This document shows, one piece after another, positions 1 through 64,000 of a stretch of DNA of 64,000 nucleotides. Location of the stretch: contig JBFLZW010000049.1 of the NCBI GenBank assembly GCA_040755755.1, positions 1 through 64,000 of the forward strand, in the 5' to 3' direction. This stretch comes from a bacterium (GTDB taxonomy: Bacteria > SZUA-182 > DTGQ01). How positions within the stretch are numbered: the stretch's first letter is position 1; every line of letters begins with the position of its first letter. Below the pieces are notes generated by a model. It had not been told where the DNA came from. It did not search any database and saw only the letters and a list, made by a program, of their open reading frames with translations. Made by a program: the position numbers and the translations under genes.

Positions 1-28
1 CTTGATATGTTCTTATACTGTCACTCAT
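1..28 (-). CDS. 5' end of an unidentified gene leaving the left edge
   Basis: Only the first nine codons are inside the window (MSDSIRTYQ). The start is credible because AAGGAG lies seven bases before the ATG on the minus strand. Further upstream there is a TTGACA-like box (complement of 92-97) and a TGATAT box (complement of 67-72), with a long 19-base spacer. Nothing can be said about the product. The call rests only on the ribosome binding site and weak promoter. Confidence 0.45.
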
Positions 29-80
29 GATGTACTCCTTTTTAATTTATTTCAATCAGTTAGGGTATATCATGAGTGAC
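20..80. repeat. 12-bp perfect inverted repeat around the left-edge leader
   Basis: GTCACTCATGAT at 20-31 is the exact reverse complement of 69-80, with 37 bases between. The left arm covers the start codon and first codons of the minus-strand gene at 1-28. The right arm overlaps its putative -10 region. It could be an operator, or a copied start region, since the right arm also reads ATGAGTGAC before a stop on the plus strand. Function is inferred only. Confidence 0.4.
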
Positions 81-294
81 TGTTAATGCTTTGTCAACCA
101 AGCTTTAAAAATGTGTCCGGTAGTGAGCAAGTTCTTAAGGAAGCCATACTCTTAGAGGAGTAATTAATGTATTTTATTGCGGGGGAATGGTGTTGTAACA
201 CACATTTCGCACCCCTATGCGGTCTTTTGCAGGTATTTTCCGGGTAGTTAATTTAATGAAGCAAGATGGATGAGGATAAAGAGGAAAGAGAGAT

Positions 295-615
295 ATGCAA
301 CCTGACAGCGCTCCGGTCATCAATCAACTCGTACAAGCTATTGTCGAGGCTGTGCATCCGATCAGGATAATCCTTTTCGGTTCAGCAGCGCGGGGGGAGA
401 TGCACCCGGACAGTGATATTGATCTTTTGATAGTGATGCCGGAAGGTGCTTACCGCCGCCGGACTGCCCAGTTTCTCTACCGGCAGATAAAGGGGCTCAA
501 GGTTCCTTTCGACATTTTGGTAGCCACGCCGAGTGACCTGGAGCGACATAAGGATAATATTGGATTAATTTACCGGGAGATCTTACAGGAGGGAAGGGAG
601 GTATATGCCGCCTGA
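295..615 (+). CDS. MNT-type nucleotidyltransferase domain protein (HEPN/MNT antitoxin-like)
   Basis: This 106-residue protein has the minimal nucleotidyltransferase signature GSAARGEMHPDSDIDLLIV at about residues 29-47. It contains the GS motif and the two metal-binding aspartates of the D-x-D pair. Proteins of this size are usually the MNT partner of a HEPN RNase, acting as an antitoxin that neutralises the toxin by AMPylation or binding. A GAGGAAAGAG ribosome binding site precedes the ATG. The expected HEPN gene begins in an ATG overlapping this stop region (605) but is broken, so the antitoxin now appears to be an orphan. The family assignment is firm; the toxin-antitoxin role is inferred. 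Confidence 0.85.
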   Translation: MQPDSAPVINQLVQAIVEAVHPIRIILFGSAARGEMHPDSDIDLLIVMPEGAYRRRTAQFLYRQIKGLKVPFDILVATPSDLERHKDNIGLIYREILQEGREVYAA

Positions 616-724
616 AAGCTGGCTTTCAGGCAGGCCCCGGCCCGATTTTCCGGCCAGACCAGACAATAATCAGCAATCAGGAGTAAGCAACCATAGATGT
701 TCCCCCTGTTCATTTTCTCGATGA
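605..724 (+). pseudogene. Remnant of a HEPN-domain toxin gene
   Basis: An ATG at 605 overlaps the last codons of the MNT gene, the usual coupling in HEPN/MNT pairs. The frame reads MPPESWLSGRPRPDF and then becomes unlike any protein, stopping after 39 codons. HEPN partners commonly start MPPxxWLRRARSDL, so the first 15 residues look like a diverged or truncated HEPN start. No HEPN RxxxxH motif is present downstream. The alternative is that the resemblance is chance. Confidence 0.35.
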
Positions 725-738
725 GGATGGTGAAAATA

Positions 739-812
739 ACCATCACCCCCACCCAGCCTCCCCCCTCAAGGAGGAGGAGAGTAAGGAAGGCTTTCCCCTC
801 AAGGGGGATAGC
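739..812. repeat. REP-like intergenic palindromes ahead of acsE
   Basis: The spacer before acsE has two short palindromes built on a CCCCTCAAGGGG-type core. One lies at about 757-775 (CTCCCCCCTCAAGGAGGAGG) and one at about 792-809 (TTTCCCCTCAAGGGGGATA). C-rich and G-rich tracts surround them. Such hairpins resemble dispersed REP-type elements of many environmental genomes. Whether they act on acs transcription cannot be told from one copy. Confidence 0.4.
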
Positions 813-887
813 AGGGGCTTCCATACAAGAAGGGGAATATCTGAAGCAACCGGTTTCCACCCCCCAACAGAAAGGAGGAAAAGAAGT

Positions 888-1673
888 ATGCTGGCTATAG
901 GAGAGAGAATTAATGTCAGAACCAAGCTTTTTTCGGAGGCCTTTAAGGCGAGAAATTTTGAGCCGATCAGGGACATGGCCATCAGGCAGGTCAAGGGAGG
1001 TGCCAACATGCTGGATATCAATATTGGCCCGGCCAGAAAAGACGGGCCGGAGCTGATGTCCTGGCTGGTGGAGAATATCCAGAAAGTGGTGGATGTTCCC
1101 CTGTGCCTGGATACGAGCAACGCCGAGGCTATCGAGGCAGGGCTTGCGGTCCACAAGGGAAAGGCCATGATCAACTCGACATCGGCTGACCCTGACCGGC
1201 TTGCGCTGCTGATGCCTCTGGCTGCCAAGTATAATGCCATGATCATCGGCCTGACCCTGGCTACCGGCGGCCTGCCCCGCGATGCCAACGAGCGGTGTGC
1301 TCTGGCTGCCGAAATCATGGCTGCGGGAGCGGAGCATGGTGTGCCCATGGAAGATATTTACCTTGATCCGATCATGGTGCCGATTAACGGTCAGCAGGAG
1401 CAGGTAAAGGAGATCCTTGAGGCCATCAAGTTATTCCGGGAGATGAACGATCCGCCGATGAACAGTGTAATCGGGTTGAGCAATGTCTCAAACAGCGCTC
1501 CCGAAGCGATGCGCAGCCTGATCAATCATACCTTCCTGACCATGGCCATTACCGTGGGATTGAGCGCGGCCATTGTCGATACGCTGGATCCGGCGATCAT
1601 TCAGGCCGTAAAGACGACCTCGGTGATTTTGAACCAAAGCCTGTATTGTCACTCATATCTGGAAACCTGCTAA
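888..1673 (+). CDS. acsE: 5-methyltetrahydrofolate:corrinoid/iron-sulfur protein methyltransferase
   Basis: This cytosolic enzyme moves the methyl group of methyltetrahydrofolate to the cobalt of the corrinoid iron-sulfur protein (AcsC/AcsD), linking the methyl and carbonyl branches of the Wood-Ljungdahl pathway. The 261-residue TIM barrel of the pterin-binding family has GERIN at 5-9 and GANMLDINIG at 38-47. Asp75, Asn96, Asp160 and Asn199 sit at the same numbers as the folate-binding residues known in the Moorella thermoacetica enzyme. AAAGGAGG precedes the ATG. It is the first gene of a five-gene acs cluster, and REP-like palindromes lie just upstream. The identification is very secure. 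Confidence 0.96.
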   Translation: MLAIGERINVRTKLFSEAFKARNFEPIRDMAIRQVKGGANMLDINIGPARKDGPELMSWLVENIQKVVDVPLCLDTSNAEAIEAGLAVHKGKAMINSTSADPDRLALLMPLAAKYNAMIIGLTLATGGLPRDANERCALAAEIMAAGAEHGVPMEDIYLDPIMVPINGQQEQVKEILEAIKLFREMNDPPMNSVIGLSNVSNSAPEAMRSLINHTFLTMAITVGLSAAIVDTLDPAIIQAVKTTSVILNQSLYCHSYLETC

Positions 1674-1729
1674 CCTGCTAACCGATAGCCGCACCTTCGT
1701 ATGGTGTGCGGCAGCTTAAGGAGAAGAGT

Positions 1730-2680
1730 ATGGCCTTTACTGTGCCAAAAGAAGTGTACAATGGAAAAATCAATCAAGTGGAAGTTGGGCGGGACCAGCA
1801 TAAGCTGATTCTGGGAGGAGAAGAGGTTCTTCCTTTTCTCTCTTTTGAAGGCAAGGCTGTTTCGACTGTGCCCCTGGCTCTTGAGGTCCATGATGTGAAT
1901 CCGGGTGACTGGGCTCCCTCGTTGACAGCGGTTTACGGATCGGCCATGAACGATCCCGTACAGTGGGCCAGGATGTGCCAGGATGAGTTCAAGGCGGATA
2001 TGATCTGCCTTCGCCTGTCCGGGACGCACCCCGATAACGGCGACCGGTCTGCGGAAGAGGCGGGTAAGGTGGTCCAGGCGGTTCTTGCAGCCGTCAAGGT
2101 CCCGCTGATCATTCTGGGAAGCAACCATGCGGAAAAAGATGCGGCCGTGATCAAGCATGTGGCTGAAGTGGCAGCCAATACCGGCTCGATTATCGGCAAA
2201 GCCCAGGAGAAGAACTATAAAACCTTTGCGGCCGTGGCTACGGCCTATGGCCATAAACTGGTGGCCCTGTCGGACCTCGATATCAACCTTTCCAAGCAGT
2301 TGAATATTCTTCTGACCCAGAGCGGCTTCGACGGAAAGAACATCATTATCGATGCCATGTCAAGCACCCTGGGCTATGGGCTGGAGTATACCTACTCGGT
2401 CATGGAGCGAATTCGCCTGTCCGCTTTGCAGCAGAATGACGCCATGATGCAGATGCCCATGATCTGTGATGTTGGCGAGGTGACCTGGAAGATAAAAGAG
2501 GCCAAGGCGAGTGAAGAGGATCAGCCTGCCTGGGGGCCAGCCAAACCCAGAGGAGTTCTGTGGGAGACGCTCACTGCGTTGAGCTTCCTGATGGCTGGTG
2601 GAAATCTGGTCGTTTTCCGGCATCCTGAGGCCCTGGGGATGGTTCGAAAGACTGTAGCGGAACTGGCAACGGCAGCCTAA
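1730..2680 (+). CDS. acsD: Corrinoid/iron-sulfur protein small subunit
   Basis: This is the 316-residue small (delta, CdhD-like) subunit of the corrinoid iron-sulfur protein. It is a TIM-barrel protein that cradles the cobamide together with AcsC and carries the methyl group from AcsE to acetyl-CoA synthase. Length and position match the Moorella protein (about 320 residues). The start at 1730 is chosen because AAGGAGAAGAGT directly precedes that ATG. An in-frame GTG at 1706 lacks a good ribosome binding site. The gap after acsE is 56 bases, and its stop region overlaps an ATG at 2680 that is in frame with acsC but is probably not the acsC start. Confidence 0.93.
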   Translation: MAFTVPKEVYNGKINQVEVGRDQHKLILGGEEVLPFLSFEGKAVSTVPLALEVHDVNPGDWAPSLTAVYGSAMNDPVQWARMCQDEFKADMICLRLSGTHPDNGDRSAEEAGKVVQAVLAAVKVPLIILGSNHAEKDAAVIKHVAEVAANTGSIIGKAQEKNYKTFAAVATAYGHKLVALSDLDINLSKQLNILLTQSGFDGKNIIIDAMSSTLGYGLEYTYSVMERIRLSALQQNDAMMQMPMICDVGEVTWKIKEAKASEEDQPAWGPAKPRGVLWETLTALSFLMAGGNLVVFRHPEALGMVRKTVAELATAA

Positions 2681-2718
2681 TGACCTCTCGAGCAAAAATA
2701 GAAAGGAGATACGATATC

Positions 2719-4065
2719 ATGGGACTGACTGGTATTCAGATTTTTAAATACCTCCCCAAGACCAACTGCGGGGATTGCAAATTCCCTACCTGTTTAGCTT
2801 TTGCCATGAGACTGGCCGCGGCCCAGGTTCGCCTGGATGCCTGCCCCCATGTCTCGGAAGAGAGCAAAAAGATATTAACTGAAGTTTCCGCTCCTCCCAT
2901 CCGGCTGATTAAACTGGGAGCGGGTGACCGGACGATAGAAATCGGTGATGAAACCGTTTTGTTCCGGCATGAGAAGAAATTCAATCATCCTTCCGCTCTG
3001 GCCCTGGCCATTGCCGATAATCTCTCCGATCAGGAGATCGAGAGCAAGGTTCAGGAAGTCAATAATTCGGTCATGGAGCGGGTCGGACAGCAACTGCGGG
3101 TGGATTTGATCTGCCTTCAGGATAAATCGGGTGATGCCGGACGGTTTGCCCAGGTGGCCAAAAAGGTTGCCGGATCATCCACGGCAGGGCTGATCCTGCA
3201 TTCCCTGAAGCCGGAGATCATCAAGGCGGGCCTGACCGAAACCGTAACCCGCAATCCCCTGATTTATGCGGCTACGGAAGAAAATCAGAGCCAGATGGCT
3301 GCCCTGGCCAAAGAGTATAGAGTACCTCTGGCCGTATTCAGTGACAAGGGCCTTGAGGCATTATCCAGCCTGGCGGAAAAAGTAGCTGCGGCAGGGGTAG
3401 AGGACCTGGTCCTTGATTCCGGGGCCAGAAGCTCCGGCAGGATGCTTTCCGACCTTACGCAGATCCGGCGCGCTGCGGCCAAGAAGAAATTCAAACCCCT
3501 CGGCTATCCCACGATCGTTTTCCCCGGCGAGGGAGGGGGCGACGCGCTGATGGAAGCGGCCAGAGCAGGTATCGGCATCATGAAGTACGCTTCCCTGATC
3601 GTTCTGAACAGCATCGGAAAAGAATCGCTTTTGCCCCTTTATACCCTGCGGCAGAATATTTTCACCGATCCGCAGCAGCCGATGCAGGTTGGCGAGAACC
3701 TCTACAAGGTGGGCGAGCCGACCGAAACCTCTCCTCTGCTCATTACGACCAATTTCTCCCTGACATATTTTATTGTTCTGGGTGAGATCGAAAACAGCAA
3801 GGTACCTTCATGGCTCCTGGTTGCCGATTCTGAAGGTCTGTCAGTATTGACTGCCTGGGCCGCGGACAAGTTCAATGCTCCCAAAATCGCCAAGCTGGTG
3901 AAAAAACAGAACGTCGAGGACAGGATCAAGCACCGCAACCTCATTATTCCCGGCTATGTCTCCGTTCTCTCCGGCGAGATAGAAGAGGAACTCCCTGGAT
4001 GGAAAGTGCTGGTCGGCCCGCGGGAAGCGGCCAATATTCCCAAGTACCTTCGGGATATGGCTTAA
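2719..4065 (+). CDS. acsC: Corrinoid/iron-sulfur protein large subunit
   Basis: This is the 448-residue large (gamma, CdhE-like) subunit. Its N-terminal [4Fe-4S] motif is intact, with Cys17, Cys20, Cys25 and Cys42 in C-x2-C-x4-C-x16-C spacing. This cluster reductively reactivates the corrinoid after accidental Co(II) formation. A central TIM-barrel-like region and a C-terminal corrinoid-binding domain follow. The start at 2719 has GAAAGGAG eight bases upstream and gives the N-terminus MGLTGIQIFKYLPKTNCGDC typical of the family. An in-frame ATG at 2680 would add 13 unconserved residues. It works with AcsD, AcsE and AcsB. Confidence 0.95.
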   Translation: MGLTGIQIFKYLPKTNCGDCKFPTCLAFAMRLAAAQVRLDACPHVSEESKKILTEVSAPPIRLIKLGAGDRTIEIGDETVLFRHEKKFNHPSALALAIADNLSDQEIESKVQEVNNSVMERVGQQLRVDLICLQDKSGDAGRFAQVAKKVAGSSTAGLILHSLKPEIIKAGLTETVTRNPLIYAATEENQSQMAALAKEYRVPLAVFSDKGLEALSSLAEKVAAAGVEDLVLDSGARSSGRMLSDLTQIRRAAAKKKFKPLGYPTIVFPGEGGGDALMEAARAGIGIMKYASLIVLNSIGKESLLPLYTLRQNIFTDPQQPMQVGENLYKVGEPTETSPLLITTNFSLTYFIVLGEIENSKVPSWLLVADSEGLSVLTAWAADKFNAPKIAKLVKKQNVEDRIKHRNLIIPGYVSVLSGEIEEELPGWKVLVGPREAANIPKYLRDMA

Positions 4066-4080
4066 AAAGAGGAGACAGGA

Positions 4081-4101
4081 GTCAGAAGTCAGAAGTCAGG
4101 A
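4081..4101. repeat. Short GTCAGAA tandem repeat between acsC and acsA
   Basis: The 151-base spacer between acsC and acsA opens with three near copies of the heptamer GTCAGAA. The rest of the spacer shows no convincing hairpin. It ends in AAGGAGAG before the acsA start. Simple repeats of this type occur often in intergenic DNA; no function is claimed. Confidence 0.5.
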
Positions 4102-4216
4102 GAAAAACTGATGACTTTTTTTGGCAGCTACCCCAGCAATTGTTACCCCAGGGTAAATTTTTAGGCAGGAAATACGAACTACTCCAGACCTTTTTCAGCG
4201 GCATAAGGAGAGTATA

Positions 4217-6160
4217 ATGGATCAAAAAGAGTTTTCATCATGTAAAGCCTGTAATGATATTTTCGAAGTAATAGTGGAGGACAGGAATCTTACCGCCTTT
4301 CACCGGGCGGAGGATTTAAAGCCCTGCCCCTTTGGAAGTCAGGGACTGTGCTGCAAAAATTGTGCTATGGGACCATGCCGGCTGAGTACCAAAGAGGGTG
4401 GAACCAAACGAGGAGTTTGCGGGGCCACGGCAGCTACCATTGCTGCCCGGAATTTTGCCCGGATGATTGCCGCAGGTGCTGCCGCCCACTCTGATCATGG
4501 CCGTGATATCATCAAGACCTTCTCGATGGTGGCTGAGGGAAAAGCCGAAGGATCGGGGTACGAGATCAAGGACGTCAAGAAGCTGATTGCCGTGGCCCAG
4601 GATTTTGGTATCGTGACCGAAGGAAGAAGCACCCAGGAGATCGCCAGGGAACTGGCTCCCATTCTCTCTGCGGAATTCGGCAAGCAGGAAGGAGAATTGC
4701 AGTTCATTCAGCGGGCGCCGGAGAAGCGGCAGAAACTGTGGAGGGATCTTGGCGTTGTTCCCCGCGGCGTTGACCGTGAGGTAGTCGAGATGATGCACCG
4801 CACTCACATGGGCGTTGATCAGGATGCGGAAAATATCCTGATGCACGGCACCAGGGCCGCTCTGGCAGACGGGTGGGGCGGTTCCATGCTGGCCACCGAA
4901 GTGCAGGATATCCTGTTCGGGACTCCCATTCCCTTACGGGGAAAGGTAAACCTGGGGGTCCTGAAGAAGGATCAGGTCAACATCATTGTTCATGGTCATG
5001 ATCCGCTGCTTTCGGAAATGCTGGTTGTGGCTGCCCAGGATCCGGAAATGATCGGCCGGGCCAGGGCCAGGGGAGCAGCCGGAATCAATCTGGCCGGAAT
5101 CTGCTGTACGGCCAATGAAATATTGCTGCGGCATGGCATTCCGGTGGCAGGAAATTTCCTGCAGCAGGAGATGGCCATATTGACTGGCCTGGTCGATGCT
5201 ATGGTTGTGGATGTGCAGTGCATCATGCAGTCTCTGGCTGATCTTGTGCCGTGCTATCATACCGAGCTTATTACCACCTCCGAGAAAGCCAGAATACCGG
5301 GCGCTACCCACCTGCAGTTTGAAGAGCATCATGCCCTGAATATAGCGAAAGAGATCGTTGGCCGGGGCATTGAAAACTTTACCCGGCGAAATCCCGACAA
5401 GATCGTTCTTCCCAAAGAGGAAATGGACCTTGTAGCAGGTTTCAGCCATGAAACCATTAACTATATGCTGGGTGGAACATTCCGGGGCTCCTACCGGCCA
5501 CTGAACGATAACATCATGAATGGCCGTATCCTGGGTGTAGCCGGTGTGGTTGGCTGCAACAATCCGCGGGTGAAGCATGATTATGTCACCAACACCCTGG
5601 TAAAGGAATTGATTAAAAATAATGTTCTGGTGGTCCAGACCGGATGTGCGGCTATTTCCTGCGCCAAGGAGGGGTTATTGACTCCTGAAGCGGCCAGACT
5701 GGCCGGACCGGGCCTGGCTGAGGTGTGTGAAACCGTGGGTATGCCGCCGGTGCTGCACTGCGGCTCATGCGTGGATAACAGCCGCCTGCTGATGGCAGCT
5801 ACGGCCATGGTCAAAGAAGGCGGTCTTGGCGATGATATCAGCGACCTGCCTCTGGCCGGATGTGCGCCTGAGTGGATGAGCGAGAAAGCGATTGCCATCG
5901 GACAGTACTTTGTAGGTTCCGGAGTCTTTACCGTGTTTGGGGCTACCTTCCCCATCATGGGCTGTGAGGAAATGAAAGACCTCCTGTTCCAGAAGTTCGA
6001 AAAGATCACCAAGGGAAAATGGGCTTTCGAGCCTGATCCGATCAAGATGGCTCACCTGATGATCGATCACATCAAGGCCAAACGTGCGGCCCTGGGGATC
6101 GAGAAAAAGCAGGAGCGCGTCCTGTACGATATGGCCATGCGAAGGGCCCTTGAGGTCTAA
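4217..6160 (+). CDS. acsA: Anaerobic Ni-Fe-S carbon monoxide dehydrogenase catalytic subunit
   Basis: This enzyme interconverts CO2 and CO and feeds CO through a tunnel to acetyl-CoA synthase. At 647 residues it has the normal CooS/AcsA length. Cys37 and Cys45 match the D-cluster ligands, and Cys46, Cys49, Cys54 and Cys68 reproduce the B-cluster spacing of known enzymes. His261 in VHGHDP, the ICC pair near 296, VQCIMQ near 335, GCNNP near 447, TGCAAISC near 477 and CGSCVDNS near 518 supply the Ni-Fe-S C-cluster. AAGGAGAG precedes the ATG. No nickel-insertion ATPase (cooC/acsF) is next to it. Its position before acsB marks it as the synthase partner rather than a stand-alone CO dehydrogenase. 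Confidence 0.96.
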   Translation: MDQKEFSSCKACNDIFEVIVEDRNLTAFHRAEDLKPCPFGSQGLCCKNCAMGPCRLSTKEGGTKRGVCGATAATIAARNFARMIAAGAAAHSDHGRDIIKTFSMVAEGKAEGSGYEIKDVKKLIAVAQDFGIVTEGRSTQEIARELAPILSAEFGKQEGELQFIQRAPEKRQKLWRDLGVVPRGVDREVVEMMHRTHMGVDQDAENILMHGTRAALADGWGGSMLATEVQDILFGTPIPLRGKVNLGVLKKDQVNIIVHGHDPLLSEMLVVAAQDPEMIGRARARGAAGINLAGICCTANEILLRHGIPVAGNFLQQEMAILTGLVDAMVVDVQCIMQSLADLVPCYHTELITTSEKARIPGATHLQFEEHHALNIAKEIVGRGIENFTRRNPDKIVLPKEEMDLVAGFSHETINYMLGGTFRGSYRPLNDNIMNGRILGVAGVVGCNNPRVKHDYVTNTLVKELIKNNVLVVQTGCAAISCAKEGLLTPEAARLAGPGLAEVCETVGMPPVLHCGSCVDNSRLLMAATAMVKEGGLGDDISDLPLAGCAPEWMSEKAIAIGQYFVGSGVFTVFGATFPIMGCEEMKDLLFQKFEKITKGKWAFEPDPIKMAHLMIDHIKAKRAALGIEKKQERVLYDMAMRRALEV

Positions 6161-6261
6161 AGAGGAAATTGTTCGCCTCACCGTTTGACTGAGCGTGAAT
6201 GTACTACTGAAAGAACTGAACAAGCCATCTAATGATGAGAAACGAATAAAAGGGGTAAACG

Positions 6262-8469
6262 ATGTCAAAAATAATCGCCTCTGCTGCCATTCGTGGAGCA
6301 TATAAAATTGTCGGACAGGCTGAGACCGCTCTGGCTGATGCCCTGGCCCAGTATGGTCCGGATCAGGTAATTGAATTTCCCAATACCGGCTATTATCTGC
6401 CGGTCATCTATGGTATGTCGGGCATGAAGGCCCAGCGGTTGGGTGATCTTACGCCGATTATGAACCGGGCAAAATCCCTGCTGCCTCCAAATCCTGCGGA
6501 CAAGGTCTGGCTCCCCTATCTGGGGCATGCTTTGGATGCCGGTATGGCTACCCTGTTTGCTGATGAGGTTATTGAAATTATCAAGTATCTGCAGGCTCCC
6601 GTGCCGTATTCCGTAACCGAGAATTGTCCGGAGGATGGTAATTTCTGGCTGGGTGCGGCTGATGATGTCATCATGCGAAAGCGCGGCATCGAGTTTGTCG
6701 ATGGCACCGCACCGGGATTTGCCGCCTGCGTGGGGGCCTGCCCGACCAATGAAATCGCGGTTAAGATCGCCCGCGAGCTTCAGGAGAAAAACCTCTATGT
6801 TTTTATGTCTGCTGACACTCATGGCCGGAGCATGGCCGAGCAGTTGAGGGAAGAGGGTGTGCAGATGGGCTGGGAGACGCGCCTTGTTCCCTTCGGCAAG
6901 GATATAACCGCTACCGTCTTTGCTCTGGGATTTGCCACCCGGGCCGCCATGTCCTTTGGCGGGGTGAAGCCGGGAGATTACAGCAGGATTTTGAAATACA
7001 ACAAGAACCGGATATTCGCTTTTGTTCTGGCCCTGGGTGAGGTTGATGACGAAAAATATGCCCAGGCTGCCGGAGCCATCAACTATGGGTTCCCGGTCAT
7101 TGCCGATACCGGTATCCCGCAGATTCTGCCTACCGGAATCTGCACCTATGAACATGTAGTGTCAAATATTCCTCACGACAAGATCGTGGGTAAGGCCGTC
7201 GAGGTGCGGGGTCTGAAAGTGGCCGTGCACAAGGTTCCGGTGCCGGTTGCCTATGGCCCGGCCTTTGAAGGTGAGCGGGTGCGCAAAGAGGATACCTACG
7301 TCGAGATGGGCGGCACCAAGACACCGGCTTTCGAGTTTGCAACCATGAGGGAAATGAACGAAATCGAGGATGGCAAGATCACGGTCATCGGACCTGAAAT
7401 CGATGATGTGGAACCCGAATCCCGCCTGCCGCTGGGCATTGTGGTTGAAGTGGCTGGCCGGGAATTTCAGTCTGATTTTGAGTCCATCCTGGAGCGTCAG
7501 ATTCACCGCTACCTGAATGAAGCTCAAGGGGTGTTCCATATGGGCCAGCGCGACATCAACTGGATCCGTATCAGCAAGGAAGCCAAACAAAAAGGGTTCA
7601 AGCTGCACCACCTGGGTGACATTATCCATGCCAAGCTGCATGCCGATTATTCGGCCATTCTCGACAAGGTCCAGGTCACCCTCTACACCAGAGAGGAAGA
7701 TGTGGTGGCCCAGCGTGAGATCGCCCGCAAGGCGTATCATTTCCGCGATGAGAGAATCGGCTCTTTGACCGACGAGAGCGTCGATACCTACTATTCCTGC
7801 ACCCTGTGCCAGTCCTTTGCTCCCAACCATATCTGCGTGATCACTCCGGAGCGAAGCGGTCTGTGCGGAGCCTATAACTGGCTGGACGGCAAGGCCGCCT
7901 ACCAGATCGACCCCACGGGGCCTAACCGCCCGATCGCCAAGGGAGATGTGCTGGACGGCGGCAAGGGACAATGGAGCGGAGTGAATGATTTCATTTTCCA
8001 GGGCTCCCGGCAGAGTATCGAGCGGTTCAACGCCTACAGCATCATGGAAGACCCCATGACCTCGTGCGGCTGCTTCGAGTGCATCTCCGGCGTTCTGCCG
8101 ATGGCCAATGCCATTATGACCGTCAACCGCGAGTTTGCAGGCATGACCCCGTCCGGGATGAAATTCTCGACCCTGGCTGGAACCGTTGGCGGCGGGTTGC
8201 AGACTCCGGGCTTTACCGGGCACAGCAAGCACTACATCGGCAGTGCCAAGTTCATTTCCGCTGAAGGGGGGCTTTTACGGGTCGCCTGGATGCCTAAAGC
8301 CCTGAAAGAGGAGCTTCGGCCCATGATCGAGAAACGGGGAAAGGCACTTGGTGTAGAGAATTTGTACGATTTGATTGCCGATGAAGAAGTAGCTACCACG
8401 GAAGAGGAAGTGGTTGAGTTCATGTCCAGGGTGAATCACCCGGCTTTAAACCTGCCACCGCTGTTTTAG
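6262..8469 (+). CDS. acsB: Acetyl-CoA synthase catalytic subunit of the CODH/ACS complex
   Basis: This enzyme joins CO, the methyl group from the corrinoid protein, and CoA at the Ni-Ni-[4Fe-4S] A-cluster to form acetyl-CoA. It has 735 residues (Moorella about 729). The A-cluster ligands are all present with a constant +7 offset: Cys513, Cys516, Cys525 and Cys535 for the cubane, and Cys602-Gly603-Cys604 for the distal nickel. The N-terminal CODH-binding domain absent from archaeal homologues is present, so it is the bacterial form. AAAAGGGG precedes the ATG. It ends the cluster and is followed by a strong terminator. Confidence 0.97.
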   Translation: MSKIIASAAIRGAYKIVGQAETALADALAQYGPDQVIEFPNTGYYLPVIYGMSGMKAQRLGDLTPIMNRAKSLLPPNPADKVWLPYLGHALDAGMATLFADEVIEIIKYLQAPVPYSVTENCPEDGNFWLGAADDVIMRKRGIEFVDGTAPGFAACVGACPTNEIAVKIARELQEKNLYVFMSADTHGRSMAEQLREEGVQMGWETRLVPFGKDITATVFALGFATRAAMSFGGVKPGDYSRILKYNKNRIFAFVLALGEVDDEKYAQAAGAINYGFPVIADTGIPQILPTGICTYEHVVSNIPHDKIVGKAVEVRGLKVAVHKVPVPVAYGPAFEGERVRKEDTYVEMGGTKTPAFEFATMREMNEIEDGKITVIGPEIDDVEPESRLPLGIVVEVAGREFQSDFESILERQIHRYLNEAQGVFHMGQRDINWIRISKEAKQKGFKLHHLGDIIHAKLHADYSAILDKVQVTLYTREEDVVAQREIARKAYHFRDERIGSLTDESVDTYYSCTLCQSFAPNHICVITPERSGLCGAYNWLDGKAAYQIDPTGPNRPIAKGDVLDGGKGQWSGVNDFIFQGSRQSIERFNAYSIMEDPMTSCGCFECISGVLPMANAIMTVNREFAGMTPSGMKFSTLAGTVGGGLQTPGFTGHSKHYIGSAKFISAEGGLLRVAWMPKALKEELRPMIEKRGKALGVENLYDLIADEEVATTEEEVVEFMSRVNHPALNLPPLF

Positions 8470-8502
8470 GGTGATAGAGTAGGGCAGGAACCAGGTCTTT
8501 AG

Positions 8503-8560
8503 GGGCTGAAGTACTGAGGCTGTTGTGATGCAGGCCAGGTACTTCAGCCCTTTGTCTTTG
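8503..8560 (+). terminator. Intrinsic terminator after acsB
   Basis: GGGCTGAAGTAC at 8503-8514 pairs perfectly with GTACTTCAGCCC at 8539-8550 to give a 12-bp stem, followed by TTTGTCTTT. It lies 33 bases after the acsB stop. It is a good candidate for the end of the acs transcript. Confidence 0.7.
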
Positions 8561-8630
8561 CTGAGTCCGATGAAAAATACCTTGAAGGATAAGCATTTAA
8601 GGCATATAATGGACTATGGAGGTGATGATT

Positions 8631-9074
8631 ATGGGCACCATGACAGGACTTGATGTTTTTGACACCACGGTCCATAAATCGAACGCCTGGCTCAAGGATG
8701 TTATGGAAGAACTCGGCTGGCATGATCGGCATAAAGCCTATCTTGCGTTGAGGTCAACGCTGCACGCTTTGCGCGACCGGCTCCTTCCCGATGAATCGGT
8801 AGAGTTTGCAGCGCAGCTGCCGATGTTGATCCGCGGCCTCTATTATGAGGGCTGGCAGCCAACTAAGACGCCGAATAAAAAGCGGCACAAGGAGGAATTT
8901 CTGGCCAGCATTCTCGGCTATTTTGAGACCGATCCCGACGTGGACCCCGAAGAAGTTGCCCGGGCTGTTTTCAGGGTACTCACCAAGCGGATATCCAGTG
9001 GTGAAATTCAGGATATTAAACATCTTTTCCCGGCAGAATTGCGTGAATTGTGGTCCGGACCGGTGTACGCCTGA
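8631..9074 (+). CDS. DUF2267 domain protein
   Basis: This 147-residue soluble protein matches the DUF2267 pattern: a helical N-terminal half with RSTLHALRDRLLPDESVEFAAQLP, then LPMLIRGLYYEGW and a second helical unit with DVDPEEVARAVFRVL. The molecular function of DUF2267 is unknown. The start at 8631 is chosen because GGAGGTGAT, a full match to the 16S anti-Shine-Dalgarno, ends four bases upstream. An ATG at 8616 sits inside that site. It lies after the acs terminator and is probably a separate transcript. Codon use is like its neighbours. Confidence 0.8.
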   Translation: MGTMTGLDVFDTTVHKSNAWLKDVMEELGWHDRHKAYLALRSTLHALRDRLLPDESVEFAAQLPMLIRGLYYEGWQPTKTPNKKRHKEEFLASILGYFETDPDVDPEEVARAVFRVLTKRISSGEIQDIKHLFPAELRELWSGPVYA

Positions 9075-9115
9075 GTTCCCGGAAAGTTGCATATGGCTCA
9101 GTGTGCACGTGTCTC

Positions 9116-9185
9116 AGTGTCTATCCGAAAAGTTCTGGGAAACATTATCAATTCTGGCGGCATCCCGACTTTTCGGATAGACACT
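9116..9185. repeat. 18-bp perfect inverted repeat between convergent genes
   Basis: AGTGTCTATCCGAAAAGT at 9116-9133 is exactly repeated in inverse at 9168-9185. Inside it a weaker TCTGGGA/TCCCG pairing continues the stem. The 34-base loop carries no gene. It lies between the convergent DUF2267 and fumC genes, so it could be a bidirectional transcription stop, although neither side has a T-tract. A miniature inverted-repeat element is the alternative. Confidence 0.55.
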
Positions 9186-9223
9186 CAGGAAAATAAGTGA
9201 AGGGATGTTCAAAAAACCTAATA

Positions 9224-10651
<1,428 letters not shown>

Positions 10652-10757
10652 GGTTTTTCCCTCCCTGTGGAATGCTCACGTCCTGACATTGCTCTGACTC
10701 ACCCCTAACTATATCACAAGGTGGCCACAGGTTTGTAGGGATTTCAAATAAATTTCC

Positions 10758-10786
10758 TTTACGAAAAGCTGTTTTGCGGTTAGAAT
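10758..10786 (+). promoter_or_regulatory. Candidate sigma-70 promoter for the DUF362 gene
   Basis: TTTACG at 10758-10763 and TAGAAT at 10781-10786 are separated by 17 bases. The box lies 40 bases upstream of the ATG at 10827 in the divergent spacer between fumC and the DUF362 gene. The -10 is good and the -35 is moderate. Confidence 0.4.
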
Positions 10787-10826
10787 AAAGGATAAACGCA
10801 ACTATTCGCAGGGAGGATTTTACTCG

Positions 10827-11912
10827 ATGCGTTCCCAGGTAACCGTTATCAAGACAAAACCGGACTCAGTTCTTGACGATATCCAGAAATTGTGCACTCT
10901 GGCCGGGCTGGAGAAGGCTCTTTCCGCATCCTCGGTAACTATTCTCAAGGACAATATCTCCTGGCATTATCCGTACTTAAGTGCCAATACCACCCCCTGG
11001 CAGCTCGAAGGGGTGGTTCTGGCTTTGAAAAAGGCTGGTTTCAGCAAGCTGGTGGCTGTCCACAACAACACCGTGGTCACCGATCCGGTGAAAGGCGGGA
11101 GGCTGAACAAACTGGAGCCGATTTACCGCCAATATCGGATCCCTGAACGGTACAATTTCAATCCGCAGCATGTCAACTGGATCACCTATCAGCCAAAGGC
11201 CAGAATGCATGCCTTGAATCAGATATATCCGGAAGGAATCAGGATTCCGGAATATTTCATCGACAAAAACGTCCTTCACCTGCCAACCGTAAAATGCCAC
11301 ATTTATACAACCACCACCGGAGCCATGAAGAACGCCTTCGGAGGGCTGCTGAACACCCGGCGTCACTATACGCACAGCCTTATTCATGAAACACTGGTTG
11401 ATCTTCTGGCCATCCAGAAGGAAATCCATTCCGGCATATTTTGCGTTATGGATGGAACCCTCTGCGGCTGCGGGCCGGGTCCCCGGACCATGATTCCGGT
11501 TGAAAAGGATTATATGCTGGCCAGCGCGGACAGTGTGGCCATTGATGCGGTAGCCGCCAAAATGATGGGGTTTGACCCGATGAAAATCAAGTACATCCGC
11601 CTGGCTCACGAAGCGGGACTGGGAGTCGGTGATCCGAGAGAGATCGAAATCCAGGGAGAGGATATCAGCAGGGTCAATTTCCGGTTTTGGGTAGGAGACA
11701 ATTTTGCCAGCCGGATCGGCGATCTGCTCTGGTTCAGCCCGCTGAAAAAGTATCAAAAGTTTTTCTTCCATACGCCGCTGGTTTATCTTTTCGTGTTTGG
11801 TTCCAGTTTCTACCATGATATGATCTGGTGGCCTCTGGCAGGCAGGCAAGTCCAAAAGACCATAGAATTAAATACCAAGTGGGGGGAGTTTTTCCATAAA
11901 TATGGAAGGTGA
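10827..11912 (+). CDS. DUF362 domain protein
   Basis: This 361-residue protein is of the DUF362 family. It shows the conserved ILKDNISW, NVLHLPTVKCHIYTTTTGAMKNAFGG (about 149-174) and ADSVAIDAVAAKMMGFDP (about 234-251) stretches. Many DUF362 proteins carry two 4Fe-4S motifs, but this one has no C-x2-C-x2-C ferredoxin motif, only a CGCGPGP loop near 210. It is therefore the cluster-free form. The biochemical function of the family is not established. GGGAGG lies upstream of the ATG. The stop is followed after 43 bases by an exported protein, suggesting co-transcription. Confidence 0.85.
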   Translation: MRSQVTVIKTKPDSVLDDIQKLCTLAGLEKALSASSVTILKDNISWHYPYLSANTTPWQLEGVVLALKKAGFSKLVAVHNNTVVTDPVKGGRLNKLEPIYRQYRIPERYNFNPQHVNWITYQPKARMHALNQIYPEGIRIPEYFIDKNVLHLPTVKCHIYTTTTGAMKNAFGGLLNTRRHYTHSLIHETLVDLLAIQKEIHSGIFCVMDGTLCGCGPGPRTMIPVEKDYMLASADSVAIDAVAAKMMGFDPMKIKYIRLAHEAGLGVGDPREIEIQGEDISRVNFRFWVGDNFASRIGDLLWFSPLKKYQKFFFHTPLVYLFVFGSSFYHDMIWWPLAGRQVQKTIELNTKWGEFFHKYGR

Positions 11913-11955
11913 TGGTCGCCTGATGCACCATCACCACCACAGAAGGAGATCCGAC

Positions 11956-12615
11956 ATGAATAACAAATCATTCAAGACATGGCTGGTATTAATCCTTTCC
12001 CTGCCCATCATCCTGCCGGGCATCTTCCCCGGACGGAGCTTTGGCGGCATGGTGCCTTATGACCCGGCTACTTTGACCACGATCGAAGGAAAGATTACCG
12101 GCATCTATACCGTAGATAACCGGGCAACCTCGGAGCTTGGGTTTCACCTGCGGGTGGCGACAGCTTCCGGAGAGTACATCGTTCATGTATCACCCCAGTG
12201 GTATGCGGATAAGCAGAACTTTCAGTTTATGACCGGTGAGCTGTTGACGGTCACCGGTTCTGCCTTTACGCGGGATCAGCAAAAGAATATCTATGCGGCC
12301 ACGATTATCCGTCAATTTTCATCTCTTCCCAAAGAGCAGCAGGTTCTTCTTGCCTCGGAAATTCTTTCTCCCTCGGCTGATACTCAAACCCTCGCCCAAA
12401 AGTATGCCATTGCCGCTGATGAGGTGGAGCGCCTCAAGACCAGAGTAAAACAGTACCTTGACCGTGCCCTCTTCCCTGAGCCGATTCAACTGAGGGATCC
12501 CAAAACCGGCGATGGCCTGTGGGGAGGACGGTTCTATGAGCAGAATATGCCGCTGATCCGGCAGCAGAGACAGCGGGAAATGCGGAAGATGATCCAGGAG
12601 AGAAAACAGCGGTAG
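11956..12615 (+). CDS. Exported protein with an OB-fold-like middle, function unknown
   Basis: The 219-residue protein starts with a basic N-terminus and a hydrophobic stretch (about 9-25) that looks like a signal peptide. The middle (about 45-125) alternates short strands with a TIEGKITGIYTV start and MTGELLTVTGS, resembling an OB-fold binding domain. The C-terminal 30 residues are very rich in Arg, Gln and Met. The start at 11956 has AAGGAGAT before it. An upstream in-frame ATG at 11902 overlaps the DUF362 gene and would add a chance His run. The product is not recognised. It lies between a DUF362 gene and trxB. Confidence 0.65.
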   Translation: MNNKSFKTWLVLILSLPIILPGIFPGRSFGGMVPYDPATLTTIEGKITGIYTVDNRATSELGFHLRVATASGEYIVHVSPQWYADKQNFQFMTGELLTVTGSAFTRDQQKNIYAATIIRQFSSLPKEQQVLLASEILSPSADTQTLAQKYAIAADEVERLKTRVKQYLDRALFPEPIQLRDPKTGDGLWGGRFYEQNMPLIRQQRQREMRKMIQERKQR

Positions 12616-12671
12616 CAGTAAGGGTATGACCATCATACCTGATTGTAAAGAAACTTGAAGGAGATTTACTG

Positions 12672-13619
12672 ATGTCTATGTATGATACCGTCATCATCGG
12701 AGGAGGGCCGGCAGGATTGAGCGCTGGTCTCTATGCTGCCAGAGCTGGCCTGCGGTCCCTGCTCCTGGAAAAGAGCCTCCTGGGGGGGCAGGCTATAACT
12801 ACCGACCTGGTCGAGAATTATCCAGGGTTTCCGGAGCCGATCAGCGGCCTGCAAATTATCCAGAATATGGAGGAACAGGCGCGAAAGCATGACCTGGCTA
12901 TCGAGGTCCGGGGGGTCAGGTCTCTGGAGCGCAACCAGAAAGAATTTTATATTTATCTTGAAGATGGGCCGGGAAATGGGTCGGAATCCAGCAATGCGCT
13001 CGTCGCACGCACGATTATCGTGGCCACCGGCACCTCCCCCATTCACCTGAATGTTCCCGGCGAAGCGGAATTCACCGGACGGGGTGTCTCGTACTGCGCT
13101 ACCTGCGACGGGCCGCTCTTCCGGGAGCGGGAGATCATGGTCGTTGGCGGGGGAAATTCTGCCCTGGAGGAAGCGCTTTTTCTGGCCAAATTCGCCAGGA
13201 AAGTTACCATCGTCCACCGCCGCAGCGCTCTTCGGGCAGACAAGATACTTCAGGACCGGGCTTTTCAACATCCCAAGATACATTTTTTGTGGAACTCGGT
13301 AATCCAGGAGATCAGGGGAGATTCACAGGTCCGTGAAATCAGCCTGCAAAATCTTGCTGATCAGGCACTGACCACCCAGCCGGCCGATGGCCTGTTTATT
13401 TATGTAGGTACAAAGCCCAATACCGGCTGGCTGCCTCCGGCAGTCAAACTGGATCCCCAGGGGTTTATCATTACCGATGAAAGGCTTTCCACCAGCCTTG
13501 GCGGTCTTTTTGCAGCCGGTGACTGTCGCCGGAAACCGCTGCGGCAGATCGTTACCGCTGCCAGTGACGGGGCTCTGGCCGGAATGATGGCCTATCACTA
13601 CCTCCAGGAAAACACTTGA
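12672..13619 (+). CDS. trxB: Thioredoxin-disulfide reductase family flavoprotein
   Basis: This FAD- and NAD(P)H-dependent disulfide reductase has 315 residues. The FAD motif GGGPAGLSAG is at 10-19 and the redox pair CATC at Cys142/Cys145. The NAD(P)-binding GGGNSALEEALFL follows and is succeeded by VHRR, a form typical of NADPH users. GLFAAGDCRRKPLRQIVTAASDG closes the FAD site. The usual role is to reduce thioredoxin; some relatives serve other thiol or ferredoxin partners, and no thioredoxin gene is adjacent. GAAGGAGA precedes the ATG. A small GGTATGA/TCATACC hairpin lies upstream at 12623-12639. The stop codon overlaps the -35 box of the next promoter. Confidence 0.88.
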   Translation: MSMYDTVIIGGGPAGLSAGLYAARAGLRSLLLEKSLLGGQAITTDLVENYPGFPEPISGLQIIQNMEEQARKHDLAIEVRGVRSLERNQKEFYIYLEDGPGNGSESSNALVARTIIVATGTSPIHLNVPGEAEFTGRGVSYCATCDGPLFREREIMVVGGGNSALEEALFLAKFARKVTIVHRRSALRADKILQDRAFQHPKIHFLWNSVIQEIRGDSQVREISLQNLADQALTTQPADGLFIYVGTKPNTGWLPPAVKLDPQGFIITDERLSTSLGGLFAAGDCRRKPLRQIVTAASDGALAGMMAYHYLQENT

Positions 13620-13645
13620 CAAAGTTTGAGCAAATACGATATATT
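13616..13645 (+). promoter_or_regulatory. Strong sigma-70 promoter for the ispB-apbE operon
   Basis: A perfect TTGACA at 13616-13621 and TATATT at 13640-13645 are separated by 18 bases. The -35 box overlaps the trxB stop codon, so the operon is promoted independently of trxB. It places the transcript start about 40 bases ahead of the ATG at 13694. Confidence 0.65.
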
Positions 13646-13693
13646 GATCTGGTATTAATTGGCCATTAACCTAATAAAAACAAAAGGTTTGTC

Positions 13694-14701
13694 ATGCTAC
13701 CATCGGTTATTTCCTCTCTGATCGGTGAGGACCTCACCAAAGTTGATCTGCATCTGAAAAGCCTGCTCGAATCGGATAACTCCCTGATATCGCAAATCGG
13801 AAATTACATCTGTCAAAGCGGGGGCAAGAGAGTGCGGCCCATTCTCCTGCTGTTGAGCGCTCGGATGGCAGGCTGCCAGAATCCGCAGGCCGGAGACGGC
13901 TATCGGGGCCAGCGTGAGCGGGCCATTCATCTGGCCAGTATTATCGAGTTTATCCACGCGGCAACCCTGCTGCATGATGATGTTATTGATAATGCCAACC
14001 TGCGAAGGGGCAACCCTTCAGCCAATCAAAAGTGGGGGAACCAGCTTCCCGTTCTGGTCGGAGATTACCTGTACGCCACTTCCTTCTACCTGCTGGTCAA
14101 GGATAGAGACACCAGAATCATGGAAGCAGTGTCCAGTGCCACAGCCACGGTGACAGACGGTGAGATTCTCCAGTTGCAGAAAACCGGAGACCTCGGCATC
14201 AGGGAGGAAGAATACATCGAGATCATTGCCAAAAAAACTTCCTGCCTGATGGCTGCCAGTTGCCGGATCGGCGCTCTTCTGGGAGGCGTCAGCGAGGAGC
14301 AGGTGGAAGCTCTCCATGCATATGGAACGGATGTCGGCATTGCCTTTCAACTGGTGGATGATCTTTTGGATTATGTTTCGCATACGGAAACGATCGGCAA
14401 GCCGGTCAACAATGATCTGCAGGGAGGAAACTGCACGCTGCCCCTGATCCGGACCCTGCAGGTAGCCTCTTCGAAGGAGATTGACCGCATCCGACAGGTT
14501 CTTTCCCAGCCGGTGTATTCCCCGGAGGATGTAGCCTGGATTGTCAGCCTGATTAAAACCTATGGAGCAGATAAATTTACCCTGGATCGGGCAGCCTGGT
14601 ATGTCCGGCAGGCCAAGGAGCGGCTGGCTGTATTTGCAGACTCCGCTTACCGGCAGGCACTCCTGGATTTTTCAGACTATATCGTCCAGCGGGATTTCTG
14701 A
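13694..14701 (+). CDS. ispB: Polyprenyl diphosphate synthase (trans-isoprenyl diphosphate synthase)
   Basis: This enzyme elongates isoprenoid diphosphates with isopentenyl diphosphate to make the side chain of respiratory quinones. It has 335 residues, with the first aspartate-rich motif at Asp95-Asp99 (DDVID, followed by NANLRRG) and the second at Asp212-Asp216 (DDLLD). GGKRVRPI at 43-50 binds the allylic or isopentenyl substrate. Chain length cannot be read by eye, so octaprenyl or heptaprenyl is open. It leads an operon with apbE, a NusG-II-like gene and a Gx transporter, a combination often seen with membrane flavoprotein complexes. A strong promoter lies 49 bases upstream. Confidence 0.88.
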   Translation: MLPSVISSLIGEDLTKVDLHLKSLLESDNSLISQIGNYICQSGGKRVRPILLLLSARMAGCQNPQAGDGYRGQRERAIHLASIIEFIHAATLLHDDVIDNANLRRGNPSANQKWGNQLPVLVGDYLYATSFYLLVKDRDTRIMEAVSSATATVTDGEILQLQKTGDLGIREEEYIEIIAKKTSCLMAASCRIGALLGGVSEEQVEALHAYGTDVGIAFQLVDDLLDYVSHTETIGKPVNNDLQGGNCTLPLIRTLQVASSKEIDRIRQVLSQPVYSPEDVAWIVSLIKTYGADKFTLDRAAWYVRQAKERLAVFADSAYRQALLDFSDYIVQRDF

Positions 14702-14712
14702 TTGTCCATACC

Positions 14713-15747
14713 GTGAAAAAATTATATCTCACCGTTATTTCAGCAGGTCTGGCCCTGGCTTTGGCCTTGTCACTGGTTGTATGGCTCATTCCCTCCTGTG
14801 GTCCTCTGTCTTCCTCATCCAGCCGGATATTTCAGAAAGACCGGTTCCTGATGGGCACCCTGGTTACGATCACCGTGGTGTCGAACCGCAAAGATCAGGC
14901 TATGGCTGCTATGGACCGGGCCTTTCAGGTCATGCAGGATATCGAGAATCAGGCCAGTAAAAGGATCCCCGGCAGCCTGACCAGCAGGATCAATCAGGCT
15001 GCGGGCCGCAGTGATATCCCTGTTACCCCGGATTATCTGGAAATGATCAAAAGATCTATCGAATATTCAAAGCTGACCCAGGGGGCTTTCGATATCACGG
15101 TCGGTGCCGTTACCGAGCTCTATCACTTTGAGGATGGCCAGGGAGTGCTCCCTGACCCCGAGGCCATACGGCAAAAACTGCCGCTGGTCGGTTATCGGAA
15201 CATTCGCCTCGATGAAGAGCGCCGGACCGTGGGGCTTGCCAAAGCGGGAGCCATGATTGACCTGGGAGGTGTCGCCAAAGGGTTTGCGGTCAACAAAGCC
15301 GTAAAGTCACTCCGGGAGGATGGAATCACGGCCGGCATTGTCAATGCGGGCGGTGACATCCGGCTGTTTGGCTGCAAACCCGGACATAAGCTGTGGAACA
15401 TTGGGATCCAGCATCCCCGGCAATCCGACAAAGTCATCGCTTCGCTGGAGATCACCGATAAATCCATAGTCACGTCAGGTGATTATGAGCGGTTTTTTAT
15501 CCAGGATACTATCCGCTATCACCATATTCTGGATCCCCAAACCGGTCAGTCTGCCAGAGGGTGTCAAAGCGTGACCATTGTCTCGGAGACTGCCACCGAT
15601 GCCATGAGTACCGGGATTTTTGTCCTTGGCCCGGAAAAGGGAATGGCTTTGATCGAAAGCCTGCCGGATATCGAAGGCGTGATTATCGACCGGGAAGGCA
15701 AGGCACTGGTCTCCTCCGGTCTGCGGTCAAAGCTCGTTTGGAGGTAG
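14713..15747 (+). CDS. apbE: FAD:protein FMN transferase, predicted lipoprotein
   Basis: This enzyme attaches FMN to Thr/Ser of exported redox proteins, such as RnfG/RnfD, NqrC or FMN-binding-domain proteins. It has 344 residues with a GTG start 11 bases after ispB. The N-terminus has a hydrophobic stretch and lipobox LIPSC with Cys29, so it should act outside the cytoplasmic membrane. The ApbE landmarks are FLMGTLVTIT, GAMIDLGGVAKGFAVNKA, GDIRLFG, HHILDPQTGQSA and the metal-binding ATDAMSTGIFVLG. No target with an FMN-binding domain is visible in the window. It abuts the next gene. Confidence 0.92.
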   Translation: MKKLYLTVISAGLALALALSLVVWLIPSCGPLSSSSSRIFQKDRFLMGTLVTITVVSNRKDQAMAAMDRAFQVMQDIENQASKRIPGSLTSRINQAAGRSDIPVTPDYLEMIKRSIEYSKLTQGAFDITVGAVTELYHFEDGQGVLPDPEAIRQKLPLVGYRNIRLDEERRTVGLAKAGAMIDLGGVAKGFAVNKAVKSLREDGITAGIVNAGGDIRLFGCKPGHKLWNIGIQHPRQSDKVIASLEITDKSIVTSGDYERFFIQDTIRYHHILDPQTGQSARGCQSVTIVSETATDAMSTGIFVLGPEKGMALIESLPDIEGVIIDREGKALVSSGLRSKLVWR

Positions 15748-16149
15748 ATGGCCATTAGGGTTTTAGGCGCTTTGACCTGGGGAGACAAGATACTGATTCT
15801 CCTCCTGATTCTGATCAATCTTGGCTCGCTCTTTCTGCTGACCGGCAGGGGAAAGAGCAGCCGGGTGACCATCCAGGCAGGCCAGAAAGTTATCGGCATC
15901 TATGACCTTGACTCTTCTCCCCGGAGAGTGGTTCCGGTCCCAGGTCCCCTGGGCTCTTCGGAGGTCGAGATCCGGGAAGGAAAGGTGAGGATGCTCTCAT
16001 CGCCCTGCCCCAACCAGGTCTGCACCAGGGCTGGCTGGATCGACCATCAGGGGCAGATCATCTGCTGTGTGCCCAACCAGGTCCTGATCCGGATTTCGGG
16101 CGATAAGGCAAACGATCCATCCCTTCACCTGGATGGTGTCGCCCGATAG
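15748..16149 (+). CDS. NusG domain II-like membrane-anchored protein
   Basis: The 133-residue protein begins directly after the apbE stop. It has one N-terminal membrane segment (about 14-31) and then an external domain with VTIQAGQKVIGIYDL. The cysteine-bearing SSPCPNQVCTRAGWIDHQGQ and ICCVPNQVLIRI match the NusG-II (DUF1312-like) family. Such proteins are common beside apbE and Gx transporter genes in loci for extracytosolic flavinylation. Their biochemical role is not settled. The four cysteines could bind metal or act in redox, which is inference. Confidence 0.8.
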   Translation: MAIRVLGALTWGDKILILLLILINLGSLFLLTGRGKSSRVTIQAGQKVIGIYDLDSSPRRVVPVPGPLGSSEVEIREGKVRMLSSPCPNQVCTRAGWIDHQGQIICCVPNQVLIRISGDKANDPSLHLDGVAR

Positions 16150-16163
16150 GGGAGAGAGGGAGA

Positions 16164-16700
16164 GTGATGGATAGATCGCAGCGTCGGAAGAAAATCAACC
16201 GCACCGTATTCCTTTCCCTGCTGTCGAGCATGGCCGTCATCTTTTTCATTGTCGAATCGGCCATTCCCAACCCTGTGCCCTGGCTGAGGCTGGGACTGGC
16301 CAATATCGTCATTATGGCGGTCATTGTTCTCTATGGGGTGAAGGATGGACTGTTGGTGTCATTCCTGCGGGCTATAGTTGGATCTTTACTTATCGGCACC
16401 TTCCTGGGGCCGAGTTTCTGGCTCAGCATATCGGGGGGGCTTGTCAGCACTCTGGCCATGAGCCTGATGTACCGTTTTTTTTACCCCTTTTTCAGCCTGG
16501 TGGGCATCAGTATTATCGGTGCTTATGCCCACAGTCTGACCCAGATGGTGTTAGTCTTTTTCTTTCTTATTCAGCGCAGGGAAATTTTTTACCTCCTGCC
16601 CGTTATCCTCTTGAGCTCCCTCATCACCGGATTCATTAACGGCCTGGCTGCCACCTTCCTGGTGGAGCACCTGCAGAAGGTGCTGCCTGAAACCGGGTGA
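16164..16700 (+). CDS. Gx transporter family protein (Hpre_diP_synt_I type)
   Basis: This 178-residue integral membrane protein has about five hydrophobic segments. It matches the family once called heptaprenyl diphosphate synthase component I, now treated as Gx transporters with an ECF S-component-like fold. Conserved stretches are PWLRLGLANIVIM, FLRAIVGSLLIGTF and SGGLVSTLAMSL. It starts at GTG 16164 or the ATG one codon later. Together with apbE and the NusG-II-like gene it may deliver a flavin precursor or an isoprenoid to the outside; the substrate is unproven. The operon ends here and no clear terminator is seen. Confidence 0.8.
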   Translation: MMDRSQRRKKINRTVFLSLLSSMAVIFFIVESAIPNPVPWLRLGLANIVIMAVIVLYGVKDGLLVSFLRAIVGSLLIGTFLGPSFWLSISGGLVSTLAMSLMYRFFYPFFSLVGISIIGAYAHSLTQMVLVFFFLIQRREIFYLLPVILLSSLITGFINGLAATFLVEHLQKVLPETG

Positions 16701-16911
16701 GCGGCTGGCAGGCACGACCATTCCTGAACAGGAATAATCCTCCGGGTTTTTGCAAGGTTGCGAAATCCAAGGACCTTCTTCAACAAATCTTACACCCTAT
16801 GACACAAAATGCTTTATTAGGTCATTGGAGTAATGACCCGCTTTATCAACTAACTCATCATTCCTGATCTCAGATCCAGGCCGAATATCCAAAAAAGAAT
16901 CAAGAAGCAAG

Positions 16912-16940
16912 TTGACAGATTTGCTCAATACCTGTAATAT
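16912..16940 (+). promoter_or_regulatory. Sigma-70 promoter for gspCDEF
   Basis: A perfect TTGACA at 16912-16917 and TAATAT at 16935-16940 are separated by exactly 17 bases. The predicted transcript starts near 16947 and has a leader of about 140 bases that contains the tandem repeat at 16957-16996. The sequence resembles the ispB promoter (13616-13645) in its TTTG..CAA spacer and ATTGA downstream of the -10. Confidence 0.6.
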
Positions 16941-16956
16941 TGACCAGAAATCCAAC

Positions 16957-16996
16957 TAAGATCTCGATAATACCGTTAAGGTCTCGGTAGCACCGT
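16957..16996. repeat. Imperfect 20-bp tandem repeat in the gspC leader
   Basis: TAAGATCTCGATAATACCGT at 16957-16976 is followed at once by a second copy (16977-16996) that differs at four positions. It starts about ten bases after the predicted transcript start, where a repressor operator or RNA-binding site could sit. Confidence 0.5.
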
Positions 16997-17087
16997 ATGG
17001 GTATTCAACTATGTCATTCAACGCTTCTCTTCAGGGATTTTTGAGGGCTTCACCAAATAGGTATTCTCAAGGATAATATTTTTTTTT

Positions 17088-18017
17088 ATGATTAAAAGAT
17101 TATTCTGGTTTCTGGCTGTTTTATTTGTGACTGCCGATTCCTTTCTGGCCGCGGATCTTTTAATGTCCAAGATCAGTACCCAATGGGAGGATATGACCAG
17201 TCTTGAGGTTGCATTCGGCAATCAGCCCAAATCGCGGCCTGCCGGTATCAGGTATTCGGATTATATGGTAATTACCAAGCGGAACCTTTTCAAGACAGCC
17301 GACCTGAAAAAACAGGAAGAGGCAGCCAGATCACAGGAACCAAAACCGCAGGAAGTCAAATCTCTGGCTCCGTTGAAGTTGAAACTGCTGGGAACGATTG
17401 TCGGGAGCATCCCCGATCCCCGGGCTATCATTTTGGACCTCAACACCCAAAAGCAGGATATGTATCGAGAGGGTGAGATGGTTACCGAAGCCACCATCGT
17501 CAAGATATTCCGCAACAAGGTCGTGCTCAATCATGGGGGAAATGAGGAGATACTCCTGGCCTTTGAGTCTGAAGGTTCCCCTTCCGGTCGGGGGAATAAG
17601 CCACCTGACCATGCAAAGCAGGTTGAGCAGCCGGGTAGTGCTCCCCTGGCCCGCTTCGATTTAGGCCGTCTGGGCAGACGGGTATCCCAAAACCGGTGGG
17701 AGCTTGATCGGAGTGAGGTTGACCGGGCCGTGGAGAATGCCAGTCAACTCTTGACTCAGATCCGGATTGTCCCCCATTTTGACAAAGGGCAGCTCAATAC
17801 CCCTGACGGGTTCCAGATTGCCAATGTAAAGCAGGGAGGATTTTTTGATAAACTGGGCATTATGCCGGGAGACATTGTCAAAGAAGTCAACGGAGAGGCG
17901 GTTAACAGCCCGGAAAAAGCCTATGCTGCTTACCTGAAGTTTAAAAATGAACCCAATATCAAAGTTGTGATCGAAAGGCAGAATCAGCTCCAAACACTGA
18001 CCTATGATATTCCATAG
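17088..18017 (+). CDS. gspC: Type II secretion system inner-membrane coupling protein GspC (locus 1)
   Basis: GspC links the inner-membrane platform to the outer-membrane secretin. The 309-residue protein has one N-terminal membrane segment (about 5-24). A homology region follows (about 60-165) that starts YMVITKRNLFK and includes LKLKLLGTIVGSIPDPRAIIL. A charged linker leads to a C-terminal PDZ domain (about 225-308) with GFQIANVKQGGFFDKLGIMPGDIVKEVNG. The PDZ type is normal for true T2SS. The ATG follows a nine-T run, and the AAGGA site is 14 bases away, so translation may be weak. It is first in a gspC-D-E-F cassette. Confidence 0.9.
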   Translation: MIKRLFWFLAVLFVTADSFLAADLLMSKISTQWEDMTSLEVAFGNQPKSRPAGIRYSDYMVITKRNLFKTADLKKQEEAARSQEPKPQEVKSLAPLKLKLLGTIVGSIPDPRAIILDLNTQKQDMYREGEMVTEATIVKIFRNKVVLNHGGNEEILLAFESEGSPSGRGNKPPDHAKQVEQPGSAPLARFDLGRLGRRVSQNRWELDRSEVDRAVENASQLLTQIRIVPHFDKGQLNTPDGFQIANVKQGGFFDKLGIMPGDIVKEVNGEAVNSPEKAYAAYLKFKNEPNIKVVIERQNQLQTLTYDIP

Positions 18018-18056
18018 CATAGCAGTGGGCGATGCCTTGCAGGAGGAAGGTAATCG

Positions 18057-20246
18057 GTGATAACAATCAAAAAGGTCCCGAAGTGGTTCTTATGCGTGCT
18101 CTTTCTTGTAACTGTCTTGAGGGTGGCATACGGCTGGACGCAGGAGGTCCCTCCTTTACCGGGCGGGGCTGCGAAAAACTTTCTGGCGGATAAAGGTTCC
18201 TCGAAAAAAGTGTCTATGGATTTCGATAATGTCGATATCCGGCTGGTCATCAAGTTCATGAGTGAGCTTACAGGAAAGAATTTTATCCTGGATGACCGGG
18301 TAAAGGGAAAGGTAACGGTACTTTCCCCCACCCAAATACCGGTTAAGGATGCTTACCGGATTTTCGAATCGATCATGGAAGTCAATGGATATACTACGGT
18401 CACTTCGGGGAATGTTGTCAAAGTCGTTCCTGACAGCACCGCTGCCAGCAAGAACCTGGAAACCGTTACCGGAGAATCGTCCGATATCGGGCAGGAGAGC
18501 AGCGATGCCATGGTCACTCAGCTCATCCCCCTTGAGTATGCCGATGCCGAACGGGTCAAGGCCATACTGCAACCCCTGATTTCCCGGGAAAGCAAAATCC
18601 TGAGCTATCTTCCCACCAACACGCTGATCCTGACCGAACGGGCTTCGAACATCAATCGGCTCATGGCTATCCTGAAAGAGATTGATGTTGAAACGGAAGA
18701 TTCCATTATTTCAGTTATTCCCATTCAGCATGGGGATGTCGATAACCTCACCAAGCAGTTACAGACCCTGTTCGGAGAGCGGGCAAACACCTATCATAAA
18801 AGCCAAAAATCCCACTCAGGCCAGGGGAGTGCGCTGAAAATCCTCCCCGACAGCCGGACCGGTAACATCATTGTCCTGTCCGATCCGGAACAGCTTGAAG
18901 AGATCAAGGAATTACTCAAGCAGCTCGATGTTCCGGTTCCCAGGGATAAGGATGACATCCATGTCTATTTTCTCAAAAACTCCAAAGCCGACGATATGGC
19001 CAAGGTCCTGGCCCAGATCATGTCAAAAACCATGACTACCAAGGGAGCAAAGGACAGCAAGCCGGATACTCCGCTTACCGTCGTGGCTGACAAGGCCACC
19101 AATTCCCTGATTATTACCGCCTCTTCCGTGGATTACAGCGTTATTGAGCGGGTACTGCAAAAGCTTGACATCATGCGGCCTCAGGTACTGGTTGAGGCCC
19201 TGATCGCCGAAGTAAGCTACGACAAGTCACGGGAGCTCGGCGTGGAGTGGCGGGCCATGCGTGAGCCTTCAGGGCATGACAGCATACTTCCCCTGGCGGG
19301 AACGAGCTTTGGTAAAATCAATGAAGTAATAGCCAACCCCATGGCTCCGCCCGGAGGCATGTTTATCGGCCTGACCAAGGGGTACATTAATATGGGGGGA
19401 CTTTCCTTCCCCAATCTGGCGGCACTGGTTGCAGCTTACCAGACCGACAACGACGTGAATATCCTCTCCACGCCCCACATCCTGACCACCGACAACGAGG
19501 AGGCGGAAATCATTGTCGGCCAGGAAGTCCCTTTTGCCGGAGCCAGAGAGGTATTGAGCAACAACGCCAGCAATTCCATCTACTCGATTAATTATAAGAA
19601 TGTCGGCCTTACCCTGCGCATCACTCCCCACATTAATCAGGATGATTATGTCAAGCTGGAGATCTATCAGGAAATCAAGCAGATAGCTTCAACTACCATC
19701 AGTCAGGCCGGTCCAACTCCGACGACAACTATCCGCCAGGCCAAAACTTCCGTGGTAGTGAAAGATGGTCAAACCGTAGTCCTTGGCGGGTTGATCCAGG
19801 ATGATAAGTTCGATAATTCCCAGCGGGTTCCCTGTCTGGGGTCCATTCCTATCATTGGCCTGGCCTTTAAGTCCATGAACAAGCGAAACCAGAAAAGGAA
19901 CCTTCAGATATTTATCACCCCGCATATCATCAAGGAACCGGAAGATATCGATGTCTTTACGAGCGGGATGAAGAATCAACTGCGAAGTCAGGAAGGAAAA
20001 ACGGAGGTCAGCAGTCCGCAAGAGCCGCAGGAAACCAGAGGATCCAAGCAGCCCCAGCAAAAAACCATCAATCGAAAACAGCGGCACAAGAAGAAAGACA
20101 TCAAGCAGCACCAGACTATTCAAGATCAAGAGCAGCAGGAAAAGGCGAAAGATCAACAGCCGAAGGCAAAAGCCACAGACCCGGTGCCACAGCCGGAAAA
20201 TGCCGGCCAGGGGCAGCAGGAAAAAATTCAGGGAGCAGTCAAATAA
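18057..20246 (+). CDS. gspD: Type II secretion system secretin GspD (locus 1)
   Basis: This is the outer-membrane multimeric channel of the T2SS. The 729-residue protein begins with GTG after AGGAGGAAGG and has a signal peptide (about 8-26). The N0 domain (about 45-120) has MDFDNVDIRLVIKFMSELTGKNF. N1-N3 follow and contain LPTNTLILTERASNINRLMAILKEID and ILPDSRTGNIIVLSD. The secretin core has VLVEALIAEVSY, ILSTPHILTTDNEEAEI and VVLGGLIQDDK. The last 90 residues are an Arg/Lys/Gln-rich tail beyond the secretin core, possibly for pilotin or wall contact. It is not a lipoprotein, unlike the second GspD. Confidence 0.93.
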   Translation: MITIKKVPKWFLCVLFLVTVLRVAYGWTQEVPPLPGGAAKNFLADKGSSKKVSMDFDNVDIRLVIKFMSELTGKNFILDDRVKGKVTVLSPTQIPVKDAYRIFESIMEVNGYTTVTSGNVVKVVPDSTAASKNLETVTGESSDIGQESSDAMVTQLIPLEYADAERVKAILQPLISRESKILSYLPTNTLILTERASNINRLMAILKEIDVETEDSIISVIPIQHGDVDNLTKQLQTLFGERANTYHKSQKSHSGQGSALKILPDSRTGNIIVLSDPEQLEEIKELLKQLDVPVPRDKDDIHVYFLKNSKADDMAKVLAQIMSKTMTTKGAKDSKPDTPLTVVADKATNSLIITASSVDYSVIERVLQKLDIMRPQVLVEALIAEVSYDKSRELGVEWRAMREPSGHDSILPLAGTSFGKINEVIANPMAPPGGMFIGLTKGYINMGGLSFPNLAALVAAYQTDNDVNILSTPHILTTDNEEAEIIVGQEVPFAGAREVLSNNASNSIYSINYKNVGLTLRITPHINQDDYVKLEIYQEIKQIASTTISQAGPTPTTTIRQAKTSVVVKDGQTVVLGGLIQDDKFDNSQRVPCLGSIPIIGLAFKSMNKRNQKRNLQIFITPHIIKEPEDIDVFTSGMKNQLRSQEGKTEVSSPQEPQETRGSKQPQQKTINRKQRHKKKDIKQHQTIQDQEQQEKAKDQQPKAKATDPVPQPENAGQGQQEKIQGAVK

Positions 20247-20249
20247 CCA

Positions 20250-21959
20250 ATGGGCCTGAGCAAGAAGAGTCTGGGGACTATTCTCCTCGATCAGAACCTC
20301 CTCACTGAGGAGGCATTATCTGAAGCGCTGAATATCCAGAAGACCAAGGGAGGCAAGCTGGGTAAGATCCTTGTTCATCTGGGATATCTGAGCGAAGTCG
20401 AATTACTGCGGGCCATGAGCCTGAAATTTGGTATCCCTTTTCAAGAGGCGATCGACTTTCAATTGGATGCGGACCTGATTCAGAAAATCCCCTTTCATTT
20501 CTGCAAGCAGTACAAGCTGATCCCCTTTGCCAGGATAGACGGCCATATCAAGGTGGCTATTTCCGACCCCCTGCAGATACACCTGCTGGACGATGTGCGG
20601 CTTCTGAGCAGCCATCCGGTAGAGCCGGTTATCTGCACTGAAGATACGATCCTTGAAGCCATTCACGAGGTTTATCACCAATCTCCGGAATCCGCCGAGA
20701 AGATGGTCAAGGATCTTGATATGGAAGACTCCTCCGGCCTGATTGCCGATATCGGCGAGGAAGCCAGGGATATCCTGGACATGGCCAACGAGGCCCCCAT
20801 CATTAAACTGGTCAACCTCATTCTGCTCCAGGCGATCAAGGAGCGGGCCAGCGATATCCACGTGGAACCACTGGAGCGGGAGCTTCGCGTCCGCTACCGG
20901 ATTGACGGCATTCTCTACGATACCCTGACGCCACCCAAAAAATATCAAACAGCTATTATCTCCCGGATCAAGATCATGTCCAAAATGAACATTGCCGAAA
21001 AGCGGCTGCCGCAGGATGGCCGGATGAAGATCAAACTGGTTGACCGGGAAGTCGATATCCGGGTGTCCACCATTCCCGTGGCCTTTGGCGAGCGGGTGGT
21101 GATGCGGCTTCTGGATAAAAACTCCAACATCCTGACCCTCGAAGACCTTGGGTTTTCCGACAAAGACCTCATGGAATTCGGGTCCTTCATCAGCTATTCA
21201 CACGGGATTATTCTGGTTACCGGCCCGACGGGCAGCGGGAAAACTACCACCCTGTACGCAGTTCTCCGCAAGATCAATTTTACCGACAAGAACATCATCA
21301 CCGTTGAAGATCCGGTTGAATATCAGCTCGATGGCATCGGACAGATCCAGGTCATGCCGAAAATCAACCTGACCTTCTCCGCCGGGCTTCGCTCTATCCT
21401 GCGCCAGGACCCGGACGTTATCATGGTGGGCGAGATCCGGGACCTTGAAACCGCCGAGATTGCCATTCAGGCATCTCTGACCGGGCACCTGGTGTTCAGC
21501 ACCCTGCATACCAACGACTCTGCCGGGGCCATTACCCGGCTCCATGATATGGGCGTCGAGCCTTACCTTGTCGCCTCGTCCGTGATCGCTATTCTTGCCC
21601 AGCGTCTGGTTCGGCTGCTGTGCCCAAAGTGCAAAAAGGCAGCCTGCCCGGACCCGATCTCACTGGAAAAGATCGGTCTGACAATCAAAGACCTGCCGCA
21701 AGGGGTTGTCTACACCGCCCAGGGCTGCTCTCACTGCCTGCATACCGGATACCGGGGCAGGACCGGTATCTACGAGCTTTTGACTATCGACGATGAAATC
21801 CGAAGGGCCATTATGAACCGGGCCGAGGCCGGGGCAATTAAAAAGATCGGATTAAAGCGGGGCATGACCTCCCTGCGCCAGGACGGGGCCCGAAAAGTAG
21901 CCGCAGGAATAACCACCATCGAAGAGGTCCTTCGGGTGTCCCAGGAAGATATTTTTTAA
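20250..21959 (+). CDS. gspE: Type II secretion ATPase GspE (locus 1)
   Basis: This cytoplasmic AAA-like ATPase drives pseudopilus assembly. In 569 residues it has two N-terminal N1E/MshEN-type domains (about 1-150). A central motor has the Walker A GPTGSGKTTTLY near 325-336, the Asp box VEDPVEYQLDGI, the Walker B IMVGEIRDLETAEIA and the His box LHTNDS. The zinc-binding tetracysteine CPKC...CSHC is near 465-495. The zinc module and ARLHDMGVEPYLVASS region are standard for GspE/PilB. It lies three bases after gspD and 15 before gspF. PilB of type IV pili is the close alternative, but neighbours C and D favour T2SS. Confidence 0.93.
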   Translation: MGLSKKSLGTILLDQNLLTEEALSEALNIQKTKGGKLGKILVHLGYLSEVELLRAMSLKFGIPFQEAIDFQLDADLIQKIPFHFCKQYKLIPFARIDGHIKVAISDPLQIHLLDDVRLLSSHPVEPVICTEDTILEAIHEVYHQSPESAEKMVKDLDMEDSSGLIADIGEEARDILDMANEAPIIKLVNLILLQAIKERASDIHVEPLERELRVRYRIDGILYDTLTPPKKYQTAIISRIKIMSKMNIAEKRLPQDGRMKIKLVDREVDIRVSTIPVAFGERVVMRLLDKNSNILTLEDLGFSDKDLMEFGSFISYSHGIILVTGPTGSGKTTTLYAVLRKINFTDKNIITVEDPVEYQLDGIGQIQVMPKINLTFSAGLRSILRQDPDVIMVGEIRDLETAEIAIQASLTGHLVFSTLHTNDSAGAITRLHDMGVEPYLVASSVIAILAQRLVRLLCPKCKKAACPDPISLEKIGLTIKDLPQGVVYTAQGCSHCLHTGYRGRTGIYELLTIDDEIRRAIMNRAEAGAIKKIGLKRGMTSLRQDGARKVAAGITTIEEVLRVSQEDIF

Positions 21960-21974
21960 TAATGAAAAACTGCC

Positions 21975-23195
21975 ATGGCCATATTTGAATACCGCGCCCT
22001 CGATAGGCAGGGAAAATCCGTCAAGGGGTTGATCGATGCCGACAGCCCGCAGGATGCTCAGGCAAAATTACGGCGGGACAACATCTATCCCTTCAACCTC
22101 AAAATCACTACCGCAGCCCATAAGCGCCTGTCGAAAAACGAGCTTTTTACCCTGCTCCAGCCGAAAACCAAGACCAGGGAGATAGCCGTCATAACCCGGC
22201 AGTTAGCCACGCTCCTCAAGGCCGGCCTGCCCCTGATGCAGGCCCTGGCCGCGCTGGTTGATCAGATCGATGCCGAGCACACCAAAAAAATCTTCATCGA
22301 TATCCGTGAGAAGGTCAAGGGCGGCATGCCGCTGTCCAAAGCGATGTCAGAGCATCCCCAGGTTTTCTTTCGGCTGTATGTGCAGATGGTCCGGGCCGGA
22401 GAAGCCAGCGGATCTCTGGACCATGTTCTGGCCAGCCTGGCTAATTACCTGGAAAAAAAGATCCAGCAGAGAAATAAGATCCTCTCCACCCTGGCCTATC
22501 CGGCATTCATGCTCTTGATTGGAGTGGCTGTTCTGACTTTCCTGATGATCTATGTCATTCCGACCATCACGAATATCTTTGTGGAGATGAAGCAGAGCCT
22601 TCCCCTGCCTACGCTGGTCCTCATCCGGTCAAGTGAATTGCTGCAAAGGTTCTGGCTCCCGCTGCTGCCGGCTCTTGCCCTGCTCGTCCTGGCATTCAAT
22701 AAATACCGTCATACGGAGTCCGGCGGGCTTTTCGTTGACCGGACCTTACTCAAACTGCCAGTCTTCGGAGAGCTTATCCGCAAGATCGATACCGCCCGCT
22801 TTGCTCAAACCCTCGGCATCCTGGTCTGCAACGGGGTCCCTATCCTGGACTCATTAGCCATTGTCAAGGATGTCATCACCAACCGGCTGCTGGCCAACGC
22901 CATAGAAGAAGCACGCCACTGCCTCCAGCAGGGAGAGGACCTGGCAGTCCCCCTGAAAAAGGCCAAGGTATTTCCCCCGATTGTGACCCATATGATCGCC
23001 ATCGGAGAAAAAAGCGGACAATTGGAAGAGATGCTGGCCAATATTGCCGAAGGCTATGCCAATGAGGTTGACATGACCGTCAACAGCCTGACATCCATCC
23101 TCGAACCAGCTATTATCCTGCTGATGGGAGCCATCGTCGCCTTTGTGGTCCTGTCCATACTCCTGCCCATATTCGAGATGAACCAGATAGTTTAA
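21975..23195 (+). CDS. gspF: Type II secretion inner-membrane platform protein GspF (locus 1)
   Basis: This platform protein contacts GspE and GspL. It has 406 residues with the family layout: an N-terminal cytoplasmic FEYRALDRQGKSVKGLIDADS domain, then two T2SSF repeats. These carry ITRQLATLLKAGLPLMQAL near 75-93 and FAQTLGILVCNGVPILDSLAIV near 276-297, and membrane helices near 170, 220 and 380. It ends the gspCDEF cassette. Its TAA overlaps the stop of the opposite-strand hybrid kinase by two bases. No pseudopilin or gspL/M gene follows. Confidence 0.93.
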   Translation: MAIFEYRALDRQGKSVKGLIDADSPQDAQAKLRRDNIYPFNLKITTAAHKRLSKNELFTLLQPKTKTREIAVITRQLATLLKAGLPLMQALAALVDQIDAEHTKKIFIDIREKVKGGMPLSKAMSEHPQVFFRLYVQMVRAGEASGSLDHVLASLANYLEKKIQQRNKILSTLAYPAFMLLIGVAVLTFLMIYVIPTITNIFVEMKQSLPLPTLVLIRSSELLQRFWLPLLPALALLVLAFNKYRHTESGGLFVDRTLLKLPVFGELIRKIDTARFAQTLGILVCNGVPILDSLAIVKDVITNRLLANAIEEARHCLQQGEDLAVPLKKAKVFPPIVTHMIAIGEKSGQLEEMLANIAEGYANEVDMTVNSLTSILEPAIILLMGAIVAFVVLSILLPIFEMNQIV

Positions 23196-26002
23196 GGGTG
23201 CCCTTGTAACACCCTGTATAATACCTCACCCAATTCTCTGGTCTCAAATGGCTTGGCAACGACACCACTGAATCCGTATCGCTCATAATCCGACATGATG
23301 GTATCATTGGAATATCCACTTGAAACAATCGCTTTTACCCCGGGATCTATCGCACGCAGCTTCTGAACGGTCTCTTTGCCCCCCATACCTCCCGGGACAG
23401 TCAAATCCAGTATGACAGCATCGAAGGCTTCTTTCGACCCGATCGCCTTTTTATACAGATCGATCGCCTCCTGGCCGTTACTCGCAAATTCAACGCTATA
23501 CCCCAGAAGCTTGAGCATCCGTCCTACCAAGTTTCTGATATCGAATTGATCATCCATACATAAAATCTTCCCTTTTCCCGGACGAGGTTTTCTCTCTGCG
23601 ATACTATCCTGAATGGAAACAGCCTTTCCCGATGCAGGAAGATAGAGATGAAAGGTTGTGCCAGCTCCTGACCGGGACTCAACCGTAATATGTCCCTTAT
23701 GTTTTTTCATGATGGAATAGGTAATGGCCAGACCGAGACCGCTTCCTTTTGATTTCGTGCTGAAGTAGGGATCGAATATTTTGGCAAGAATCTCTTTCGG
23801 TATTCCAGTTCCATAATCCTTGATTGATATCTTTACATAATTGCCTGCCCTCAGAGGCAGGCCGCCGCTTTCCTGAAGCGTGACATTCTCTGCAAATACC
23901 TCGACTTTTCCACCTCCGGGCATAGCTTGTTCAGCATTAATCAATAAGTTATTCAGTACTTGATTTATTTGTCCCTCATCTATTTCAACCGCCCAGAGGT
24001 CATCCGGAATAGACAATTCATATCTGATATTAGAGCCACTCAGGGAGAATTTCACGGCACTAGCGACTAACTTGGCAATGGACAGCCGTTTTCTTACGGG
24101 ATCCCCCCCTTTGGAGAAGGTAAGCAATTGCTGCGTCAGGTTCTTTGTCTGCCGGGATGCTTTCTTCGTTTCCTCCAGGAGCTCACCGATATCCTCACCG
24201 GATTTGACGGAAAGCTCCATGAGAGAGAGATTCCCTAGCACGCCCGTTAGTAAATTATTAAAGTCATGCGCAATGCCTCCCGCCAGGACACCGAGAGATT
24301 CAAGCTTTTGGGCCTTCAGCATTTCTTCTTCCATTCTCTTGCGTTCCGTGATGTCCCGCAGAACGGAAAGGATGCCAACCGGCTGTCCCTGAGAATTCAG
24401 CAGGGGATTAATCCTGGCCTCTGTCCAAACTGTGGACTTTTCCTGACGGGTAACCTCAAGCTCCAGGGTCCGGGACATAAACCGCCTCCCCGGATTTAGG
24501 TCCACTGTCTTGATTATTTCCTGAAAGATTTTCCGGACAATCAGCAAAGAATCCTCGGTGAACCATTCCTGAATTCCCTGGCTCGTGGACTCTTCACTGC
24601 TGTAGCCACGAAGGCGCTGAATAGAAGGGCTTACATAGGTGAGCTGAAGGTTGAGATCCACCGTAAATATTACGTCCGTTATGTTCTCCGCCAGGAGCCG
24701 ATAGTCATGGACAGCATTATCGGCGCGTATTCGTTCCATCTCAATGAGCCTTCCCTTGGCCTCGTCCAACTCCTGGTGATAGGAGCTTAAGACCCTCTGG
24801 AGATCATTGAAAGCCCTTGTCAGATCGCCAACCTCATCGAGGGAGGTAACTTCAACTTCTGCATTTAACGCCTCTTTCGTATTCTGTATCCTTACCATTT
24901 GCCTGGTCACATCCTGGACGGCCGATGAGGTATCATGGGCCACATAGTAGCTGATAACCGCCACAAATGCCAGGAGGTAACATCCCATGACCGGGAAGTA
25001 GAATAACACGTATCGTATTTTGCTCTCCTTTGCGGGATCGGGATTCAGTCTGATAATAGTTCCGGCGTAAAGGCCCTGAAAGGGCCCTTCGAGGGGCAAA
25101 ACCCGCAGAGCTGTTCCCGGAGCATCTTTGATCTTGGCTGTGCCTTCCGGATCAGCGAGGAGGCGACTCCTGATATCATAATTATCAGGAATGATGGAGG
25201 GCTTTCGGGTAAGGTATTTCCCGCCCGAGTCAACAACAAATACGCTTTCGGCCAAAGGCCTGCTTTCCAGATATTCCTTGAGCTCGTGTCTGGAAGCAAA
25301 TTTATCCGCACTTTTTTTGAAGGAGATCAGCACTGCATTTCCTGACTCTATCTCATCATGCCAGAATATATCGTTAATTCGGGAAATTGAGAAAACAACA
25401 GTAAAAAGGAACACCATAGCTGAAAGTGTAAGCACCGCAGTAATAAATCTGGCCTTTATCGGCATCCTGAAACCGATATCCCCGGCACTGCCCGATGTTG
25501 CCTTCAGGATGATAACCATCTTATGTCTCGCATATACGTACACCGCCAGGGAAGCACAGATAGTATATGCCCAAATAAGCCCCATAGATAAGAGTCTTTC
25601 TGACAAGGGATAGAATTTGAACCAATATGAATCCACCCCAAGAGCAACGAAAGCCACGCCGGATAAAATGATGAGAAGAAATTGCCCGGTTATCTTTAAG
25701 GGTAAGTTAAAAGCGGCTGTCCTTATCTCCTGGAGATGCCCTGGCTCTTTGCTGTCTGGCCTGTAAAAAGCCCTGATGGGTTTTAATGAGCGATATACCA
25801 GAATGGAGAGAGCTGCCATGATAATGGGCGTAAAGATCGTAAAGTTTAAAAAGTCAGCTTTTCTTATGGCTTCCGTATAATCTACAACAAGGGGATCAGC
25901 AATCTTTAAAATAATTGCCCCGCTGACAATTACCAGGTTTATGAATAATAAAATGTCCCGGCAAATATTTTTCCCTTTTACCATGTTATTTAAACCTGCC
26001 AT
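23192..26002 (-). CDS. Membrane hybrid histidine kinase with PAS and receiver domains
   Basis: This 936-residue sensor has four N-terminal membrane helices (about 15-150), then two more enclosing an external sensing region (about 190-340). A HAMP-like linker follows, then a PAS domain (about 430-550) with YVSPSIQRLRGYS. The kinase core has the H-box GGIAHDFNNLLTGVLGNLSL near 575. The ATPase has DYGTGIPKEIL and SKGSGLGLAITYSI. A C-terminal receiver (about 815-935) carries the phospho-acceptor Asp in VILDLTVPGG. The HDFNNLL form is typical of hybrid kinases with a non-DNA-binding output. Its start overlaps the radical SAM gene by 17 bases; an alternative ATG at 25984 leaves one base. No separate output regulator is adjacent. 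The signal is unknown. Confidence 0.9.
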   Translation of the reverse strand: MAGLNNMVKGKNICRDILLFINLVIVSGAIILKIADPLVVDYTEAIRKADFLNFTIFTPIIMAALSILVYRSLKPIRAFYRPDSKEPGHLQEIRTAAFNLPLKITGQFLLIILSGVAFVALGVDSYWFKFYPLSERLLSMGLIWAYTICASLAVYVYARHKMVIILKATSGSAGDIGFRMPIKARFITAVLTLSAMVFLFTVVFSISRINDIFWHDEIESGNAVLISFKKSADKFASRHELKEYLESRPLAESVFVVDSGGKYLTRKPSIIPDNYDIRSRLLADPEGTAKIKDAPGTALRVLPLEGPFQGLYAGTIIRLNPDPAKESKIRYVLFYFPVMGCYLLAFVAVISYYVAHDTSSAVQDVTRQMVRIQNTKEALNAEVEVTSLDEVGDLTRAFNDLQRVLSSYHQELDEAKGRLIEMERIRADNAVHDYRLLAENITDVIFTVDLNLQLTYVSPSIQRLRGYSSEESTSQGIQEWFTEDSLLIVRKIFQEIIKTVDLNPGRRFMSRTLELEVTRQEKSTVWTEARINPLLNSQGQPVGILSVLRDITERKRMEEEMLKAQKLESLGVLAGGIAHDFNNLLTGVLGNLSLMELSVKSGEDIGELLEETKKASRQTKNLTQQLLTFSKGGDPVRKRLSIAKLVASAVKFSLSGSNIRYELSIPDDLWAVEIDEGQINQVLNNLLINAEQAMPGGGKVEVFAENVTLQESGGLPLRAGNYVKISIKDYGTGIPKEILAKIFDPYFSTKSKGSGLGLAITYSIMKKHKGHITVESRSGAGTTFHLYLPASGKAVSIQDSIAERKPRPGKGKILCMDDQFDIRNLVGRMLKLLGYSVEFASNGQEAIDLYKKAIGSKEAFDAVILDLTVPGGMGGKETVQKLRAIDPGVKAIVSSGYSNDTIMSDYERYGFSGVVAKPFETRELGEVLYRVLQGHP

Positions 26003-27266
26003 ATGAGTATCTTCTATTTGCCTGGTTCAGTTTTATCGTCAGACCAAGCTGTGTGCGAGACTTTAAAAGCCTCTTAATGATGGAGGGAATTGAATAAAAC
26101 TGCCTGGTTGCCCAGTTATGTCCCTCTTGGAGCTCATCAGGAGACATCATCTTCGGGATAAATACGACATATTCAGAATTATACTTTGACCAGTCATAGT
26201 GCAGTATCCTCTGCTCAGCCTTCAATCTTTGGAAAAGCACGGTATTGGGATATGGGGTTAAGATGCTGAAGCTGATTCCATCTATGGCCGCTTTCACCGC
26301 TGTCTCCAGGGTTCTCTCGAATATACTTTTGTCATCAGTATCAAAGCCGAAAATTATTCCTGCCAGAACCGCTATCCCGGCATCATGGAACTTGCGGATA
26401 TCATCCTTCAGAGTATCAACCTTATTAAATCCCTTGTTGACGGTCATCAGGCTTACCTGAGATACCGATTCTATTCCGACGAACAATCCTATGCAACCGC
26501 TCCGGGAAGCCATATCCAGAAGCTCACGATCTCTGGCTATGGTTATCGAACCCTGGCCAAGCCACTTTTTCCCAAGGGATATTAACCTCTTGAACAGCTC
26601 TTGAGCATAGGCGGGAGTACCTGCTATATTGTCATCCCAGAAAATAAACGTATCGTCTTGGAAGGTTTCTATCTCGCTGATTACCTCATCTACGGGCCGA
26701 AGCCTTTGGCCTTTACCGTAAACAGAGGCTAACGCACAGAAATCACAGCTAAAAGGACAGCCTCTTGATGCCTGGATCACATCTGAGATAATGTATTTTT
26801 CTCTCTTGAGCAGGTCTCTGCGTGCAAAGGGGAGCGACCGCAATTCAGGGGCATTCGAACGGTAAAAACGTTTCAGGTTATTCCTTTTAAAATCCTCGAT
26901 AAGCGCGGGCCAGGTGTCCTCCGCCTCGCCTATCACCACAGCGTCGGCATGCCCCTTCACCTCATCAGGAAATAACGATGCATGAGGGCCTCCCATAACA
27001 ACTTTTTTGCCCTTCTTTTTAAATATTGAGGCGAGCTCATATGCCCTCTGCGCAAAAGGTGTAACAAAGGTAATGCCTACTAAATCAGCATCCGTTTGGA
27101 AATCAATAGGCTCAACCATTTCATCAGAAATTGATACCTCTACATCAGGAGGCGTAAGCGCCGCTATATACGGCATGGTAAGCTGGGCAGGCTTAAAGAT
27201 AAAATTCTCTCTCTTGCCCAGTCCTCCGTAATCAGCATGAAGTGGCTGAATGAGCTCTACTTTCAT
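25986..27266 (-). CDS. B12-binding radical SAM protein
   Basis: The 426-residue protein has an N-terminal cobalamin-binding Rossmann domain (about 1-140) with VVMGGPHASLFPDE and AVVIGEAEDTWPALIEDF. A radical SAM domain follows with Cys170, Cys174 and Cys177 in the C-x3-C-x2-C motif and GIESVSQ near 266. The DxHxxG cobalamin-ligand motif is absent, as in many class B enzymes. Such proteins methylate or rearrange unactivated carbons, for example in lipids, hopanoids, chlorins or natural products; the substrate cannot be told. The start at 27266 follows GGGGGGAAC; an in-frame GTG lies five codons upstream. A candidate promoter (TTGATA, 17-base spacer, TACCAT; complement of 27332-27360) precedes it. 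It is translationally coupled to the hybrid kinase. Confidence 0.88.
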   Translation of the reverse strand: MKVELIQPLHADYGGLGKRENFIFKPAQLTMPYIAALTPPDVEVSISDEMVEPIDFQTDADLVGITFVTPFAQRAYELASIFKKKGKKVVMGGPHASLFPDEVKGHADAVVIGEAEDTWPALIEDFKRNNLKRFYRSNAPELRSLPFARRDLLKREKYIISDVIQASRGCPFSCDFCALASVYGKGQRLRPVDEVISEIETFQDDTFIFWDDNIAGTPAYAQELFKRLISLGKKWLGQGSITIARDRELLDMASRSGCIGLFVGIESVSQVSLMTVNKGFNKVDTLKDDIRKFHDAGIAVLAGIIFGFDTDDKSIFERTLETAVKAAIDGISFSILTPYPNTVLFQRLKAEQRILHYDWSKYNSEYVVFIPKMMSPDELQEGHNWATRQFYSIPSIIKRLLKSRTQLGLTIKLNQANRRYSYGRFK

Positions 27267-27503
27267 AGATGTTCCCCCCACATCTCATCAACCTGATTGT
27301 TCAACTGAGTAAATTTTTTAATTCATTAACATGGTAAATTCAATAGATATATTTATCAATATAGCTTATATATTATTAGCTATTTATTATCTTTTTTAAT
27401 TATACCATGCCTATAATGCCATAACAATATATCAGTCCCTCAGATGAGCTAACAAAAAGATAGTCCTTCCCCTTTTCAAAAGAGGTTTCAGTTCAATGGG
27501 GGC

Positions 27504-27826
27504 CTGTCCCTTTTCCTGCTATCAGTTTGTATTAGCTGCTGTCTATGGAGAATGCTTTGCCGAGGTAATAGAGGGCAGGCAAAGATCGACGCACTGACAA
27601 GCCATAAGGTCAAGGGCACGCTGGAGGCCGGACATGTTATATCCAGAGACATGTTATATCCAGAGGAGATATCGGCTTTCTTGGAGAGGCCGGCACAAAA
27701 TACCTGGAGGTGAAAAGGAATAACCAGGGTGAATCTTCTGGTATAGACCTTCATAAAGGTTTTTTAGGGATAGACTTTTTGCCTGATTCGATCAGATGGG
27801 AAAACTTGCAGGTTGATGTGGGATGA
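27504..27826 (+). pseudogene. Frame-broken remnant of an unidentified gene
   Basis: One frame reads KVKGTLEAGHVIS up to a perfect 17-bp tandem duplication at 27631-27664. The following protein-like text, GFLGEAGTKYLEVKRNN then GESSGIDLHKGFLGIDFLP and IRWENLQVDVG, is in another frame and ends at 27826. Removing one 17-bp copy joins both into one open frame. The frame is open from at least 27504, but no start is seen. The family was not recognised. A chance open frame cannot be excluded. Confidence 0.35.
27631..27665. repeat. Perfect 17-bp tandem duplication
   Basis: GACATGTTATATCCAGA occurs twice back to back (27631-27647 and 27648-27664), with one further matching base. The unit length is not a multiple of three. 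It breaks the reading frame of the putative remnant around it. It looks like a replication-slippage product. Confidence 0.85.
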
Positions 27827-27834
27827 TGAATCAT

Positions 27835-27865
27835 TTGCTTGACGATGACGATAAATAAGTATAAT
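27835..27865 (+). promoter_or_regulatory. Candidate promoter for the HTH/coiled-coil pair
   Basis: A perfect TATAAT lies at 27860-27865. It is preceded by TTGACG (27839-27844, short 15-base spacer) or TTGCTT (27835-27840, 19-base spacer). It sits 48 bases upstream of the HTH gene ATG. Confidence 0.45.
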
Positions 27866-27912
27866 CTTAGATAGTGAGGTATAAACCAAAATAAATAAAG
27901 GATACAGGAACT

Positions 27913-28104
27913 ATGGAAAAAGAATATATGACTCTTAGCGAAGTAGCTCAATTTTTAAAACTAAGTGTACCTACTATCAAGAATTATCTCAGAGATAAGA
28001 GAATACCGGCTTACAAAATAGGTGGAAGATGGCTTTTTGAAAAAAATGAGATAAATGAATGGGTTGCTTCTCAGAGGCAATCAGTAAAGGTAGCCACAAG
28101 ATGA
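27913..28104 (+). CDS. Small MerR/excisionase-type helix-turn-helix protein
   Basis: The 63-residue protein is a single HTH_17 (excisionase-type) domain. It reads MTLSEVAQFLKLSVPTIKNYL, then RDKRIPAYKIGGRWLF as recognition helix and wing, then EINEWVASQ. This domain bends or binds DNA in phage excisionases and in many small regulators. No integrase gene is adjacent; the xerD-like gene is almost 6 kb away and looks like housekeeping. Its TGA overlaps the ATG of the next gene (ATGA at 28101), so the two are translationally coupled. Autoregulation of the pair is possible but not shown. Confidence 0.85.
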   Translation: MEKEYMTLSEVAQFLKLSVPTIKNYLRDKRIPAYKIGGRWLFEKNEINEWVASQRQSVKVATR

Positions 28105-28505
28105 GCATCGAGGCAATAGAACTGTTCGATATCTTCTCTGAGACCTTCGGCAAGGAAAAAGCTCAGGCAGCGGTAAGGGATATTGAAACCCTGATAAGTG
28201 ACCATAAGCGGGAATTGGCAACGAAAGAGGATATCCAGAAGATTGATACCCGACTATCCGAAACCGAGCTTAAGCTGACCAAAGAGATCAGAGAAGTAGA
28301 GCTTAAGCTGACCAAAGAGATCAGAGAAGTAGAGCTTAAGCTGACCAGGGAAATAGAGTTAAACCGTAGAGAAATTGAAGCGGTAAAATTGGAGATAGAA
28401 AAGGCAAAATCCAGCACGGTCAAATGGGTTGTCGGTTGGGTTGCAGGTCTTTTGATTGCCTATACAGGAGCAATTTTCACCTTGCTTATGCTGGTCAAAA
28501 AATAG
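28101..28505 (+). CDS. Coiled-coil protein with C-terminal membrane helix (DUF1640-like)
   Basis: The 134-residue protein opens with IEAIELFDIFSETFGKEKAQAAVRDIE. A long coiled coil (about 35-105) made of 11-residue LKLTKEIREVE repeats follows. One membrane helix (about 110-130) ends in KK. This is the pattern of the DUF1640/CCDC90-like family, whose bacterial role is unknown. The start at 28101 overlaps the HTH stop as ATGA; a longer in-frame start at 28059 would lie inside the HTH gene. Two perfect 33-bp copies and a partial third encode the repeats, so coiled-coil length could change by slippage. Confidence 0.75.
   Translation: MSIEAIELFDIFSETFGKEKAQAAVRDIETLISDHKRELATKEDIQKIDTRLSETELKLTKEIREVELKLTKEIREVELKLTREIELNRREIEAVKLEIEKAKSSTVKWVVGWVAGLLIAYTGAIFTLLMLVKK
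28266..28346 (+). repeat. 33-bp in-frame tandem repeat in the coiled-coil gene
   Basis: Two identical 33-bp units (28266-28298, 28299-28331) are followed by 15 bases of a third. Each encodes the 11 residues ELKLTKEIREV. The unit is a multiple of three, so gain or loss of copies would keep the frame and change rod length by one hendecad. Confidence 0.9.
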
Positions 28506-28713
28506 TCGGGCCGGTAAATGTTCTCTGCACTTATCCCAAAATATCGTAACGCATTGAAGCGGCTTTTGGACAGTATCACTTCAGAAAAATGCTGCATACT
28601 CACCAATTCTCGACTTTTTCACGAATCAATTTTCATCCGAGATGCCGATATAATATAGCCTATTAAATATCTTTTTCTAATCATTTCATGAATTTTTAAA
28701 TGGGGGATAAACC

Positions 28714-30831
28714 ATGAAAAGGCTGAGCTTGGTATCTGTACGATTGGCATCTGCATCTATAGTATACATAACTGTTATACTGCTGGCAGGCTGCTTTTTC
28801 TTCCAGAGCGCCTCGATAGCTTATTCGATGAGCCAACCGGCAGGAAAATCTCTCCGTTCAATAAGAACCGATCAAGCTGCATACCGTGCCGGGGGGCTGG
28901 GTTGGATCAGAAGGAATACCGAAAAAGAATCGTTACCTCAGTTTTCCAGTTGCAGAGCGTTGAAAGCTCGATTAAATGCCATGACCAAAGCATCAGGAGG
29001 AAAGAGCGGGACTCCCTTTGGAATATATGCTCCCAGGGCAACCTTTGGCTCCGGCAGATCCGGGCCGCTGTCCGGCCTGGTGGATTCCGGGGGAGATGGC
29101 GCGGATGATCATTCAACCACCAATGTCCAGGTGGCTGGCGTGGATGAATCAGATCAGGTCAAGAATGATGGCGGCTATATCTATATGGTGAAGGGAAAAA
29201 GCGTCAGGATTATCAAGGCGTATCCTGCCGGTGAGCTGCATGAGCTTCCCAGGATTGACTTTTCCGGCTCTTCGTTCAATCCCGCTCAGCTCTATGTGAA
29301 TGGGAATAAATTAGTCGTTATCGGCAGCGACTATCATGACTATCCCCAGCCTCTGGATGGGGGAACCGGGCCGGTGAAAACCATCACTCCAGGCCGTACG
29401 CTCTTTGCCGCCTCCTCATACCCCTCCTATCTGCCGCCATCTTCTCTCACCAGGGTGATTATCTACGATATAACCGACCGGGCAGGTGTCAGGGAAGAGC
29501 GAAATCTTACCTTTGAGGCTGATTATCTGCAATCGAGAAGAGTGGATGACACCCTCTATCTGATCATGAATCAATATCCTCAGTATATCGTAACTGCAAA
29601 TTCTCCTCAAGGGCTGGTTCCCCGGTATGCCGATTCCACCCGCTCTTGCGGGGATGAGCCTCTCTGCGATTGCGAGCAGGTATCCTATGTGCCCGGCTCT
29701 ACCGAATCTTCCTATCTCATCGTGGTAGCTATTCCGCTCCAGGACCCGGCCAAAGAGATCGGCAGTAAGGTAGTTCTCGGAGCAGGTCAGAACCTGTATG
29801 CTTCAAAAGATAACTTATACCTTGCAGAGATAAGCTATATTGATGAACAGGATCCTGCCCGGTATTATCTCAACGGCCCGCATACTCTTATTCATAAGTT
29901 CAGCTTTGACGATGTGAAAATCAGTTATGCAGGCAAAGGCAAGGTAGCGGGTTTTATCATCAATCAGTTCTGCATGGATGAATATGACCACCATTTCCGA
30001 ATAGCCACGAGCGGGAGATGGAATGCCAGGGATGAAGAAAACATTTCCAGTAATAATCTCTTTGTTCTCGACGAGGATATGAAACTGGTTGGGAGTATTG
30101 AAAATATCGCTCCGGGAGAGAACATCAAGTCAGTCAGATTCATGGGGGAGAGAGCTTATATAGTTACTTTCCTGCAGGTCGATCCCCTCTTTGTGATCTC
30201 GCTCAAAGACCCTTCAAATCCCCAGATACTTGGGCAGTTGAAAATTCCCGGCTACAGTGAATACCTGCACCCCTATGACGAAAACCACCTGATCGGCTTT
30301 GGCCGTGAGGTCGATCCCATCGAGGCCGATAAGCTTACTGCCGGCGGGGCTATCCCCTCCACAGCCCTTTTGGGTATGAAGCTTTCCCTGTTCGATGTGA
30401 GTGAAGTCACCCATCCCACAGAGGTATTCAAGGAAGTTATCGGCTACCGGCATACCGACTCCGAACTGCTGAGAGACCATAAGGCCCTGTTATTCAGCAA
30501 GGCCGATAACATCATGGCCTTCCCGGTTACGGTTACCCGCAAGATCGATCAGTCTGCGGATAAATACCAGGATTTCGAATATATCTTCCAGGGAGCCTAT
30601 TTTTACCAGCTCGATTTAACCAGCGGCTTCGAGAAAAAGGCAGCCATAACCCACTATGATAACCCGGATGAGGCTTTTCTGAAAATCGGATACCGCTACT
30701 ATGGCGGTGAAGACGAGATCAGGAGAATCATCTCCATCGGTGACCACTTCTATACCATATCCGACAGCAAGATCAAGGCGATCGGCAGGCAAACTTATGA
30801 TGAGGATATGGTGATTACTCTGGATAAGTAA
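28714..30831 (+). CDS. Lipoprotein with C-terminal beta-propeller domain
   Basis: This 705-residue exported protein has lipobox LLAGC with Cys27. Its conserved start FSSCRALKARLNAM and the block GVDESDQVKNDGGYIYMVKGKSVRIIKAYPAGEL (about 145-178) mark the secreted beta-propeller family (Beta_propel, COG4880 type). Repeats with VDDTLYLIMNQYPQYIV, NLFVLDEDMKLVGSIENIAPGENIKSVRFMGERAYIVTF and YSEYLHPYDENHLIGFG continue the blades. The family function is unknown. A TATAAT-like box lies at about 28650. It is a single gene that ends at a shared bidirectional terminator. Confidence 0.88.
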   Translation: MKRLSLVSVRLASASIVYITVILLAGCFFFQSASIAYSMSQPAGKSLRSIRTDQAAYRAGGLGWIRRNTEKESLPQFSSCRALKARLNAMTKASGGKSGTPFGIYAPRATFGSGRSGPLSGLVDSGGDGADDHSTTNVQVAGVDESDQVKNDGGYIYMVKGKSVRIIKAYPAGELHELPRIDFSGSSFNPAQLYVNGNKLVVIGSDYHDYPQPLDGGTGPVKTITPGRTLFAASSYPSYLPPSSLTRVIIYDITDRAGVREERNLTFEADYLQSRRVDDTLYLIMNQYPQYIVTANSPQGLVPRYADSTRSCGDEPLCDCEQVSYVPGSTESSYLIVVAIPLQDPAKEIGSKVVLGAGQNLYASKDNLYLAEISYIDEQDPARYYLNGPHTLIHKFSFDDVKISYAGKGKVAGFIINQFCMDEYDHHFRIATSGRWNARDEENISSNNLFVLDEDMKLVGSIENIAPGENIKSVRFMGERAYIVTFLQVDPLFVISLKDPSNPQILGQLKIPGYSEYLHPYDENHLIGFGREVDPIEADKLTAGGAIPSTALLGMKLSLFDVSEVTHPTEVFKEVIGYRHTDSELLRDHKALLFSKADNIMAFPVTVTRKIDQSADKYQDFEYIFQGAYFYQLDLTSGFEKKAAITHYDNPDEAFLKIGYRYYGGEDEIRRIISIGDHFYTISDSKIKAIGRQTYDEDMVITLDK

Positions 30832-30843
30832 GTAACAAACGCC

Positions 30844-30905
30844 AAAGGCGCTGAAGAAGTGCAATCCTGATGCTGATGCAGGAGATTTCACTTCTCAGCG
30901 CCTTT
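30844..30905. terminator. Bidirectional terminator between convergent lipoprotein genes
   Basis: AAAGGCGCTGAAGAAGTG at 30844-30861 pairs with CACTTCTCAGCGCCTTT at 30889-30905 with one bulge. A-tracts lie on the left and T-tracts on the right. It lies 12 bases after the plus-strand stop and 13 bases before the minus-strand stop, so it can serve both genes. Confidence 0.8.
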
Positions 30906-30918
30906 ATTACTTAATTAC

Positions 30919-33483
30919 TTATGGCAAATACTCATCCAGAGCATAGTTTACCATAGCCTGGACCTCACCTTTGACCTCAGGCCCCACACCGGCCATTTGC
31001 TCCAGAACAGAAGCGGGCAGGTCCTTGAAAAAGTTCTTGAGGATAAATTCAGGGTTAAGGATGCTGACAATCACCTTATCGGGTTGCTGATATACGGGCG
31101 TGCCATTCTGATCCCAGGTAAGGTCATTGAGCCAGACCGAGATCGTACAGGGCAGGGCGATCATATACTTGCCGCCTAAACCGACTATCTGCCGGGCATA
31201 ATAGGCAGAACACAATTTTATTTCCCCTACCCTGGCAAAGGGATTGTCTTCTTTGGTAATATCACCCACCGGAATATTGAAATCATTCCTGATCACGTGC
31301 CAGTCGTCACGTGCATACGGGGTGTTGCCAATAGCTGAAATGATGCTATTCTTTACTTCGCTCAGGAACTCAGGAGCGCTCTGCCCCTCATCCTTATTTC
31401 CGGCCAGGGGAATCTCCAGTTGTATGCCATACCCTTTCGTACCGGCATAGCCCCCTCCTCCTTCTGCCGCCCAGGCCTGGACAGCAGCCACTTCCTGTTG
31501 GGTATAGAATGGTGCCTGATGCTCATAGACCCATTCTCCACCCAGGATGGTAACGGCTGTCTTGACTATCTCTTTGGTATGGGTTTTAATCATGGCCGCA
31601 AACTGATCAAACCCTGGAGCACTCATGACATCCGCAAAGTAGAAGGCAAAAAGTGCCGATTCATCCAGGGTGTTGATATTGATGATATCATCTACCCCAT
31701 CCTGATCGCTGTCCTCTGTCCAGATGCCGACCTTGCAGGGCATACCCAGAGCATGATGTTGTCCCATGCTCATGGCATCATCGGCAAACGTGGGAGCACA
31801 TATCTCCAGCAGAATGCCGTAACTTCCCGCAGGGAAAGGCATGGTTTTTTCTTCAACCACCACCCAGGGATTAACCGGATCAGCACCCTCCTGGGGCACA
31901 AAGGAAAAGCCAGCTACCGCAGCCTTTACTGCCTGAACCGCTTCATTGTAAGCAACATCCACCCCTTTGCCAGCCGGAACACGGACTCTGCCCATTAGAA
32001 TGCTGGTAGAAAGCCTTGGGGTCAGGTGATTCGGATAGGAATAACTCTTCAACCCATTATTAACCATAGCCAGGAGTTGATTTTTAATCTCAGGCCCCAC
32101 ACCGGCCATTTGCTCCAGAACAGAAGCGGGCAGGTCCTTGAAAAAGTTCTTGAGGATAAATTCAGGGTTAAGGATGCTGACAATCACCTTATCGGGTTGC
32201 TGATATACGGGCGTGCCATTCTGATCCCAGGTAAGGTCATTGAGCCAGACCGAGATCGTACAGGGCAGGGCGATCATATACTTGCCGCCTAAACCGACTA
32301 TCTGCCGGGCATAATAGGCAGAACACAATTTTATTTCCCCTACCCTGGCAAAGGGATTGTCTTCTTTGGTAATATCACCCACCGGAATATTGAAATCATT
32401 CCTGATCACGTGCCAGTCGTCACGTGCATACGGGGTGTTGCCAATAGCTGAAATGATGCTATTCTTTACTTCGCTCAGGAACTCAGGAGCGCTCTGCCCC
32501 TCATCCTTATTTCCGGCCAGGGGAATCTCCAGTTGTATGCCATACCCTTTCGTACCGGCATAGCCCCCTCCTCCTTCTGCCGCCCAGGCCTGGACAGCAG
32601 CCACTTCCTGTTGGGTATAGAATGGTGCCTGATGCTCATAGACCCATTCTCCACCCAGGATGGTAACGGCTGTCTTGACTATCTCTTTGGTATGGGTTTT
32701 AATCATGGCCGCAAACTGATCAAACCCTGGAGCACTCATGACATCCGCAAAGTAGAAGGCAAAAAGTGCCGATTCATCCAGGGTGTTGATATTGATGATA
32801 TCATCTACCCCATCCTGATCGCTGTCCTCTGTCCAGATGCCGACCTTGCAGGGCATACCCAGAGCATGATGTTGTCCCATGCTCATGGCATCATCGGCAA
32901 ACGTGGGAGCACATATCTCCAGCAGAATGCCGTAACTTCCCGCAGGGAAAGGCATGGTTTTTTCTTCAACCACCACCCAGGGATTAACCGGATCAGCACC
33001 CTCCTGGGGCACAAAGGAAAAGCCAGCTACCGCAGCCTTTACTGCCTGGACCGCTTCATTATAAGCAACATCCACCCCTTTGCCAGCCGGAATAGGTATT
33101 TTACCCATTAATATGTTGGTGGACATGCTCACCGTTAATGTCTGGGCTAAACTGGTTACTCCATCGAGGGAAGCTGTGATTTGAGTAGTACCTGGAGCTT
33201 TGGCTGTAGCTATTCCATCAGTTCCGATAGTGGCTACTCCCTGTTCAGAGCTCAGCCAGGTGACTTGGTCACTGATATCCCGGGTACTCTCATCAGAATA
33301 AGTCCCAATAGCAGTAAAATTCTGTTTATCTCCCGAATAAGCGCGTGGATTTACCGGGTTAATAGCTATACTGGTAAGAATCTTGCCGTTATTACCTGAA
33401 TCCCAGGATCCACATCCGCAGGTAACTATCATGAAACCAGTAAACAAGACTACAAGAAGATAAATAAACCTATCGCGTACCAT
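30919..33483 (-). CDS. Big2-domain lipoprotein with a duplicated DUF302-like module
   Basis: The 854-residue exported protein has a signal peptide ending in IVTCGC (Cys22 or Cys24). A bacterial Ig-like Big2 domain (about 35-118) follows. Then come two copies of a 371-residue module (about 123-493 and 494-854). Within each module two sub-units share a core around HHALGMPCKVGIWTED and MIALPCTISVWLND, which resembles the LPC...V motif of DUF302 proteins. This similarity is my inference. The two modules are nearly identical in DNA, so the duplication is recent. The function is unknown; cell-surface adhesion or small-molecule binding are guesses. It sits alone between a terminator and a 190-base spacer. 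Confidence 0.85.
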   Translation of the reverse strand: MVRDRFIYLLVVLFTGFMIVTCGCGSWDSGNNGKILTSIAINPVNPRAYSGDKQNFTAIGTYSDESTRDISDQVTWLSSEQGVATIGTDGIATAKAPGTTQITASLDGVTSLAQTLTVSMSTNILMGKIPIPAGKGVDVAYNEAVQAVKAAVAGFSFVPQEGADPVNPWVVVEEKTMPFPAGSYGILLEICAPTFADDAMSMGQHHALGMPCKVGIWTEDSDQDGVDDIININTLDESALFAFYFADVMSAPGFDQFAAMIKTHTKEIVKTAVTILGGEWVYEHQAPFYTQQEVAAVQAWAAEGGGGYAGTKGYGIQLEIPLAGNKDEGQSAPEFLSEVKNSIISAIGNTPYARDDWHVIRNDFNIPVGDITKEDNPFARVGEIKLCSAYYARQIVGLGGKYMIALPCTISVWLNDLTWDQNGTPVYQQPDKVIVSILNPEFILKNFFKDLPASVLEQMAGVGPEIKNQLLAMVNNGLKSYSYPNHLTPRLSTSILMGRVRVPAGKGVDVAYNEAVQAVKAAVAGFSFVPQEGADPVNPWVVVEEKTMPFPAGSYGILLEICAPTFADDAMSMGQHHALGMPCKVGIWTEDSDQDGVDDIININTLDESALFAFYFADVMSAPGFDQFAAMIKTHTKEIVKTAVTILGGEWVYEHQAPFYTQQEVAAVQAWAAEGGGGYAGTKGYGIQLEIPLAGNKDEGQSAPEFLSEVKNSIISAIGNTPYARDDWHVIRNDFNIPVGDITKEDNPFARVGEIKLCSAYYARQIVGLGGKYMIALPCTISVWLNDLTWDQNGTPVYQQPDKVIVSILNPEFILKNFFKDLPASVLEQMAGVGPEVKGEVQAMVNYALDEYLP
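30976..31935 (-). repeat. Direct repeat, copy encoding the C-terminal module
   Basis: This stretch of about 960 bases matches 32089-33048 at an exact offset of 1,113 bp (371 codons). I found no mismatch by reading, and three different translated frames agree across it. Divergence begins sharply at both edges. Confidence 0.95.
32089..33048 (-). repeat. Direct repeat, copy encoding the N-terminal module
   Basis: This is the partner of 30976-31935. Just outside the perfect core, toward the Big2 domain, the copies differ by scattered substitutions and in the codons for GKIPIP versus GRVRVP. This suggests sequence homogenisation limited to the core. Confidence 0.95.
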
Positions 33484-33673
33484 AACGCCTCCTCTTTAAT
33501 AATTACCCACATTTTTAAGAAAATATTCCGGCCAGAGGAAAAGCAACTCTTTTGCAGGAAGCTGTTTCTTGTATCGGCATGCACCGTGATTATCTTTGGG
33601 AGGAAATGGCATCAATTAAGTGAAGTTTTTCTTATCACCACAGGCAATGCCGCTCAGTTGAGACAGCGTCTCT

Positions 33674-34564
33674 TCATGCCCGCGGGTGGTGCTTGAAATA
33701 CAGTTCCCTGATTTTATCCATGGTTACGTGGGTATAGATCTGGGTGGTGGAAATACTGGCATGACCCAGCATGGCCTGTACGGACCGAAGGTCAGCGCCG
33801 TTTTCCAGAAGGTGGGTGGCAAAGGAGTGACGCAGGGTGTGGGGGGTGATGGTCTGCTGAATACCTGCCTGTTCTGCATACTCTTTCAATATCTTCCAAA
33901 AACCCTGCCGCGACAGCTTGTGTCCGAAACGGTTGAGGAATAGCAAATCGGTGCGGTTATCCTGCAAGAGCTGCGCCCGTGCAGTAGCGCAGTATTTTTT
34001 CACGCATTCCCTGGCTGATGTTCCGACTGGAATCAGGCGTTCTTTGGATCCCTTTCCCTGGCAGAGCAAAAAACCTGCTTCCAGATTGACGGACTTGACC
34101 GTCAGGTTGATCAATTCCGAAACCCGCAGGCCGGTTGCATACAAAAGCTCCAGCATGGCTTTGTCCCGGATCCCCAGAGAAGTTTCGTTCGGCTGAGCCA
34201 AGAGGTCTTCCACCTGCGAGTAGCTCAGAACATCCGGCAGTTTCTGCCAGGTTTTCGGAAACGAGATATTCATGGTAGGATCCGACCCGATCCGCCCCTC
34301 GATAATCAGGAACCGGTATAACTGCCTGATACTGACCAGGTGCCGGGCATGGCTCCGGGCACAGATGCCCCGGTTCTTCAATTCGAGCAGATAGTCCATG
34401 ATATCCACTTTTTTGACCTGATCCAGGCTGCCGATTTTTTTCCCAGCCAAAAATTGCAGGAAAGATTGCAGATCCTGCCGGTAGGAAGCAATGGTGTTAT
34501 CTGCAAGGCCTTTTTCGATAACCAGGTGATTGAAGAACAGCTTTACGTCAGTTTCCATCTCCAT
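33674..34564 (-). CDS. xerD: Tyrosine recombinase of the XerC/XerD family
   Basis: This site-specific recombinase resolves chromosome dimers at dif. From the ATG at 34564 it has 296 residues, the usual XerD length. The SAM-like N-terminal domain has FFNHLVIEKGLADNTIASYRQDL. The catalytic set is complete: Arg in TGLRVSEL, Lys in GKGSKER, HTLRH, GHASI and Tyr in TQIYTHV. A start at 34642 would extend it into the neighbouring metallo-hydrolase gene, so the shorter form is preferred. Position with dtd and ogt suggests housekeeping rather than a mobile integrase; no attachment site was seen. Confidence 0.88.
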   Translation of the reverse strand: MEMETDVKLFFNHLVIEKGLADNTIASYRQDLQSFLQFLAGKKIGSLDQVKKVDIMDYLLELKNRGICARSHARHLVSIRQLYRFLIIEGRIGSDPTMNISFPKTWQKLPDVLSYSQVEDLLAQPNETSLGIRDKAMLELLYATGLRVSELINLTVKSVNLEAGFLLCQGKGSKERLIPVGTSARECVKKYCATARAQLLQDNRTDLLFLNRFGHKLSRQGFWKILKEYAEQAGIQQTITPHTLRHSFATHLLENGADLRSVQAMLGHASISTTQIYTHVTMDKIRELYFKHHPRA

Positions 34565-34580
34565 ACTTTTATAGTCCGGC

Positions 34581-35222
34581 TCAGCGATCCAGGATTCCCA
34601 CAAAGGGATTATCACGCTTTTCTCGAACCAGTGTCGATTCATCTCCGTGTCCCGGCATGATTATCAGCCGCTCATCCAGGCAAAAGAGCTTATCGCGGAT
34701 CGAATGAATCAATTGGCTGTAATTGCCGCCCGGCAAATCCGTTCTTCCGATTCCCCCGGCAAAAAGCGTATCTCCGGTAAAAAGGATATTGTCAGTCAGC
34801 AGGCAGATTCCTCCTGGGGTATGGCCGGGGGTATGCAGGACCTTTAAACCGATACTCCCCAGTTGAATAACCTGGCCATCGGTCAGGAGTTGATCCGGTA
34901 CGGGGGATGGTTGTGCTCCCGGAAGCATCAAGGCGAGAAACTCCTGCCTGCTGGTCATGAAAGGAACGTCGCCGGCATGGGCCAGAATTTGGGCCTGAGA
35001 TTTGTTTTTAAGGTCCAGGTTCCCCGCGATGTGGTCTATGTGTCCATGAGTGTTGATAATATACTCCAGGGAATACCCGCTATCCTGAATCCGTCGCCAG
35101 AGCTCCTCGACTTCGCCTCCCGGATCTATGACCGCCAATTTCTTCTGCTGCGGACAGCCGATAAAATAGCAGTTTACGGAGAAAGGACCTATCACGAACT
35201 TTTCGAGCAGCATGCCATGCAT
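34581..35222 (-). CDS. MBL-fold metallo-hydrolase (glyoxalase II-like)
   Basis: The 213-residue protein has the metallo-beta-lactamase motif THGHIDH (about 59-65). HTPGHTPGG and LFTGDTLFAGGIGRTD supply further metal ligands, and GHGDES the last histidine. Short single-domain members of this kind hydrolyse thioesters such as S-lactoylglutathione, or persulfides; the lack of the glyoxalase II C-terminal domain leaves the substrate open. GAGGAGG precedes the ATG. It lies 13 bases after dtd and is probably co-transcribed with dtd, ogt and xerD. Confidence 0.88.
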   Translation of the reverse strand: MHGMLLEKFVIGPFSVNCYFIGCPQQKKLAVIDPGGEVEELWRRIQDSGYSLEYIINTHGHIDHIAGNLDLKNKSQAQILAHAGDVPFMTSRQEFLALMLPGAQPSPVPDQLLTDGQVIQLGSIGLKVLHTPGHTPGGICLLTDNILFTGDTLFAGGIGRTDLPGGNYSQLIHSIRDKLFCLDERLIIMPGHGDESTLVREKRDNPFVGILDR

Positions 35223-35235
35223 AGTTGGCCTCCTC

Positions 35236-35673
35236 TTATCGCTCTACAATCAGGGTAACCGGACCGTCGTTGTAAATCTGAACTTCCATGTGAGCTTGAA
35301 AACGGCCGGTCTGCACCCTTACCTTTTGTCTTTGGACTTCCAGAACAAACTCATCATAAAGTTTTTGTGCTGTTTCCGGTGGAGCAGCATCCATAAAATT
35401 CGGCCTGCGGCCTTTGCGGGTATCGCCCAGCAGGGTAAACTGAGAAACGAGCAAGACTTCGCCGTCGATATCAAATAATGACTTATTCATTTTTTCCTGG
35501 TCATCTTCGAATATCCGCAGGTTGAGAATCTTATCGACCATAGGGGCAATATCCTGGGACAGGTCCTGCCGGGAAAATCCAATCAGGACCACCAGACCCC
35601 GGCCAATACTGCCAACCACCTGGCCTTCGACTGTCACCGAAGCTTTTGAAACCCTTTGAACCACAGCTTTCAT
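35236..35673 (-). CDS. dtd: D-aminoacyl-tRNA deacylase
   Basis: This enzyme removes D-amino acids and glycine mischarged on tRNA. The start at 35673 gives 145 residues, the standard DTD length, and the canonical MKAVVQRVSKASVTV N-terminus. A longer frame to 35724 would run into the ogt gene. The two active-site motifs are present: SQFTLLGD near 78 and the C-terminal NDGPVTL near 135-141, whose Gly-Pro pair enforces chirality. Four bases separate it from the ogt stop. Confidence 0.93.
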   Translation of the reverse strand: MKAVVQRVSKASVTVEGQVVGSIGRGLVVLIGFSRQDLSQDIAPMVDKILNLRIFEDDQEKMNKSLFDIDGEVLLVSQFTLLGDTRKGRRPNFMDAAPPETAQKLYDEFVLEVQRQKVRVQTGRFQAHMEVQIYNDGPVTLIVER

Positions 35674-35677
35674 ATTT

Positions 35678-36217
35678 TCATTCCGGAAATTCAACGAGAG
35701 TATTGAGAGAAGTTTTACCTTCAAGACTCAGCAAAAATTTTTTCCATTGGATTCCCCCGGAAAACCCTCCAATCTGTCCACCTTTCCTGAGTATCCTGTG
35801 GCAGGGGATAATGATCGGCAAGGGATTCCTTCCCAGGGCACCACCGACAGCCCGGGCACCGCTCTTAAGACCCAATCGGGTGCCGAGCCATCCATAGGTC
35901 CGGGTTTCACCCCACGGTATTGATCGGCTTGCTTCGAGAACCTTCCGGACAAAAGGGGACATGCCCTGCCAATCGACAGGGTAACTGGCAAAACTGACCG
36001 CTTGCCCGGAAAAATACGCTTTTAGATCCTCGTCCAGTGCCGTGCAAAAGAGAAATTCTCCAAGAAGGGAAATTTGGACCCTGTACACCGCAAGTTCTGA
36101 AAACTCCTGCTCATCCGGCCACGGATCGAAATGGACTTCTTTCAACCCCCGGGGGCTTGAGGTGATCAGCACCCGTAAGGTGTAATTGATATCATCTGAC
36201 GCTGGCATGGTTCTCAC
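35678..36217 (-). CDS. ogt: Methylated-DNA--[protein]-cysteine S-methyltransferase
   Basis: This suicide enzyme takes alkyl groups from O6-alkylguanine onto its cysteine. It has 179 residues with an N-terminal alpha/beta domain and the DNA-binding C-terminal domain. The helix-turn-helix region has PWGETRTYGWLG and ARAVGGALGRNPLP. The active site IIPCHR has Cys139. GGFSGGIQWKKFLLSLEG completes the family signature. It is first of a short operon ogt-dtd-MBL-xerD. Confidence 0.92.
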   Translation of the reverse strand: MRTMPASDDINYTLRVLITSSPRGLKEVHFDPWPDEQEFSELAVYRVQISLLGEFLFCTALDEDLKAYFSGQAVSFASYPVDWQGMSPFVRKVLEASRSIPWGETRTYGWLGTRLGLKSGARAVGGALGRNPLPIIIPCHRILRKGGQIGGFSGGIQWKKFLLSLEGKTSLNTLVEFPE

Positions 36218-36288
36218 TATACACTTATTGTTTTAAATAGTGTACTGTCTTATTAAGTATGAGCGAAACTGATAACTTCGTGATATGC

Positions 36289-37410
36289 TCACAGGGATAG
36301 AGCGAAGTTCAGGTAAAGCTGGGCGGTTTGCACAACCTGGAGGAAGGTCACCGATTCATCGGGCGTATGTGCGGTCTCCAGACGGCCCGGTCCCAGGATA
36401 ATAGGGTCCACACCTGCGGCCCAGAGCACATTCCCATCCGAATGACTTCGAAAGACCTGGGGTTCCCAGGGCAGAGAGAGAGCGTTATATACTTCTTTCA
36501 ATCTCTTTACCAGAAGCCTCTCCTGAGAAATCCGGTACCCTGAATGCGTATTTTCAAATCTGATGGAAGCGTCCAGACCCTGAATGCTCCGGGACGATGT
36601 CTCCACAATCTGCTCCAGTTCCGCCTTGAGCACATCTATACGCGAGTCTGGTGGAGCATGCAGATCCAGCCATGCCTCACAGGTATCCGGCACCACAAAT
36701 CCGCCGGGGAAGCCAACCAGTTGTCTGATGTTATACACCAGGCCATGGGGCACGGAAGTGGTATACTCGGTGACTTGCAAGAGAAGCTTCAGCATGGTTT
36801 CAATAGCATTCTGCCCCAGCTCCGGCAGAGAGGAATGGGCTCTTTTGCCGCGCGTGCGCAGCAGTACCTCCAGGTAGCCATAATGTCCGAGGCAGGGTAC
36901 CATATTGGTAGGCTCACCGACCACTGCCCAGGGGAAGCTGTATTCCCGGACCAGGGTTTTGGCCCCGTCACTCTCTTCTTCCTCACCCACGACCAGAGCA
37001 AGTCCCACGGCCGGAAGCGGGTCTCTTTGTTGAGCCAGACAGATGAAAGCCTCTATCATGGCTGCACAACCTGCTTTCATATCAGAGACCCCAAGGCCGA
37101 AAACCGCACCCTGTTCCTCGTAAAAACCGTAGTTCTCCAGGTCGAAAGCAGTAATTGTGTCCAGGTGTCCGACAAAGCACAGGTCAACCTCATCCACTCC
37201 TTCAGGCAGGACCAGGATATTAAAGCGGTTCTCGTCAACTCCCTCCTTGACTACGGACAGGCCGTGTTTTTTGAGGTATTCCTCTACATATTCAAGGATA
37301 TCCTCCTCTTTACCCGAAGGACTGTAGATGTCCACCAGATCTTTGAGAAGGTTTCTCAGCCTTTCAGGTTGAATTCCCGTTACCGTTGTGGTTTCTATCG
37401 TTGTTTCCAT
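36289..37410 (-). CDS. M20-family metallopeptidase/deacylase (ArgE/DapE-like)
   Basis: This zinc amidohydrolase has 373 residues. Metal and catalytic residues are visible: His82 and Asp84 in FVGHLDT, Asp110 in GVSDMKAG, the glutamates near 143-145 in VGEEEES, and Glu166 in VGEPTN. A late His in LETAHTPDESV follows. The dimerisation domain has the HSSLPELGQNAI element. The family includes acetylornithine and succinyl-diaminopimelate deacylases and lysine-biosynthesis LysK; the substrate cannot be set by eye. Its 5' end overlaps the GNAT gene by 47 bases, so the two are coupled. Confidence 0.85.
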   Translation of the reverse strand: METTIETTTVTGIQPERLRNLLKDLVDIYSPSGKEEDILEYVEEYLKKHGLSVVKEGVDENRFNILVLPEGVDEVDLCFVGHLDTITAFDLENYGFYEEQGAVFGLGVSDMKAGCAAMIEAFICLAQQRDPLPAVGLALVVGEEEESDGAKTLVREYSFPWAVVGEPTNMVPCLGHYGYLEVLLRTRGKRAHSSLPELGQNAIETMLKLLLQVTEYTTSVPHGLVYNIRQLVGFPGGFVVPDTCEAWLDLHAPPDSRIDVLKAELEQIVETSSRSIQGLDASIRFENTHSGYRISQERLLVKRLKEVYNALSLPWEPQVFRSHSDGNVLWAAGVDPIILGPGRLETAHTPDESVTFLQVVQTAQLYLNFALSL

Positions 37411-38005
37411 TCCGCTGCCTTCTTCCCGGATTTCCTGCTTTTTTCTGCAATTCCTGATAGGTTCGCAGGTTCATGGTCAAATAGATATGCTTTTGAGGTT
37501 TGCGAAAACCCTTCTTCTTGAACAACTGAAGGGCTGCATAATCACTTGCCCCGGTATCCACCATGAACATCCGCACCCCGTCCTCGATCATCTTTTCAGC
37601 GAGCTTGTCAAACAGCCGGCTGGCAATTCCCTGCCTCTGGTAACCGGGCGATACTCCCAGCCAGATAAGATAACCATATTTCCACGATGATTTATTTTTA
37701 GAGACCGTGGTTCCCAGGGCAAATCCCACGATCTTTTTATCAAGCTCCGCCACCAGGCAATACTCGTTATCAGAATTGAAGAGAGAAGTTACCTCGTATT
37801 CATCCCAGGTGCGGTACAGGGTAGGCACCTCCTGGGCAGTGAAAATCATCTCACCTAAATGAAAGACTTCCGGAAGATCATCAATCCCCATCTCTCGAAT
37901 CGTAATTTCAAGCCGCTTTTTCCGGCAACTGACTTCTGTGCTTTCTTCCTGCGTACTCGGTATTTCTTGTGTTTCCACCTGGTCTTCTGGTTCGCCAGTA
38001 TCCAT
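37364..38005 (-). CDS. GNAT-family N-acetyltransferase
   Basis: The 213-residue protein has a GNAT fold in the middle. ITIREMGIDDLPEVFHLG starts at about 34, YLIWLGVSPGYQRQGIASRLFDKLAEK is the acetyl-CoA loop (about 112-138), and MFMVDTGASDYAALQLFKKKGFRKPQKHIYL follows. The first 30 residues are acidic and the last 25 are Asn/Arg/Gly-rich, ending NHNGNGNST. That tail lies in the DNA overlapping the start of the M20 gene, which may explain its odd make-up. It probably acetylates a small amine or peptide. Pairing with an M20 deacylase suggests an acetylation/deacetylation pair, which is inference. Confidence 0.82.
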   Translation of the reverse strand: MDTGEPEDQVETQEIPSTQEESTEVSCRKKRLEITIREMGIDDLPEVFHLGEMIFTAQEVPTLYRTWDEYEVTSLFNSDNEYCLVAELDKKIVGFALGTTVSKNKSSWKYGYLIWLGVSPGYQRQGIASRLFDKLAEKMIEDGVRMFMVDTGASDYAALQLFKKKGFRKPQKHIYLTMNLRTYQELQKKAGNPGRRQRNGNNDRNHNGNGNST

Positions 38006-38115
38006 AAAAAAGAAAAAACCCCCCTTTGTTGAGTGATTGATAGCGCTGTTACGGTACTACTCTAAAGTATAACAGTATCTTAGCCTCATGTCAAAGGCAT
38101 CGCCCATAAATAAAC

Positions 38116-40224
<2,109 letters not shown>

Positions 40225-42366
40225 TTACCGTGCCGCTCCCATCGGCTGGGCAGCACCTGATGACGCCTGACCTTGATCAATCTTGCTTTTCAGCCCCTTG
40301 ACCCGCTCCTGGAATTGTCTGGTCAGTTCCCTTCCCTCTTCCTCATTTTCGATAACATGAGGAGTGATCAGGATAATCAACTCGGTTTTATGGATCTCGT
40401 CTTTGGTATGGGAAAAAAGATACCCAAGAACAGGAATATCACCCAGGAATGGGATGCCGGATCGTCCCTTGGATTTATGCTCCTTGATCAGACCACCGAT
40501 AACCAGGGTTTCCCCATCATGGACAACGACTGAAGTTTCGGCCTTTCGAGTACTGAAGATATATCTTTCATCGTTGGAACCTTCTTTAGGCCCTTGAACC
40601 AGTTGGCTTACCTCTTGCTTGAGCTTCAGGGAGACCAGACCCTTTTCGTTGATTTTAGGAGTAAAGTTCAGCTTTATACCAGCAGTTTTATAGTCATAGG
40701 TGATATTGGAGTGGTTAGAGGCAGAATCGTACGTTTCCCTCTTGATCGGATAATCCTGAGTAATTTCGATCGAAGCCTCCTGGTTATCAGAAGCAAGAAT
40801 GTGAGGGCTGGAAAGAACATTCAGTTTATCTTCGTTTACCTTGGAGTTGATCAGAGAGAGGAATCTGTCTTGCTTGTTAAGCATGTAATTGATCCCGGTG
40901 CCGTATGACATATTACCTTTATCATCTTGCTTGATCCCGCCAAGATCCTGGCCCAACCGGTAGGTAACTCCTCCGGTTGCAGAACCTGCCAGGGACCAGT
41001 CCAGGCCAAAATCTTTAACATCATCAATACTGATCTCGGCTACCAGGACTTCGATCAGGGCCTGCTTGGGCTGTATGTCCAGCTTTTTAATGGTCTCTTT
41101 GACCGCTTCCCAGTTCCGTGGAGAAGTAGTGATAATGAGAGCATTAATGTCTTCGGCAGCCACGATGGTTACATCACCCTGAACTTCACCCCCCTCGGCA
41201 GGTGGGTAGGAGGGAAATCCGAATGGAGGCTGCTGAACCGCCGCCGGCTGGTTAGGTCCTTTGGCCGCTCCCGGCGGAGTTTGCGGGGTAAGAGGCGGGG
41301 TCCAGGCATCCTTTTTGGTACCTCCTTTTTTATAGATGGAGCTTAAGGTGCTGGCCAGTTTTTTGGCATCTCCGTTTTCTACATAATACACAAAAACCTT
41401 CTCTTTGGGCTGATAAATCGGTTTATCAAGCTCCTGAACAAACTTCAAAAGCCTCTTCATATTCAACGCCGTATCGTTGATGATCAAAAGGTTCAGATCT
41501 TCGTGCTGGATAGGCCGGGGGGCGGACTTGGAAAGGAAGGGCTGCAATATATTGATCATATCCTTTACCGGGATATAGTCCAGAGGGATAATCTGAGTAA
41601 TAAAGCTTTCTTCCGGGGGAAGGGCCTCCCCGCCTTTTCCGGATAATACTTCGAGGGGATATTGGGAAGCCTCTTTGGCGTAGACCACCTTATAATGCCG
41701 ACCCGATGGAACGAGGGTTAAGCCGTTGACCTCCAGAGCGGATTGCAGAACCCGGAAAAATTCGCTCTTGGGAATCGACTTGGTGGTCCGCATATTGATC
41801 TGCCCCCCCTTGACCCCGGCTCCCATGATAAAATCAAGATTAATGGCCTTACTGATGGCAAAGAGAACCTCTTCGATAGGAGTATCGACAAAATTCAAAT
41901 CAACTTCATATTCTTCACTCCCGGGTTCCTCACCGGAAGAGATGACTTTTTGCCTGATGCCTTCCGGCATGCCATCGGGAGATGCTGCCGGTTTACTCTG
42001 CTGCTCTTCCTGCGGCCGGTAGGGCTTAAAAACAGAGTGGCTTTCCTCCTCTTTCTCCTTCTCTTTCCCCTGCTCTTTTCCTGTTCCCTTGCCTGATGAT
42101 TTGGCTTTTTTATCGACCCGTCTATTCCTGGTTTCCTTTTGGACGCCGCTCTTTTCCCCCTTTGGTTGTTCAGCCTGCTGCGGGTTCCTGCGTCCTCCCC
42201 CCTGCACATCTTCTGCCTGTGCCACTTTGACCTTATACGAACTCCCCCTCCTGGCGGGGAGCAGGGAATCTTTTGCAGTCACCGCGCGTTTCCCCCGACC
42301 GGCAGAACAGGAACAGAGGAGGAATGTCAAGAGCGAAACGAGAAAAAACCTTGGAAAACATTTCAT
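40225..42366 (-). CDS. gspD: Type II secretion system secretin GspD (locus 2), lipoprotein
   Basis: This outer-membrane secretin of the complete T2SS has 713 residues. Its signal peptide ends in lipobox LCSC (Cys20), so unlike the first GspD it should be lipidated. Residues about 25-150 are a Lys/Glu/Arg/Gln-rich low-complexity linker. The N0 domain with DLNFVDTPIEEVLFAISKAINLDFIMG follows. N1-N3 contain LNLLIINDTALNMKRLLKFVQELD and a Pro-rich insert, and the secretin core has ALIEVLVAEIS, VLSSPHILASDNQEASI and TLVIGGLIKEHKSKG. Lipidation may replace a pilotin for outer-membrane targeting. Confidence 0.92.
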   Translation of the reverse strand: MKCFPRFFLVSLLTFLLCSCSAGRGKRAVTAKDSLLPARRGSSYKVKVAQAEDVQGGGRRNPQQAEQPKGEKSGVQKETRNRRVDKKAKSSGKGTGKEQGKEKEKEEESHSVFKPYRPQEEQQSKPAASPDGMPEGIRQKVISSGEEPGSEEYEVDLNFVDTPIEEVLFAISKAINLDFIMGAGVKGGQINMRTTKSIPKSEFFRVLQSALEVNGLTLVPSGRHYKVVYAKEASQYPLEVLSGKGGEALPPEESFITQIIPLDYIPVKDMINILQPFLSKSAPRPIQHEDLNLLIINDTALNMKRLLKFVQELDKPIYQPKEKVFVYYVENGDAKKLASTLSSIYKKGGTKKDAWTPPLTPQTPPGAAKGPNQPAAVQQPPFGFPSYPPAEGGEVQGDVTIVAAEDINALIITTSPRNWEAVKETIKKLDIQPKQALIEVLVAEISIDDVKDFGLDWSLAGSATGGVTYRLGQDLGGIKQDDKGNMSYGTGINYMLNKQDRFLSLINSKVNEDKLNVLSSPHILASDNQEASIEITQDYPIKRETYDSASNHSNITYDYKTAGIKLNFTPKINEKGLVSLKLKQEVSQLVQGPKEGSNDERYIFSTRKAETSVVVHDGETLVIGGLIKEHKSKGRSGIPFLGDIPVLGYLFSHTKDEIHKTELIILITPHVIENEEEGRELTRQFQERVKGLKSKIDQGQASSGAAQPMGAAR

Positions 42367-42427
42367 ATATTAACCTCCGGATACTTAACAGATGATTCTG
42401 GAATTGACGTCATAGCAACATGATACC

Positions 42428-43480
42428 TCAAGATGGCCCACCACCCCGAAAGGGATTGAACATTGGCCCACCTTGTACCCCGGGAGGGACCTGAAATCCG
42501 GGTGGAACCTGAAATCCAGCCGGGGGCTGAAATCCGGCGGGGGGCTGAAATCCGGGAGGTGGTGCATAGATAGGCCGCTGTACGGGAAACTGCGGGAAAG
42601 CTGCTCCTGGGGGAATCCCTGGTTGGCCGGGAGGCACGAATCCTGGATAGCCAAATCCTGGCTGACCCGGCAATCCCTGAGGGGGCTGATAAGCGGGAAA
42701 ACCTGCTGGAGGAGATGGAGGCAGATAACCTGGCGGCACATCCGCAGGTCCCTCCGCCCCCGGTGGTGAGGTGCGCCCTTTCCGGTCTCCCTGATTCAAT
42801 AATTCCTGTCCGGGAGCCTGGGCATCCTTCGAGGATGTACGGAATTTCTCCCAGAGAAGTAATTCATATTCCTCTCCATTCTTACTGAGAATGACCCGGT
42901 CCGGCAGGATGTCGACGATTTTGGATTCGGAAATTTCGTCATCGACATGATAATGTTTGGCTTTGTCCTCAACTATTCTGCCAGGGATCGGAGGGAGAGG
43001 GACATCCCGGACCTCTCCATTCCCAAGCCTCATCTTTCGGGATCGCTTTTGAGGCTCTTCCCGAGACGACCCCTGCATAATGGCATATTTTTCTTTAACG
43101 TTATTATTTTTATCTTTAATGATAATTATTCCGTAAAGGTTTGGCTTCTTCATTCCCGGCTGATTGCGTTCAGCAGGATATTGCGGGATTTCCATCTTCG
43201 GCTGTTCGTTCTCCGGAGGAGGGGGAGGAGGGACCCATTCGGTCCGTTCGGGACGGAACAAATCCTTATCGGCAATGACATCGTACGTATAGAGAGCAGG
43301 CTTGACCGGCTCTTCGTCAGTGGGGACCGCCGCCTTGCCGGCAGTTTTCCGGGCCACAGCAGGCAGGGATTTCTTCCACTCTCCCTGTATGATCGGGAGC
43401 CAAATCCGGTAAACATTCAGACTCAATAAAGCTACGATGACAAAAAGTCCAAGATTAACCAAAATGATGCGCTTAAACAA
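42428..43480 (-). CDS. gspC: GspC-like coupling protein with Pro/Gly-rich tail (locus 2)
   Basis: The 350-residue protein starts at TTG after AGGAGAACC. It has one membrane helix (about 4-24) and then a GspC-like region with YDVIADKDLFRPERTEW near 70 and the paired-strand part NLYGIIIIKDK...VDDEISESKIVDILPDRVILSKNGEEYELLL (about 115-205). No PDZ or coiled-coil domain follows. Instead residues 230-350 are a Pro/Gly/Phe-rich tail with repeated GFQPPAGFQ and GFQVPPGFQ units. Place between gspM and gspD supports GspC; the tail is unusual for the family. Confidence 0.78.
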   Translation of the reverse strand: MFKRIILVNLGLFVIVALLSLNVYRIWLPIIQGEWKKSLPAVARKTAGKAAVPTDEEPVKPALYTYDVIADKDLFRPERTEWVPPPPPPENEQPKMEIPQYPAERNQPGMKKPNLYGIIIIKDKNNNVKEKYAIMQGSSREEPQKRSRKMRLGNGEVRDVPLPPIPGRIVEDKAKHYHVDDEISESKIVDILPDRVILSKNGEEYELLLWEKFRTSSKDAQAPGQELLNQGDRKGRTSPPGAEGPADVPPGYLPPSPPAGFPAYQPPQGLPGQPGFGYPGFVPPGQPGIPPGAAFPQFPVQRPIYAPPPGFQPPAGFQPPAGFQVPPGFQVPPGVQGGPMFNPFRGGGPS

Positions 43481-43505
43481 GAGGTTCTCCTGTAGTGAAA
43501 TCTTT

Positions 43506-44087
43506 TCAGGTGGTACCCTTACCGGTAGTGCCCTTGCTGTTTACAATAAAACCGGAAACATCGATTCTCGCTTCAACATCTTTTGCATCGCGTACTCGGT
43601 AAACCCGGATGTTGAGGTCGGAAATACTCAAAAATTTGGGGTATGATTCAATCTGGTAAAGTAATTCCTTGAGCTTGGTTATCGTGCACTGAGTAGTAAT
43701 CTGAACAGGGACTTCCAGAAGAATTCCCCGCTCTTTAGGGTTAATGATTCTCTGGCTGTTGATCACAAGCTCATGTTCACTGGCCATATCGTTCAATATG
43801 GTTTGCAGCTCTGCGGCAGCCACAGCCGGAGTATCGCCGGATAAAAGCCGCTGATCGAAGGTTTCCCGTTTGCTCTTTAAGTAATCCAGGCGGGCCTGAA
43901 CGATTTCCTTTTTTTCGGCAATCGAGGAAAAGCTTTTAATCTTGCGCCTTTTATTCTCAATCTCCTGCCTGACCTTCCTGGTATCATTCACAAGCGGATA
44001 AATAACACCGAAAGCAAAAAGTATGAACCCGACAATACTGCCGATAATCAGGGCTGGTTCTTTATTTTTCTCACTGATCTTTATCAC
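43506..44087 (-). CDS. gspM: Type II secretion protein GspM-like
   Basis: The 193-residue protein has one N-terminal membrane helix (about 13-31), a coiled-coil stretch (about 35-75) and a C-terminal ferredoxin-like domain. That domain carries VPVQITTQCTITKLKELLYQIESYPKFLSISDLNIRV, the GspM/PilO pattern. It pairs with GspL in the inner-membrane platform. The GTG start overlaps the gspL gene by 17 bases. Sequence conservation of this family is low; gene order is the main support. Confidence 0.82.
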   Translation of the reverse strand: MIKISEKNKEPALIIGSIVGFILFAFGVIYPLVNDTRKVRQEIENKRRKIKSFSSIAEKKEIVQARLDYLKSKRETFDQRLLSGDTPAVAAAELQTILNDMASEHELVINSQRIINPKERGILLEVPVQITTQCTITKLKELLYQIESYPKFLSISDLNIRVYRVRDAKDVEARIDVSGFIVNSKGTTGKGTT

Positions 44088-45834
44088 GGTTTCCCTTTCC
44101 GGCAGTTTTCCTGGAGCCCGGATGTTTCCCTTTACCGGAATCCTTATCTTCTTCCGGCTCCGTCAGAGGCTTTTTCCGCTCGATATCGGCTTTGATCTTA
44201 AAGCGCTCTTTTCCGGGGCCCATCTTGGTAATACTGGAGGCAAACTGCACATTTTCCAGCAGAGGGGATATCTCCAGCATGGAAATCAGATTGGATGGAG
44301 ACTCGGAGTAGCCATCGATTTCCACTTTTTCATTGGAAGCGGACAGATTGTCCAGCCAGGTATCCGCCGGAAGAATAGTGGTCAACTCCTTCAGAATTTC
44401 CATCTTGCTGATCTCGGTCTCGATAATATTCGAGATGGTCGAAAGTTCCTTATCGACGTCCTCAACCTCCTGAGAGATATTTTTCACGATCGTCACGTCA
44501 GGCTGAAGGGCTTTCAGGCGCTTGCTCAATTCCAGAGATATCAGCCCGTTTTCATACCGCATACCGAGGACCCAGGCCAGACTCAACACCACAATCAGGA
44601 CCATAAAGGTAGCCGTGACCACCAGGTGATTGACTTTCCTTTTGACTTTTTTCCCCTCAGCCAGGAAATTCAGCATGAGCGGCTGATCTTCCAGGCCGCG
44701 CAGAGCCAGCCCCGCGGCCATGGATAAACTGGAGGCGATTTTGCCCGGAATGCTCTTGGTGGTGATATTCCTTAACGGATTCAAAATTCGAACCTGCACG
44801 CCAGTTTGCGCCTCGATGTATTCGGGCAGGAAACCACTGTAAGCCTCGGTCCCGGTCAGAATCAATTCATCAAGGTTTTTTTCCTCTTCAAATCCGGAAA
44901 AAACATTCATGGCAATGTCAAGCTCCCGAATGATATCCTGCCCCAGGCTGCAAATATTCTCATTGATAGGCTCATAAACGGGAGCATTATCTTCTTCCAT
45001 CCCCTCTTGTACAACAGCCTGGAAAACCGAGGGGATACCTCCTGCTTCACCATCCTCCTCCTCTTCCCATGACGGCGGAGGGGTAAACGGCTCACTCTCT
45101 ATCCGGCTTTGGGCCGGATTGGGCTGGTCTGATCGGGCTCTCTCGAGTGGTCTGACCATTTCAGTAATGTAGGCGTCTTCCAGCCGGTTTTGTGTCCGGT
45201 TAAAGCTTCTGGTTGCCTTGATCTCTTTCCCGGCCAGAATAACCAGTTCGACCTTGCTCTCTCCAATATCCACAATAGCCGTTATCTTATTATCGCCAAG
45301 ATTGTTCTGGCTGATCAGCCAGCTCGTACCGGCAATGGCGGTAACGTCCATGACGACAGGCTTGGTTTCTTCAATATCCAGCAGGTTGAGAACCCGCTGC
45401 AGATCGTCCTTTTTTACGATTCCCAAAAGAACCTTTACCAGCTCGCCCTCTTTGCTCAAGACCTGATAATCATAGGCGATCCCCTGGACTGCAAACGGAA
45501 TATGCCGCTCCACCTCATATTCCAGCATCTCCTGGAACTGCTTTTCTTCAACCTTGGGCAGAACGATCTCTTTCAGGGTCACTTTTTCCTTGGGGATGCC
45601 GATAACTATCTGCTCCTGCTTGATTTTCCTTTCCCTGATAAAATTCTGCAGATCAACGGACAGCGGATCCACATCCCCTTCCGCTTCTCCCTTGCCTGAT
45701 CCTGGCGGCAGAGGAGGATACTTCCTGATAAAATAATCGACCAGGACAATCCCCTTCAATGTTCGCCCAAGGTGAACAATCCGCAAGATGCGGTCCCGAA
45801 AATCAATACCTAAGCTCTGTTGTAAATATAGCAA
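44071..45834 (-). CDS. gspL: Type II secretion protein GspL
   Basis: GspL couples the ATPase GspE to the membrane platform. The 587-residue protein has a cytoplasmic actin-like PilM/GspL fold (about 1-390) with GIDFRDRILRIVHLG, EIVLPKVEEKQFQEMLEYEVERHIPF and IVDIGESKVELVI. A membrane helix (about 405-425) and a periplasmic ferredoxin-like domain with coiled coil (about 430-560) follow. An acidic low-complexity insert (about 235-285) and a basic C-terminal tail (KGKHPGSRKTAGKG) are extra. It is read from a TTG start with GGAG upstream. The whole corresponds to a PilM-PilN fusion. Confidence 0.88.
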   Translation of the reverse strand: MLYLQQSLGIDFRDRILRIVHLGRTLKGIVLVDYFIRKYPPLPPGSGKGEAEGDVDPLSVDLQNFIRERKIKQEQIVIGIPKEKVTLKEIVLPKVEEKQFQEMLEYEVERHIPFAVQGIAYDYQVLSKEGELVKVLLGIVKKDDLQRVLNLLDIEETKPVVMDVTAIAGTSWLISQNNLGDNKITAIVDIGESKVELVILAGKEIKATRSFNRTQNRLEDAYITEMVRPLERARSDQPNPAQSRIESEPFTPPPSWEEEEDGEAGGIPSVFQAVVQEGMEEDNAPVYEPINENICSLGQDIIRELDIAMNVFSGFEEEKNLDELILTGTEAYSGFLPEYIEAQTGVQVRILNPLRNITTKSIPGKIASSLSMAAGLALRGLEDQPLMLNFLAEGKKVKRKVNHLVVTATFMVLIVVLSLAWVLGMRYENGLISLELSKRLKALQPDVTIVKNISQEVEDVDKELSTISNIIETEISKMEILKELTTILPADTWLDNLSASNEKVEIDGYSESPSNLISMLEISPLLENVQFASSITKMGPGKERFKIKADIERKKPLTEPEEDKDSGKGKHPGSRKTAGKGNRDKDQ

Positions 45835-45898
45835 CGTAGCTCCATCCTTAGCTGTTGATCATTCTCCCGATACAGGCGGCTGATCGGAACCATCGGCG

Positions 45899-47005
45899 TC
45901 ATCCTGGTTGGTTCGGATCTTCGCTTTGGTTCGCTTCTTCGCTGTATTCGGGGATATAATTATCGTTCCAGTACAGGGGCTCCCAATAGGTCCGGGTGGG
46001 TGAATTGTCCCGCACTTGAAAAGAAGCCTTGATTGTGCTCTGCACAGGGGAACCTGTGATGACTGCTGTTGAGACAACCTGATAGTATCCGAGGTAAAAA
46101 CTTTTGTTAGGCGGGGGATCAGTTTCACGATCCTCCTTTTGTTTCTCTGGTGATATGTTTCCCTCCCAGCCGAGGTCATAAGCTACCTGAATGATCGCAG
46201 AATCACTGATATTTTGCAAGAAACCAGTCTGAGGTTGAGGATTGATGCCCGCGTTAGCCAGATCCACATTTACCTTAAAATACCGTTTAAACTTCTTTAC
46301 AATTTTTTCTTTTCTTTTGACTTCTTCCTCACTGTCTCCCTTTTCAGCCCGAAGGCCACGAATCAACCTCAGCTCATCCTCGCTATCAAAAGGGGCATCT
46401 TTACATGTATAACCCTTATCATGCCATTTATACCAGTCATCTTCCGCCCCAATGTCAGGCAATCCTCCACTTTGTGCTGATCCACCGGCAATATGGTCAT
46501 TATCCACCCAATCCAGGATGGACTGGCAAATTTCGCTCACCTCAGATTCAGAATCTATCTCACAATACTTCTCCAGGAATTTTTTAATCATCTCTTCGCT
46601 TCTCGCACGATTGGCAGGATCAGCCAGCTTATTTAACGGCAATTTATCACTGGCGACCTCGAATTTATACCTGTACTGCCCGTCCCCTAACTTCTCATCT
46701 CTCCATGAGGGTGTTGCTTTAACCCCGCCATCTTCCCCCAAACCGAAAACCCAATCGGCGGCATTATTTTGATAATGCGGTTTCTGTTGGGTAGCGAGAG
46801 CTGCCAGTTCATACCGGCCAATCTCGATACCGGCCCTGGCCAGGTAATAGGCCTGAACTTCATCACGAAAATTTTTGGTTACCTCCACTTCCGTTCTCAT
46901 GGAATGGGCAAACTCCAGAGCAACAAAACTCAGGAGCATCATGACCCATAAGACCATCATCAGAGCGACTCCCTGTTCATTCCTCCGGATCTTTCCCTTT
47001 TTCAT
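45899..47005 (-). CDS. gspK: Minor pseudopilin GspK
   Basis: GspK is the large minor pseudopilin at the pseudopilus tip. In 368 residues it has the short basic leader MKKGKIRRNEQG and prepilin cleavage before VALMMVLWVMMLLSFVAL. The +5 position is Met rather than Glu, as expected for GspK only. The middle alpha domain has LADPANRARSEEMIKKFLEKYCEID and CQSILDWVDNDHIAGG, the typical T2SSK region. It starts three bases after the gspJ stop. The gap to gspL is 64 bases. Confidence 0.9.
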   Translation of the reverse strand: MKKGKIRRNEQGVALMMVLWVMMLLSFVALEFAHSMRTEVEVTKNFRDEVQAYYLARAGIEIGRYELAALATQQKPHYQNNAADWVFGLGEDGGVKATPSWRDEKLGDGQYRYKFEVASDKLPLNKLADPANRARSEEMIKKFLEKYCEIDSESEVSEICQSILDWVDNDHIAGGSAQSGGLPDIGAEDDWYKWHDKGYTCKDAPFDSEDELRLIRGLRAEKGDSEEEVKRKEKIVKKFKRYFKVNVDLANAGINPQPQTGFLQNISDSAIIQVAYDLGWEGNISPEKQKEDRETDPPPNKSFYLGYYQVVSTAVITGSPVQSTIKASFQVRDNSPTRTYWEPLYWNDNYIPEYSEEANQSEDPNQPG

Positions 47006-47008
47006 CCG

Positions 47009-47794
47009 TCATCCCTGCCCTTGTCCTGGGATTACGTTTTCCCTCCGCTCTACAACCGGAATAGGGATATCAAAGCTGGTGACTATATCCTTTTCCTCTT
47101 CCCGAGCCTCTCCTTCCGGCTTTCGGTGAATGGTAACCCGAACCCTTTGCGGCAGATTGAGAAGGTACTTTTCTCCACTCTCCACTAATTCCAGCGGATT
47201 CCAGTCCTCATACCATTCCGGCTCGGCATCGATTTCCACCACCTCACCAGCAATTTTCTTGATACCGTAATATTGAAAGGTAATATCAATCACATCCGGA
47301 TACAGAGAATAACGGTGTACCTGCGGTGCCGGGGTTTCCTCATCCAGGGGCGGTGGATACTGGGATAACCAGGGGCTTTCTTCCATATTCATGCCCGGCT
47401 TTTCCTCATCCTCACCAAGATAATACGAGACATACCGCAAAGTTCCTTTCTTCAACTGTCGGTCAATGCCGGAAGCTGTGGTAATCAAGGTCAGCTTATG
47501 AGCTTCTCCAAAAAACACTACTGTCCATCTCTGCCGGTTCCGGTCGAACGTTGCTTCTCCCGCTGCATCGGTCTCAAACTTGGGCGGTCTGAGGATTCCC
47601 ATGCAGGATTTGATATCCTGTATCAGGATATCGAACACACACCGCATCCGCTGCTGCTCATCCAGTCTTTTCTCACCGGCCTCCCATGACCGGGTGCTTA
47701 ACCGGAATCCTCCCATGATCACGCCCATGATCATGGCCAGGATGGTCAGAGAGATTATCACCTCGATAAGGGTAAATCCCTGTTCCTGTTTCAT
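47009..47794 (-). CDS. gspJ: Minor pseudopilin GspJ
   Basis: This 261-residue minor pseudopilin has leader MKQEQG, cleavage before FTLIEVIISLTILAMI and Glu at +5. After the helix come RSWEAGEKRLDEQQRMRCVFDILIQDI and a beta-rich globular domain with WTVVFFGEAHKLTLITTASG and VRYVSYYL-type strands, as in GspJ. It forms the tip complex with GspI and GspK. A prepilin peptidase gene (gspO/pilD) is needed to process it but is not in this window. Confidence 0.9.
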   Translation of the reverse strand: MKQEQGFTLIEVIISLTILAMIMGVIMGGFRLSTRSWEAGEKRLDEQQRMRCVFDILIQDIKSCMGILRPPKFETDAAGEATFDRNRQRWTVVFFGEAHKLTLITTASGIDRQLKKGTLRYVSYYLGEDEEKPGMNMEESPWLSQYPPPLDEETPAPQVHRYSLYPDVIDITFQYYGIKKIAGEVVEIDAEPEWYEDWNPLELVESGEKYLLNLPQRVRVTIHRKPEGEAREEEKDIVTSFDIPIPVVERRENVIPGQGQG

Positions 47795-47828
47795 TCCTCA
47801 GAGTTGTCTCGCATACGGGGAAAAAATA

Positions 47829-48287
47829 TCAAGAAGGCTTTTTATAAAACATTTTCACGGTGACCAGTTCCACACTTTTTTCGTTCTGTCCGCTTTCCCA
47901 GGTCACCCGAACCGTGATTTTTCGAAGCTGGAAATCTTTCTCATCTATCGAGGCATTATTTTTTGCCCACTCCTCTTCAAGCTCATCGATTATATAATCT
48001 TCATCGGTTATTTCCCATCGATACCCCTGGAACAGATCTTCTCCCTCTTTGGTTCCGAATTCTCCCTGCCGCTCTACCTTTTCTTCAAAATCTTCCACAT
48101 ACAGATAGCCCAGAATTTCATCCATTTTCGCTCTGGCACCCATCACCGCCCTGGTATAATCCGCCGACACCCTGGCCGAGTGCAGCGATCCGGAAAACAA
48201 CTGGAAAACCGTAACCAGACCTATGGCCAGAATAGCTACCGCAACCATCACTTCGAGCAGGGTAAAGCCTGCCGGATCCTTACTCAT
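47829..48287 (-). CDS. gspI: Minor pseudopilin GspI
   Basis: The start at 48287 gives 152 residues with leader MSKDPAG and the cleaved N-terminus FTLLEVMVAVAILAIGLVTV, Glu at +5. A longer frame to 48335 would put 16 basic residues inside gspH and is rejected. The globular part has YTRAVMGARAKMDEILG and a C-terminal strand pair ITVRVTWESGQNEKSVELVTV, typical of GspI. It overlaps gspH by eight bases, indicating coupling. Confidence 0.9.
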   Translation of the reverse strand: MSKDPAGFTLLEVMVAVAILAIGLVTVFQLFSGSLHSARVSADYTRAVMGARAKMDEILGYLYVEDFEEKVERQGEFGTKEGEDLFQGYRWEITDEDYIIDELEEEWAKNNASIDEKDFQLRKITVRVTWESGQNEKSVELVTVKMFYKKPS

Positions 48288-48879
48288 TTTCAGTCGCTCT
48301 ATCGACCTTGACCCTGCCCGTAATCGGGTCCACATCGATCTGATAAGCCAGATTAAGCTCTTTCATGGCCAGGGTAATTTTCCCTCCGCTCGATTCACCT
48401 TTGGGATAGAAGATAATCTCACCCACCATGCCGGACTCATCCTGCATTGGTTCCTCCTCACCCTGATCCTGGCAGGAGATGCTTACATCCTTGGTTTTCA
48501 GAACCTCGTATAAATCTATCTTGACTTCCCTATCCTTGATCCCCTGTTCACCAAGATCAGCCTTACCCTGGGCGGCGTTCGGATCTTCAACAGTCTGATC
48601 CCCGTCATCTCCACCTGTCTCTCGGATTACGCTCAGATAGACATAGGTATGATCATCCGGAAAAGTCACGGTATATTCTTTCTTCCGGGAAATCGCCATC
48701 TGCCTTGCATAGCGCAAAACTGCGGACAGCCTGCGGGCGGCTGAGCGCAGTTGCATCTTTTCCAAAGACTTTCCGATCTTTGGCGCAGCCAGGGCCATAG
48801 CTGCACCCATGATCACGATGACGATCACCAGCTCGATGAGGGTAAAACCTTTTTCCCCGGCAAGGATACCATCCTTCAT
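48280..48879 (-). CDS. gspH: Minor pseudopilin GspH
   Basis: The 199-residue protein has leader MKDGILAGEKG and N-terminus FTLIELVIVIVIMGAAMALA with Glu at +5. LRSAARRLSAVLRYARQMAISRKKEYTVTF follows, the GspH/FimT pattern. The C-terminal strands include GEIIFYPKGESSGGKITLAM. It overlaps gspG by four bases (ATGA). It presumably joins the major pseudopilin stalk to the tip complex. Confidence 0.9.
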   Translation of the reverse strand: MKDGILAGEKGFTLIELVIVIVIMGAAMALAAPKIGKSLEKMQLRSAARRLSAVLRYARQMAISRKKEYTVTFPDDHTYVYLSVIRETGGDDGDQTVEDPNAAQGKADLGEQGIKDREVKIDLYEVLKTKDVSISCQDQGEEEPMQDESGMVGEIIFYPKGESSGGKITLAMKELNLAYQIDVDPITGRVKVDRATENE

Positions 48880-49346
48880 TCTATTCCCGGTTCCCGGACT
48901 GGACCACCGCCGCCAGCAGTCTCTTCCCCTTCTTCCTCGCCGGTTTCATCACAAATGTCATCCTCGGTGCCTTGTTGCCCGTCTGGCCCCGGTGAGCATG
49001 GCTGCTCGTTCTCGGCCATGTAATAATAGTCGTTTCCCCAGGGATCTTTAGGTAATTTTTTTAAGTAGGGGCCATCCCATCGCCTGCCTAATTGCTCTGT
49101 ATCTTCTACCAAAGCTTGGAGGTCTGGAGGATAATGTCCGGTATCCAGTCGATACGAATCGAGCGCAGTTTTAAACAGGGAAATCTGAGCACGCGCTGCC
49201 TTATCTCGGGCTTTTTCCACTTTACCAAACATCCTCGGCGCAACCAGGGCAGCCAGAAGGCCGATGATGATCATGACAATGAGAAGTTCGATCAAAGTAA
49301 AACCTGCATGTGTTGCTGTACATAAGATTTTTAAATGTTTTTTCAT
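48876..49346 (-). CDS. gspG: Major pseudopilin GspG
   Basis: GspG is the stalk subunit of the pseudopilus. From the ATG at 49346 it has 156 residues with a 15-residue leader ending HAG, cleavage before FTLIELLIVMIIIGLLAALV and Glu at +5. KARDKAARAQISLFKTALDSYRLDTGHYP and KLPKDPWGNDYYY are canonical. The calcium-loop region GPDGQQGTEDDICD is followed by a 25-residue Glu/Gly-rich tail, and Cys residues flank the loop. In-frame GTG codons upstream of 49346 lack spacing for a ribosome site. Confidence 0.93.
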   Translation of the reverse strand: MKKHLKILCTATHAGFTLIELLIVMIIIGLLAALVAPRMFGKVEKARDKAARAQISLFKTALDSYRLDTGHYPPDLQALVEDTEQLGRRWDGPYLKKLPKDPWGNDYYYMAENEQPCSPGPDGQQGTEDDICDETGEEEGEETAGGGGPVREPGIE

Positions 49347-49428
49347 CTTCACAAACACCCCCTGCTGAATACAGCTAACAATAATAATTTAGTTTTTTTC
49401 TCCTGACTCCTGAGCTTCACAACCGGCT

Positions 49429-50658
49429 CTACATCGGGATATCGTTAATACCGAAGATAGCCATGAGCATCGAAATGACAATAAACCCGACCACAAGGCC
49501 CATGACCAGAATCAATGCGGGCTCCAGCATGGATACCATCCGCTTGATCGCTGTCCGCGTCTCCCGGTCATAGGCATCGGCAACCTTAAAAAGCATGGGC
49601 TCCAGTTGCCCGGTCTCTTCGCCGACATCGATCATATGAATGGCCATGGGCGGAAACAGGTGGCATTGAAGCAGCGGCTCGGATATCTTTTCCCCTTCCT
49701 TGATTCTGCCCTGAATCTCCTTGATGGCCTTGGCTAAAACAGCATTACCCATGATATCCTTGACAATAGCCAGGGACTGCAATATTGGCACCCCGCTCTG
49801 GACCAGAGTCCCCAGCGTTCTGCTGAATCGCGAAACCTCGATTTTCTGGGTTAAATTCCCCAGGACCGGAAGACGCAGTTTCAGGGAATCCCACTGCCAT
49901 TTGCCGCTCTCCGTTTTCAGGTATTGGCGTACCGAGAGAACCAGCAGGGCAATCAATCCCGCAATTACCCACCAATAGGAGACTATCATACCGCTGAACC
50001 CCAGCAGCAGTCTGGTAGACAGCGGAAGTGTCTGCCCCATGTCGGCAAAAATCTGGGTGAATTTCGGGACCACGAAAGTCAAAAGCACAACTACCGCCCC
50101 TCCGCCGACCAGAGTCAACAGCACCGGATAAACCAAGGCGGAACTGACACTCTCCTTGAATTCCTGGGAGCTCTCCAGAAAATCTGCCAGTCTGCTCAAG
50201 ACGTTTTCCAGAACGCCGCCCGATTCCCCGGCCTTGACCATGCTGACGTAGAGCTTGGAAAAAACCCGGGGATGACGGGCCAGGGCATCGGTAAAATGAC
50301 TTCCGCCATGTACGTTCTTCTGGACATCAGCGATGATCTGGCTCAATTTTTTGTTTTCGGTCAGCTCAGTCAGTACGGTCAGGCTTCTGTCCAGCGGGAC
50401 TCCTGATGAGGTGAGGGTTGCCAGTTGACTGGTAAAGATCAGGACATCCTTTTTTTTCACCCTCTGGCCAAACGAGAGGGAAAGCTTTTTTTGCTCGGTC
50501 GCTGCCGCAGCAGATGTTTTTCCTTTCTCTTCAACTTTGATGGGGAAATAATTCGACTCCTGCAGCCGGGTAATTACGGCCCTCCTGTCTTTGGCCTCAA
50601 TACTGCCGGTAACAAGCTTGCCAAGCCGATCCGTTGCCTTATAGGTAAAAACCGCCAT
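49429..50658 (-). CDS. gspF: Type II secretion inner-membrane platform protein GspF (locus 2)
   Basis: In 409 residues it has the N-terminal FTYKATDRLGKLVTGSIEAKD and two T2SSF repeats. Signature blocks are FTSQLATLTSSGVPLDRSL near 75, GESGGVLENVLSRLADFLE near 150 and FSRTLGTLVQSGVPILQSLAIVKDIMGN near 280. Three membrane helices are seen. It is clearly paralogous to the GspF at 21975-23195. It lies 48 bases after gspE and 82 before gspG. Confidence 0.93.
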   Translation of the reverse strand: MAVFTYKATDRLGKLVTGSIEAKDRRAVITRLQESNYFPIKVEEKGKTSAAAATEQKKLSLSFGQRVKKKDVLIFTSQLATLTSSGVPLDRSLTVLTELTENKKLSQIIADVQKNVHGGSHFTDALARHPRVFSKLYVSMVKAGESGGVLENVLSRLADFLESSQEFKESVSSALVYPVLLTLVGGGAVVVLLTFVVPKFTQIFADMGQTLPLSTRLLLGFSGMIVSYWWVIAGLIALLVLSVRQYLKTESGKWQWDSLKLRLPVLGNLTQKIEVSRFSRTLGTLVQSGVPILQSLAIVKDIMGNAVLAKAIKEIQGRIKEGEKISEPLLQCHLFPPMAIHMIDVGEETGQLEPMLFKVADAYDRETRTAIKRMVSMLEPALILVMGLVVGFIVISMLMAIFGINDIPM

Positions 50659-50706
50659 GAAAAATCTTTATCCTCATCCGAATCTCAGTATCGAAGGTAA
50701 ATTGGG

Positions 50707-52437
50707 CTATATTCCGATAGCGTCCAGGATCTCAGCTTCATCCTCTTTGGTAACCCGCAGGACCTCTTCGATGGTGGTGATGCCTTTTTTCACCTTTTCC
50801 CAGCCATCGTCACGCAAAGACTTTAATCCACCCTGCATGGCTTTCTGCCGGATAATATTTGCACCAGTCTTCTCAACGATCAGCCTTCGAATTGTTTCAT
50901 TGACGATCAAAAGCTCATACACGCCAGACCGCCCCTTGTAGCCGGTATTTTTACATTCCTCACATCCTTTTCCCCGATAAACGATCGTGCTTTCTTTCTG
51001 CGGCAGATTCATGCTGGCCAGAACCTTTTTATCCGGAATCACCGCCTGCCTGCACCGTTTGCAAATGGTCCGGACCAGCCTTTGAGCCAAAACTCCTTCC
51101 AGGCAGGAGGCCACCAGGTAGCCTTCGACTCCCATATCCAGAAGCCGGGTAATTGCTCCACACGAATCATTGGTGTGCAGGGTGGAAAATACCAGATGCC
51201 CGGTCAGGGCGGATTGGATGGCAATTTCCGCTGTTTCGAGGTCGCGGATTTCTCCGATCATCATGATGTCGGGGTCCTGCCGGACAATAGAGCGCAATCC
51301 GCTGGAAAAAGTCAAACCAATCTTTGTATTCACCTGAATCTGGTTCACTCCGCTCAACTGATATTCCACCGGGTCCTCGACGGTGATGATTTTTTTATCC
51401 GGCGAATTGATTTTATCCAAAGCTGCATACAGGGTCGTTGTCTTGCCGCTTCCCGTAGGGCCGGTAACCAGAATAATTCCATGCGGTTTCCGAATCAGCC
51501 CCTCAAACTGGACCAGCTTATCTTCCGGAAAACCAAGGTCCTCCAGGGTCAATAAAATGCTGCTGCGGTCAAGAATTCTCATGACCACACTCTCTCCATA
51601 AAGGGTGGGAACCGTGGATACCCGAAGATCCACCTTTTTCCCGGCAACCCGCAGCCTTACCCTTCCATCCTGCGGCAGGCGTCTTTCGGCAATGTTCAAA
51701 TTGGCCATGATCTTTACTCTCGAGGTAATCGCGGCCTGAAGTCTCTTCGGGGGAGACTCGATATCATGCAGAATGCCATCGATTCGCAGGCGCACCATGA
51801 GCTTGTCTTCAAAAGGCTCAATGTGGATATCACTCGCGCCGTCATCAATCCCGCGGGTAATAATCAGATTGACCAGCTTGATAATCGGGGCTTCGGAAGC
51901 CATATCCCGCAGTTGATTGATATCTTCATCCTCACTGGTGCTCACCAGTTGCATTTCATCTTCATTCATATCCCCGATGATCCGCTCCATGGTTGTTGCC
52001 CCGCCGCCATACTGCCGGTCAATGGCGGATAGAATGTCACTTTCCTTGGAAACGAAGAGTTTCACCTTACACCCGGTAAAGAGGGATATCTCGTCAATGG
52101 TGGAAAAATCCAGAGGTGCGGCTGTGACAATGGATAAAACGTTTTCCTTCATCTCCAGCGGAAAAAATTTGTACTGCTTCATGAACTGTGGAGAAAAATC
52201 GATTCCCAGGAATGGCGTCTCCGGATATTCCGAGGCGGACAAAAACGGCAGCCCCAGATATTCAGCCAGGGCCTTGTAGACGTTTTCTTCGGAAACCAGA
52301 CCCAGATCCACCAAGACCTTTTCCAGAGGCTGACCGGTAATTTTCTGCTCGGAAAGAGCTCGATTCAGATCCTCCTGGTCAATCAGCTTTTGATTCAGCA
52401 GCAGCTCATAAACTCTCTTTTTATTATGGCTGATCAT
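50707..52437 (-). CDS. gspE: Type II secretion ATPase GspE (locus 2)
   Basis: This is the first gene of the complete T2SS operon. The 576-residue ATPase has N1E/MshEN-type domains (about 1-150), DGASDIHIEPFEDKLMVRLRIDGIL, Walker A GPTGSGKTTTLY and Walker B IMMIGEIRDLETAEIA. The His box LHTNDS and the zinc tetracysteine CKRC...CEEC follow. It resembles the locus 1 GspE closely across the motor. GAGG precedes the ATG, and a consensus-like promoter lies about 60 bases upstream. Confidence 0.94.
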   Translation of the reverse strand: MISHNKKRVYELLLNQKLIDQEDLNRALSEQKITGQPLEKVLVDLGLVSEENVYKALAEYLGLPFLSASEYPETPFLGIDFSPQFMKQYKFFPLEMKENVLSIVTAAPLDFSTIDEISLFTGCKVKLFVSKESDILSAIDRQYGGGATTMERIIGDMNEDEMQLVSTSEDEDINQLRDMASEAPIIKLVNLIITRGIDDGASDIHIEPFEDKLMVRLRIDGILHDIESPPKRLQAAITSRVKIMANLNIAERRLPQDGRVRLRVAGKKVDLRVSTVPTLYGESVVMRILDRSSILLTLEDLGFPEDKLVQFEGLIRKPHGIILVTGPTGSGKTTTLYAALDKINSPDKKIITVEDPVEYQLSGVNQIQVNTKIGLTFSSGLRSIVRQDPDIMMIGEIRDLETAEIAIQSALTGHLVFSTLHTNDSCGAITRLLDMGVEGYLVASCLEGVLAQRLVRTICKRCRQAVIPDKKVLASMNLPQKESTIVYRGKGCEECKNTGYKGRSGVYELLIVNETIRRLIVEKTGANIIRQKAMQGGLKSLRDDGWEKVKKGITTIEEVLRVTKEDEAEILDAIGI

Positions 52438-52497
52438 GGAACCTCTAAAGACAAACTAAATGTAAACAAAGACGTTGATTTTCAAAATAATATTTAC

Positions 52498-52526
52498 AGT
52501 ATATCTGATCCGGGATACTAAGTCAA
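52498..52526 (-). promoter_or_regulatory. Sigma-70 promoter for the gspE-D operon
   Basis: On the minus strand TTGACT (complement of 52521-52526) and TATACT (complement of 52498-52503) are separated by exactly 17 bases. The predicted transcript starts near 52491, leaving a leader of about 54 bases. It is separate from the phoBR transcript upstream. Confidence 0.6.
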
Positions 52527-52667
52527 TAATCATGTATCCCGATTTCTGGCCTGCACTTCCATTTTAGATAGCGAAATACCACAGATACGTGGCAGGCCGG
52601 TATCATTTTATGTAGCATAATATTACCAGTAATACAAGGAAAATGGAATTGCGAGAGGAATCATGCC

Positions 52668-54455
52668 CTAAATATCGCTTCCTGGCAGGCAAATGGAAAA
52701 GGTGCTCCCCTTGTCCGGTATGCTCTCGACCAGGATGCGGCCGCCGTGGGCCTGAACGATGTGTTTGACGATGGCAAGCCCCAGGCCCGTGCCGCCGAGC
52801 TTCCGGCTCCGGGCTTTATCCACGCGGTAAAAGCGCTCGAATATCCGCGGGAGATGTTCCCTGGGGATGCCGCACCCCCGGTCCCGGACTCTGATCACGA
52901 TCTCCCCGCCTATGCTGGCCGCTTCGACCTGGACGGCACTTTCTGCGGCACTGTACTTTATGGCATTGTCGATCAGGTTGATAACAGCCTGTTCGAGAAG
53001 CGGCATATTGATTTTTGCCGTGAGACTATGGTCACAGGAAAGATCAATACGCACTCCCTTCTCGGCCGCTTTGCCGGCACATACCAGAATAGCGGACTGA
53101 AGAACTGCCTGTATCTGACCTTCCTCAAGAACGATCTCTCCTTTTTCAGCCTCCTGCTCAATCCGGGAGAGGCTCAACAGGTCTTCGATAATGGCATCCA
53201 GACGGTCTGCGTGCCGGGCAATGATATCGAGGAACCGCATCCTGTCCTGCGGGCAGTTGACAGCTCCATCCCGAAGCGTTTCAACAAATCCCTTGATCGA
53301 AGTGATAGGGGTCCTCAGCTCATGAGAAACATTGGCCACGAAATCGCGGCGGACATTTTCGAGCACCTTGAGCCGGGTAATGTTATCCAGAACCAGGAGG
53401 GCGCCGATACTCTCCCCCTTCAGGTCCCGCAAAACAGTACCGTGAGCCTGTAAAAACCGTTCCGTGCCACGGTAAAGGACAATATCACCCTCGACCGGCT
53501 CCTGGCTTGAAAGTGTTTTCGTTACCAGACGCTGGAGATCGGTATTTCTGATTACTTCCTGGATTGTCCGGCCCTGTACTGTCCTGGTTTTGACCTCGAA
53601 GAGACGGGCAGCGGCCTGGTTGAACCGGATAATGCGCTCATTCATATCGACCACCAGAACCGCCTCATCCATGCTGGAGAGTACGGCTTCAAGCTCGTTC
53701 TTTTCCTGGGTGATGGTGCGTATCCGATCACCCAGCCGGCTGGCCATCCGGTTCATCCCATCGGCCAGGGAACCGATCTCTTCCGGATCCGGCACTGGCA
53801 GGCGGTAATCAAGATCACCCGAAGTAAAGTGCTGTATTCCCTTTTCCATTTCCTCAAGGGCTATATCCACAGGCCGGGAAACAATCAGACTGACGACTGC
53901 CGCAATCAGGGCCAGCAGCAGGGCATACACGGCAACCCCGGGATAGATGATCGCCTCGAGAATCCTGCCATTCGAAGGCAGCGGTGCAGATACGCGGATG
54001 CTTCCTTCGATATCCCTTCCCCTTGCAACCGGAATTGCCAGGTACAGGACATCTCTTTTCAGCTCGAAGCTGTACCTGGTCGAGATGCCAGTATCACCGG
54101 CCAATGCTTTCTCAAATTCAGGATGACTTCCGTGATTGCCCATGCGGGCAGGATCTTCCTCCGAATCGCCAATGACCTGGCCGGACGGCAGAATAACCGT
54201 AATCTGAGTTTGCAGTTGTGAGCCGGTTTCCTTGCAGAGAGCATCCACCATGCGGGCGCTCGTCTCCGACAGCTTTCCCTCGACCTGCCTTTTGACCAGC
54301 AGGGCATGGGCTTTCAGAGCAGCGCCCGTCTGTTCACGATATACCTGCCTGAGCACCCTTGACGCCTGCCAGGTCACTACCAGCAGGGAGAGCAGGATAA
54401 TAAGCAGATAAACGAGGTAATTTCGCCACAGCAGGTTTTTTCTTTTTGGTATCAT
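52668..54455 (-). CDS. phoR: PhoR-like sensor histidine kinase
   Basis: The 595-residue kinase has a membrane helix (about 10-30), an external domain (about 35-165), and a second helix (about 170-192). A HAMP domain (about 190-245) and a PAS domain (about 255-365) with AVLSSMDEAVLVVDMNERIIRFN follow. The kinase core has the H-box VSHELRTPITSIKGFVETLRDGA, a DNAIKYS N-box, RVRDRGCGIPREHLPRIFERFYRV and GGTGLGLAIVKHIV. Layout is that of PhoR-type kinases, which often sense phosphate or envelope state. It lies three bases after its regulator. No pst genes are present, so the phosphate role is unproven. Confidence 0.85.
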   Translation of the reverse strand: MIPKRKNLLWRNYLVYLLIILLSLLVVTWQASRVLRQVYREQTGAALKAHALLVKRQVEGKLSETSARMVDALCKETGSQLQTQITVILPSGQVIGDSEEDPARMGNHGSHPEFEKALAGDTGISTRYSFELKRDVLYLAIPVARGRDIEGSIRVSAPLPSNGRILEAIIYPGVAVYALLLALIAAVVSLIVSRPVDIALEEMEKGIQHFTSGDLDYRLPVPDPEEIGSLADGMNRMASRLGDRIRTITQEKNELEAVLSSMDEAVLVVDMNERIIRFNQAAARLFEVKTRTVQGRTIQEVIRNTDLQRLVTKTLSSQEPVEGDIVLYRGTERFLQAHGTVLRDLKGESIGALLVLDNITRLKVLENVRRDFVANVSHELRTPITSIKGFVETLRDGAVNCPQDRMRFLDIIARHADRLDAIIEDLLSLSRIEQEAEKGEIVLEEGQIQAVLQSAILVCAGKAAEKGVRIDLSCDHSLTAKINMPLLEQAVINLIDNAIKYSAAESAVQVEAASIGGEIVIRVRDRGCGIPREHLPRIFERFYRVDKARSRKLGGTGLGLAIVKHIVQAHGGRILVESIPDKGSTFSICLPGSDI

Positions 54456-54458
54456 CTC

Positions 54459-55145
54459 TTATTCTTTGAGCCGGTACCCTACTCCCCGCACGGTCTCGAT
54501 ATACTCGCCGGCCTTCCCCAGTTTTTTCCTCAGGCCAACGATCTGCACATCCACCGACCGGTCCGTGACTGCATAGCCATCCCCTTTGACTGCATTTATA
54601 ATCTGATTGCGGGTGAATACCCAGCCCGGTCTTCGCATCAGGAAGCACAGGATGTCGAATTCGGTCGCCGTAAGCTCTACGGGCTCCCCGTCCACCATTA
54701 TCTGGTGCCGGGCAGGATACAGGGTCAGATTGTGGACACTCATGGCCGGGGCGTTATCCGACTCACCCTTCCTGCGCCTTCGCAGAGCCGCCCTGATCCT
54801 GGCGATCAGAACCTTCGGGCTGAACGGCTTGGTTATATAATCATCAGCACCCAGTTCGAGACCGGTCACGATATCGGCATCCTCCCCCCTGGCCGTCAGC
54901 ATGATGACCGGGATATGGGATGTTTTGGCGTCACCCTTGAGCGCTTTACAGACATCGAGGCCATCGATGCCCGGCAGCATAAGATCGAGCACGATGAGGT
55001 CCGGCATCCCTGCCCTGGCCCTGGCCAGGGCCTTCTCACCGCAGGTGACTCCCTCCACAAGATACCCTTCCTTGAGGAGGTTGTAGCGTATCAATTCCAG
55101 AATATCTTCTTCATCATCAATAATCAGGATTTTATGGTGCGGCAT
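54459..55145 (-). CDS. phoB: OmpR/PhoB-family response regulator
   Basis: The 228-residue protein has a receiver domain (about 4-118) with acidic pocket IIDDEED, phospho-acceptor LDLMLPGIDG near 54, MLTARGED and the Lys in YITKPF. A winged-helix DNA-binding domain (about 130-226) with ELTATEFDILCFLMRRPGWVFTRNQIINAV and DRSVDVQIVGLRKKLG follows. AGGAAAG precedes the ATG. It is directly upstream of the phoR-like gene and directly downstream of the glycan cluster on the same strand, so it may share that transcript. Confidence 0.88.
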   Translation of the reverse strand: MPHHKILIIDDEEDILELIRYNLLKEGYLVEGVTCGEKALARARAGMPDLIVLDLMLPGIDGLDVCKALKGDAKTSHIPVIMLTARGEDADIVTGLELGADDYITKPFSPKVLIARIRAALRRRRKGESDNAPAMSVHNLTLYPARHQIMVDGEPVELTATEFDILCFLMRRPGWVFTRNQIINAVKGDGYAVTDRSVDVQIVGLRKKLGKAGEYIETVRGVGYRLKE

Positions 55146-55193
55146 GTGTATTCTTTCCTGTCAATACCGGTTTCTTCACCAGTTTACCTATAC

Positions 55194-56960
55194 CTATATC
55201 CAGACAGGCTCCCGGAAGCCATCTTTCCTGTGATAAATATAGCTCGTTCCCTCCAGGAGTCCAAAAAGTCTCTCACGGGTAAAGGTCCGATAGAGCCTGA
55301 GCCCTGGCTGTTTATCAGCCAGACTCTCATCCCCGGTAACGAAAAATTCCGCCATAGGGTGAAACTTATACCAGTTGATGGGTCTTCCGACCGTTACATT
55401 TTTATATGCCTCGGTTATGCAATCAAAACTATAGAAATGATTGAAGCCTAACCCTCCATTGATCGCACAGGGAGGGACGCCCTCATGCACAAGAGTTTCC
55501 CCCGCTGTCCATTCAAGGTCCAGACTCAGCCGGTGTGAAGCGACCTGAAAGATAACCAGGGAATAGATCAGGGCCAGAGCAACGACCAGGGTTTTCTTCT
55601 GCTCTCCTATCCAGGGGAAACGGCTCAGGAGAAGGTAAATCATGAGAATGGAAACCGGGAAAATGTAGCGGTCATATTGCAGTCCGATCATAATAGCTAC
55701 CAAAAGATAAGCGATTCCCCACAGGTAAAAAAACCTGAGGCCAGGGTCATCCTGCCCTTGCTCATCGGGCGGTTTTATATTTTTCCCCTGCATGCCCTTC
55801 CTGTGCACCTTCTCGGCAGGTTTTTTATCTTCTTTCCGGTGAACGAAATACTCCAGCATCCCGGTCAGGAGGATTACGGCCCCGGCCCAGCTCAGTCCGG
55901 TCAGGAGAAACGAGGCCGTATCCGGGCTGAGAACCGGCACATTAAATATCCTGGTCAAAGCGCCGATCGAAAATATACTGGGCAGATAGGGCATCGGGCG
56001 ATTGTTTTTCAGATAGAGGATCATGGTTCCGGCTGACACCGCAAGCACGGATATCAGGGCACGGGAAAAATCAAGGTGCAGTTCCTCTCCCCTTCGAGGA
56101 TTCATCACCAGGGCAAGAGCAAAAGTGATAAACAGCGGCGCAAGGTACACGGCACTGTAGTGAAGGGAAAAAAGAGTGTCAAAATACAGTCTGGACAGCA
56201 GGGTCAGGGGATTGGTCAGGCTTTTGATAATGGCCAGATTACTGGATACAGAGGTACTATACGATACGCTGCTGTGAATAATTTTTCCCCCGAAGAGGCA
56301 CAGGTAAAATAAGCCTATGGAGATGAGCGGGATCGCCGATGCAGCCAGGCTGTGAATCAGGGTTTCTTTTTTCAGGGACTTTCGATAAATCAAACAGACA
56401 GCCATGAGGGCGATCGACAGGGAAACAGCATGCTGCCTGGTCAGGACAGCCAGGGCAGCGAAGGTGCTCCCCAGGTAGAGAAAGAGCGGTCGATTCCTCC
56501 TTAATCCCTTGATAAAAAACAGGATTGAAGCAATAAGGTAGAACATGAAAAAGGGCTCGGTCATATACCAGTCTATCATTTTCAGCCAGATTGGATTGAT
56601 CAGCATGGTCAGCGAGCCGCAGACAGCCGAAAACCGGTTCAGGCCCAGTTCGGATAACAGGAGATAGAGGGCTGCAAGGGCCAGAAAATTGACCAGGTAT
56701 ACGGAAAGGTGCAGGACCTTGAGCCGAAAGCCGAAGAGGTGACACAGGATATTGCTGAACAGCAGTTGCCCGACGAGGGAAGACGCGGAATAGCTGACAT
56801 CGATCGTATTTGTTTCATAGAGGATCCTGGCCGATCGGGCATAAACCCCGGCATCTCCATGAGCCCAGTTATAGTCGGATGAGATAACAAGATAAGATAC
56901 CACCAGGAAACACAAGAATATTATCAGTGGCCAGGCATGCCTTTTTAAACCGACGGACAT
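55194..56960 (-). CDS. GT-C fold membrane glycosyltransferase-like protein
   Basis: The 588-residue multi-spanning protein has about 12 hydrophobic helices. An early acidic loop, YNWAHGDAGVYARSARILYE (about 27-46), carries the Asp expected in the first loop of GT39/ArnT-like GT-C transferases, which use polyprenyl-linked sugars. DWYMTEPFFMFYLIASILFF and ALAVLTRQHAVSLSIALMAV continue the pattern. The ATG at 56960 has GGGAGATATC upstream; a longer start at 56975 would overlap that site. It overlaps the next upstream gene by 16 bases. Donor and acceptor are unknown. Confidence 0.7.
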   Translation of the reverse strand: MSVGLKRHAWPLIIFLCFLVVSYLVISSDYNWAHGDAGVYARSARILYETNTIDVSYSASSLVGQLLFSNILCHLFGFRLKVLHLSVYLVNFLALAALYLLLSELGLNRFSAVCGSLTMLINPIWLKMIDWYMTEPFFMFYLIASILFFIKGLRRNRPLFLYLGSTFAALAVLTRQHAVSLSIALMAVCLIYRKSLKKETLIHSLAASAIPLISIGLFYLCLFGGKIIHSSVSYSTSVSSNLAIIKSLTNPLTLLSRLYFDTLFSLHYSAVYLAPLFITFALALVMNPRRGEELHLDFSRALISVLAVSAGTMILYLKNNRPMPYLPSIFSIGALTRIFNVPVLSPDTASFLLTGLSWAGAVILLTGMLEYFVHRKEDKKPAEKVHRKGMQGKNIKPPDEQGQDDPGLRFFYLWGIAYLLVAIMIGLQYDRYIFPVSILMIYLLLSRFPWIGEQKKTLVVALALIYSLVIFQVASHRLSLDLEWTAGETLVHEGVPPCAINGGLGFNHFYSFDCITEAYKNVTVGRPINWYKFHPMAEFFVTGDESLADKQPGLRLYRTFTRERLFGLLEGTSYIYHRKDGFREPVWI

Positions 56961-58261
56961 CGTGATATCTCCCATCTGCGATCCCTGAAAATTTTTACTG
57001 CCGAAGAGAATACCATAAAAAAGAAGATGACATTAACGATCGAGATGATCAGGGCCAGATCCACGCCAATCACTCGATTAAAGGGTAAACCATCTCCCCG
57101 GATGCCATAGAAAATAAATAAATTCAGGTTTGCACAGACAACAACAGCCAGGAGCGTTCGCAGGTGAGACCTGTCCGTCCAATAGAGCATGATCACCAGA
57201 ATGCAGGCCAGAAAAAAGTGGTTTTCATGTACTCCGGTGTTAAATATGCAATAGGCCAGATACCCGCTCAGTGAAAACAGGACCAGGTTGGCAAACGTTT
57301 TCTTTTGCTTGAAAAACATCAGGAGCGTCGCGGCGTAAAAGGCAAAAAACAGGAACCTGGGCAGGAGTGTTATTGATACGTCTTTGGTCATAATGTATTC
57401 CGCTAAACCATTTTTCAGCGGGCCAAACCGCTCAGGCGAAAAAACATGGAGGAAATGGGTCAGTATCCAGTTGAAATTCAGAGCATTTCCACTGAGATAT
57501 GCATGGGACGTGGCCCGATTGAACGCCCGGAATATTTCACTGCCGAAAATCCAGGGAAAAAGGAAAACCGCTCCCAGACAGGGTAAGCCAGCGGACAGGA
57601 AAAGCCTCTTCAAATCAGCACCTTTCAGATCCTTGATGTTTTCTCTCTTCAGGCCATAGAGTGCAATGAAGGGGGCCAGGATAAGGGGCTGCCATTTTAT
57701 CATGCAGCTCAGGATGAAAAAAACCATAGCCAGGGTCAGTTTTTCTTTTTCCAGCGCCCAGAATGCTATGATCAGCGCAGGGGCAAAATAGATGTCCAGA
57801 TAACCAAGTGCCATGCTGTTCATGACAAGAGAGAGCAGCAGCACTGAGGCGAGGGTAACATCTTTACTCCAGACGGCAAAAAGCAGCGAGCTGAACACCA
57901 GGAAAATAAACAGGGACAATTTGAAGCCTGAAAAGGCATTGATATGCAGAAAATCAGATGCCTTGAAAACCATAAACAGTATTACCGTACTCAAGGGAGG
58001 ATAATCCCTGCCATTGGCTGCATATCCGTTGACAATCCCCATCTGTCTGGCATTATTGATCCAGGCTCCCCAGATATTTACATCCGAGGTTCCGGGTGCA
58101 TGAAAAAAAGTCAGTGATACGATACATACCAGAAAAAAGATCAAATACTGCTCAACCCTGATACCGGCTGCTCCGTTCGGTACGGCTGCCAGCTTGCAGA
58201 CGGCAGGTTCAATCTGTGCCTGATCGCCGGGCCGGGTTTTTTCACTGCATTTGGTTTTCAT
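56945..58261 (-). CDS. Membrane glycosyltransferase-like protein (GT87/DUF2029-like)
   Basis: The 438-residue protein has about ten membrane helices after a basic cytoplasmic N-terminus. A first external loop has APGTSDVNIWGAWINNAR with the Asp/Trp pattern of GT-C enzymes. GRDYPPLSTVILFMVF resembles the YPP motif of GT87 mannosyltransferase-like proteins, and MIKWQPLILAPFIALYGLKR is another family-like block. It probably transfers a sugar from a polyprenyl phosphate outside the membrane. The assignment is at superfamily level. Confidence 0.68.
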   Translation of the reverse strand: MKTKCSEKTRPGDQAQIEPAVCKLAAVPNGAAGIRVEQYLIFFLVCIVSLTFFHAPGTSDVNIWGAWINNARQMGIVNGYAANGRDYPPLSTVILFMVFKASDFLHINAFSGFKLSLFIFLVFSSLLFAVWSKDVTLASVLLLSLVMNSMALGYLDIYFAPALIIAFWALEKEKLTLAMVFFILSCMIKWQPLILAPFIALYGLKRENIKDLKGADLKRLFLSAGLPCLGAVFLFPWIFGSEIFRAFNRATSHAYLSGNALNFNWILTHFLHVFSPERFGPLKNGLAEYIMTKDVSITLLPRFLFFAFYAATLLMFFKQKKTFANLVLFSLSGYLAYCIFNTGVHENHFFLACILVIMLYWTDRSHLRTLLAVVVCANLNLFIFYGIRGDGLPFNRVIGVDLALIISIVNVIFFFMVFSSAVKIFRDRRWEISRCPSV

Positions 58262-58278
58262 CTTTGATTTCCTTATTG

Positions 58279-59079
58279 TTACTTCTTTTCAGCCACACAA
58301 AATACTGACAATCCAAAGGGAAAGGTCAGGCCGCGAAACAGCAGCGCATTCTCGAAGGTCAGAATACCATACAGCAGCCTGTTAAGCCATGACGGCAGAG
58401 GCCGAAGGTCTGATGCAATCCTGCATCGTCCCTGCCCGCTTCTCTCCGACCTCCCGTCCGGTGAGAGCGTCCTTCTGATAATTCGTGCAGCAACTGCTGC
58501 CGGAAAGAGCAGGGCATTTCGGTACGTCAGCACCTGGATGGAAAACCCATGCTCTTGCAGCTTCTGCCGCAGGTCCCCGGCCCGGTACCTTCGCCTGGTG
58601 TGAACAGCCAGATCGTGCGGGCTTCGTAAAAATTCGAAAGCCGGCAGGTTGAGGATCAGAAGACCGCCTGGCTTCAGGATCCGGTGGATTTCGACCAGGG
58701 CTTCCCGGTCGCTGTTCACTCCGGCATGATACAGAACATCCAGGGAGGTAACTGCATCAAATGCCCGGTTATGAAAAGGCATCCGGCAGATCGAAGCCTG
58801 AACAATGCTGCCAAGACCGCGCGCCTTCAGGAATGGCAGGGCATGTTCGGAAAATTCAAGCCCACAGGCGTGGTATCCTCTGGCATGATATTCCCTGCAC
58901 TCTGCAAGCAGCTTTCCGGTACCGGCCCCGGCATCTAAAATTCTCGCCGTTGATATGTGCCGCTGTTCATACCGGCTGATAAACCGGTCCAGGCAGCGAA
59001 AAACGATATCCCGCAACCCCCGGTACCACCAGTAATCCTCCTCCAGCCTGAACATGACTGCATATTCATGCTTTTCCAC
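58279..59079 (-). CDS. Class I SAM-dependent methyltransferase
   Basis: From a GTG at 59079 the protein has 266 residues and begins EKHEYAVMFRLEEDYWWYRGLRD, the usual N-terminus of a sugar/glycan-cluster methyltransferase group. The SAM motif ILDAGAGTGKLLAE (about 47-60), SLDVLYH and LKPGGLLILNLPAFEFLRSPHD follow. A longer start at 59142 would overlap the aminotransferase gene by 59 bases and add Ser/Thr-rich residues; AAGGA before the stop of that gene suits the GTG start. The substrate is unknown, likely a glycan or lipid carrier. Confidence 0.8.
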   Translation of the reverse strand: MEKHEYAVMFRLEEDYWWYRGLRDIVFRCLDRFISRYEQRHISTARILDAGAGTGKLLAECREYHARGYHACGLEFSEHALPFLKARGLGSIVQASICRMPFHNRAFDAVTSLDVLYHAGVNSDREALVEIHRILKPGGLLILNLPAFEFLRSPHDLAVHTRRRYRAGDLRQKLQEHGFSIQVLTYRNALLFPAAVAARIIRRTLSPDGRSERSGQGRCRIASDLRPLPSWLNRLLYGILTFENALLFRGLTFPFGLSVFCVAEKK

Positions 59080-59083
59080 CTTG

Positions 59084-60208
59084 CTAGCATTCCTTCCCGC
59101 CAGTTTCCCGGATAATCCGGCAGATGTACTCGATGTGCTCATCAGTAAGCTCAGGATACAGGGGCAGGGAAAGAATCTCTGATGAAAACCGCTCGGATAC
59201 GGGAAAGTCGCCCCGGGTGTAGCCTAACCACTGGTATGCTTTCTGGTAGTGGACCGGAAGGGGGTAATGGATACTGGTGAAGATGCCGTTATCCGCCAAC
59301 CGCTGCCGCAGCCTCTCCCGCTCCGGTGAGCGGACGACGTACAGATGGTAAACATGCCTGGCGCAGGGTGCCTCTACAGGCAGGGTCAAGCCGGTATCAG
59401 AAAGGAGCGTGCGATAGAGCCCGGCCAGGCTTCTCCTTCGGTTGTTCCATGCATCGAGGTGGCGCAGCTTCACCCGCAGGATCGCTGCCTGTAATTCATC
59501 GAGTCTGCTGTTGCAGCCATGAACGGTGTTGTAATATTTTTTTTCTTCTCCATAGTTTCGCAGCATCCGCAGTTGTACGGCCAGCCGGTCGTCATTGACC
59601 GCCACCATCCCGCCATCTCCGTATCCGCCAAGGTTCTTGGTCGGATAGAAGCTGAAGCAGCCCGCATCGCCAAGAGTCCCCACCCTGGCTCCGCAGTATT
59701 CTGCTCCGTGGGCCTGGCAGGCATCCTCGATCACCCGCAGTCCGTACAGTCTGGCTGTTTCAAGGATCGGCCCCATATCAGCGGCCTGGCCGTATAAATG
59801 CACCGGGATAACCGCTTTGGCCTTCAGGGGCGGGGTTTGCGCCTCCAGATAGGCTTTGAGCTTCTCGGGATCCATGGTGAAGGTTTCAGGATCGATATCG
59901 ATCAGAACAGGCCGTGCTCCAGCCAGCACAATGGCCACAACTGTCGGGACAGCGGTGTTGGGGACAGTGATGACCTCGTCCCCTGCTCCCACTCCGCAGG
60001 CCGTGAGGGCAAGCCTGATGGCATCGGTCCCGGAGGCGACGCCCACGCAGGAGCCTGCCTGACAGTAAGCGGCAAATTCGGTTTCAAAAGCCTCCAGTTC
60101 TTTGCCCAGAATGTACCAGCCGCTTTTCAATACCCTGGCCACAGCCTGGTCAATCTCTTCCTGAATGCTGAGATACTGCTGATTCAGCTCGAAAAATGGA
60201 ATTCGCAT
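59084..60208 (-). CDS. DegT/DnrJ/EryC1/StrS aminotransferase
   Basis: This PLP enzyme aminates keto-sugar nucleotides. In 374 residues the PLP lysine is Lys191 in SFYPTKNLGGYGDGG. GVASGTDAIRLAL (about 56-68) binds phosphate, and VIEDACQAHGAEY holds the Asp that contacts the PLP nitrogen. The C-terminal YHLYVVRSPERERL and GIFTSIHYPLPVHYQKAY are typical. It sits between an NDP-sugar epimerase/dehydratase-like gene and a methyltransferase, consistent with synthesis of an amino-sugar for the glycan built by the cluster. Confidence 0.9.
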   Translation of the reverse strand: MRIPFFELNQQYLSIQEEIDQAVARVLKSGWYILGKELEAFETEFAAYCQAGSCVGVASGTDAIRLALTACGVGAGDEVITVPNTAVPTVVAIVLAGARPVLIDIDPETFTMDPEKLKAYLEAQTPPLKAKAVIPVHLYGQAADMGPILETARLYGLRVIEDACQAHGAEYCGARVGTLGDAGCFSFYPTKNLGGYGDGGMVAVNDDRLAVQLRMLRNYGEEKKYYNTVHGCNSRLDELQAAILRVKLRHLDAWNNRRRSLAGLYRTLLSDTGLTLPVEAPCARHVYHLYVVRSPERERLRQRLADNGIFTSIHYPLPVHYQKAYQWLGYTRGDFPVSERFSSEILSLPLYPELTDEHIEYICRIIRETGGKEC

Positions 60209-60237
60209 GGGGCTTGCCGAGACAGATTATCAATAAA

Positions 60238-61251
60238 CTACCAATACCAGTTTTTAAATTTCCGGTAATACTCCACAGTCCTTCGGACACCTTCGATCAG
60301 GGGAGAGCGAGGCTCCCAGCCGACGATCCGTCTGATTTTGGAAATATCCGAATAGAAATGGCCGGGCTCCTGGGCAGCCCGCTCCGGGCTGAAGGGAGCA
60401 AACTCCCATTGGCCGCTCCCGGCTGCCTCGATAACGGTCTTAGCCAGTTCCAGAAAGCTCGATGGTTTGTCATTTCCGACATTGAATACCTCGCCGTACG
60501 CCTCTTCGGTCGCAGCGCACAGCAGAATGGCTTCAACCGTATCGTCGATGTAGAGGAAATCCCGCATCAGGGATCCGTCACCAAAGACCTTGATAGTGCC
60601 GTTATCAATGGCCAGCCGGATGAACCAGTTGGCGACGCCGAAGCGGTTGTGCTTCATCTGTGCCCGCTCACCATAAATATTGGTCAGGCGCAGGGTGATG
60701 GACCTTACGGAATGGTTATTGTGGTAAATCTGAAACAGCTTCTGGGCCGTCAGGCTTGACAGTTCGTAAATGCCTTTCGGATTGATCGGCGTATCCTCGC
60801 TGACCGGCAGCCTGGCAGCGGGACCGTACTCCCCCCGCGTTCCCGTATAGATAAGCCTGGCCGCAGGGTTATAGCGCTTACAGGCTTCCAGCAGGATTGC
60901 CGCTCCCTTGATATTGATATCGATATCGGGGAATGGATTCACCAGACTGAGAACATGATCGTTTTGGCCAGCCAGATGAAAGATATAGTCCCGGTTGCGG
61001 ACCAGGTACCTGATGCTGTTTTCATCTCTGACATCGCTGAAGTTAACCAGAACCTTATCCCTGACCGGTTCGATATTGAAGAGGTTCCCGCCGTGATCCT
61101 CGATCATCGCGTCGAGAAGTGTCACCCTGGCCCCAAGCTCAACAAGCCTGATGGCCAGATTACTGCCGATAAAACCCAGTCCTCCCGTAATCAGGATATC
61201 CTTGCCGCCAAAGCAGCCCAGCTTGTCCTGCATATTTATTACATTATCCAT
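60238..61251 (-). CDS. NAD-dependent epimerase/dehydratase family protein
   Basis: The 337-residue extended SDR protein has the NAD motif GGLGFIG at 23-29 and NVGNDKPSS near 250 in the sugar-nucleotide region. Tyr162 is present in the active-site region (GIYELSSLTAQK), but the residue four further on, normally Lys, is Ser166. The start at 61251 overlaps the GT2 gene by eight bases; an upstream in-frame start is less likely. It probably acts on a nucleotide sugar in the same cluster as the DegT aminotransferase. The changed lysine position leaves the catalytic mechanism in question. Confidence 0.82.
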   Translation of the reverse strand: MDNVINMQDKLGCFGGKDILITGGLGFIGSNLAIRLVELGARVTLLDAMIEDHGGNLFNIEPVRDKVLVNFSDVRDENSIRYLVRNRDYIFHLAGQNDHVLSLVNPFPDIDINIKGAAILLEACKRYNPAARLIYTGTRGEYGPAARLPVSEDTPINPKGIYELSSLTAQKLFQIYHNNHSVRSITLRLTNIYGERAQMKHNRFGVANWFIRLAIDNGTIKVFGDGSLMRDFLYIDDTVEAILLCAATEEAYGEVFNVGNDKPSSFLELAKTVIEAAGSGQWEFAPFSPERAAQEPGHFYSDISKIRRIVGWEPRSPLIEGVRRTVEYYRKFKNWYW

Positions 61252-62188
61252 GGCCGTTCTTCTTTGCCCCTCCCTGGTATATCCCGCGGACCACAAACTG
61301 AGGGGTCTGGTTATTGCTCAGGAACATGCGGCCAAGATATTCACCTACAAGGCCGAGCATGAAGAGCTGGACCCCGGAAAAGGCTATGACCGTGACAATC
61401 AGGGATGCCCATCCAACCGGGGTAGAGGGGTTGGACAGCTTTTCCGCGATAACCATAATGCCCAGGATAACGCCCAGGCAACTGAACATCAGCCCCAGTA
61501 TGGAGCTGATCCGAAGAGGCATTACCGAAAAGTTCACAAACATGTTGAGCCACAACCGGACCAGCTTCCGGAAGGTGTAGCCTGAGCGGCCATCCTGCCG
61601 TTTATCATGCTGGACCTGGACCCGTCCGATGTTCCGGGTGCATCGAAGGGCAAGACCGTCGATGTACGGATAAGGGCCGGTATATTTAACGATCTCATTA
61701 ACCACAAAACGGCTCAGGCACTTGAAGCTTGACAGGTAGAGCCCTCTCGGTTTTTCCAGCAGGATAGTGGCCACCTGATCGTTGAACCAACTGCCCAGAT
61801 TTCGCCCCCAGGAATGCTCCTTCCTGCGGTAATAAGTGTAGACGATATCATACCGGTGCCTGACCGCTTCATCGACCAGAAGGGGCACTTCCTGCGGAGG
61901 ATTCTGAAAGTCATCGTCCATGATGACGATATAATCCCCATCAGCATACCGAAGACCAGCCATGACAGCGTTATGCTCGCCAAAATTTTTTGCCAGGTCA
62001 ATGAATTTCACGATCGGGCTGTACTCCTCGCTCAGGGCATGGCACACGGAATAACTGTTGTCCGGGCTTCCGTCATTCACCAGAACAATCTGCAGTCCTT
62101 CAGCCCCCATGGTGGCGATGAGCTTGTCAACCAGCCCCCTGATTGTCCGGGCACCATTATATACGGGGATAACTATGGTGATCAGCAT
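61244..62188 (-). CDS. Family 2 glycosyltransferase with C-terminal membrane helices
   Basis: The 314-residue protein has a GT-A domain (about 1-215) with TIVIPVYNGA, VLVNDGSPDNS (about 35-45) and the metal-binding DDD in VIMDDDFQNPPQE near 91. Two membrane helices (about 230-300) follow, as in ArnC/DPM-like polyprenyl-phosphate sugar transferases. It likely makes a polyprenyl-phosphate sugar that the downstream GT-C proteins use outside the membrane, which fits the cluster. It is the first gene of the run down to 55194. Confidence 0.88.
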   Translation of the reverse strand: MLITIVIPVYNGARTIRGLVDKLIATMGAEGLQIVLVNDGSPDNSYSVCHALSEEYSPIVKFIDLAKNFGEHNAVMAGLRYADGDYIVIMDDDFQNPPQEVPLLVDEAVRHRYDIVYTYYRRKEHSWGRNLGSWFNDQVATILLEKPRGLYLSSFKCLSRFVVNEIVKYTGPYPYIDGLALRCTRNIGRVQVQHDKRQDGRSGYTFRKLVRLWLNMFVNFSVMPLRISSILGLMFSCLGVILGIMVIAEKLSNPSTPVGWASLIVTVIAFSGVQLFMLGLVGEYLGRMFLSNNQTPQFVVRGIYQGGAKKNGHG

Positions 62189-62303
62189 AAGTTTTTATCC
62201 TGTATTTTCCTGCCCAATTATACCAGTATGGAATGAAATAACCAAGAAAATAAAGACTTGGACACAGGGTAATATTTCACCCCGGTGAGAATGGGGGGGA
62301 AAG

Positions 62304-62329
62304 AGCCTCGCCCGGACCTCAGCGAGGCT
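62304..62329 (-). terminator. Hairpin overlapping the stop of the HD-GYP gene
   Basis: AGCCTCGC at 62304-62311 pairs perfectly with GCGAGGCT at 62322-62329 around a ten-base loop that contains part of the stop codon. In transcription direction it is followed by CTTTCCCCCCC, which is not a true U-tract. A transcription stop is plausible because a separate glycan cluster begins downstream. Confidence 0.45.
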
Positions 62330-63389
62330 TATCGATTTCGAGAATGTCCGGTTTTCTCGCTAACACGGTCAGAAAGGCTTCCACTACTTCAGGATCAAAC
62401 TGTGTTCCGCAGCAGCGCTGTAATTCCGAGATAGCATACTCCAGGGTCTGAACCGGTCTGTAGGGCCGGTTGGAAAGCATGGCATCGAGCGAATCCGCTA
62501 CTGCCAGAATCCGTGAGGCCCGGGGGATTTTATTTCCTTTCAGTCCATCCGGATATCCTTTCCCGTCCCAGCGCTCATGATGGTGCTCGATAATTGCCAT
62601 CTCAGGCTGCAGGAGGCGAAGGTGCTTGAGCACCTTGGTACCCAGGACCGGGTGTTGTTTTATTTCGGCGAATTCCTCATCGGTGAGGCGGCCTGGTTTG
62701 TTGAGGATGGCATCGACTATTCCTATTTTTCCGATGTCGTGGATCAGGCCCGACTGTTTCACCTGATCGACTTCCTCGCGGGAGAGGCCCATTTGTTCGG
62801 CGATTTCAACCGCATACTTCGTTACCTTCTGGGAATGCCGGTAGGTGTAGGGATTCTTCAATTCGATCAATTCACATAAGGCCTGAATCATGTTGATGTA
62901 TTCCCTTTTGAAGAATTCCTCTTCCAGGGAAATCTGCATTTCCCGCGTGCGGTCTTCGTTCCCGCTTTTTTCCCGCTCTGCAAGGATTTTTTCAAGCCGC
63001 TCGTATAATTGGCAGATATTATATGGCTTGGCAATAAAATCATTAGCACCTAACCGGTAGGTTTCCACATTCCGTTCATAGGTACCTACGCCGGTAATGA
63101 TGACTACCGGCAGATTCCTGTTCTGCTCCCGGATTTCCTGAAGTGTTTTAATACCATCAATCCCTCCCGGCATGTTGATGTCCAGCAGCACAATATCCGG
63201 ATGACATTCCGGTATTAATTTGAGACATTCCTCTCCACTCGAGGCCAGAAGTACATCGTATTGAGTTTTCAGAATACCACTGAGTACTTCCCGATCCTCC
63301 TCACGATCATCGACGATGAGCATAAGCGGGGCGCTCCGACTCTCCCTCTTCACCCTGGTATCTCCTTGTATGGGATTGGTAATGTTCAT
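62319..63389 (-). CDS. Response regulator with HD-GYP cyclic-di-GMP phosphodiesterase domain
   Basis: The 356-residue protein has a receiver domain (about 20-140) with IVDDREED, phospho-acceptor VLLDINMPGGIDG and FIAKPYN. A short coiled linker leads to an HD-GYP domain (about 185-350) with RHSQKVTKYAVEIA, the HD pair in LIHDIGKIGI and the HHERWDGKGYPDGL GYP motif. It should hydrolyse c-di-GMP when phosphorylated. It overlaps the upstream kinase gene by four bases, so that kinase is its probable partner. Confidence 0.93.
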   Translation of the reverse strand: MNITNPIQGDTRVKRESRSAPLMLIVDDREEDREVLSGILKTQYDVLLASSGEECLKLIPECHPDIVLLDINMPGGIDGIKTLQEIREQNRNLPVVIITGVGTYERNVETYRLGANDFIAKPYNICQLYERLEKILAEREKSGNEDRTREMQISLEEEFFKREYINMIQALCELIELKNPYTYRHSQKVTKYAVEIAEQMGLSREEVDQVKQSGLIHDIGKIGIVDAILNKPGRLTDEEFAEIKQHPVLGTKVLKHLRLLQPEMAIIEHHHERWDGKGYPDGLKGNKIPRASRILAVADSLDAMLSNRPYRPVQTLEYAISELQRCCGTQFDPEVVEAFLTVLARKPDILEIDKPR

Positions 63390-64000
63390 TGCTGCTCCTC
63401 AGACTGCCGGACGGCTGAAAAAGCCGGTTCCGTTCTTTCACCACAATGGTGTGCGGGCAAGAAACGGTCCACATCTCTTGCCGATTCCATCCATTTTTTA
63501 ATATATTCCTGATTCTCTCTACCAATATCGATAAATTCCAGACCCACATCATACGGCAGGCTGTGGCGGCCATAGATTTCCTGAGTCCAGGTTACCTTTC
63601 CCAAAACCGGAATCGGAGGGGAATCATCCGGCAATTTCACAAACAGTTTCATGAATTGATCTGGCGAAATATATTTTTGACAGGACAAGCGAAGGCCGCT
63701 GGCGCTGATATCCCTGGCTATCAGCATCTCGGTTTGGGGTATGCGGTAAACTTCAACCGATGCCGCCAGTTGCCGGCGCGATTCTCTTCTCTCCAGCGGC
63801 AGCCGCACTATAAAGGATGCCCCCTTTTCACGCCCGGCAACAACCTCCACACTCCCGCCATTCAGGGCAATGAAGTGCTCGACAATCGACAATCCCAGCC
63901 CCAGTCCCCTCTTATTTCCGGAAGTCATAAAAGGGGTGAATATGGTATCCCTGATTTTCTCGGAGATGCCCTTGCCGGTGTCGCGCACGGAAATTTTCAC
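63386..64000 (-). CDS. Histidine kinase with C-terminal PilZ domain, 5' end outside the window
   Basis: The visible 204 codons start inside an ATPase domain with ISVRDTGKGISEKI and SGNKRGLGLGLSIVEHFI. A PilZ domain follows (about 73-175 of the visible part) with RRESRR and DISASGLRLSC, the RxxxR and D/NxSxxG c-di-GMP motifs. Kinases ending in PilZ are uncommon. It lies four bases overlapping with the HD-GYP regulator downstream, suggesting a module in which c-di-GMP binding feeds back on the kinase that controls its breakdown. The sensor part is cut off at position 64000. Confidence 0.88.
   Translation of the reverse strand: MKISVRDTGKGISEKIRDTIFTPFMTSGNKRGLGLGLSIVEHFIALNGGSVEVVAGREKGASFIVRLPLERRESRRQLAASVEVYRIPQTEMLIARDISASGLRLSCQKYISPDQFMKLFVKLPDDSPPIPVLGKVTWTQEIYGRHSLPYDVGLEFIDIGRENQEYIKKWMESARDVDRFLPAHHCGERTEPAFSAVRQSEEQQ

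What the first reader, a model, noticed from the sequence alone, without database searches (positions are those of the whole stretch)
16912..23195. Stand-alone gspC-D-E-F cassette without pseudopilins, 17 kb from a complete T2SS
Locus 1 encodes only the coupling protein, secretin, ATPase and platform protein, under its own promoter. Locus 2 (40225-52437, opposite strand) encodes all of gspE-F-G-H-I-J-K-L-M-C-D. The locus 1 GspC has a PDZ domain while the locus 2 GspC has a Pro/Gly tail, and only the locus 2 GspD is a lipoprotein. The cassette may swap into the locus 2 machine to change substrate choice, or may drive a different fibre whose pilins are elsewhere. Both ideas are inference.
Basis: partly seen in the sequence, partly recalled or inferred. 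Interest (0 to 1): 0.65.

Follow-up and report, generated by a model that had tools for sequence, protein, structure and literature searches.

The report
Pilin-less partial type II secretion cassette
This uncultured bacterium carries, besides a complete protein-export machine, a second set of just four of its parts (coupler, gate, motor, platform) that has been kept intact across its whole order without the pilin-like piston parts, so it probably borrows the pistons of the complete machine to export different cargo.

Summary
Window 17088-23195 encodes intact GspC (HR+PDZ), GspD, GspE and GspF and nothing else of a type II secretion system (T2SS); a complete Xps-order T2SS (E-F-G-H-I-J-K-L-M-C-D) lies 17 kb away. 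Whole-genome searches find no second set of T2SS pseudopilins: the only GspG above its family cut-off is in locus 2. The same pilin-less C-D-E-F cassette is intact in all four nearest relatives (same genus, family and order), under purifying selection equal to locus 2, and behind a conserved TTGACA-N17-TAATAT/TATATT promoter. D, E and F trees agree: locus 1 is one clade inside the classical gspCDEFGHIJKLM-type T2SSs, whereas locus 2 is the class's own T2SS. So the cassette looks foreign in origin, ancient and selected, not degraded or mis-assembled. Best explanation: an alternative motor-and-gate module that uses pseudopilins and GspL/M encoded elsewhere, most likely locus 2's. That coupling is inferred, not shown. 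Nearest known case: the orphan GspC-D pair XphA/XqhA of Pseudomonas; I found no stand-alone C-D-E-F in the literature held. In sister orders, stand-alone PDZ-GspC genes beside large secreted-protein genes fit a cargo-selection role. New variant of a known kind; functional proof is missing.

The parts
16912..16940 (+). sigma-70-type promoter TTGACA-N17-TAATAT upstream of gspC1
   Evidence: Consensus scan; the same core (TTGACA-N17-TAATAT or TATATT) lies upstream of gspC in G001-G004, in a short conserved block within an otherwise poorly alignable intergenic region in G001
17088..18017 (+). gspC1: inner-membrane coupler with HR domain (about 94-156) and C-terminal PDZ (about 236-305)
   Evidence: NF041515 184.9 bits, T2SSC and PDZ HMMs, profile match to solved GspC-HR 3oss_C and OutC/PulC PDZ, structure model matching EpsC PDZ and 3oss_C
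18057..20246 (+). gspD1: secretin, no lipobox
   Evidence: TIGR02517 541.5 bits; profile matches solved T2SS secretins 5wln, 6hcg and others over N0 to pore
20250..21959 (+). gspE1: assembly ATPase with MshEN-type N-terminal domain
   Evidence: TIGR02533 710 bits, c-di-GMP-motif NF053729 56 bits; Walker A, Asp box, Walker B and tetra-Cys intact
21975..23195 (+). gspF1: inner-membrane platform protein; last gene of the cassette, converging with a histidine kinase gene (23192-26002, -)
   Evidence: TIGR02120 465 bits; ORFs, kinase domains
49429..52437 (-). locus 2 gspE (50707-52437) and gspF (49429-50658): the native counterparts of E1 and F1
   Evidence: TIGR02533 695 bits, TIGR02120 452 bits; trees
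45899..49358 (-). locus 2 pseudopilins gspG-H-I-J-K: the presumed donors of pseudopilus subunits
   Evidence: GspG 125 bits, the only one above cut-off in the genome; N_methyl matches; GspK-like
43506..45834 (-). locus 2 gspL (44071-45834, PilM-like) and gspM (43506-44087, XpsM family)
   Evidence: NF040576 98 bits (cut-off 60); TIGR01175 96 bits, below its cut-off of 133
42428..43480 (-). locus 2 gspC2: HR-like region, no PDZ, Pro/Gly-rich disordered tail
   Evidence: weak NF041515 and T2SSC matches only; model
40225..42366 (-). locus 2 gspD2: secretin with lipobox-like N-terminus
   Evidence: TIGR02517 412 bits; N-terminus read

Best explanation
Locus 1 is the C-D-E-F part of a classical (gspCDEFGHIJKLM-type) T2SS that entered the ancestor of this order and has been kept since as an alternative motor-and-gate module. 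C1 and D1 form their own PDZ-bearing gate, and E1 and F1 form their own assembly motor. The module must borrow pseudopilins G-H-I-J-K and assembly proteins L/M encoded elsewhere, most likely from the resident Xps-type T2SS of locus 2, whose own GspC lacks a PDZ. Making the four proteins from their own promoter would give a hybrid secreton with a different periplasmic substrate-selection domain and a different outer-membrane pore. Shown: gene content, absence of a paired pseudopilin set, conservation, purifying selection, promoter footprint and phylogenetic placement. Inferred: horizontal entry, use of locus 2's G-M, and a changed cargo range.
For: The only GspG above cut-off in G000-G004 is in the locus 2 type cluster. 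The cassette is intact and pilin-less in five genomes of the order. dN/dS 0.04-0.14 in locus 1 against 0.035-0.17 in locus 2. Conserved promoter. D, E and F trees place locus 1 as one clade inside classical T2SSs and locus 2 as the class's native system. All five genomes that have locus 1 also have locus 2. Precedent for a hybrid: XphA/XqhA with Xcp in P. aeruginosa (PMC6567927). A PDZ on GspC is needed for only a subset of substrates in Vibrio (PMC12369372).
Against: No test of physical interaction was possible. The N-terminal region of E1 that would dock on GspL shows no significant convergence towards E2 (identity 0.38 to E2 against 0.31 to classical; bootstrap interval includes zero; the nearest classical sequence is as similar). 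GspL2 is PilM-like rather than classical, so docking is not assured. All five genomes also carry other pilus-type systems, so co-occurrence with locus 2 is not specific.
Confidence: 0.5

Rival explanations
1. Locus 1 drives a different fibre: it works with the pilins and PilM/N/O-type proteins of another system in the genome (the C42 or C16 system, the minor-pilin clusters, or type IV pilins).
For: The genome has several other pilin clusters and single pilin genes.
Against: C42 and C16 have their own E, F and secretin and C22 its own PilB/PilC; C1 to F1 are T2SS-type by curated cut-offs and E1, F1, D1 fall below the PilB, PilC and PilQ cut-offs. PDZ-bearing GspC is not a pilus part (PMC12369372).
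Confidence: 0.17
2. Locus 1 is a reduced secreton that works with one pilin or none, as chlamydial and some mitochondrial T2SSs work with few parts.
For: Chlamydial T2SSs apparently lack minor pilins and GspL/M (PMC6668835). A lone GspG-like pilin gene exists on C84.
Against: The C84 pilin scores 36 bits against a cut-off of 89 and was not shown to be conserved; those reduced systems are usually described with a GspG (my knowledge).
Confidence: 0.12
3. Locus 1 has its own pseudopilin and L/M genes that were missed: too divergent, or in assembly gaps.
For: All genomes are draft MAGs (G000 97.6% complete); no genome-wide GspL/M search was made.
Against: Absent in five independent assemblies; the order's locus 1 is nested among classical systems whose GspG scores well above cut-off, so a partner GspG should be detectable.
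Confidence: 0.1
4. Locus 1 is a decaying remnant of a once complete operon, without function.
For: The classical operon order C-D-E-F-G-... makes loss of the 3' part a simple origin.
Against: Intact reading frames in five genomes, dN/dS 0.04-0.14, catalytic motifs and promoter conserved.
Confidence: 0.03

Closest known systems
XphA/XqhA (PaQa) of Pseudomonas aeruginosa, an orphan GspC-D pair
   Same: A partial second set of T2SS genes outside a complete cluster, separately regulated, described as part of a functional hybrid with the Xcp machine (PMC6567927).
   Different: Only C and D; here also the ATPase and platform protein, of a different T2SS lineage from the resident machine, and conserved across an order. 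The primary paper was not held.
Xanthomonas Xps and Xcs
   Same: One genome with two T2SSs: xps (E, F, G to M, C, D; the order of locus 2, with GspC lacking a PDZ fold) and the later-acquired, classical-order xcs (PMC2585010, PMC11981180).
   Different: xcs is a complete operon xcsC to xcsN; locus 1 stops after F.
Classical gspCDEFGHIJKLM T2SS of Syntrophales, Nitrospinota and others
   Same: Locus 1 C, D, E and F are most closely related to these.
   Different: No G to M downstream in any of the five genomes.
Reduced T2SS of Chlamydiae and mitochondrial T2SS of some protists
   Same: Few T2SS parts, including D, E and F.
   Different: Chlamydial systems apparently lack minor pilins and GspL/M (PMC6668835); both kinds are described with a GspG (my knowledge), which locus 1 lacks; they are not a second set beside a full T2SS.

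Membership tests
Type II secretion system (complete) | GspC, GspD, GspE and GspF of T2SS type | tested here: met
   All four above NCBIfam equivalog cut-offs
Type II secretion system (complete) | Major and minor pseudopilins G to K in the locus or phylogenetically paired elsewhere | tested here: not met
   None at locus 1 in five genomes; the only GspG above cut-off belongs to locus 2
Type II secretion system (complete) | GspL and GspM assembly proteins | tested here: inconclusive
   None in the locus; no genome-wide GspL/M HMM search was made
[quoted passage not shown]
   Needs experiment
Orphan GspCD hybrid module (XphA/XqhA kind) | Partial T2SS set beside a complete T2SS, with its own expression unit | tested here: met
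Orphan GspCD hybrid module (XphA/XqhA kind) | Contains only C and D | tested here: not met
   Also E and F
Orphan GspCD hybrid module (XphA/XqhA kind) | Functions with the other parts of the resident machine | not testable with these tools
   Needs experiment
Type IV pilus | PilB/PilC/PilQ-type ATPase, platform and secretin above their cut-offs | tested here: not met
   E1 648 bits against the PilB cut-off of 676; D1 268 against the PilQ cut-off of 284; F1 358 against the PilC cut-off of 700

The most novel reading that the evidence does not exclude
In this candidate lineage the T2SS is modular. One PDZ-less core machine is fitted with interchangeable PDZ-bearing parts: a complete motor-and-gate module (C-D-E-F) in the focal order, and single cargo-linked GspC-PDZ adaptors, each encoded beside its own large secreted protein, in sister orders.
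Probability: 0.35. Interest if true: 0.75.

Novelty: new variant of a known kind. Interest (0 to 1): 0.52.

Why it matters
How T2SSs choose cargo is still unsettled. A naturally separate, long-conserved C-D-E-F module beside a complete machine of another type would show that motor, platform and gate can be exchanged as a unit while pseudopilins and GspL/M are shared. It gives a direct test of which parts set substrate choice. The cargo-linked PDZ-GspC genes in sister orders would add a genetic link between individual PDZ-GspCs and individual cargoes.

Tried and rejected
Early ORF calls suggested pilin-less C-D-E-F in two distant genomes (G071, G028); the GspG HMM search showed GspG directly after F in both, so those carry G and the claim was dropped. 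An apparent similarity of E1's N-terminal domain to E2 was tested by bootstrap and was not significant. The C84 lone pilin as locus 1's missing GspG was rejected as too weak (36 bits against a cut-off of 89). A regulon around the promoter's flanking block was looked for: one site each in G000, G001 and G002 and none in G003 or G004, so no regulon was found. A search with a profile of the stand-alone GspC-PDZ proteins over 193 genomes returned ordinary GspCs outside the class. Single-sequence folding of GspC2 gave a low-confidence model (mean pLDDT 51) and is used only for the disordered tail.

Full report
What is there. Locus 1 consists of gspC (17088-18017), gspD (18057-20246), gspE (20250-21959) and gspF (21975-23195) on the + strand, with gaps of 3-39 nt between genes. 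All four pass T2SS-specific curated cut-offs. GspC1 has a secretin-binding HR domain and a PDZ domain, shown by HMM, by match to solved GspC-HR 3oss_C and to the OutC/PulC PDZ domains, and by a predicted model whose two domains match EpsC PDZ and 3oss_C. GspD1 matches solved T2SS secretins from N0 to the pore. GspE1 keeps Walker A, Asp box, Walker B and the tetra-cysteine motif. Upstream of gspC is unrelated metabolism (ApbE, polyprenyl synthetase); downstream, a histidine kinase gene converges on gspF with a 4-nt overlap.

Locus 2 is a complete T2SS in the order E-F-G-H-I-J-K-L-M-C-D. Its GspM is of the XpsM family. The order is that of the Xanthomonas xps cluster (PMC11981180, PMC2585010). 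GspC2 lacks a PDZ and ends in a Pro/Gly-rich tail.

No partner set. Six-frame searches of the assembled genome (97.6% complete) with N_methyl and GspG models find pilins at locus 2, at two other systems with their own E, F and secretin (C42 with PilMNO-type genes, C16 MSHA-like), at minor-pilin clusters (C52, C67) and as single genes. Only the locus 2 GspG exceeds its cut-off (125 bits; the next is 65). A lone GspL/M pair was not searched genome-wide.

Conservation. The same four genes, in the same order and without pilins, are intact in the congener G001, in two other genera of the family (G002, G003) and in another family of the order (G004) (identity of E1 92/83/79/67%). In each of them the HMM search finds a single GspG above cut-off, in the locus 2 type cluster. 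Neighbouring genes differ between genomes, except that a DUF502 gene follows gspF in G002, G003 and G004. dN/dS between G000 and G001 is 0.04-0.14 in locus 1 and 0.035-0.17 in locus 2 (dS is 1 or more, so the ratios are rough). The core promoter TTGACA-N17-TAATAT/TATATT lies upstream of gspC in all five genomes; between G000 and G001 it sits in a short conserved block within an otherwise poorly alignable intergenic region (the G003 and G004 sites were read by eye from the printed upstream sequences).

Origin. Maximum-likelihood trees of GspE, GspF and GspD each put locus 1 of the five genomes in one clade (SH-aLRT 99-100), inside a larger clade of classical T2SSs (Nitrospinota J063, Syntrophales and others). 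Locus 2 groups with the T2SS of other orders of the class: G005, G006 and G008 for E, G005-G008 for F, G005 alone for D. In G005-G008 the locus 2 type E gene lies away from F-G-H. Locus 2 is therefore most simply the native machine, and locus 1 an acquisition in the ancestor of the order, retained as C-D-E-F. Whether a full operon came in and lost G-M, or only four genes came in, cannot be told.

Function. E and F have no known role without pilins and GspL/M (established knowledge), so the cassette must draw on parts encoded elsewhere. Locus 2 is the only set whose GspG passes the T2SS cut-off. Hybrid secretons have a precedent in XphA/XqhA with Xcp (PMC6567927). In Vibrio the PDZ of GspC is fully needed for only one known substrate (PMC12369372), so a PDZ-bearing alternative gate on a PDZ-less machine would plausibly change cargo. 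I tested whether the N-terminal docking region of E1 has become E2-like and found no significant signal. Sharing remains an inference.

A related pattern in sister orders. G005-G007 lack the cassette, and their native GspC lacks a PDZ where it was read (G005, G006). They carry stand-alone GspC-like HR+PDZ genes: five closely related and one more distant. Four of the five lie 18-46 nt upstream of a co-directional gene for a large protein with M6 peptidase, MopE metal-binding, beta-helix or carboxypeptidase-regulatory domains. The distant one (G005 C128) lies 264 nt downstream of a lipoprotein-like gene with beta-helix and MopE. A profile of the five finds no other member matching through its C-terminal tail in 193 genomes. 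This suggests PDZ-GspC adaptors tied to particular cargoes and supports reading locus 1 as a cargo-range module, but it too is untested.

Limits. All related genomes are draft assemblies. No expression or interaction data exist. Trees used a quick search with SH-aLRT only. The literature library is partial: the primary XphA/XqhA paper was not held, and I found no report of a stand-alone C-D-E-F there.

Noticed in passing
G005 L114:9873-10817(-), L115:8061-8900(-), L116:1875-2687(-); G006 L117:9954-10934(+); G007 L119:3994-5064(+); G005 L194:8192-9145(-): Stand-alone GspC-like HR+PDZ genes in sister orders; four of the first five lie 18-46 nt upstream of genes for large proteins with M6 peptidase, MopE, beta-helix or related domains, as if each adaptor had its own cargo.
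   Followed up: partly
G002 L051:6739-7398(-), G003 L064:6136-6810(+), G004 L053:12205-12861(+): A DUF502 membrane-protein gene follows gspF1 in three of the five genomes, but not in G000 or G001.
   Followed up: no
L169, L170, L171, L172; L113: In sister orders the native T2SS gene gspE lies away from gspF-G-H, and in G005 gspF is also separate from gspG-D.
   Followed up: partly
window 28714-30831 (+) and 30919-33483 (-): Two exported proteins between the two T2SS loci: a beta-propeller protein (PF09826) and a DUF302 plus Big_2 protein, both with signal-peptide or lipoprotein-like N-termini; possible but untested cargo.
   Followed up: no
G000 C42:11119-21909 and C16:28000-38500: Two further E-F-pilin-PilMNO-secretin systems in the same genome; with T4aP on C22 and Tad on C50 the genome holds at least six type-IV-filament loci.
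   Followed up: partly
G000 C18:74083 and C33:78092: Two pilin frames of equal length (162 codons) and equal score on two different contigs, possibly a recent duplication or an assembly duplicate.
   Followed up: no
window 888-8469: CODH/ACS gene cluster (pterin-binding protein, CdhD, Prismane/CODH, ACS/CODH beta), suggesting a Wood-Ljungdahl metabolism.
   Followed up: no
window 20250-20450 and 52240-52437: Both GspE1 and GspE2 carry a MshEN-related c-di-GMP-binding motif above its curated cut-off, so both motors may respond to c-di-GMP.
   Followed up: no

Follow-up and report, generated by a model that had tools for sequence, protein, structure and literature searches.

Two small overlapping genes, one coding for an excisionase-type DNA-binding protein and one for a coiled-coil protein with a putative membrane helix, raise the question whether they form a unit and what such a unit would do. 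They are located in the window, the whole stretch of 64,000 bp of bacterial DNA that was analyzed. The genome of the window is referred to as G000 and the other genome of its genus as G001, both being draft assemblies. CC1 denotes the gene family of the coiled-coil protein, which is called the rod below.

An HTH gene is coupled to a rod gene

The excisionase-type assignment of the first protein, made in the initial annotation from the sequence, was confirmed by two family models, as PF12728 (HTH_17) scored 64 bits (cut-off 27) and TIGR01764 50.1 bits (cut-off 28.8). The described ATGA overlap with the 134-residue coiled-coil frame is present at 28101-28104, where the HTH gene (27913-28104) runs into the rod frame (28101-28505), and the perfect 33-bp in-frame repeats were recovered by TRF. 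A promoter of its own had also been proposed for the unit; a promoter-like TTGACG-N15-TATAAT is predicted at 27839-27865, and the block to which it belongs recurs in the genome (Table 1). As to the gene debris mentioned beside the unit, no ORF of at least 90 aa was detected at 27282-27912. Since sister loci hold both genes together, the pair in the window is not a chance arrangement, and the original observation is confirmed.

Three flanking genes scanned with Pfam code for a histidine kinase, a radical SAM protein and a beta-propeller protein, and a scan of five genes at 23192-30831 revealed no integrase. Upstream of the unit, a perfect 17-bp tandem repeat of 2.1 copies is located at 27631-27665. 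On the minus strand at 30919-33483, an 854-aa ORF contains two near-identical halves about 1.1 kb apart, a recent internal duplication, with antisense ORFs recurring at 31420 and 32533.

Table 1. Features of the two-gene unit in the window (positions of the whole stretch).
Feature	Position	Strand	Basis
Promoter block: conserved ATGAATCATTTGCTTGAC (27826-27843), -35 TTGACG (27839-27844), -10 TATAAT (27860-27865)	27826..27865	+	
DNA-binding protein of 63 aa (HTH_17, excisionase family), C-terminus KVATR	27913..28104	+	PF12728, TIGR01764, paralogs
Conserved 15-nt junction: tail codons of the DNA-binder and, for the rod gene, a Shine-Dalgarno-like AAAGG	28086..28100	+	sequence comparison
CC1 coiled-coil protein, 134 aa, head-neck-stalk-anchor type	28101..28505	+	ORF, Pfam, alignment, AlphaFold model
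Head-coding stretch, identical at 136/136 bases to CC1 of contig C48	28101..28236	+	sequence comparison
Neck LATKED	28215..28232	+	fits DUF1640 beta-layer motif [aliphatic]-A-T-K-[polar]-[DE] (part of PMC4786415)
2.5 perfect 33-bp repeats, 11-residue unit ELKLTKEIREV	28266..28347	+	TRF, period 33, 100% matches
Putative C-terminal membrane helix, about residues 109-131	28425..28493	+	read by eye; helical in the model at lower confidence

The pair is present in many copies in one genus

In total, 24 CC1 loci were identified, 17 in G000, six in G001 and one on an IMG/VR contig of 9595 bp (L151). Low-scoring generic coils (C69:27520, C27, C22, C19, C78:43387 and C18:161390) were dropped before this count. 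Seven other genomes of the phylum contained no CC1 locus, and among 386 genomes searched with the CC1 profile at E 1e-6 four had a match, two of which lie outside the genus. At the three readable places in these two distant genomes, no HTH gene directly precedes the match. A wider search of the 386 genomes with PF07798 (CCDC90-like, formerly DUF1640) gave matches in 32 at E 0.001, eight of them above the cut-off and both genus genomes included; in G002 it gave one weak row (4.2e-4). Among relatives outside the genus, those read by eye over 420 upstream bases showed no HTH gene in front. Searches of open-licence literature on DUF1640/CCDC90/MCUR1, excisionase coiled-coil and toxin-antitoxin brought up no description of a gene pair of this kind.

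Recurrence of the gene pair in genomes, which the annotation had proposed as a check, was observed among paralogs, since both genes are intact in 11 of the 24 CC1 loci (in G000, G001 and IMG/VR). Judged by sequence comparison, the pair is a real, expanded and mosaic multi-copy cassette.

HTH genes of this kind also precede members of a second coil family, CC2, which is likewise multi-copy in G000 and G001. CC2 overlaps the HTH gene at contigs C55, C81 and C41, is preceded by a broken HTH gene at C72, C18 and C19, and has no evident membrane helix; a scan of viral contigs confirmed no CC2 relative. A third coil gene, CC3, which codes for a hydrophobic helix, lies behind CC1 in G001 C99; at C55:21277 it has the promoter motif 101 bases upstream. 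In G001 C88 (L213/L149), an HTH frame continues into a CC3-like membrane end as one ORF of 82 aa, which is followed by a CC2 gene and, from its sequence, looks like a fusion by deletion.

The rod protein resembles CCDC90-like proteins

The initial annotation had called the second protein DUF1640-like. This held in part: with 21.3 bits the window copy remains below the PF07798 cut-off of 33.5, while its paralogs L013 (46.5 bits) and L027 (38.0 bits) exceed it and the neck fits the DUF1640 beta-layer motif, which according to the part of PMC4786415 that describes it marks the start of the stalk. Two of the neck positions, K42 and D44, are near-invariant across the CC1 alignment. In an AlphaFold single-chain model the rod forms helices at residues 3-16 and 18-133 with a mean pLDDT of 86.9, dropping to 67-77 across the last 34 residues. 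The putative membrane helix (residues 109-131) is a reading by eye of a hydrophobic stretch.

Among solved structures, the rod sequence reached a best E of 0.091 with generic helices, and Foldseek with the rod model gave no match at E 0.001 or better; its top rows, ParD/ParDE complexes with E 0.87-1.0 over about 30 columns, were rejected as not significant. Plasmid and phage sequences searched by tblastn gave no match to the rod protein, and no toxin or holin model of Pfam or NCBIfam was matched above its cut-off. In a defence library, the HTH protein matched mad1 (42.8 bits, an HTH-domain match) and two methylases at 12-13 bits, and the coil protein matched LeoBC (17.3 bits). MADS defence (MAD1, NCBIfam NF047737) was considered and rejected, as 54.7 bits is below its cut-off of 80.

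The stalk varies in length largely by units of 7, 11 and 18 residues. By TRF, tandem units occur in 10 of 20 CC1 genes and in nine of 10 CC2 genes given to the program. In the two families, periods of 21, 33 and 54 bp, together with multiples of the latter two, account for most cases; 12, 75 and 87 bp are exceptions. Units of 7, 11 and 18 residues fit coiled coils. The annotation had further suggested that repeat number, and thereby rod length, can vary: repeat make-up does differ between paralogs, and CC1 proteins range from 84 to 173 aa, a variation observed among paralogs only. Within this comparison of paralogs, the two genes co-occur and repeat number is not fixed, contrary to the pattern that had been named as evidence against a unit.

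The DNA-binding gene is exchanged at a sharp junction

HTH proteins of paired units fall to 24% identity with the HTH protein of the window, and the rod heads stay close. In contig C48, a ribbon-helix-helix-like (RHH-like) protein of 54 aa, so classified by eye and giving no Pfam, PHROG or NCBIfam match at the thresholds used, takes the place of HTH_17 in front of the head-coding stretch identical to that of the window. RHH-like upstream genes were also found at C24:1668 and C1, broken in both. Between the window and C48, 138/141 rod bases and 14/15 junction bases are identical, and upstream of the junction this falls to 21/60. The same point ends the similarity of L005 and C48 (131/141 rod bases, then 16/60) and of L002 and C48 (128/141, then 16/60). 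Other pairs compared share 10 to 28 of the 60 upstream bases, except L005 and L038 (51/60), which have a DNA-binder of the same type. Between units with different DNA-binders, similarity stops at the 15-nt junction; this sharp border has the look of a natural device for swapping DNA-binding modules. Further downstream, the stalk and membrane end of the window rod find their best matches in other paralogs (L004, L026 and L012, then L003 with 59/60); the units are therefore mosaics.

The junction encodes the tail of the DNA-binder. Where an intact DNA-binder runs into a rod gene by ATGA (15 cases), its last five residues always fit [KRN][VAM][AT][TSIA][RK]. This tail is absent from seven HTH proteins without a rod gene (L103, L114, L121, L122, L127, L131 and L132), and the HTH gene directly before CC2 in G001 C99 (L142:11138-11359) shows neither overlap nor tail; L126 is a DNA-binder with a tail whose rod gene is lost. 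Because the CC1 loci had been found via the rod gene, the HTH profile was searched in G000 as a check on bias: 14 of its 22 matches lie in rod units, and none of the six that were read among the other eight has the tail. Junction bases including AAAGG persist in several solo rod copies. As AAAGG itself lies in the junction, conservation of these bases may reflect either the peptide or the ribosome site.

A promoter-like motif precedes many units

The 18-bp motif GTGAATTATTTGCTTGAC, allowing up to three mismatches, matched 22 times in G000 and not at all as a reversed control. Fifteen of these matches precede CC1 or CC2 units, one precedes CC3, one a YgiT-finger pair, and five have no recognised unit behind them. 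Matches (and control matches) in other genomes numbered 7 (0) in G001, 8 (2) in G002, 13 (0) in G003 and 2 (2) in G004; the motif is not exclusive to the units, as G003 is without CC1. Three solo rod copies have kept the motif, 84 and 125 bases ahead of the rod in two and 262 in the third. Across 17 promoters, inverted repeats were not enriched (Fisher p 0.44) and direct repeats were marginally enriched (p 0.0495); the best single operator-like cases are direct repeats of both RHH-like units.

The YgiT-finger pair at C72:95272 (L212 449-951) is a two-gene unit whose second gene carries the finger (48.8 bits) and whose first gene gave no NCBIfam match; by its sequence it is possibly a toxin-antitoxin pair. 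Upstream of both L004 and L007 a 140-bp repeat, 91% identical and in inverse orientation, was observed, probably an unrelated dispersed repeat.

The rod is retained more often than its partner

Besides the 11 loci with both genes intact, nine have an open rod gene with a broken or absent DNA-binder (L004, L009, L010, L013, L015, L019, L024, L027 and L030), one shows the reverse (L005) and in three both genes are broken (C61, C1 and G001 C57). L126, outside the 24, is a second reverse case, and the resulting 9-to-2 excess of rod retention is small and drawn from draft genomes. At C81, contrary to the trend in CC1, the HTH gene of the CC2 unit is intact and its rod carries a frameshift. Over the first 38 codons of the rod head, synonymous substitutions approach saturation and nonsynonymous ones are few. 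Median pN/pS values, limited by recombination between copies and by draft assembly, were 0.271 for paired-paired (55 pairs), 0.324 for solo-solo (36) and 0.254 for mixed comparisons (99); the solo pair L009-L010 has dN 0.099 and dS 1.471. By these substitution patterns, rod heads are under purifying selection, in solo copies too.

Some units lie on phage- or plasmid-like contigs

Four CC1 loci were found on three phage- or plasmid-like contigs (L151, C48 and G001 C99), in a scan for mobile genes that covered the surroundings of a minority of units and eight other genes in the neighbourhood of the window. The gene pair of the IMG/VR contig L151 is accompanied by genes for a resolvase, a D5_N primase and a primase-like protein, C48 carries a terminase small subunit gene, and G001 C99 an integrase, a primase-helicase and two CC1 units, with an integrase gene, an HTH gene and a CC2 gene in succession. 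Two of these contigs also encode HTH and coil in a single gene with a LRLPWWKKLFRK-like end, namely L151:2200-2829 (209 aa) and L142:1766-2236 (156 aa, in G001 C99). The two proteins are 42% identical to each other and their end looks amphipathic. The former scored 38.3 bits against a plasmid replication DNA-binding protein model (cut-off 85) and the latter 15.6 bits against RacA (cut-off 170), both below cut-off. Pfam gave no DUF536 row for the rod (E up to 1) or for L151:2200-2829 (E up to 0.01).

In G002 and G003, HTH_17 relatives (L114, L121, L122 and L127) precede, by no more than about 430 bases, tyrosine recombinases with similar N-termini, identified by Pfam for L114 and by similarity for the other three. 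From sequence they are possibly a family-wide integrative unit.

Possible functions of the unit

We tentatively regard the unit as a mobile-element accessory cassette, in which a membrane rod stands behind an exchangeable regulator, a reading that is possible rather than probable. The cassette would be carried at least in part by phage- or plasmid-like elements and would have multiplied within one bacterial genus. The DNA-binder may act on the promoter of the unit and so limit its own synthesis, and through translational coupling that of the rod as well. The rod, in turn, would oligomerise by its coiled coil. Its C-terminal helix would fix it to the inner membrane, leaving head and stalk on the cytoplasmic side, and the rod could serve there as a scaffold whose reach is set by stalk length. 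If the DNA-binder is a regulator and nothing more, an unrelated gene can replace it, and a unit can lose it yet retain the rod. Several findings stand against parts of this model: the tail is conserved in all 15 overlapping DNA-binders, which a mere regulator would not call for (the same bases may serve as a ribosome site), repeats in the 17 promoters give little sign of sites for self-regulation, the CC2 unit at C81 runs against the trend, the 9-to-2 excess is small, and the promoter motif also occurs in a genome without CC1.

A bolder reading is a two-gene tether between DNA and membrane, in which the HTH- or RHH-like protein would bind DNA and its conserved tail would dock on the head of the membrane rod. 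Like RocS, pSK1 Par or TubY divided over two genes, the pair would then tie the DNA of an element or of the chromosome to the membrane. In RocS, a winged HTH at the N-terminus is combined with a coiled coil and, at the C-terminus, a membrane helix (PMC11500499); the one-gene HTH-coil layout on two of the three mobile contigs is like that of RocS and Par, and swaps of the DNA-binder with rod and tail kept fit a specificity module. Nevertheless, nine CC1 loci have a rod and no intact DNA-binder in cis, so that DNA-binders would have to act in trans, and DUF536 was not matched; we consider the tether somewhat unlikely. Less probable still, and in our view unlikely, is its fully modular form, in which one membrane rod with repeat-tuned length is joined at the 15-nt junction to different DNA-binding folds and which would stem from phage- or plasmid-like elements, namely from their replication regions. 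If true, a genome would have a collection of tethers that differ in DNA target and in reach. A regulator with a selected membrane rod would be the most economical mechanism.

That HTH and rod have no shared function, the former being a leftover excisionase of integrative elements and the latter a passenger, would agree with the HTH_17 relatives before tyrosine recombinases in sister genera and with the order integrase, HTH and CC2 in G001 C99. We judge it decidedly unlikely, as junction and tail survive swaps of the DNA-binder, rod heads are selected and the five genes scanned at and around the unit include no integrase. The initial annotation had also ventured a defence or toxin-antitoxin-like module. 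Small overlapping genes with the DNA-binder first, the motif ahead of the YgiT-finger pair and sub-cut-off matches of the rod to Phage_holin_3_6 (18.4 bits, cut-off 28.4) and alpha-xenorhabdolysin subunit A (15.1 bits, cut-off 125) would suit a toxin-antitoxin or lysis-like module, with the rod harming the membrane and the DNA-binder as antitoxin or repressor. A rod kept without an intact DNA-binder in nine loci, with its head under purifying selection, disfavours such a module; no toxin or holin model was matched above cut-off, and MAD1 stayed below its own. The guess of a defence or toxin-antitoxin-like module was not supported, and we consider the toxin-antitoxin or lysis-like reading highly improbable.

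Comparison with known systems

Type II toxin-antitoxin systems with HTH or RHH antitoxins share with this unit small overlapping genes, the DNA-binder in first position and an own promoter. In nine of 24 CC1 loci, unlike in these systems, the second gene persists where the first is broken or absent, and no toxin model reaches its cut-off. RocS, pSK1 Par, RacA and TubY resemble the unit in having an HTH-type DNA-binding domain and a coiled coil; they are single polypeptides, whereas here two genes are involved, DUF536 was not matched and a like function is conjectural. The Bdr proteins of Borrelia have 11-residue repeats, one of their replicons, cp32, is a phage, and we know of no HTH partner for them. 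The comparison of these KID-repeat proteins with CC1 covered architecture. In the literature, Bdr is described as a paralogous family with KID/KIE repeats at the inner membrane, encoded on the cp32 and lp28 plasmids (PMC4370689), RocS as needed for pneumococcal chromosome segregation, with domains common to RocS and pSK1 Par and with membrane binding shown (PMC11500499), and membrane binding is named for TubY (PMC7762940).

CC1 also resembles the CCDC90-like/DUF1640 proteins (PF07798), comprising MCUR1, CCDC90B, yeast Put6/Put7 and prokaryotic relatives. Common to both are the head, the ATK neck motif, a stalk that forms a coiled coil and differs in length and, as read by eye, a hydrophobic helix at the C-terminus. 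To our knowledge, no bacterial role has been established for them. Such proteins occur in prokaryotes and mitochondria, as noted in the part of PMC4786415 consulted. Unlike the relatives outside the genus whose upstream bases were read, CC1 is coupled to an exchangeable DNA-binder; it is also multi-copy. A little-known genus that couples CCDC90-like rods to swappable DNA-binders in many copies would offer a genetic handle on this role, as retention, exchange and loss of each partner can be compared between copies.
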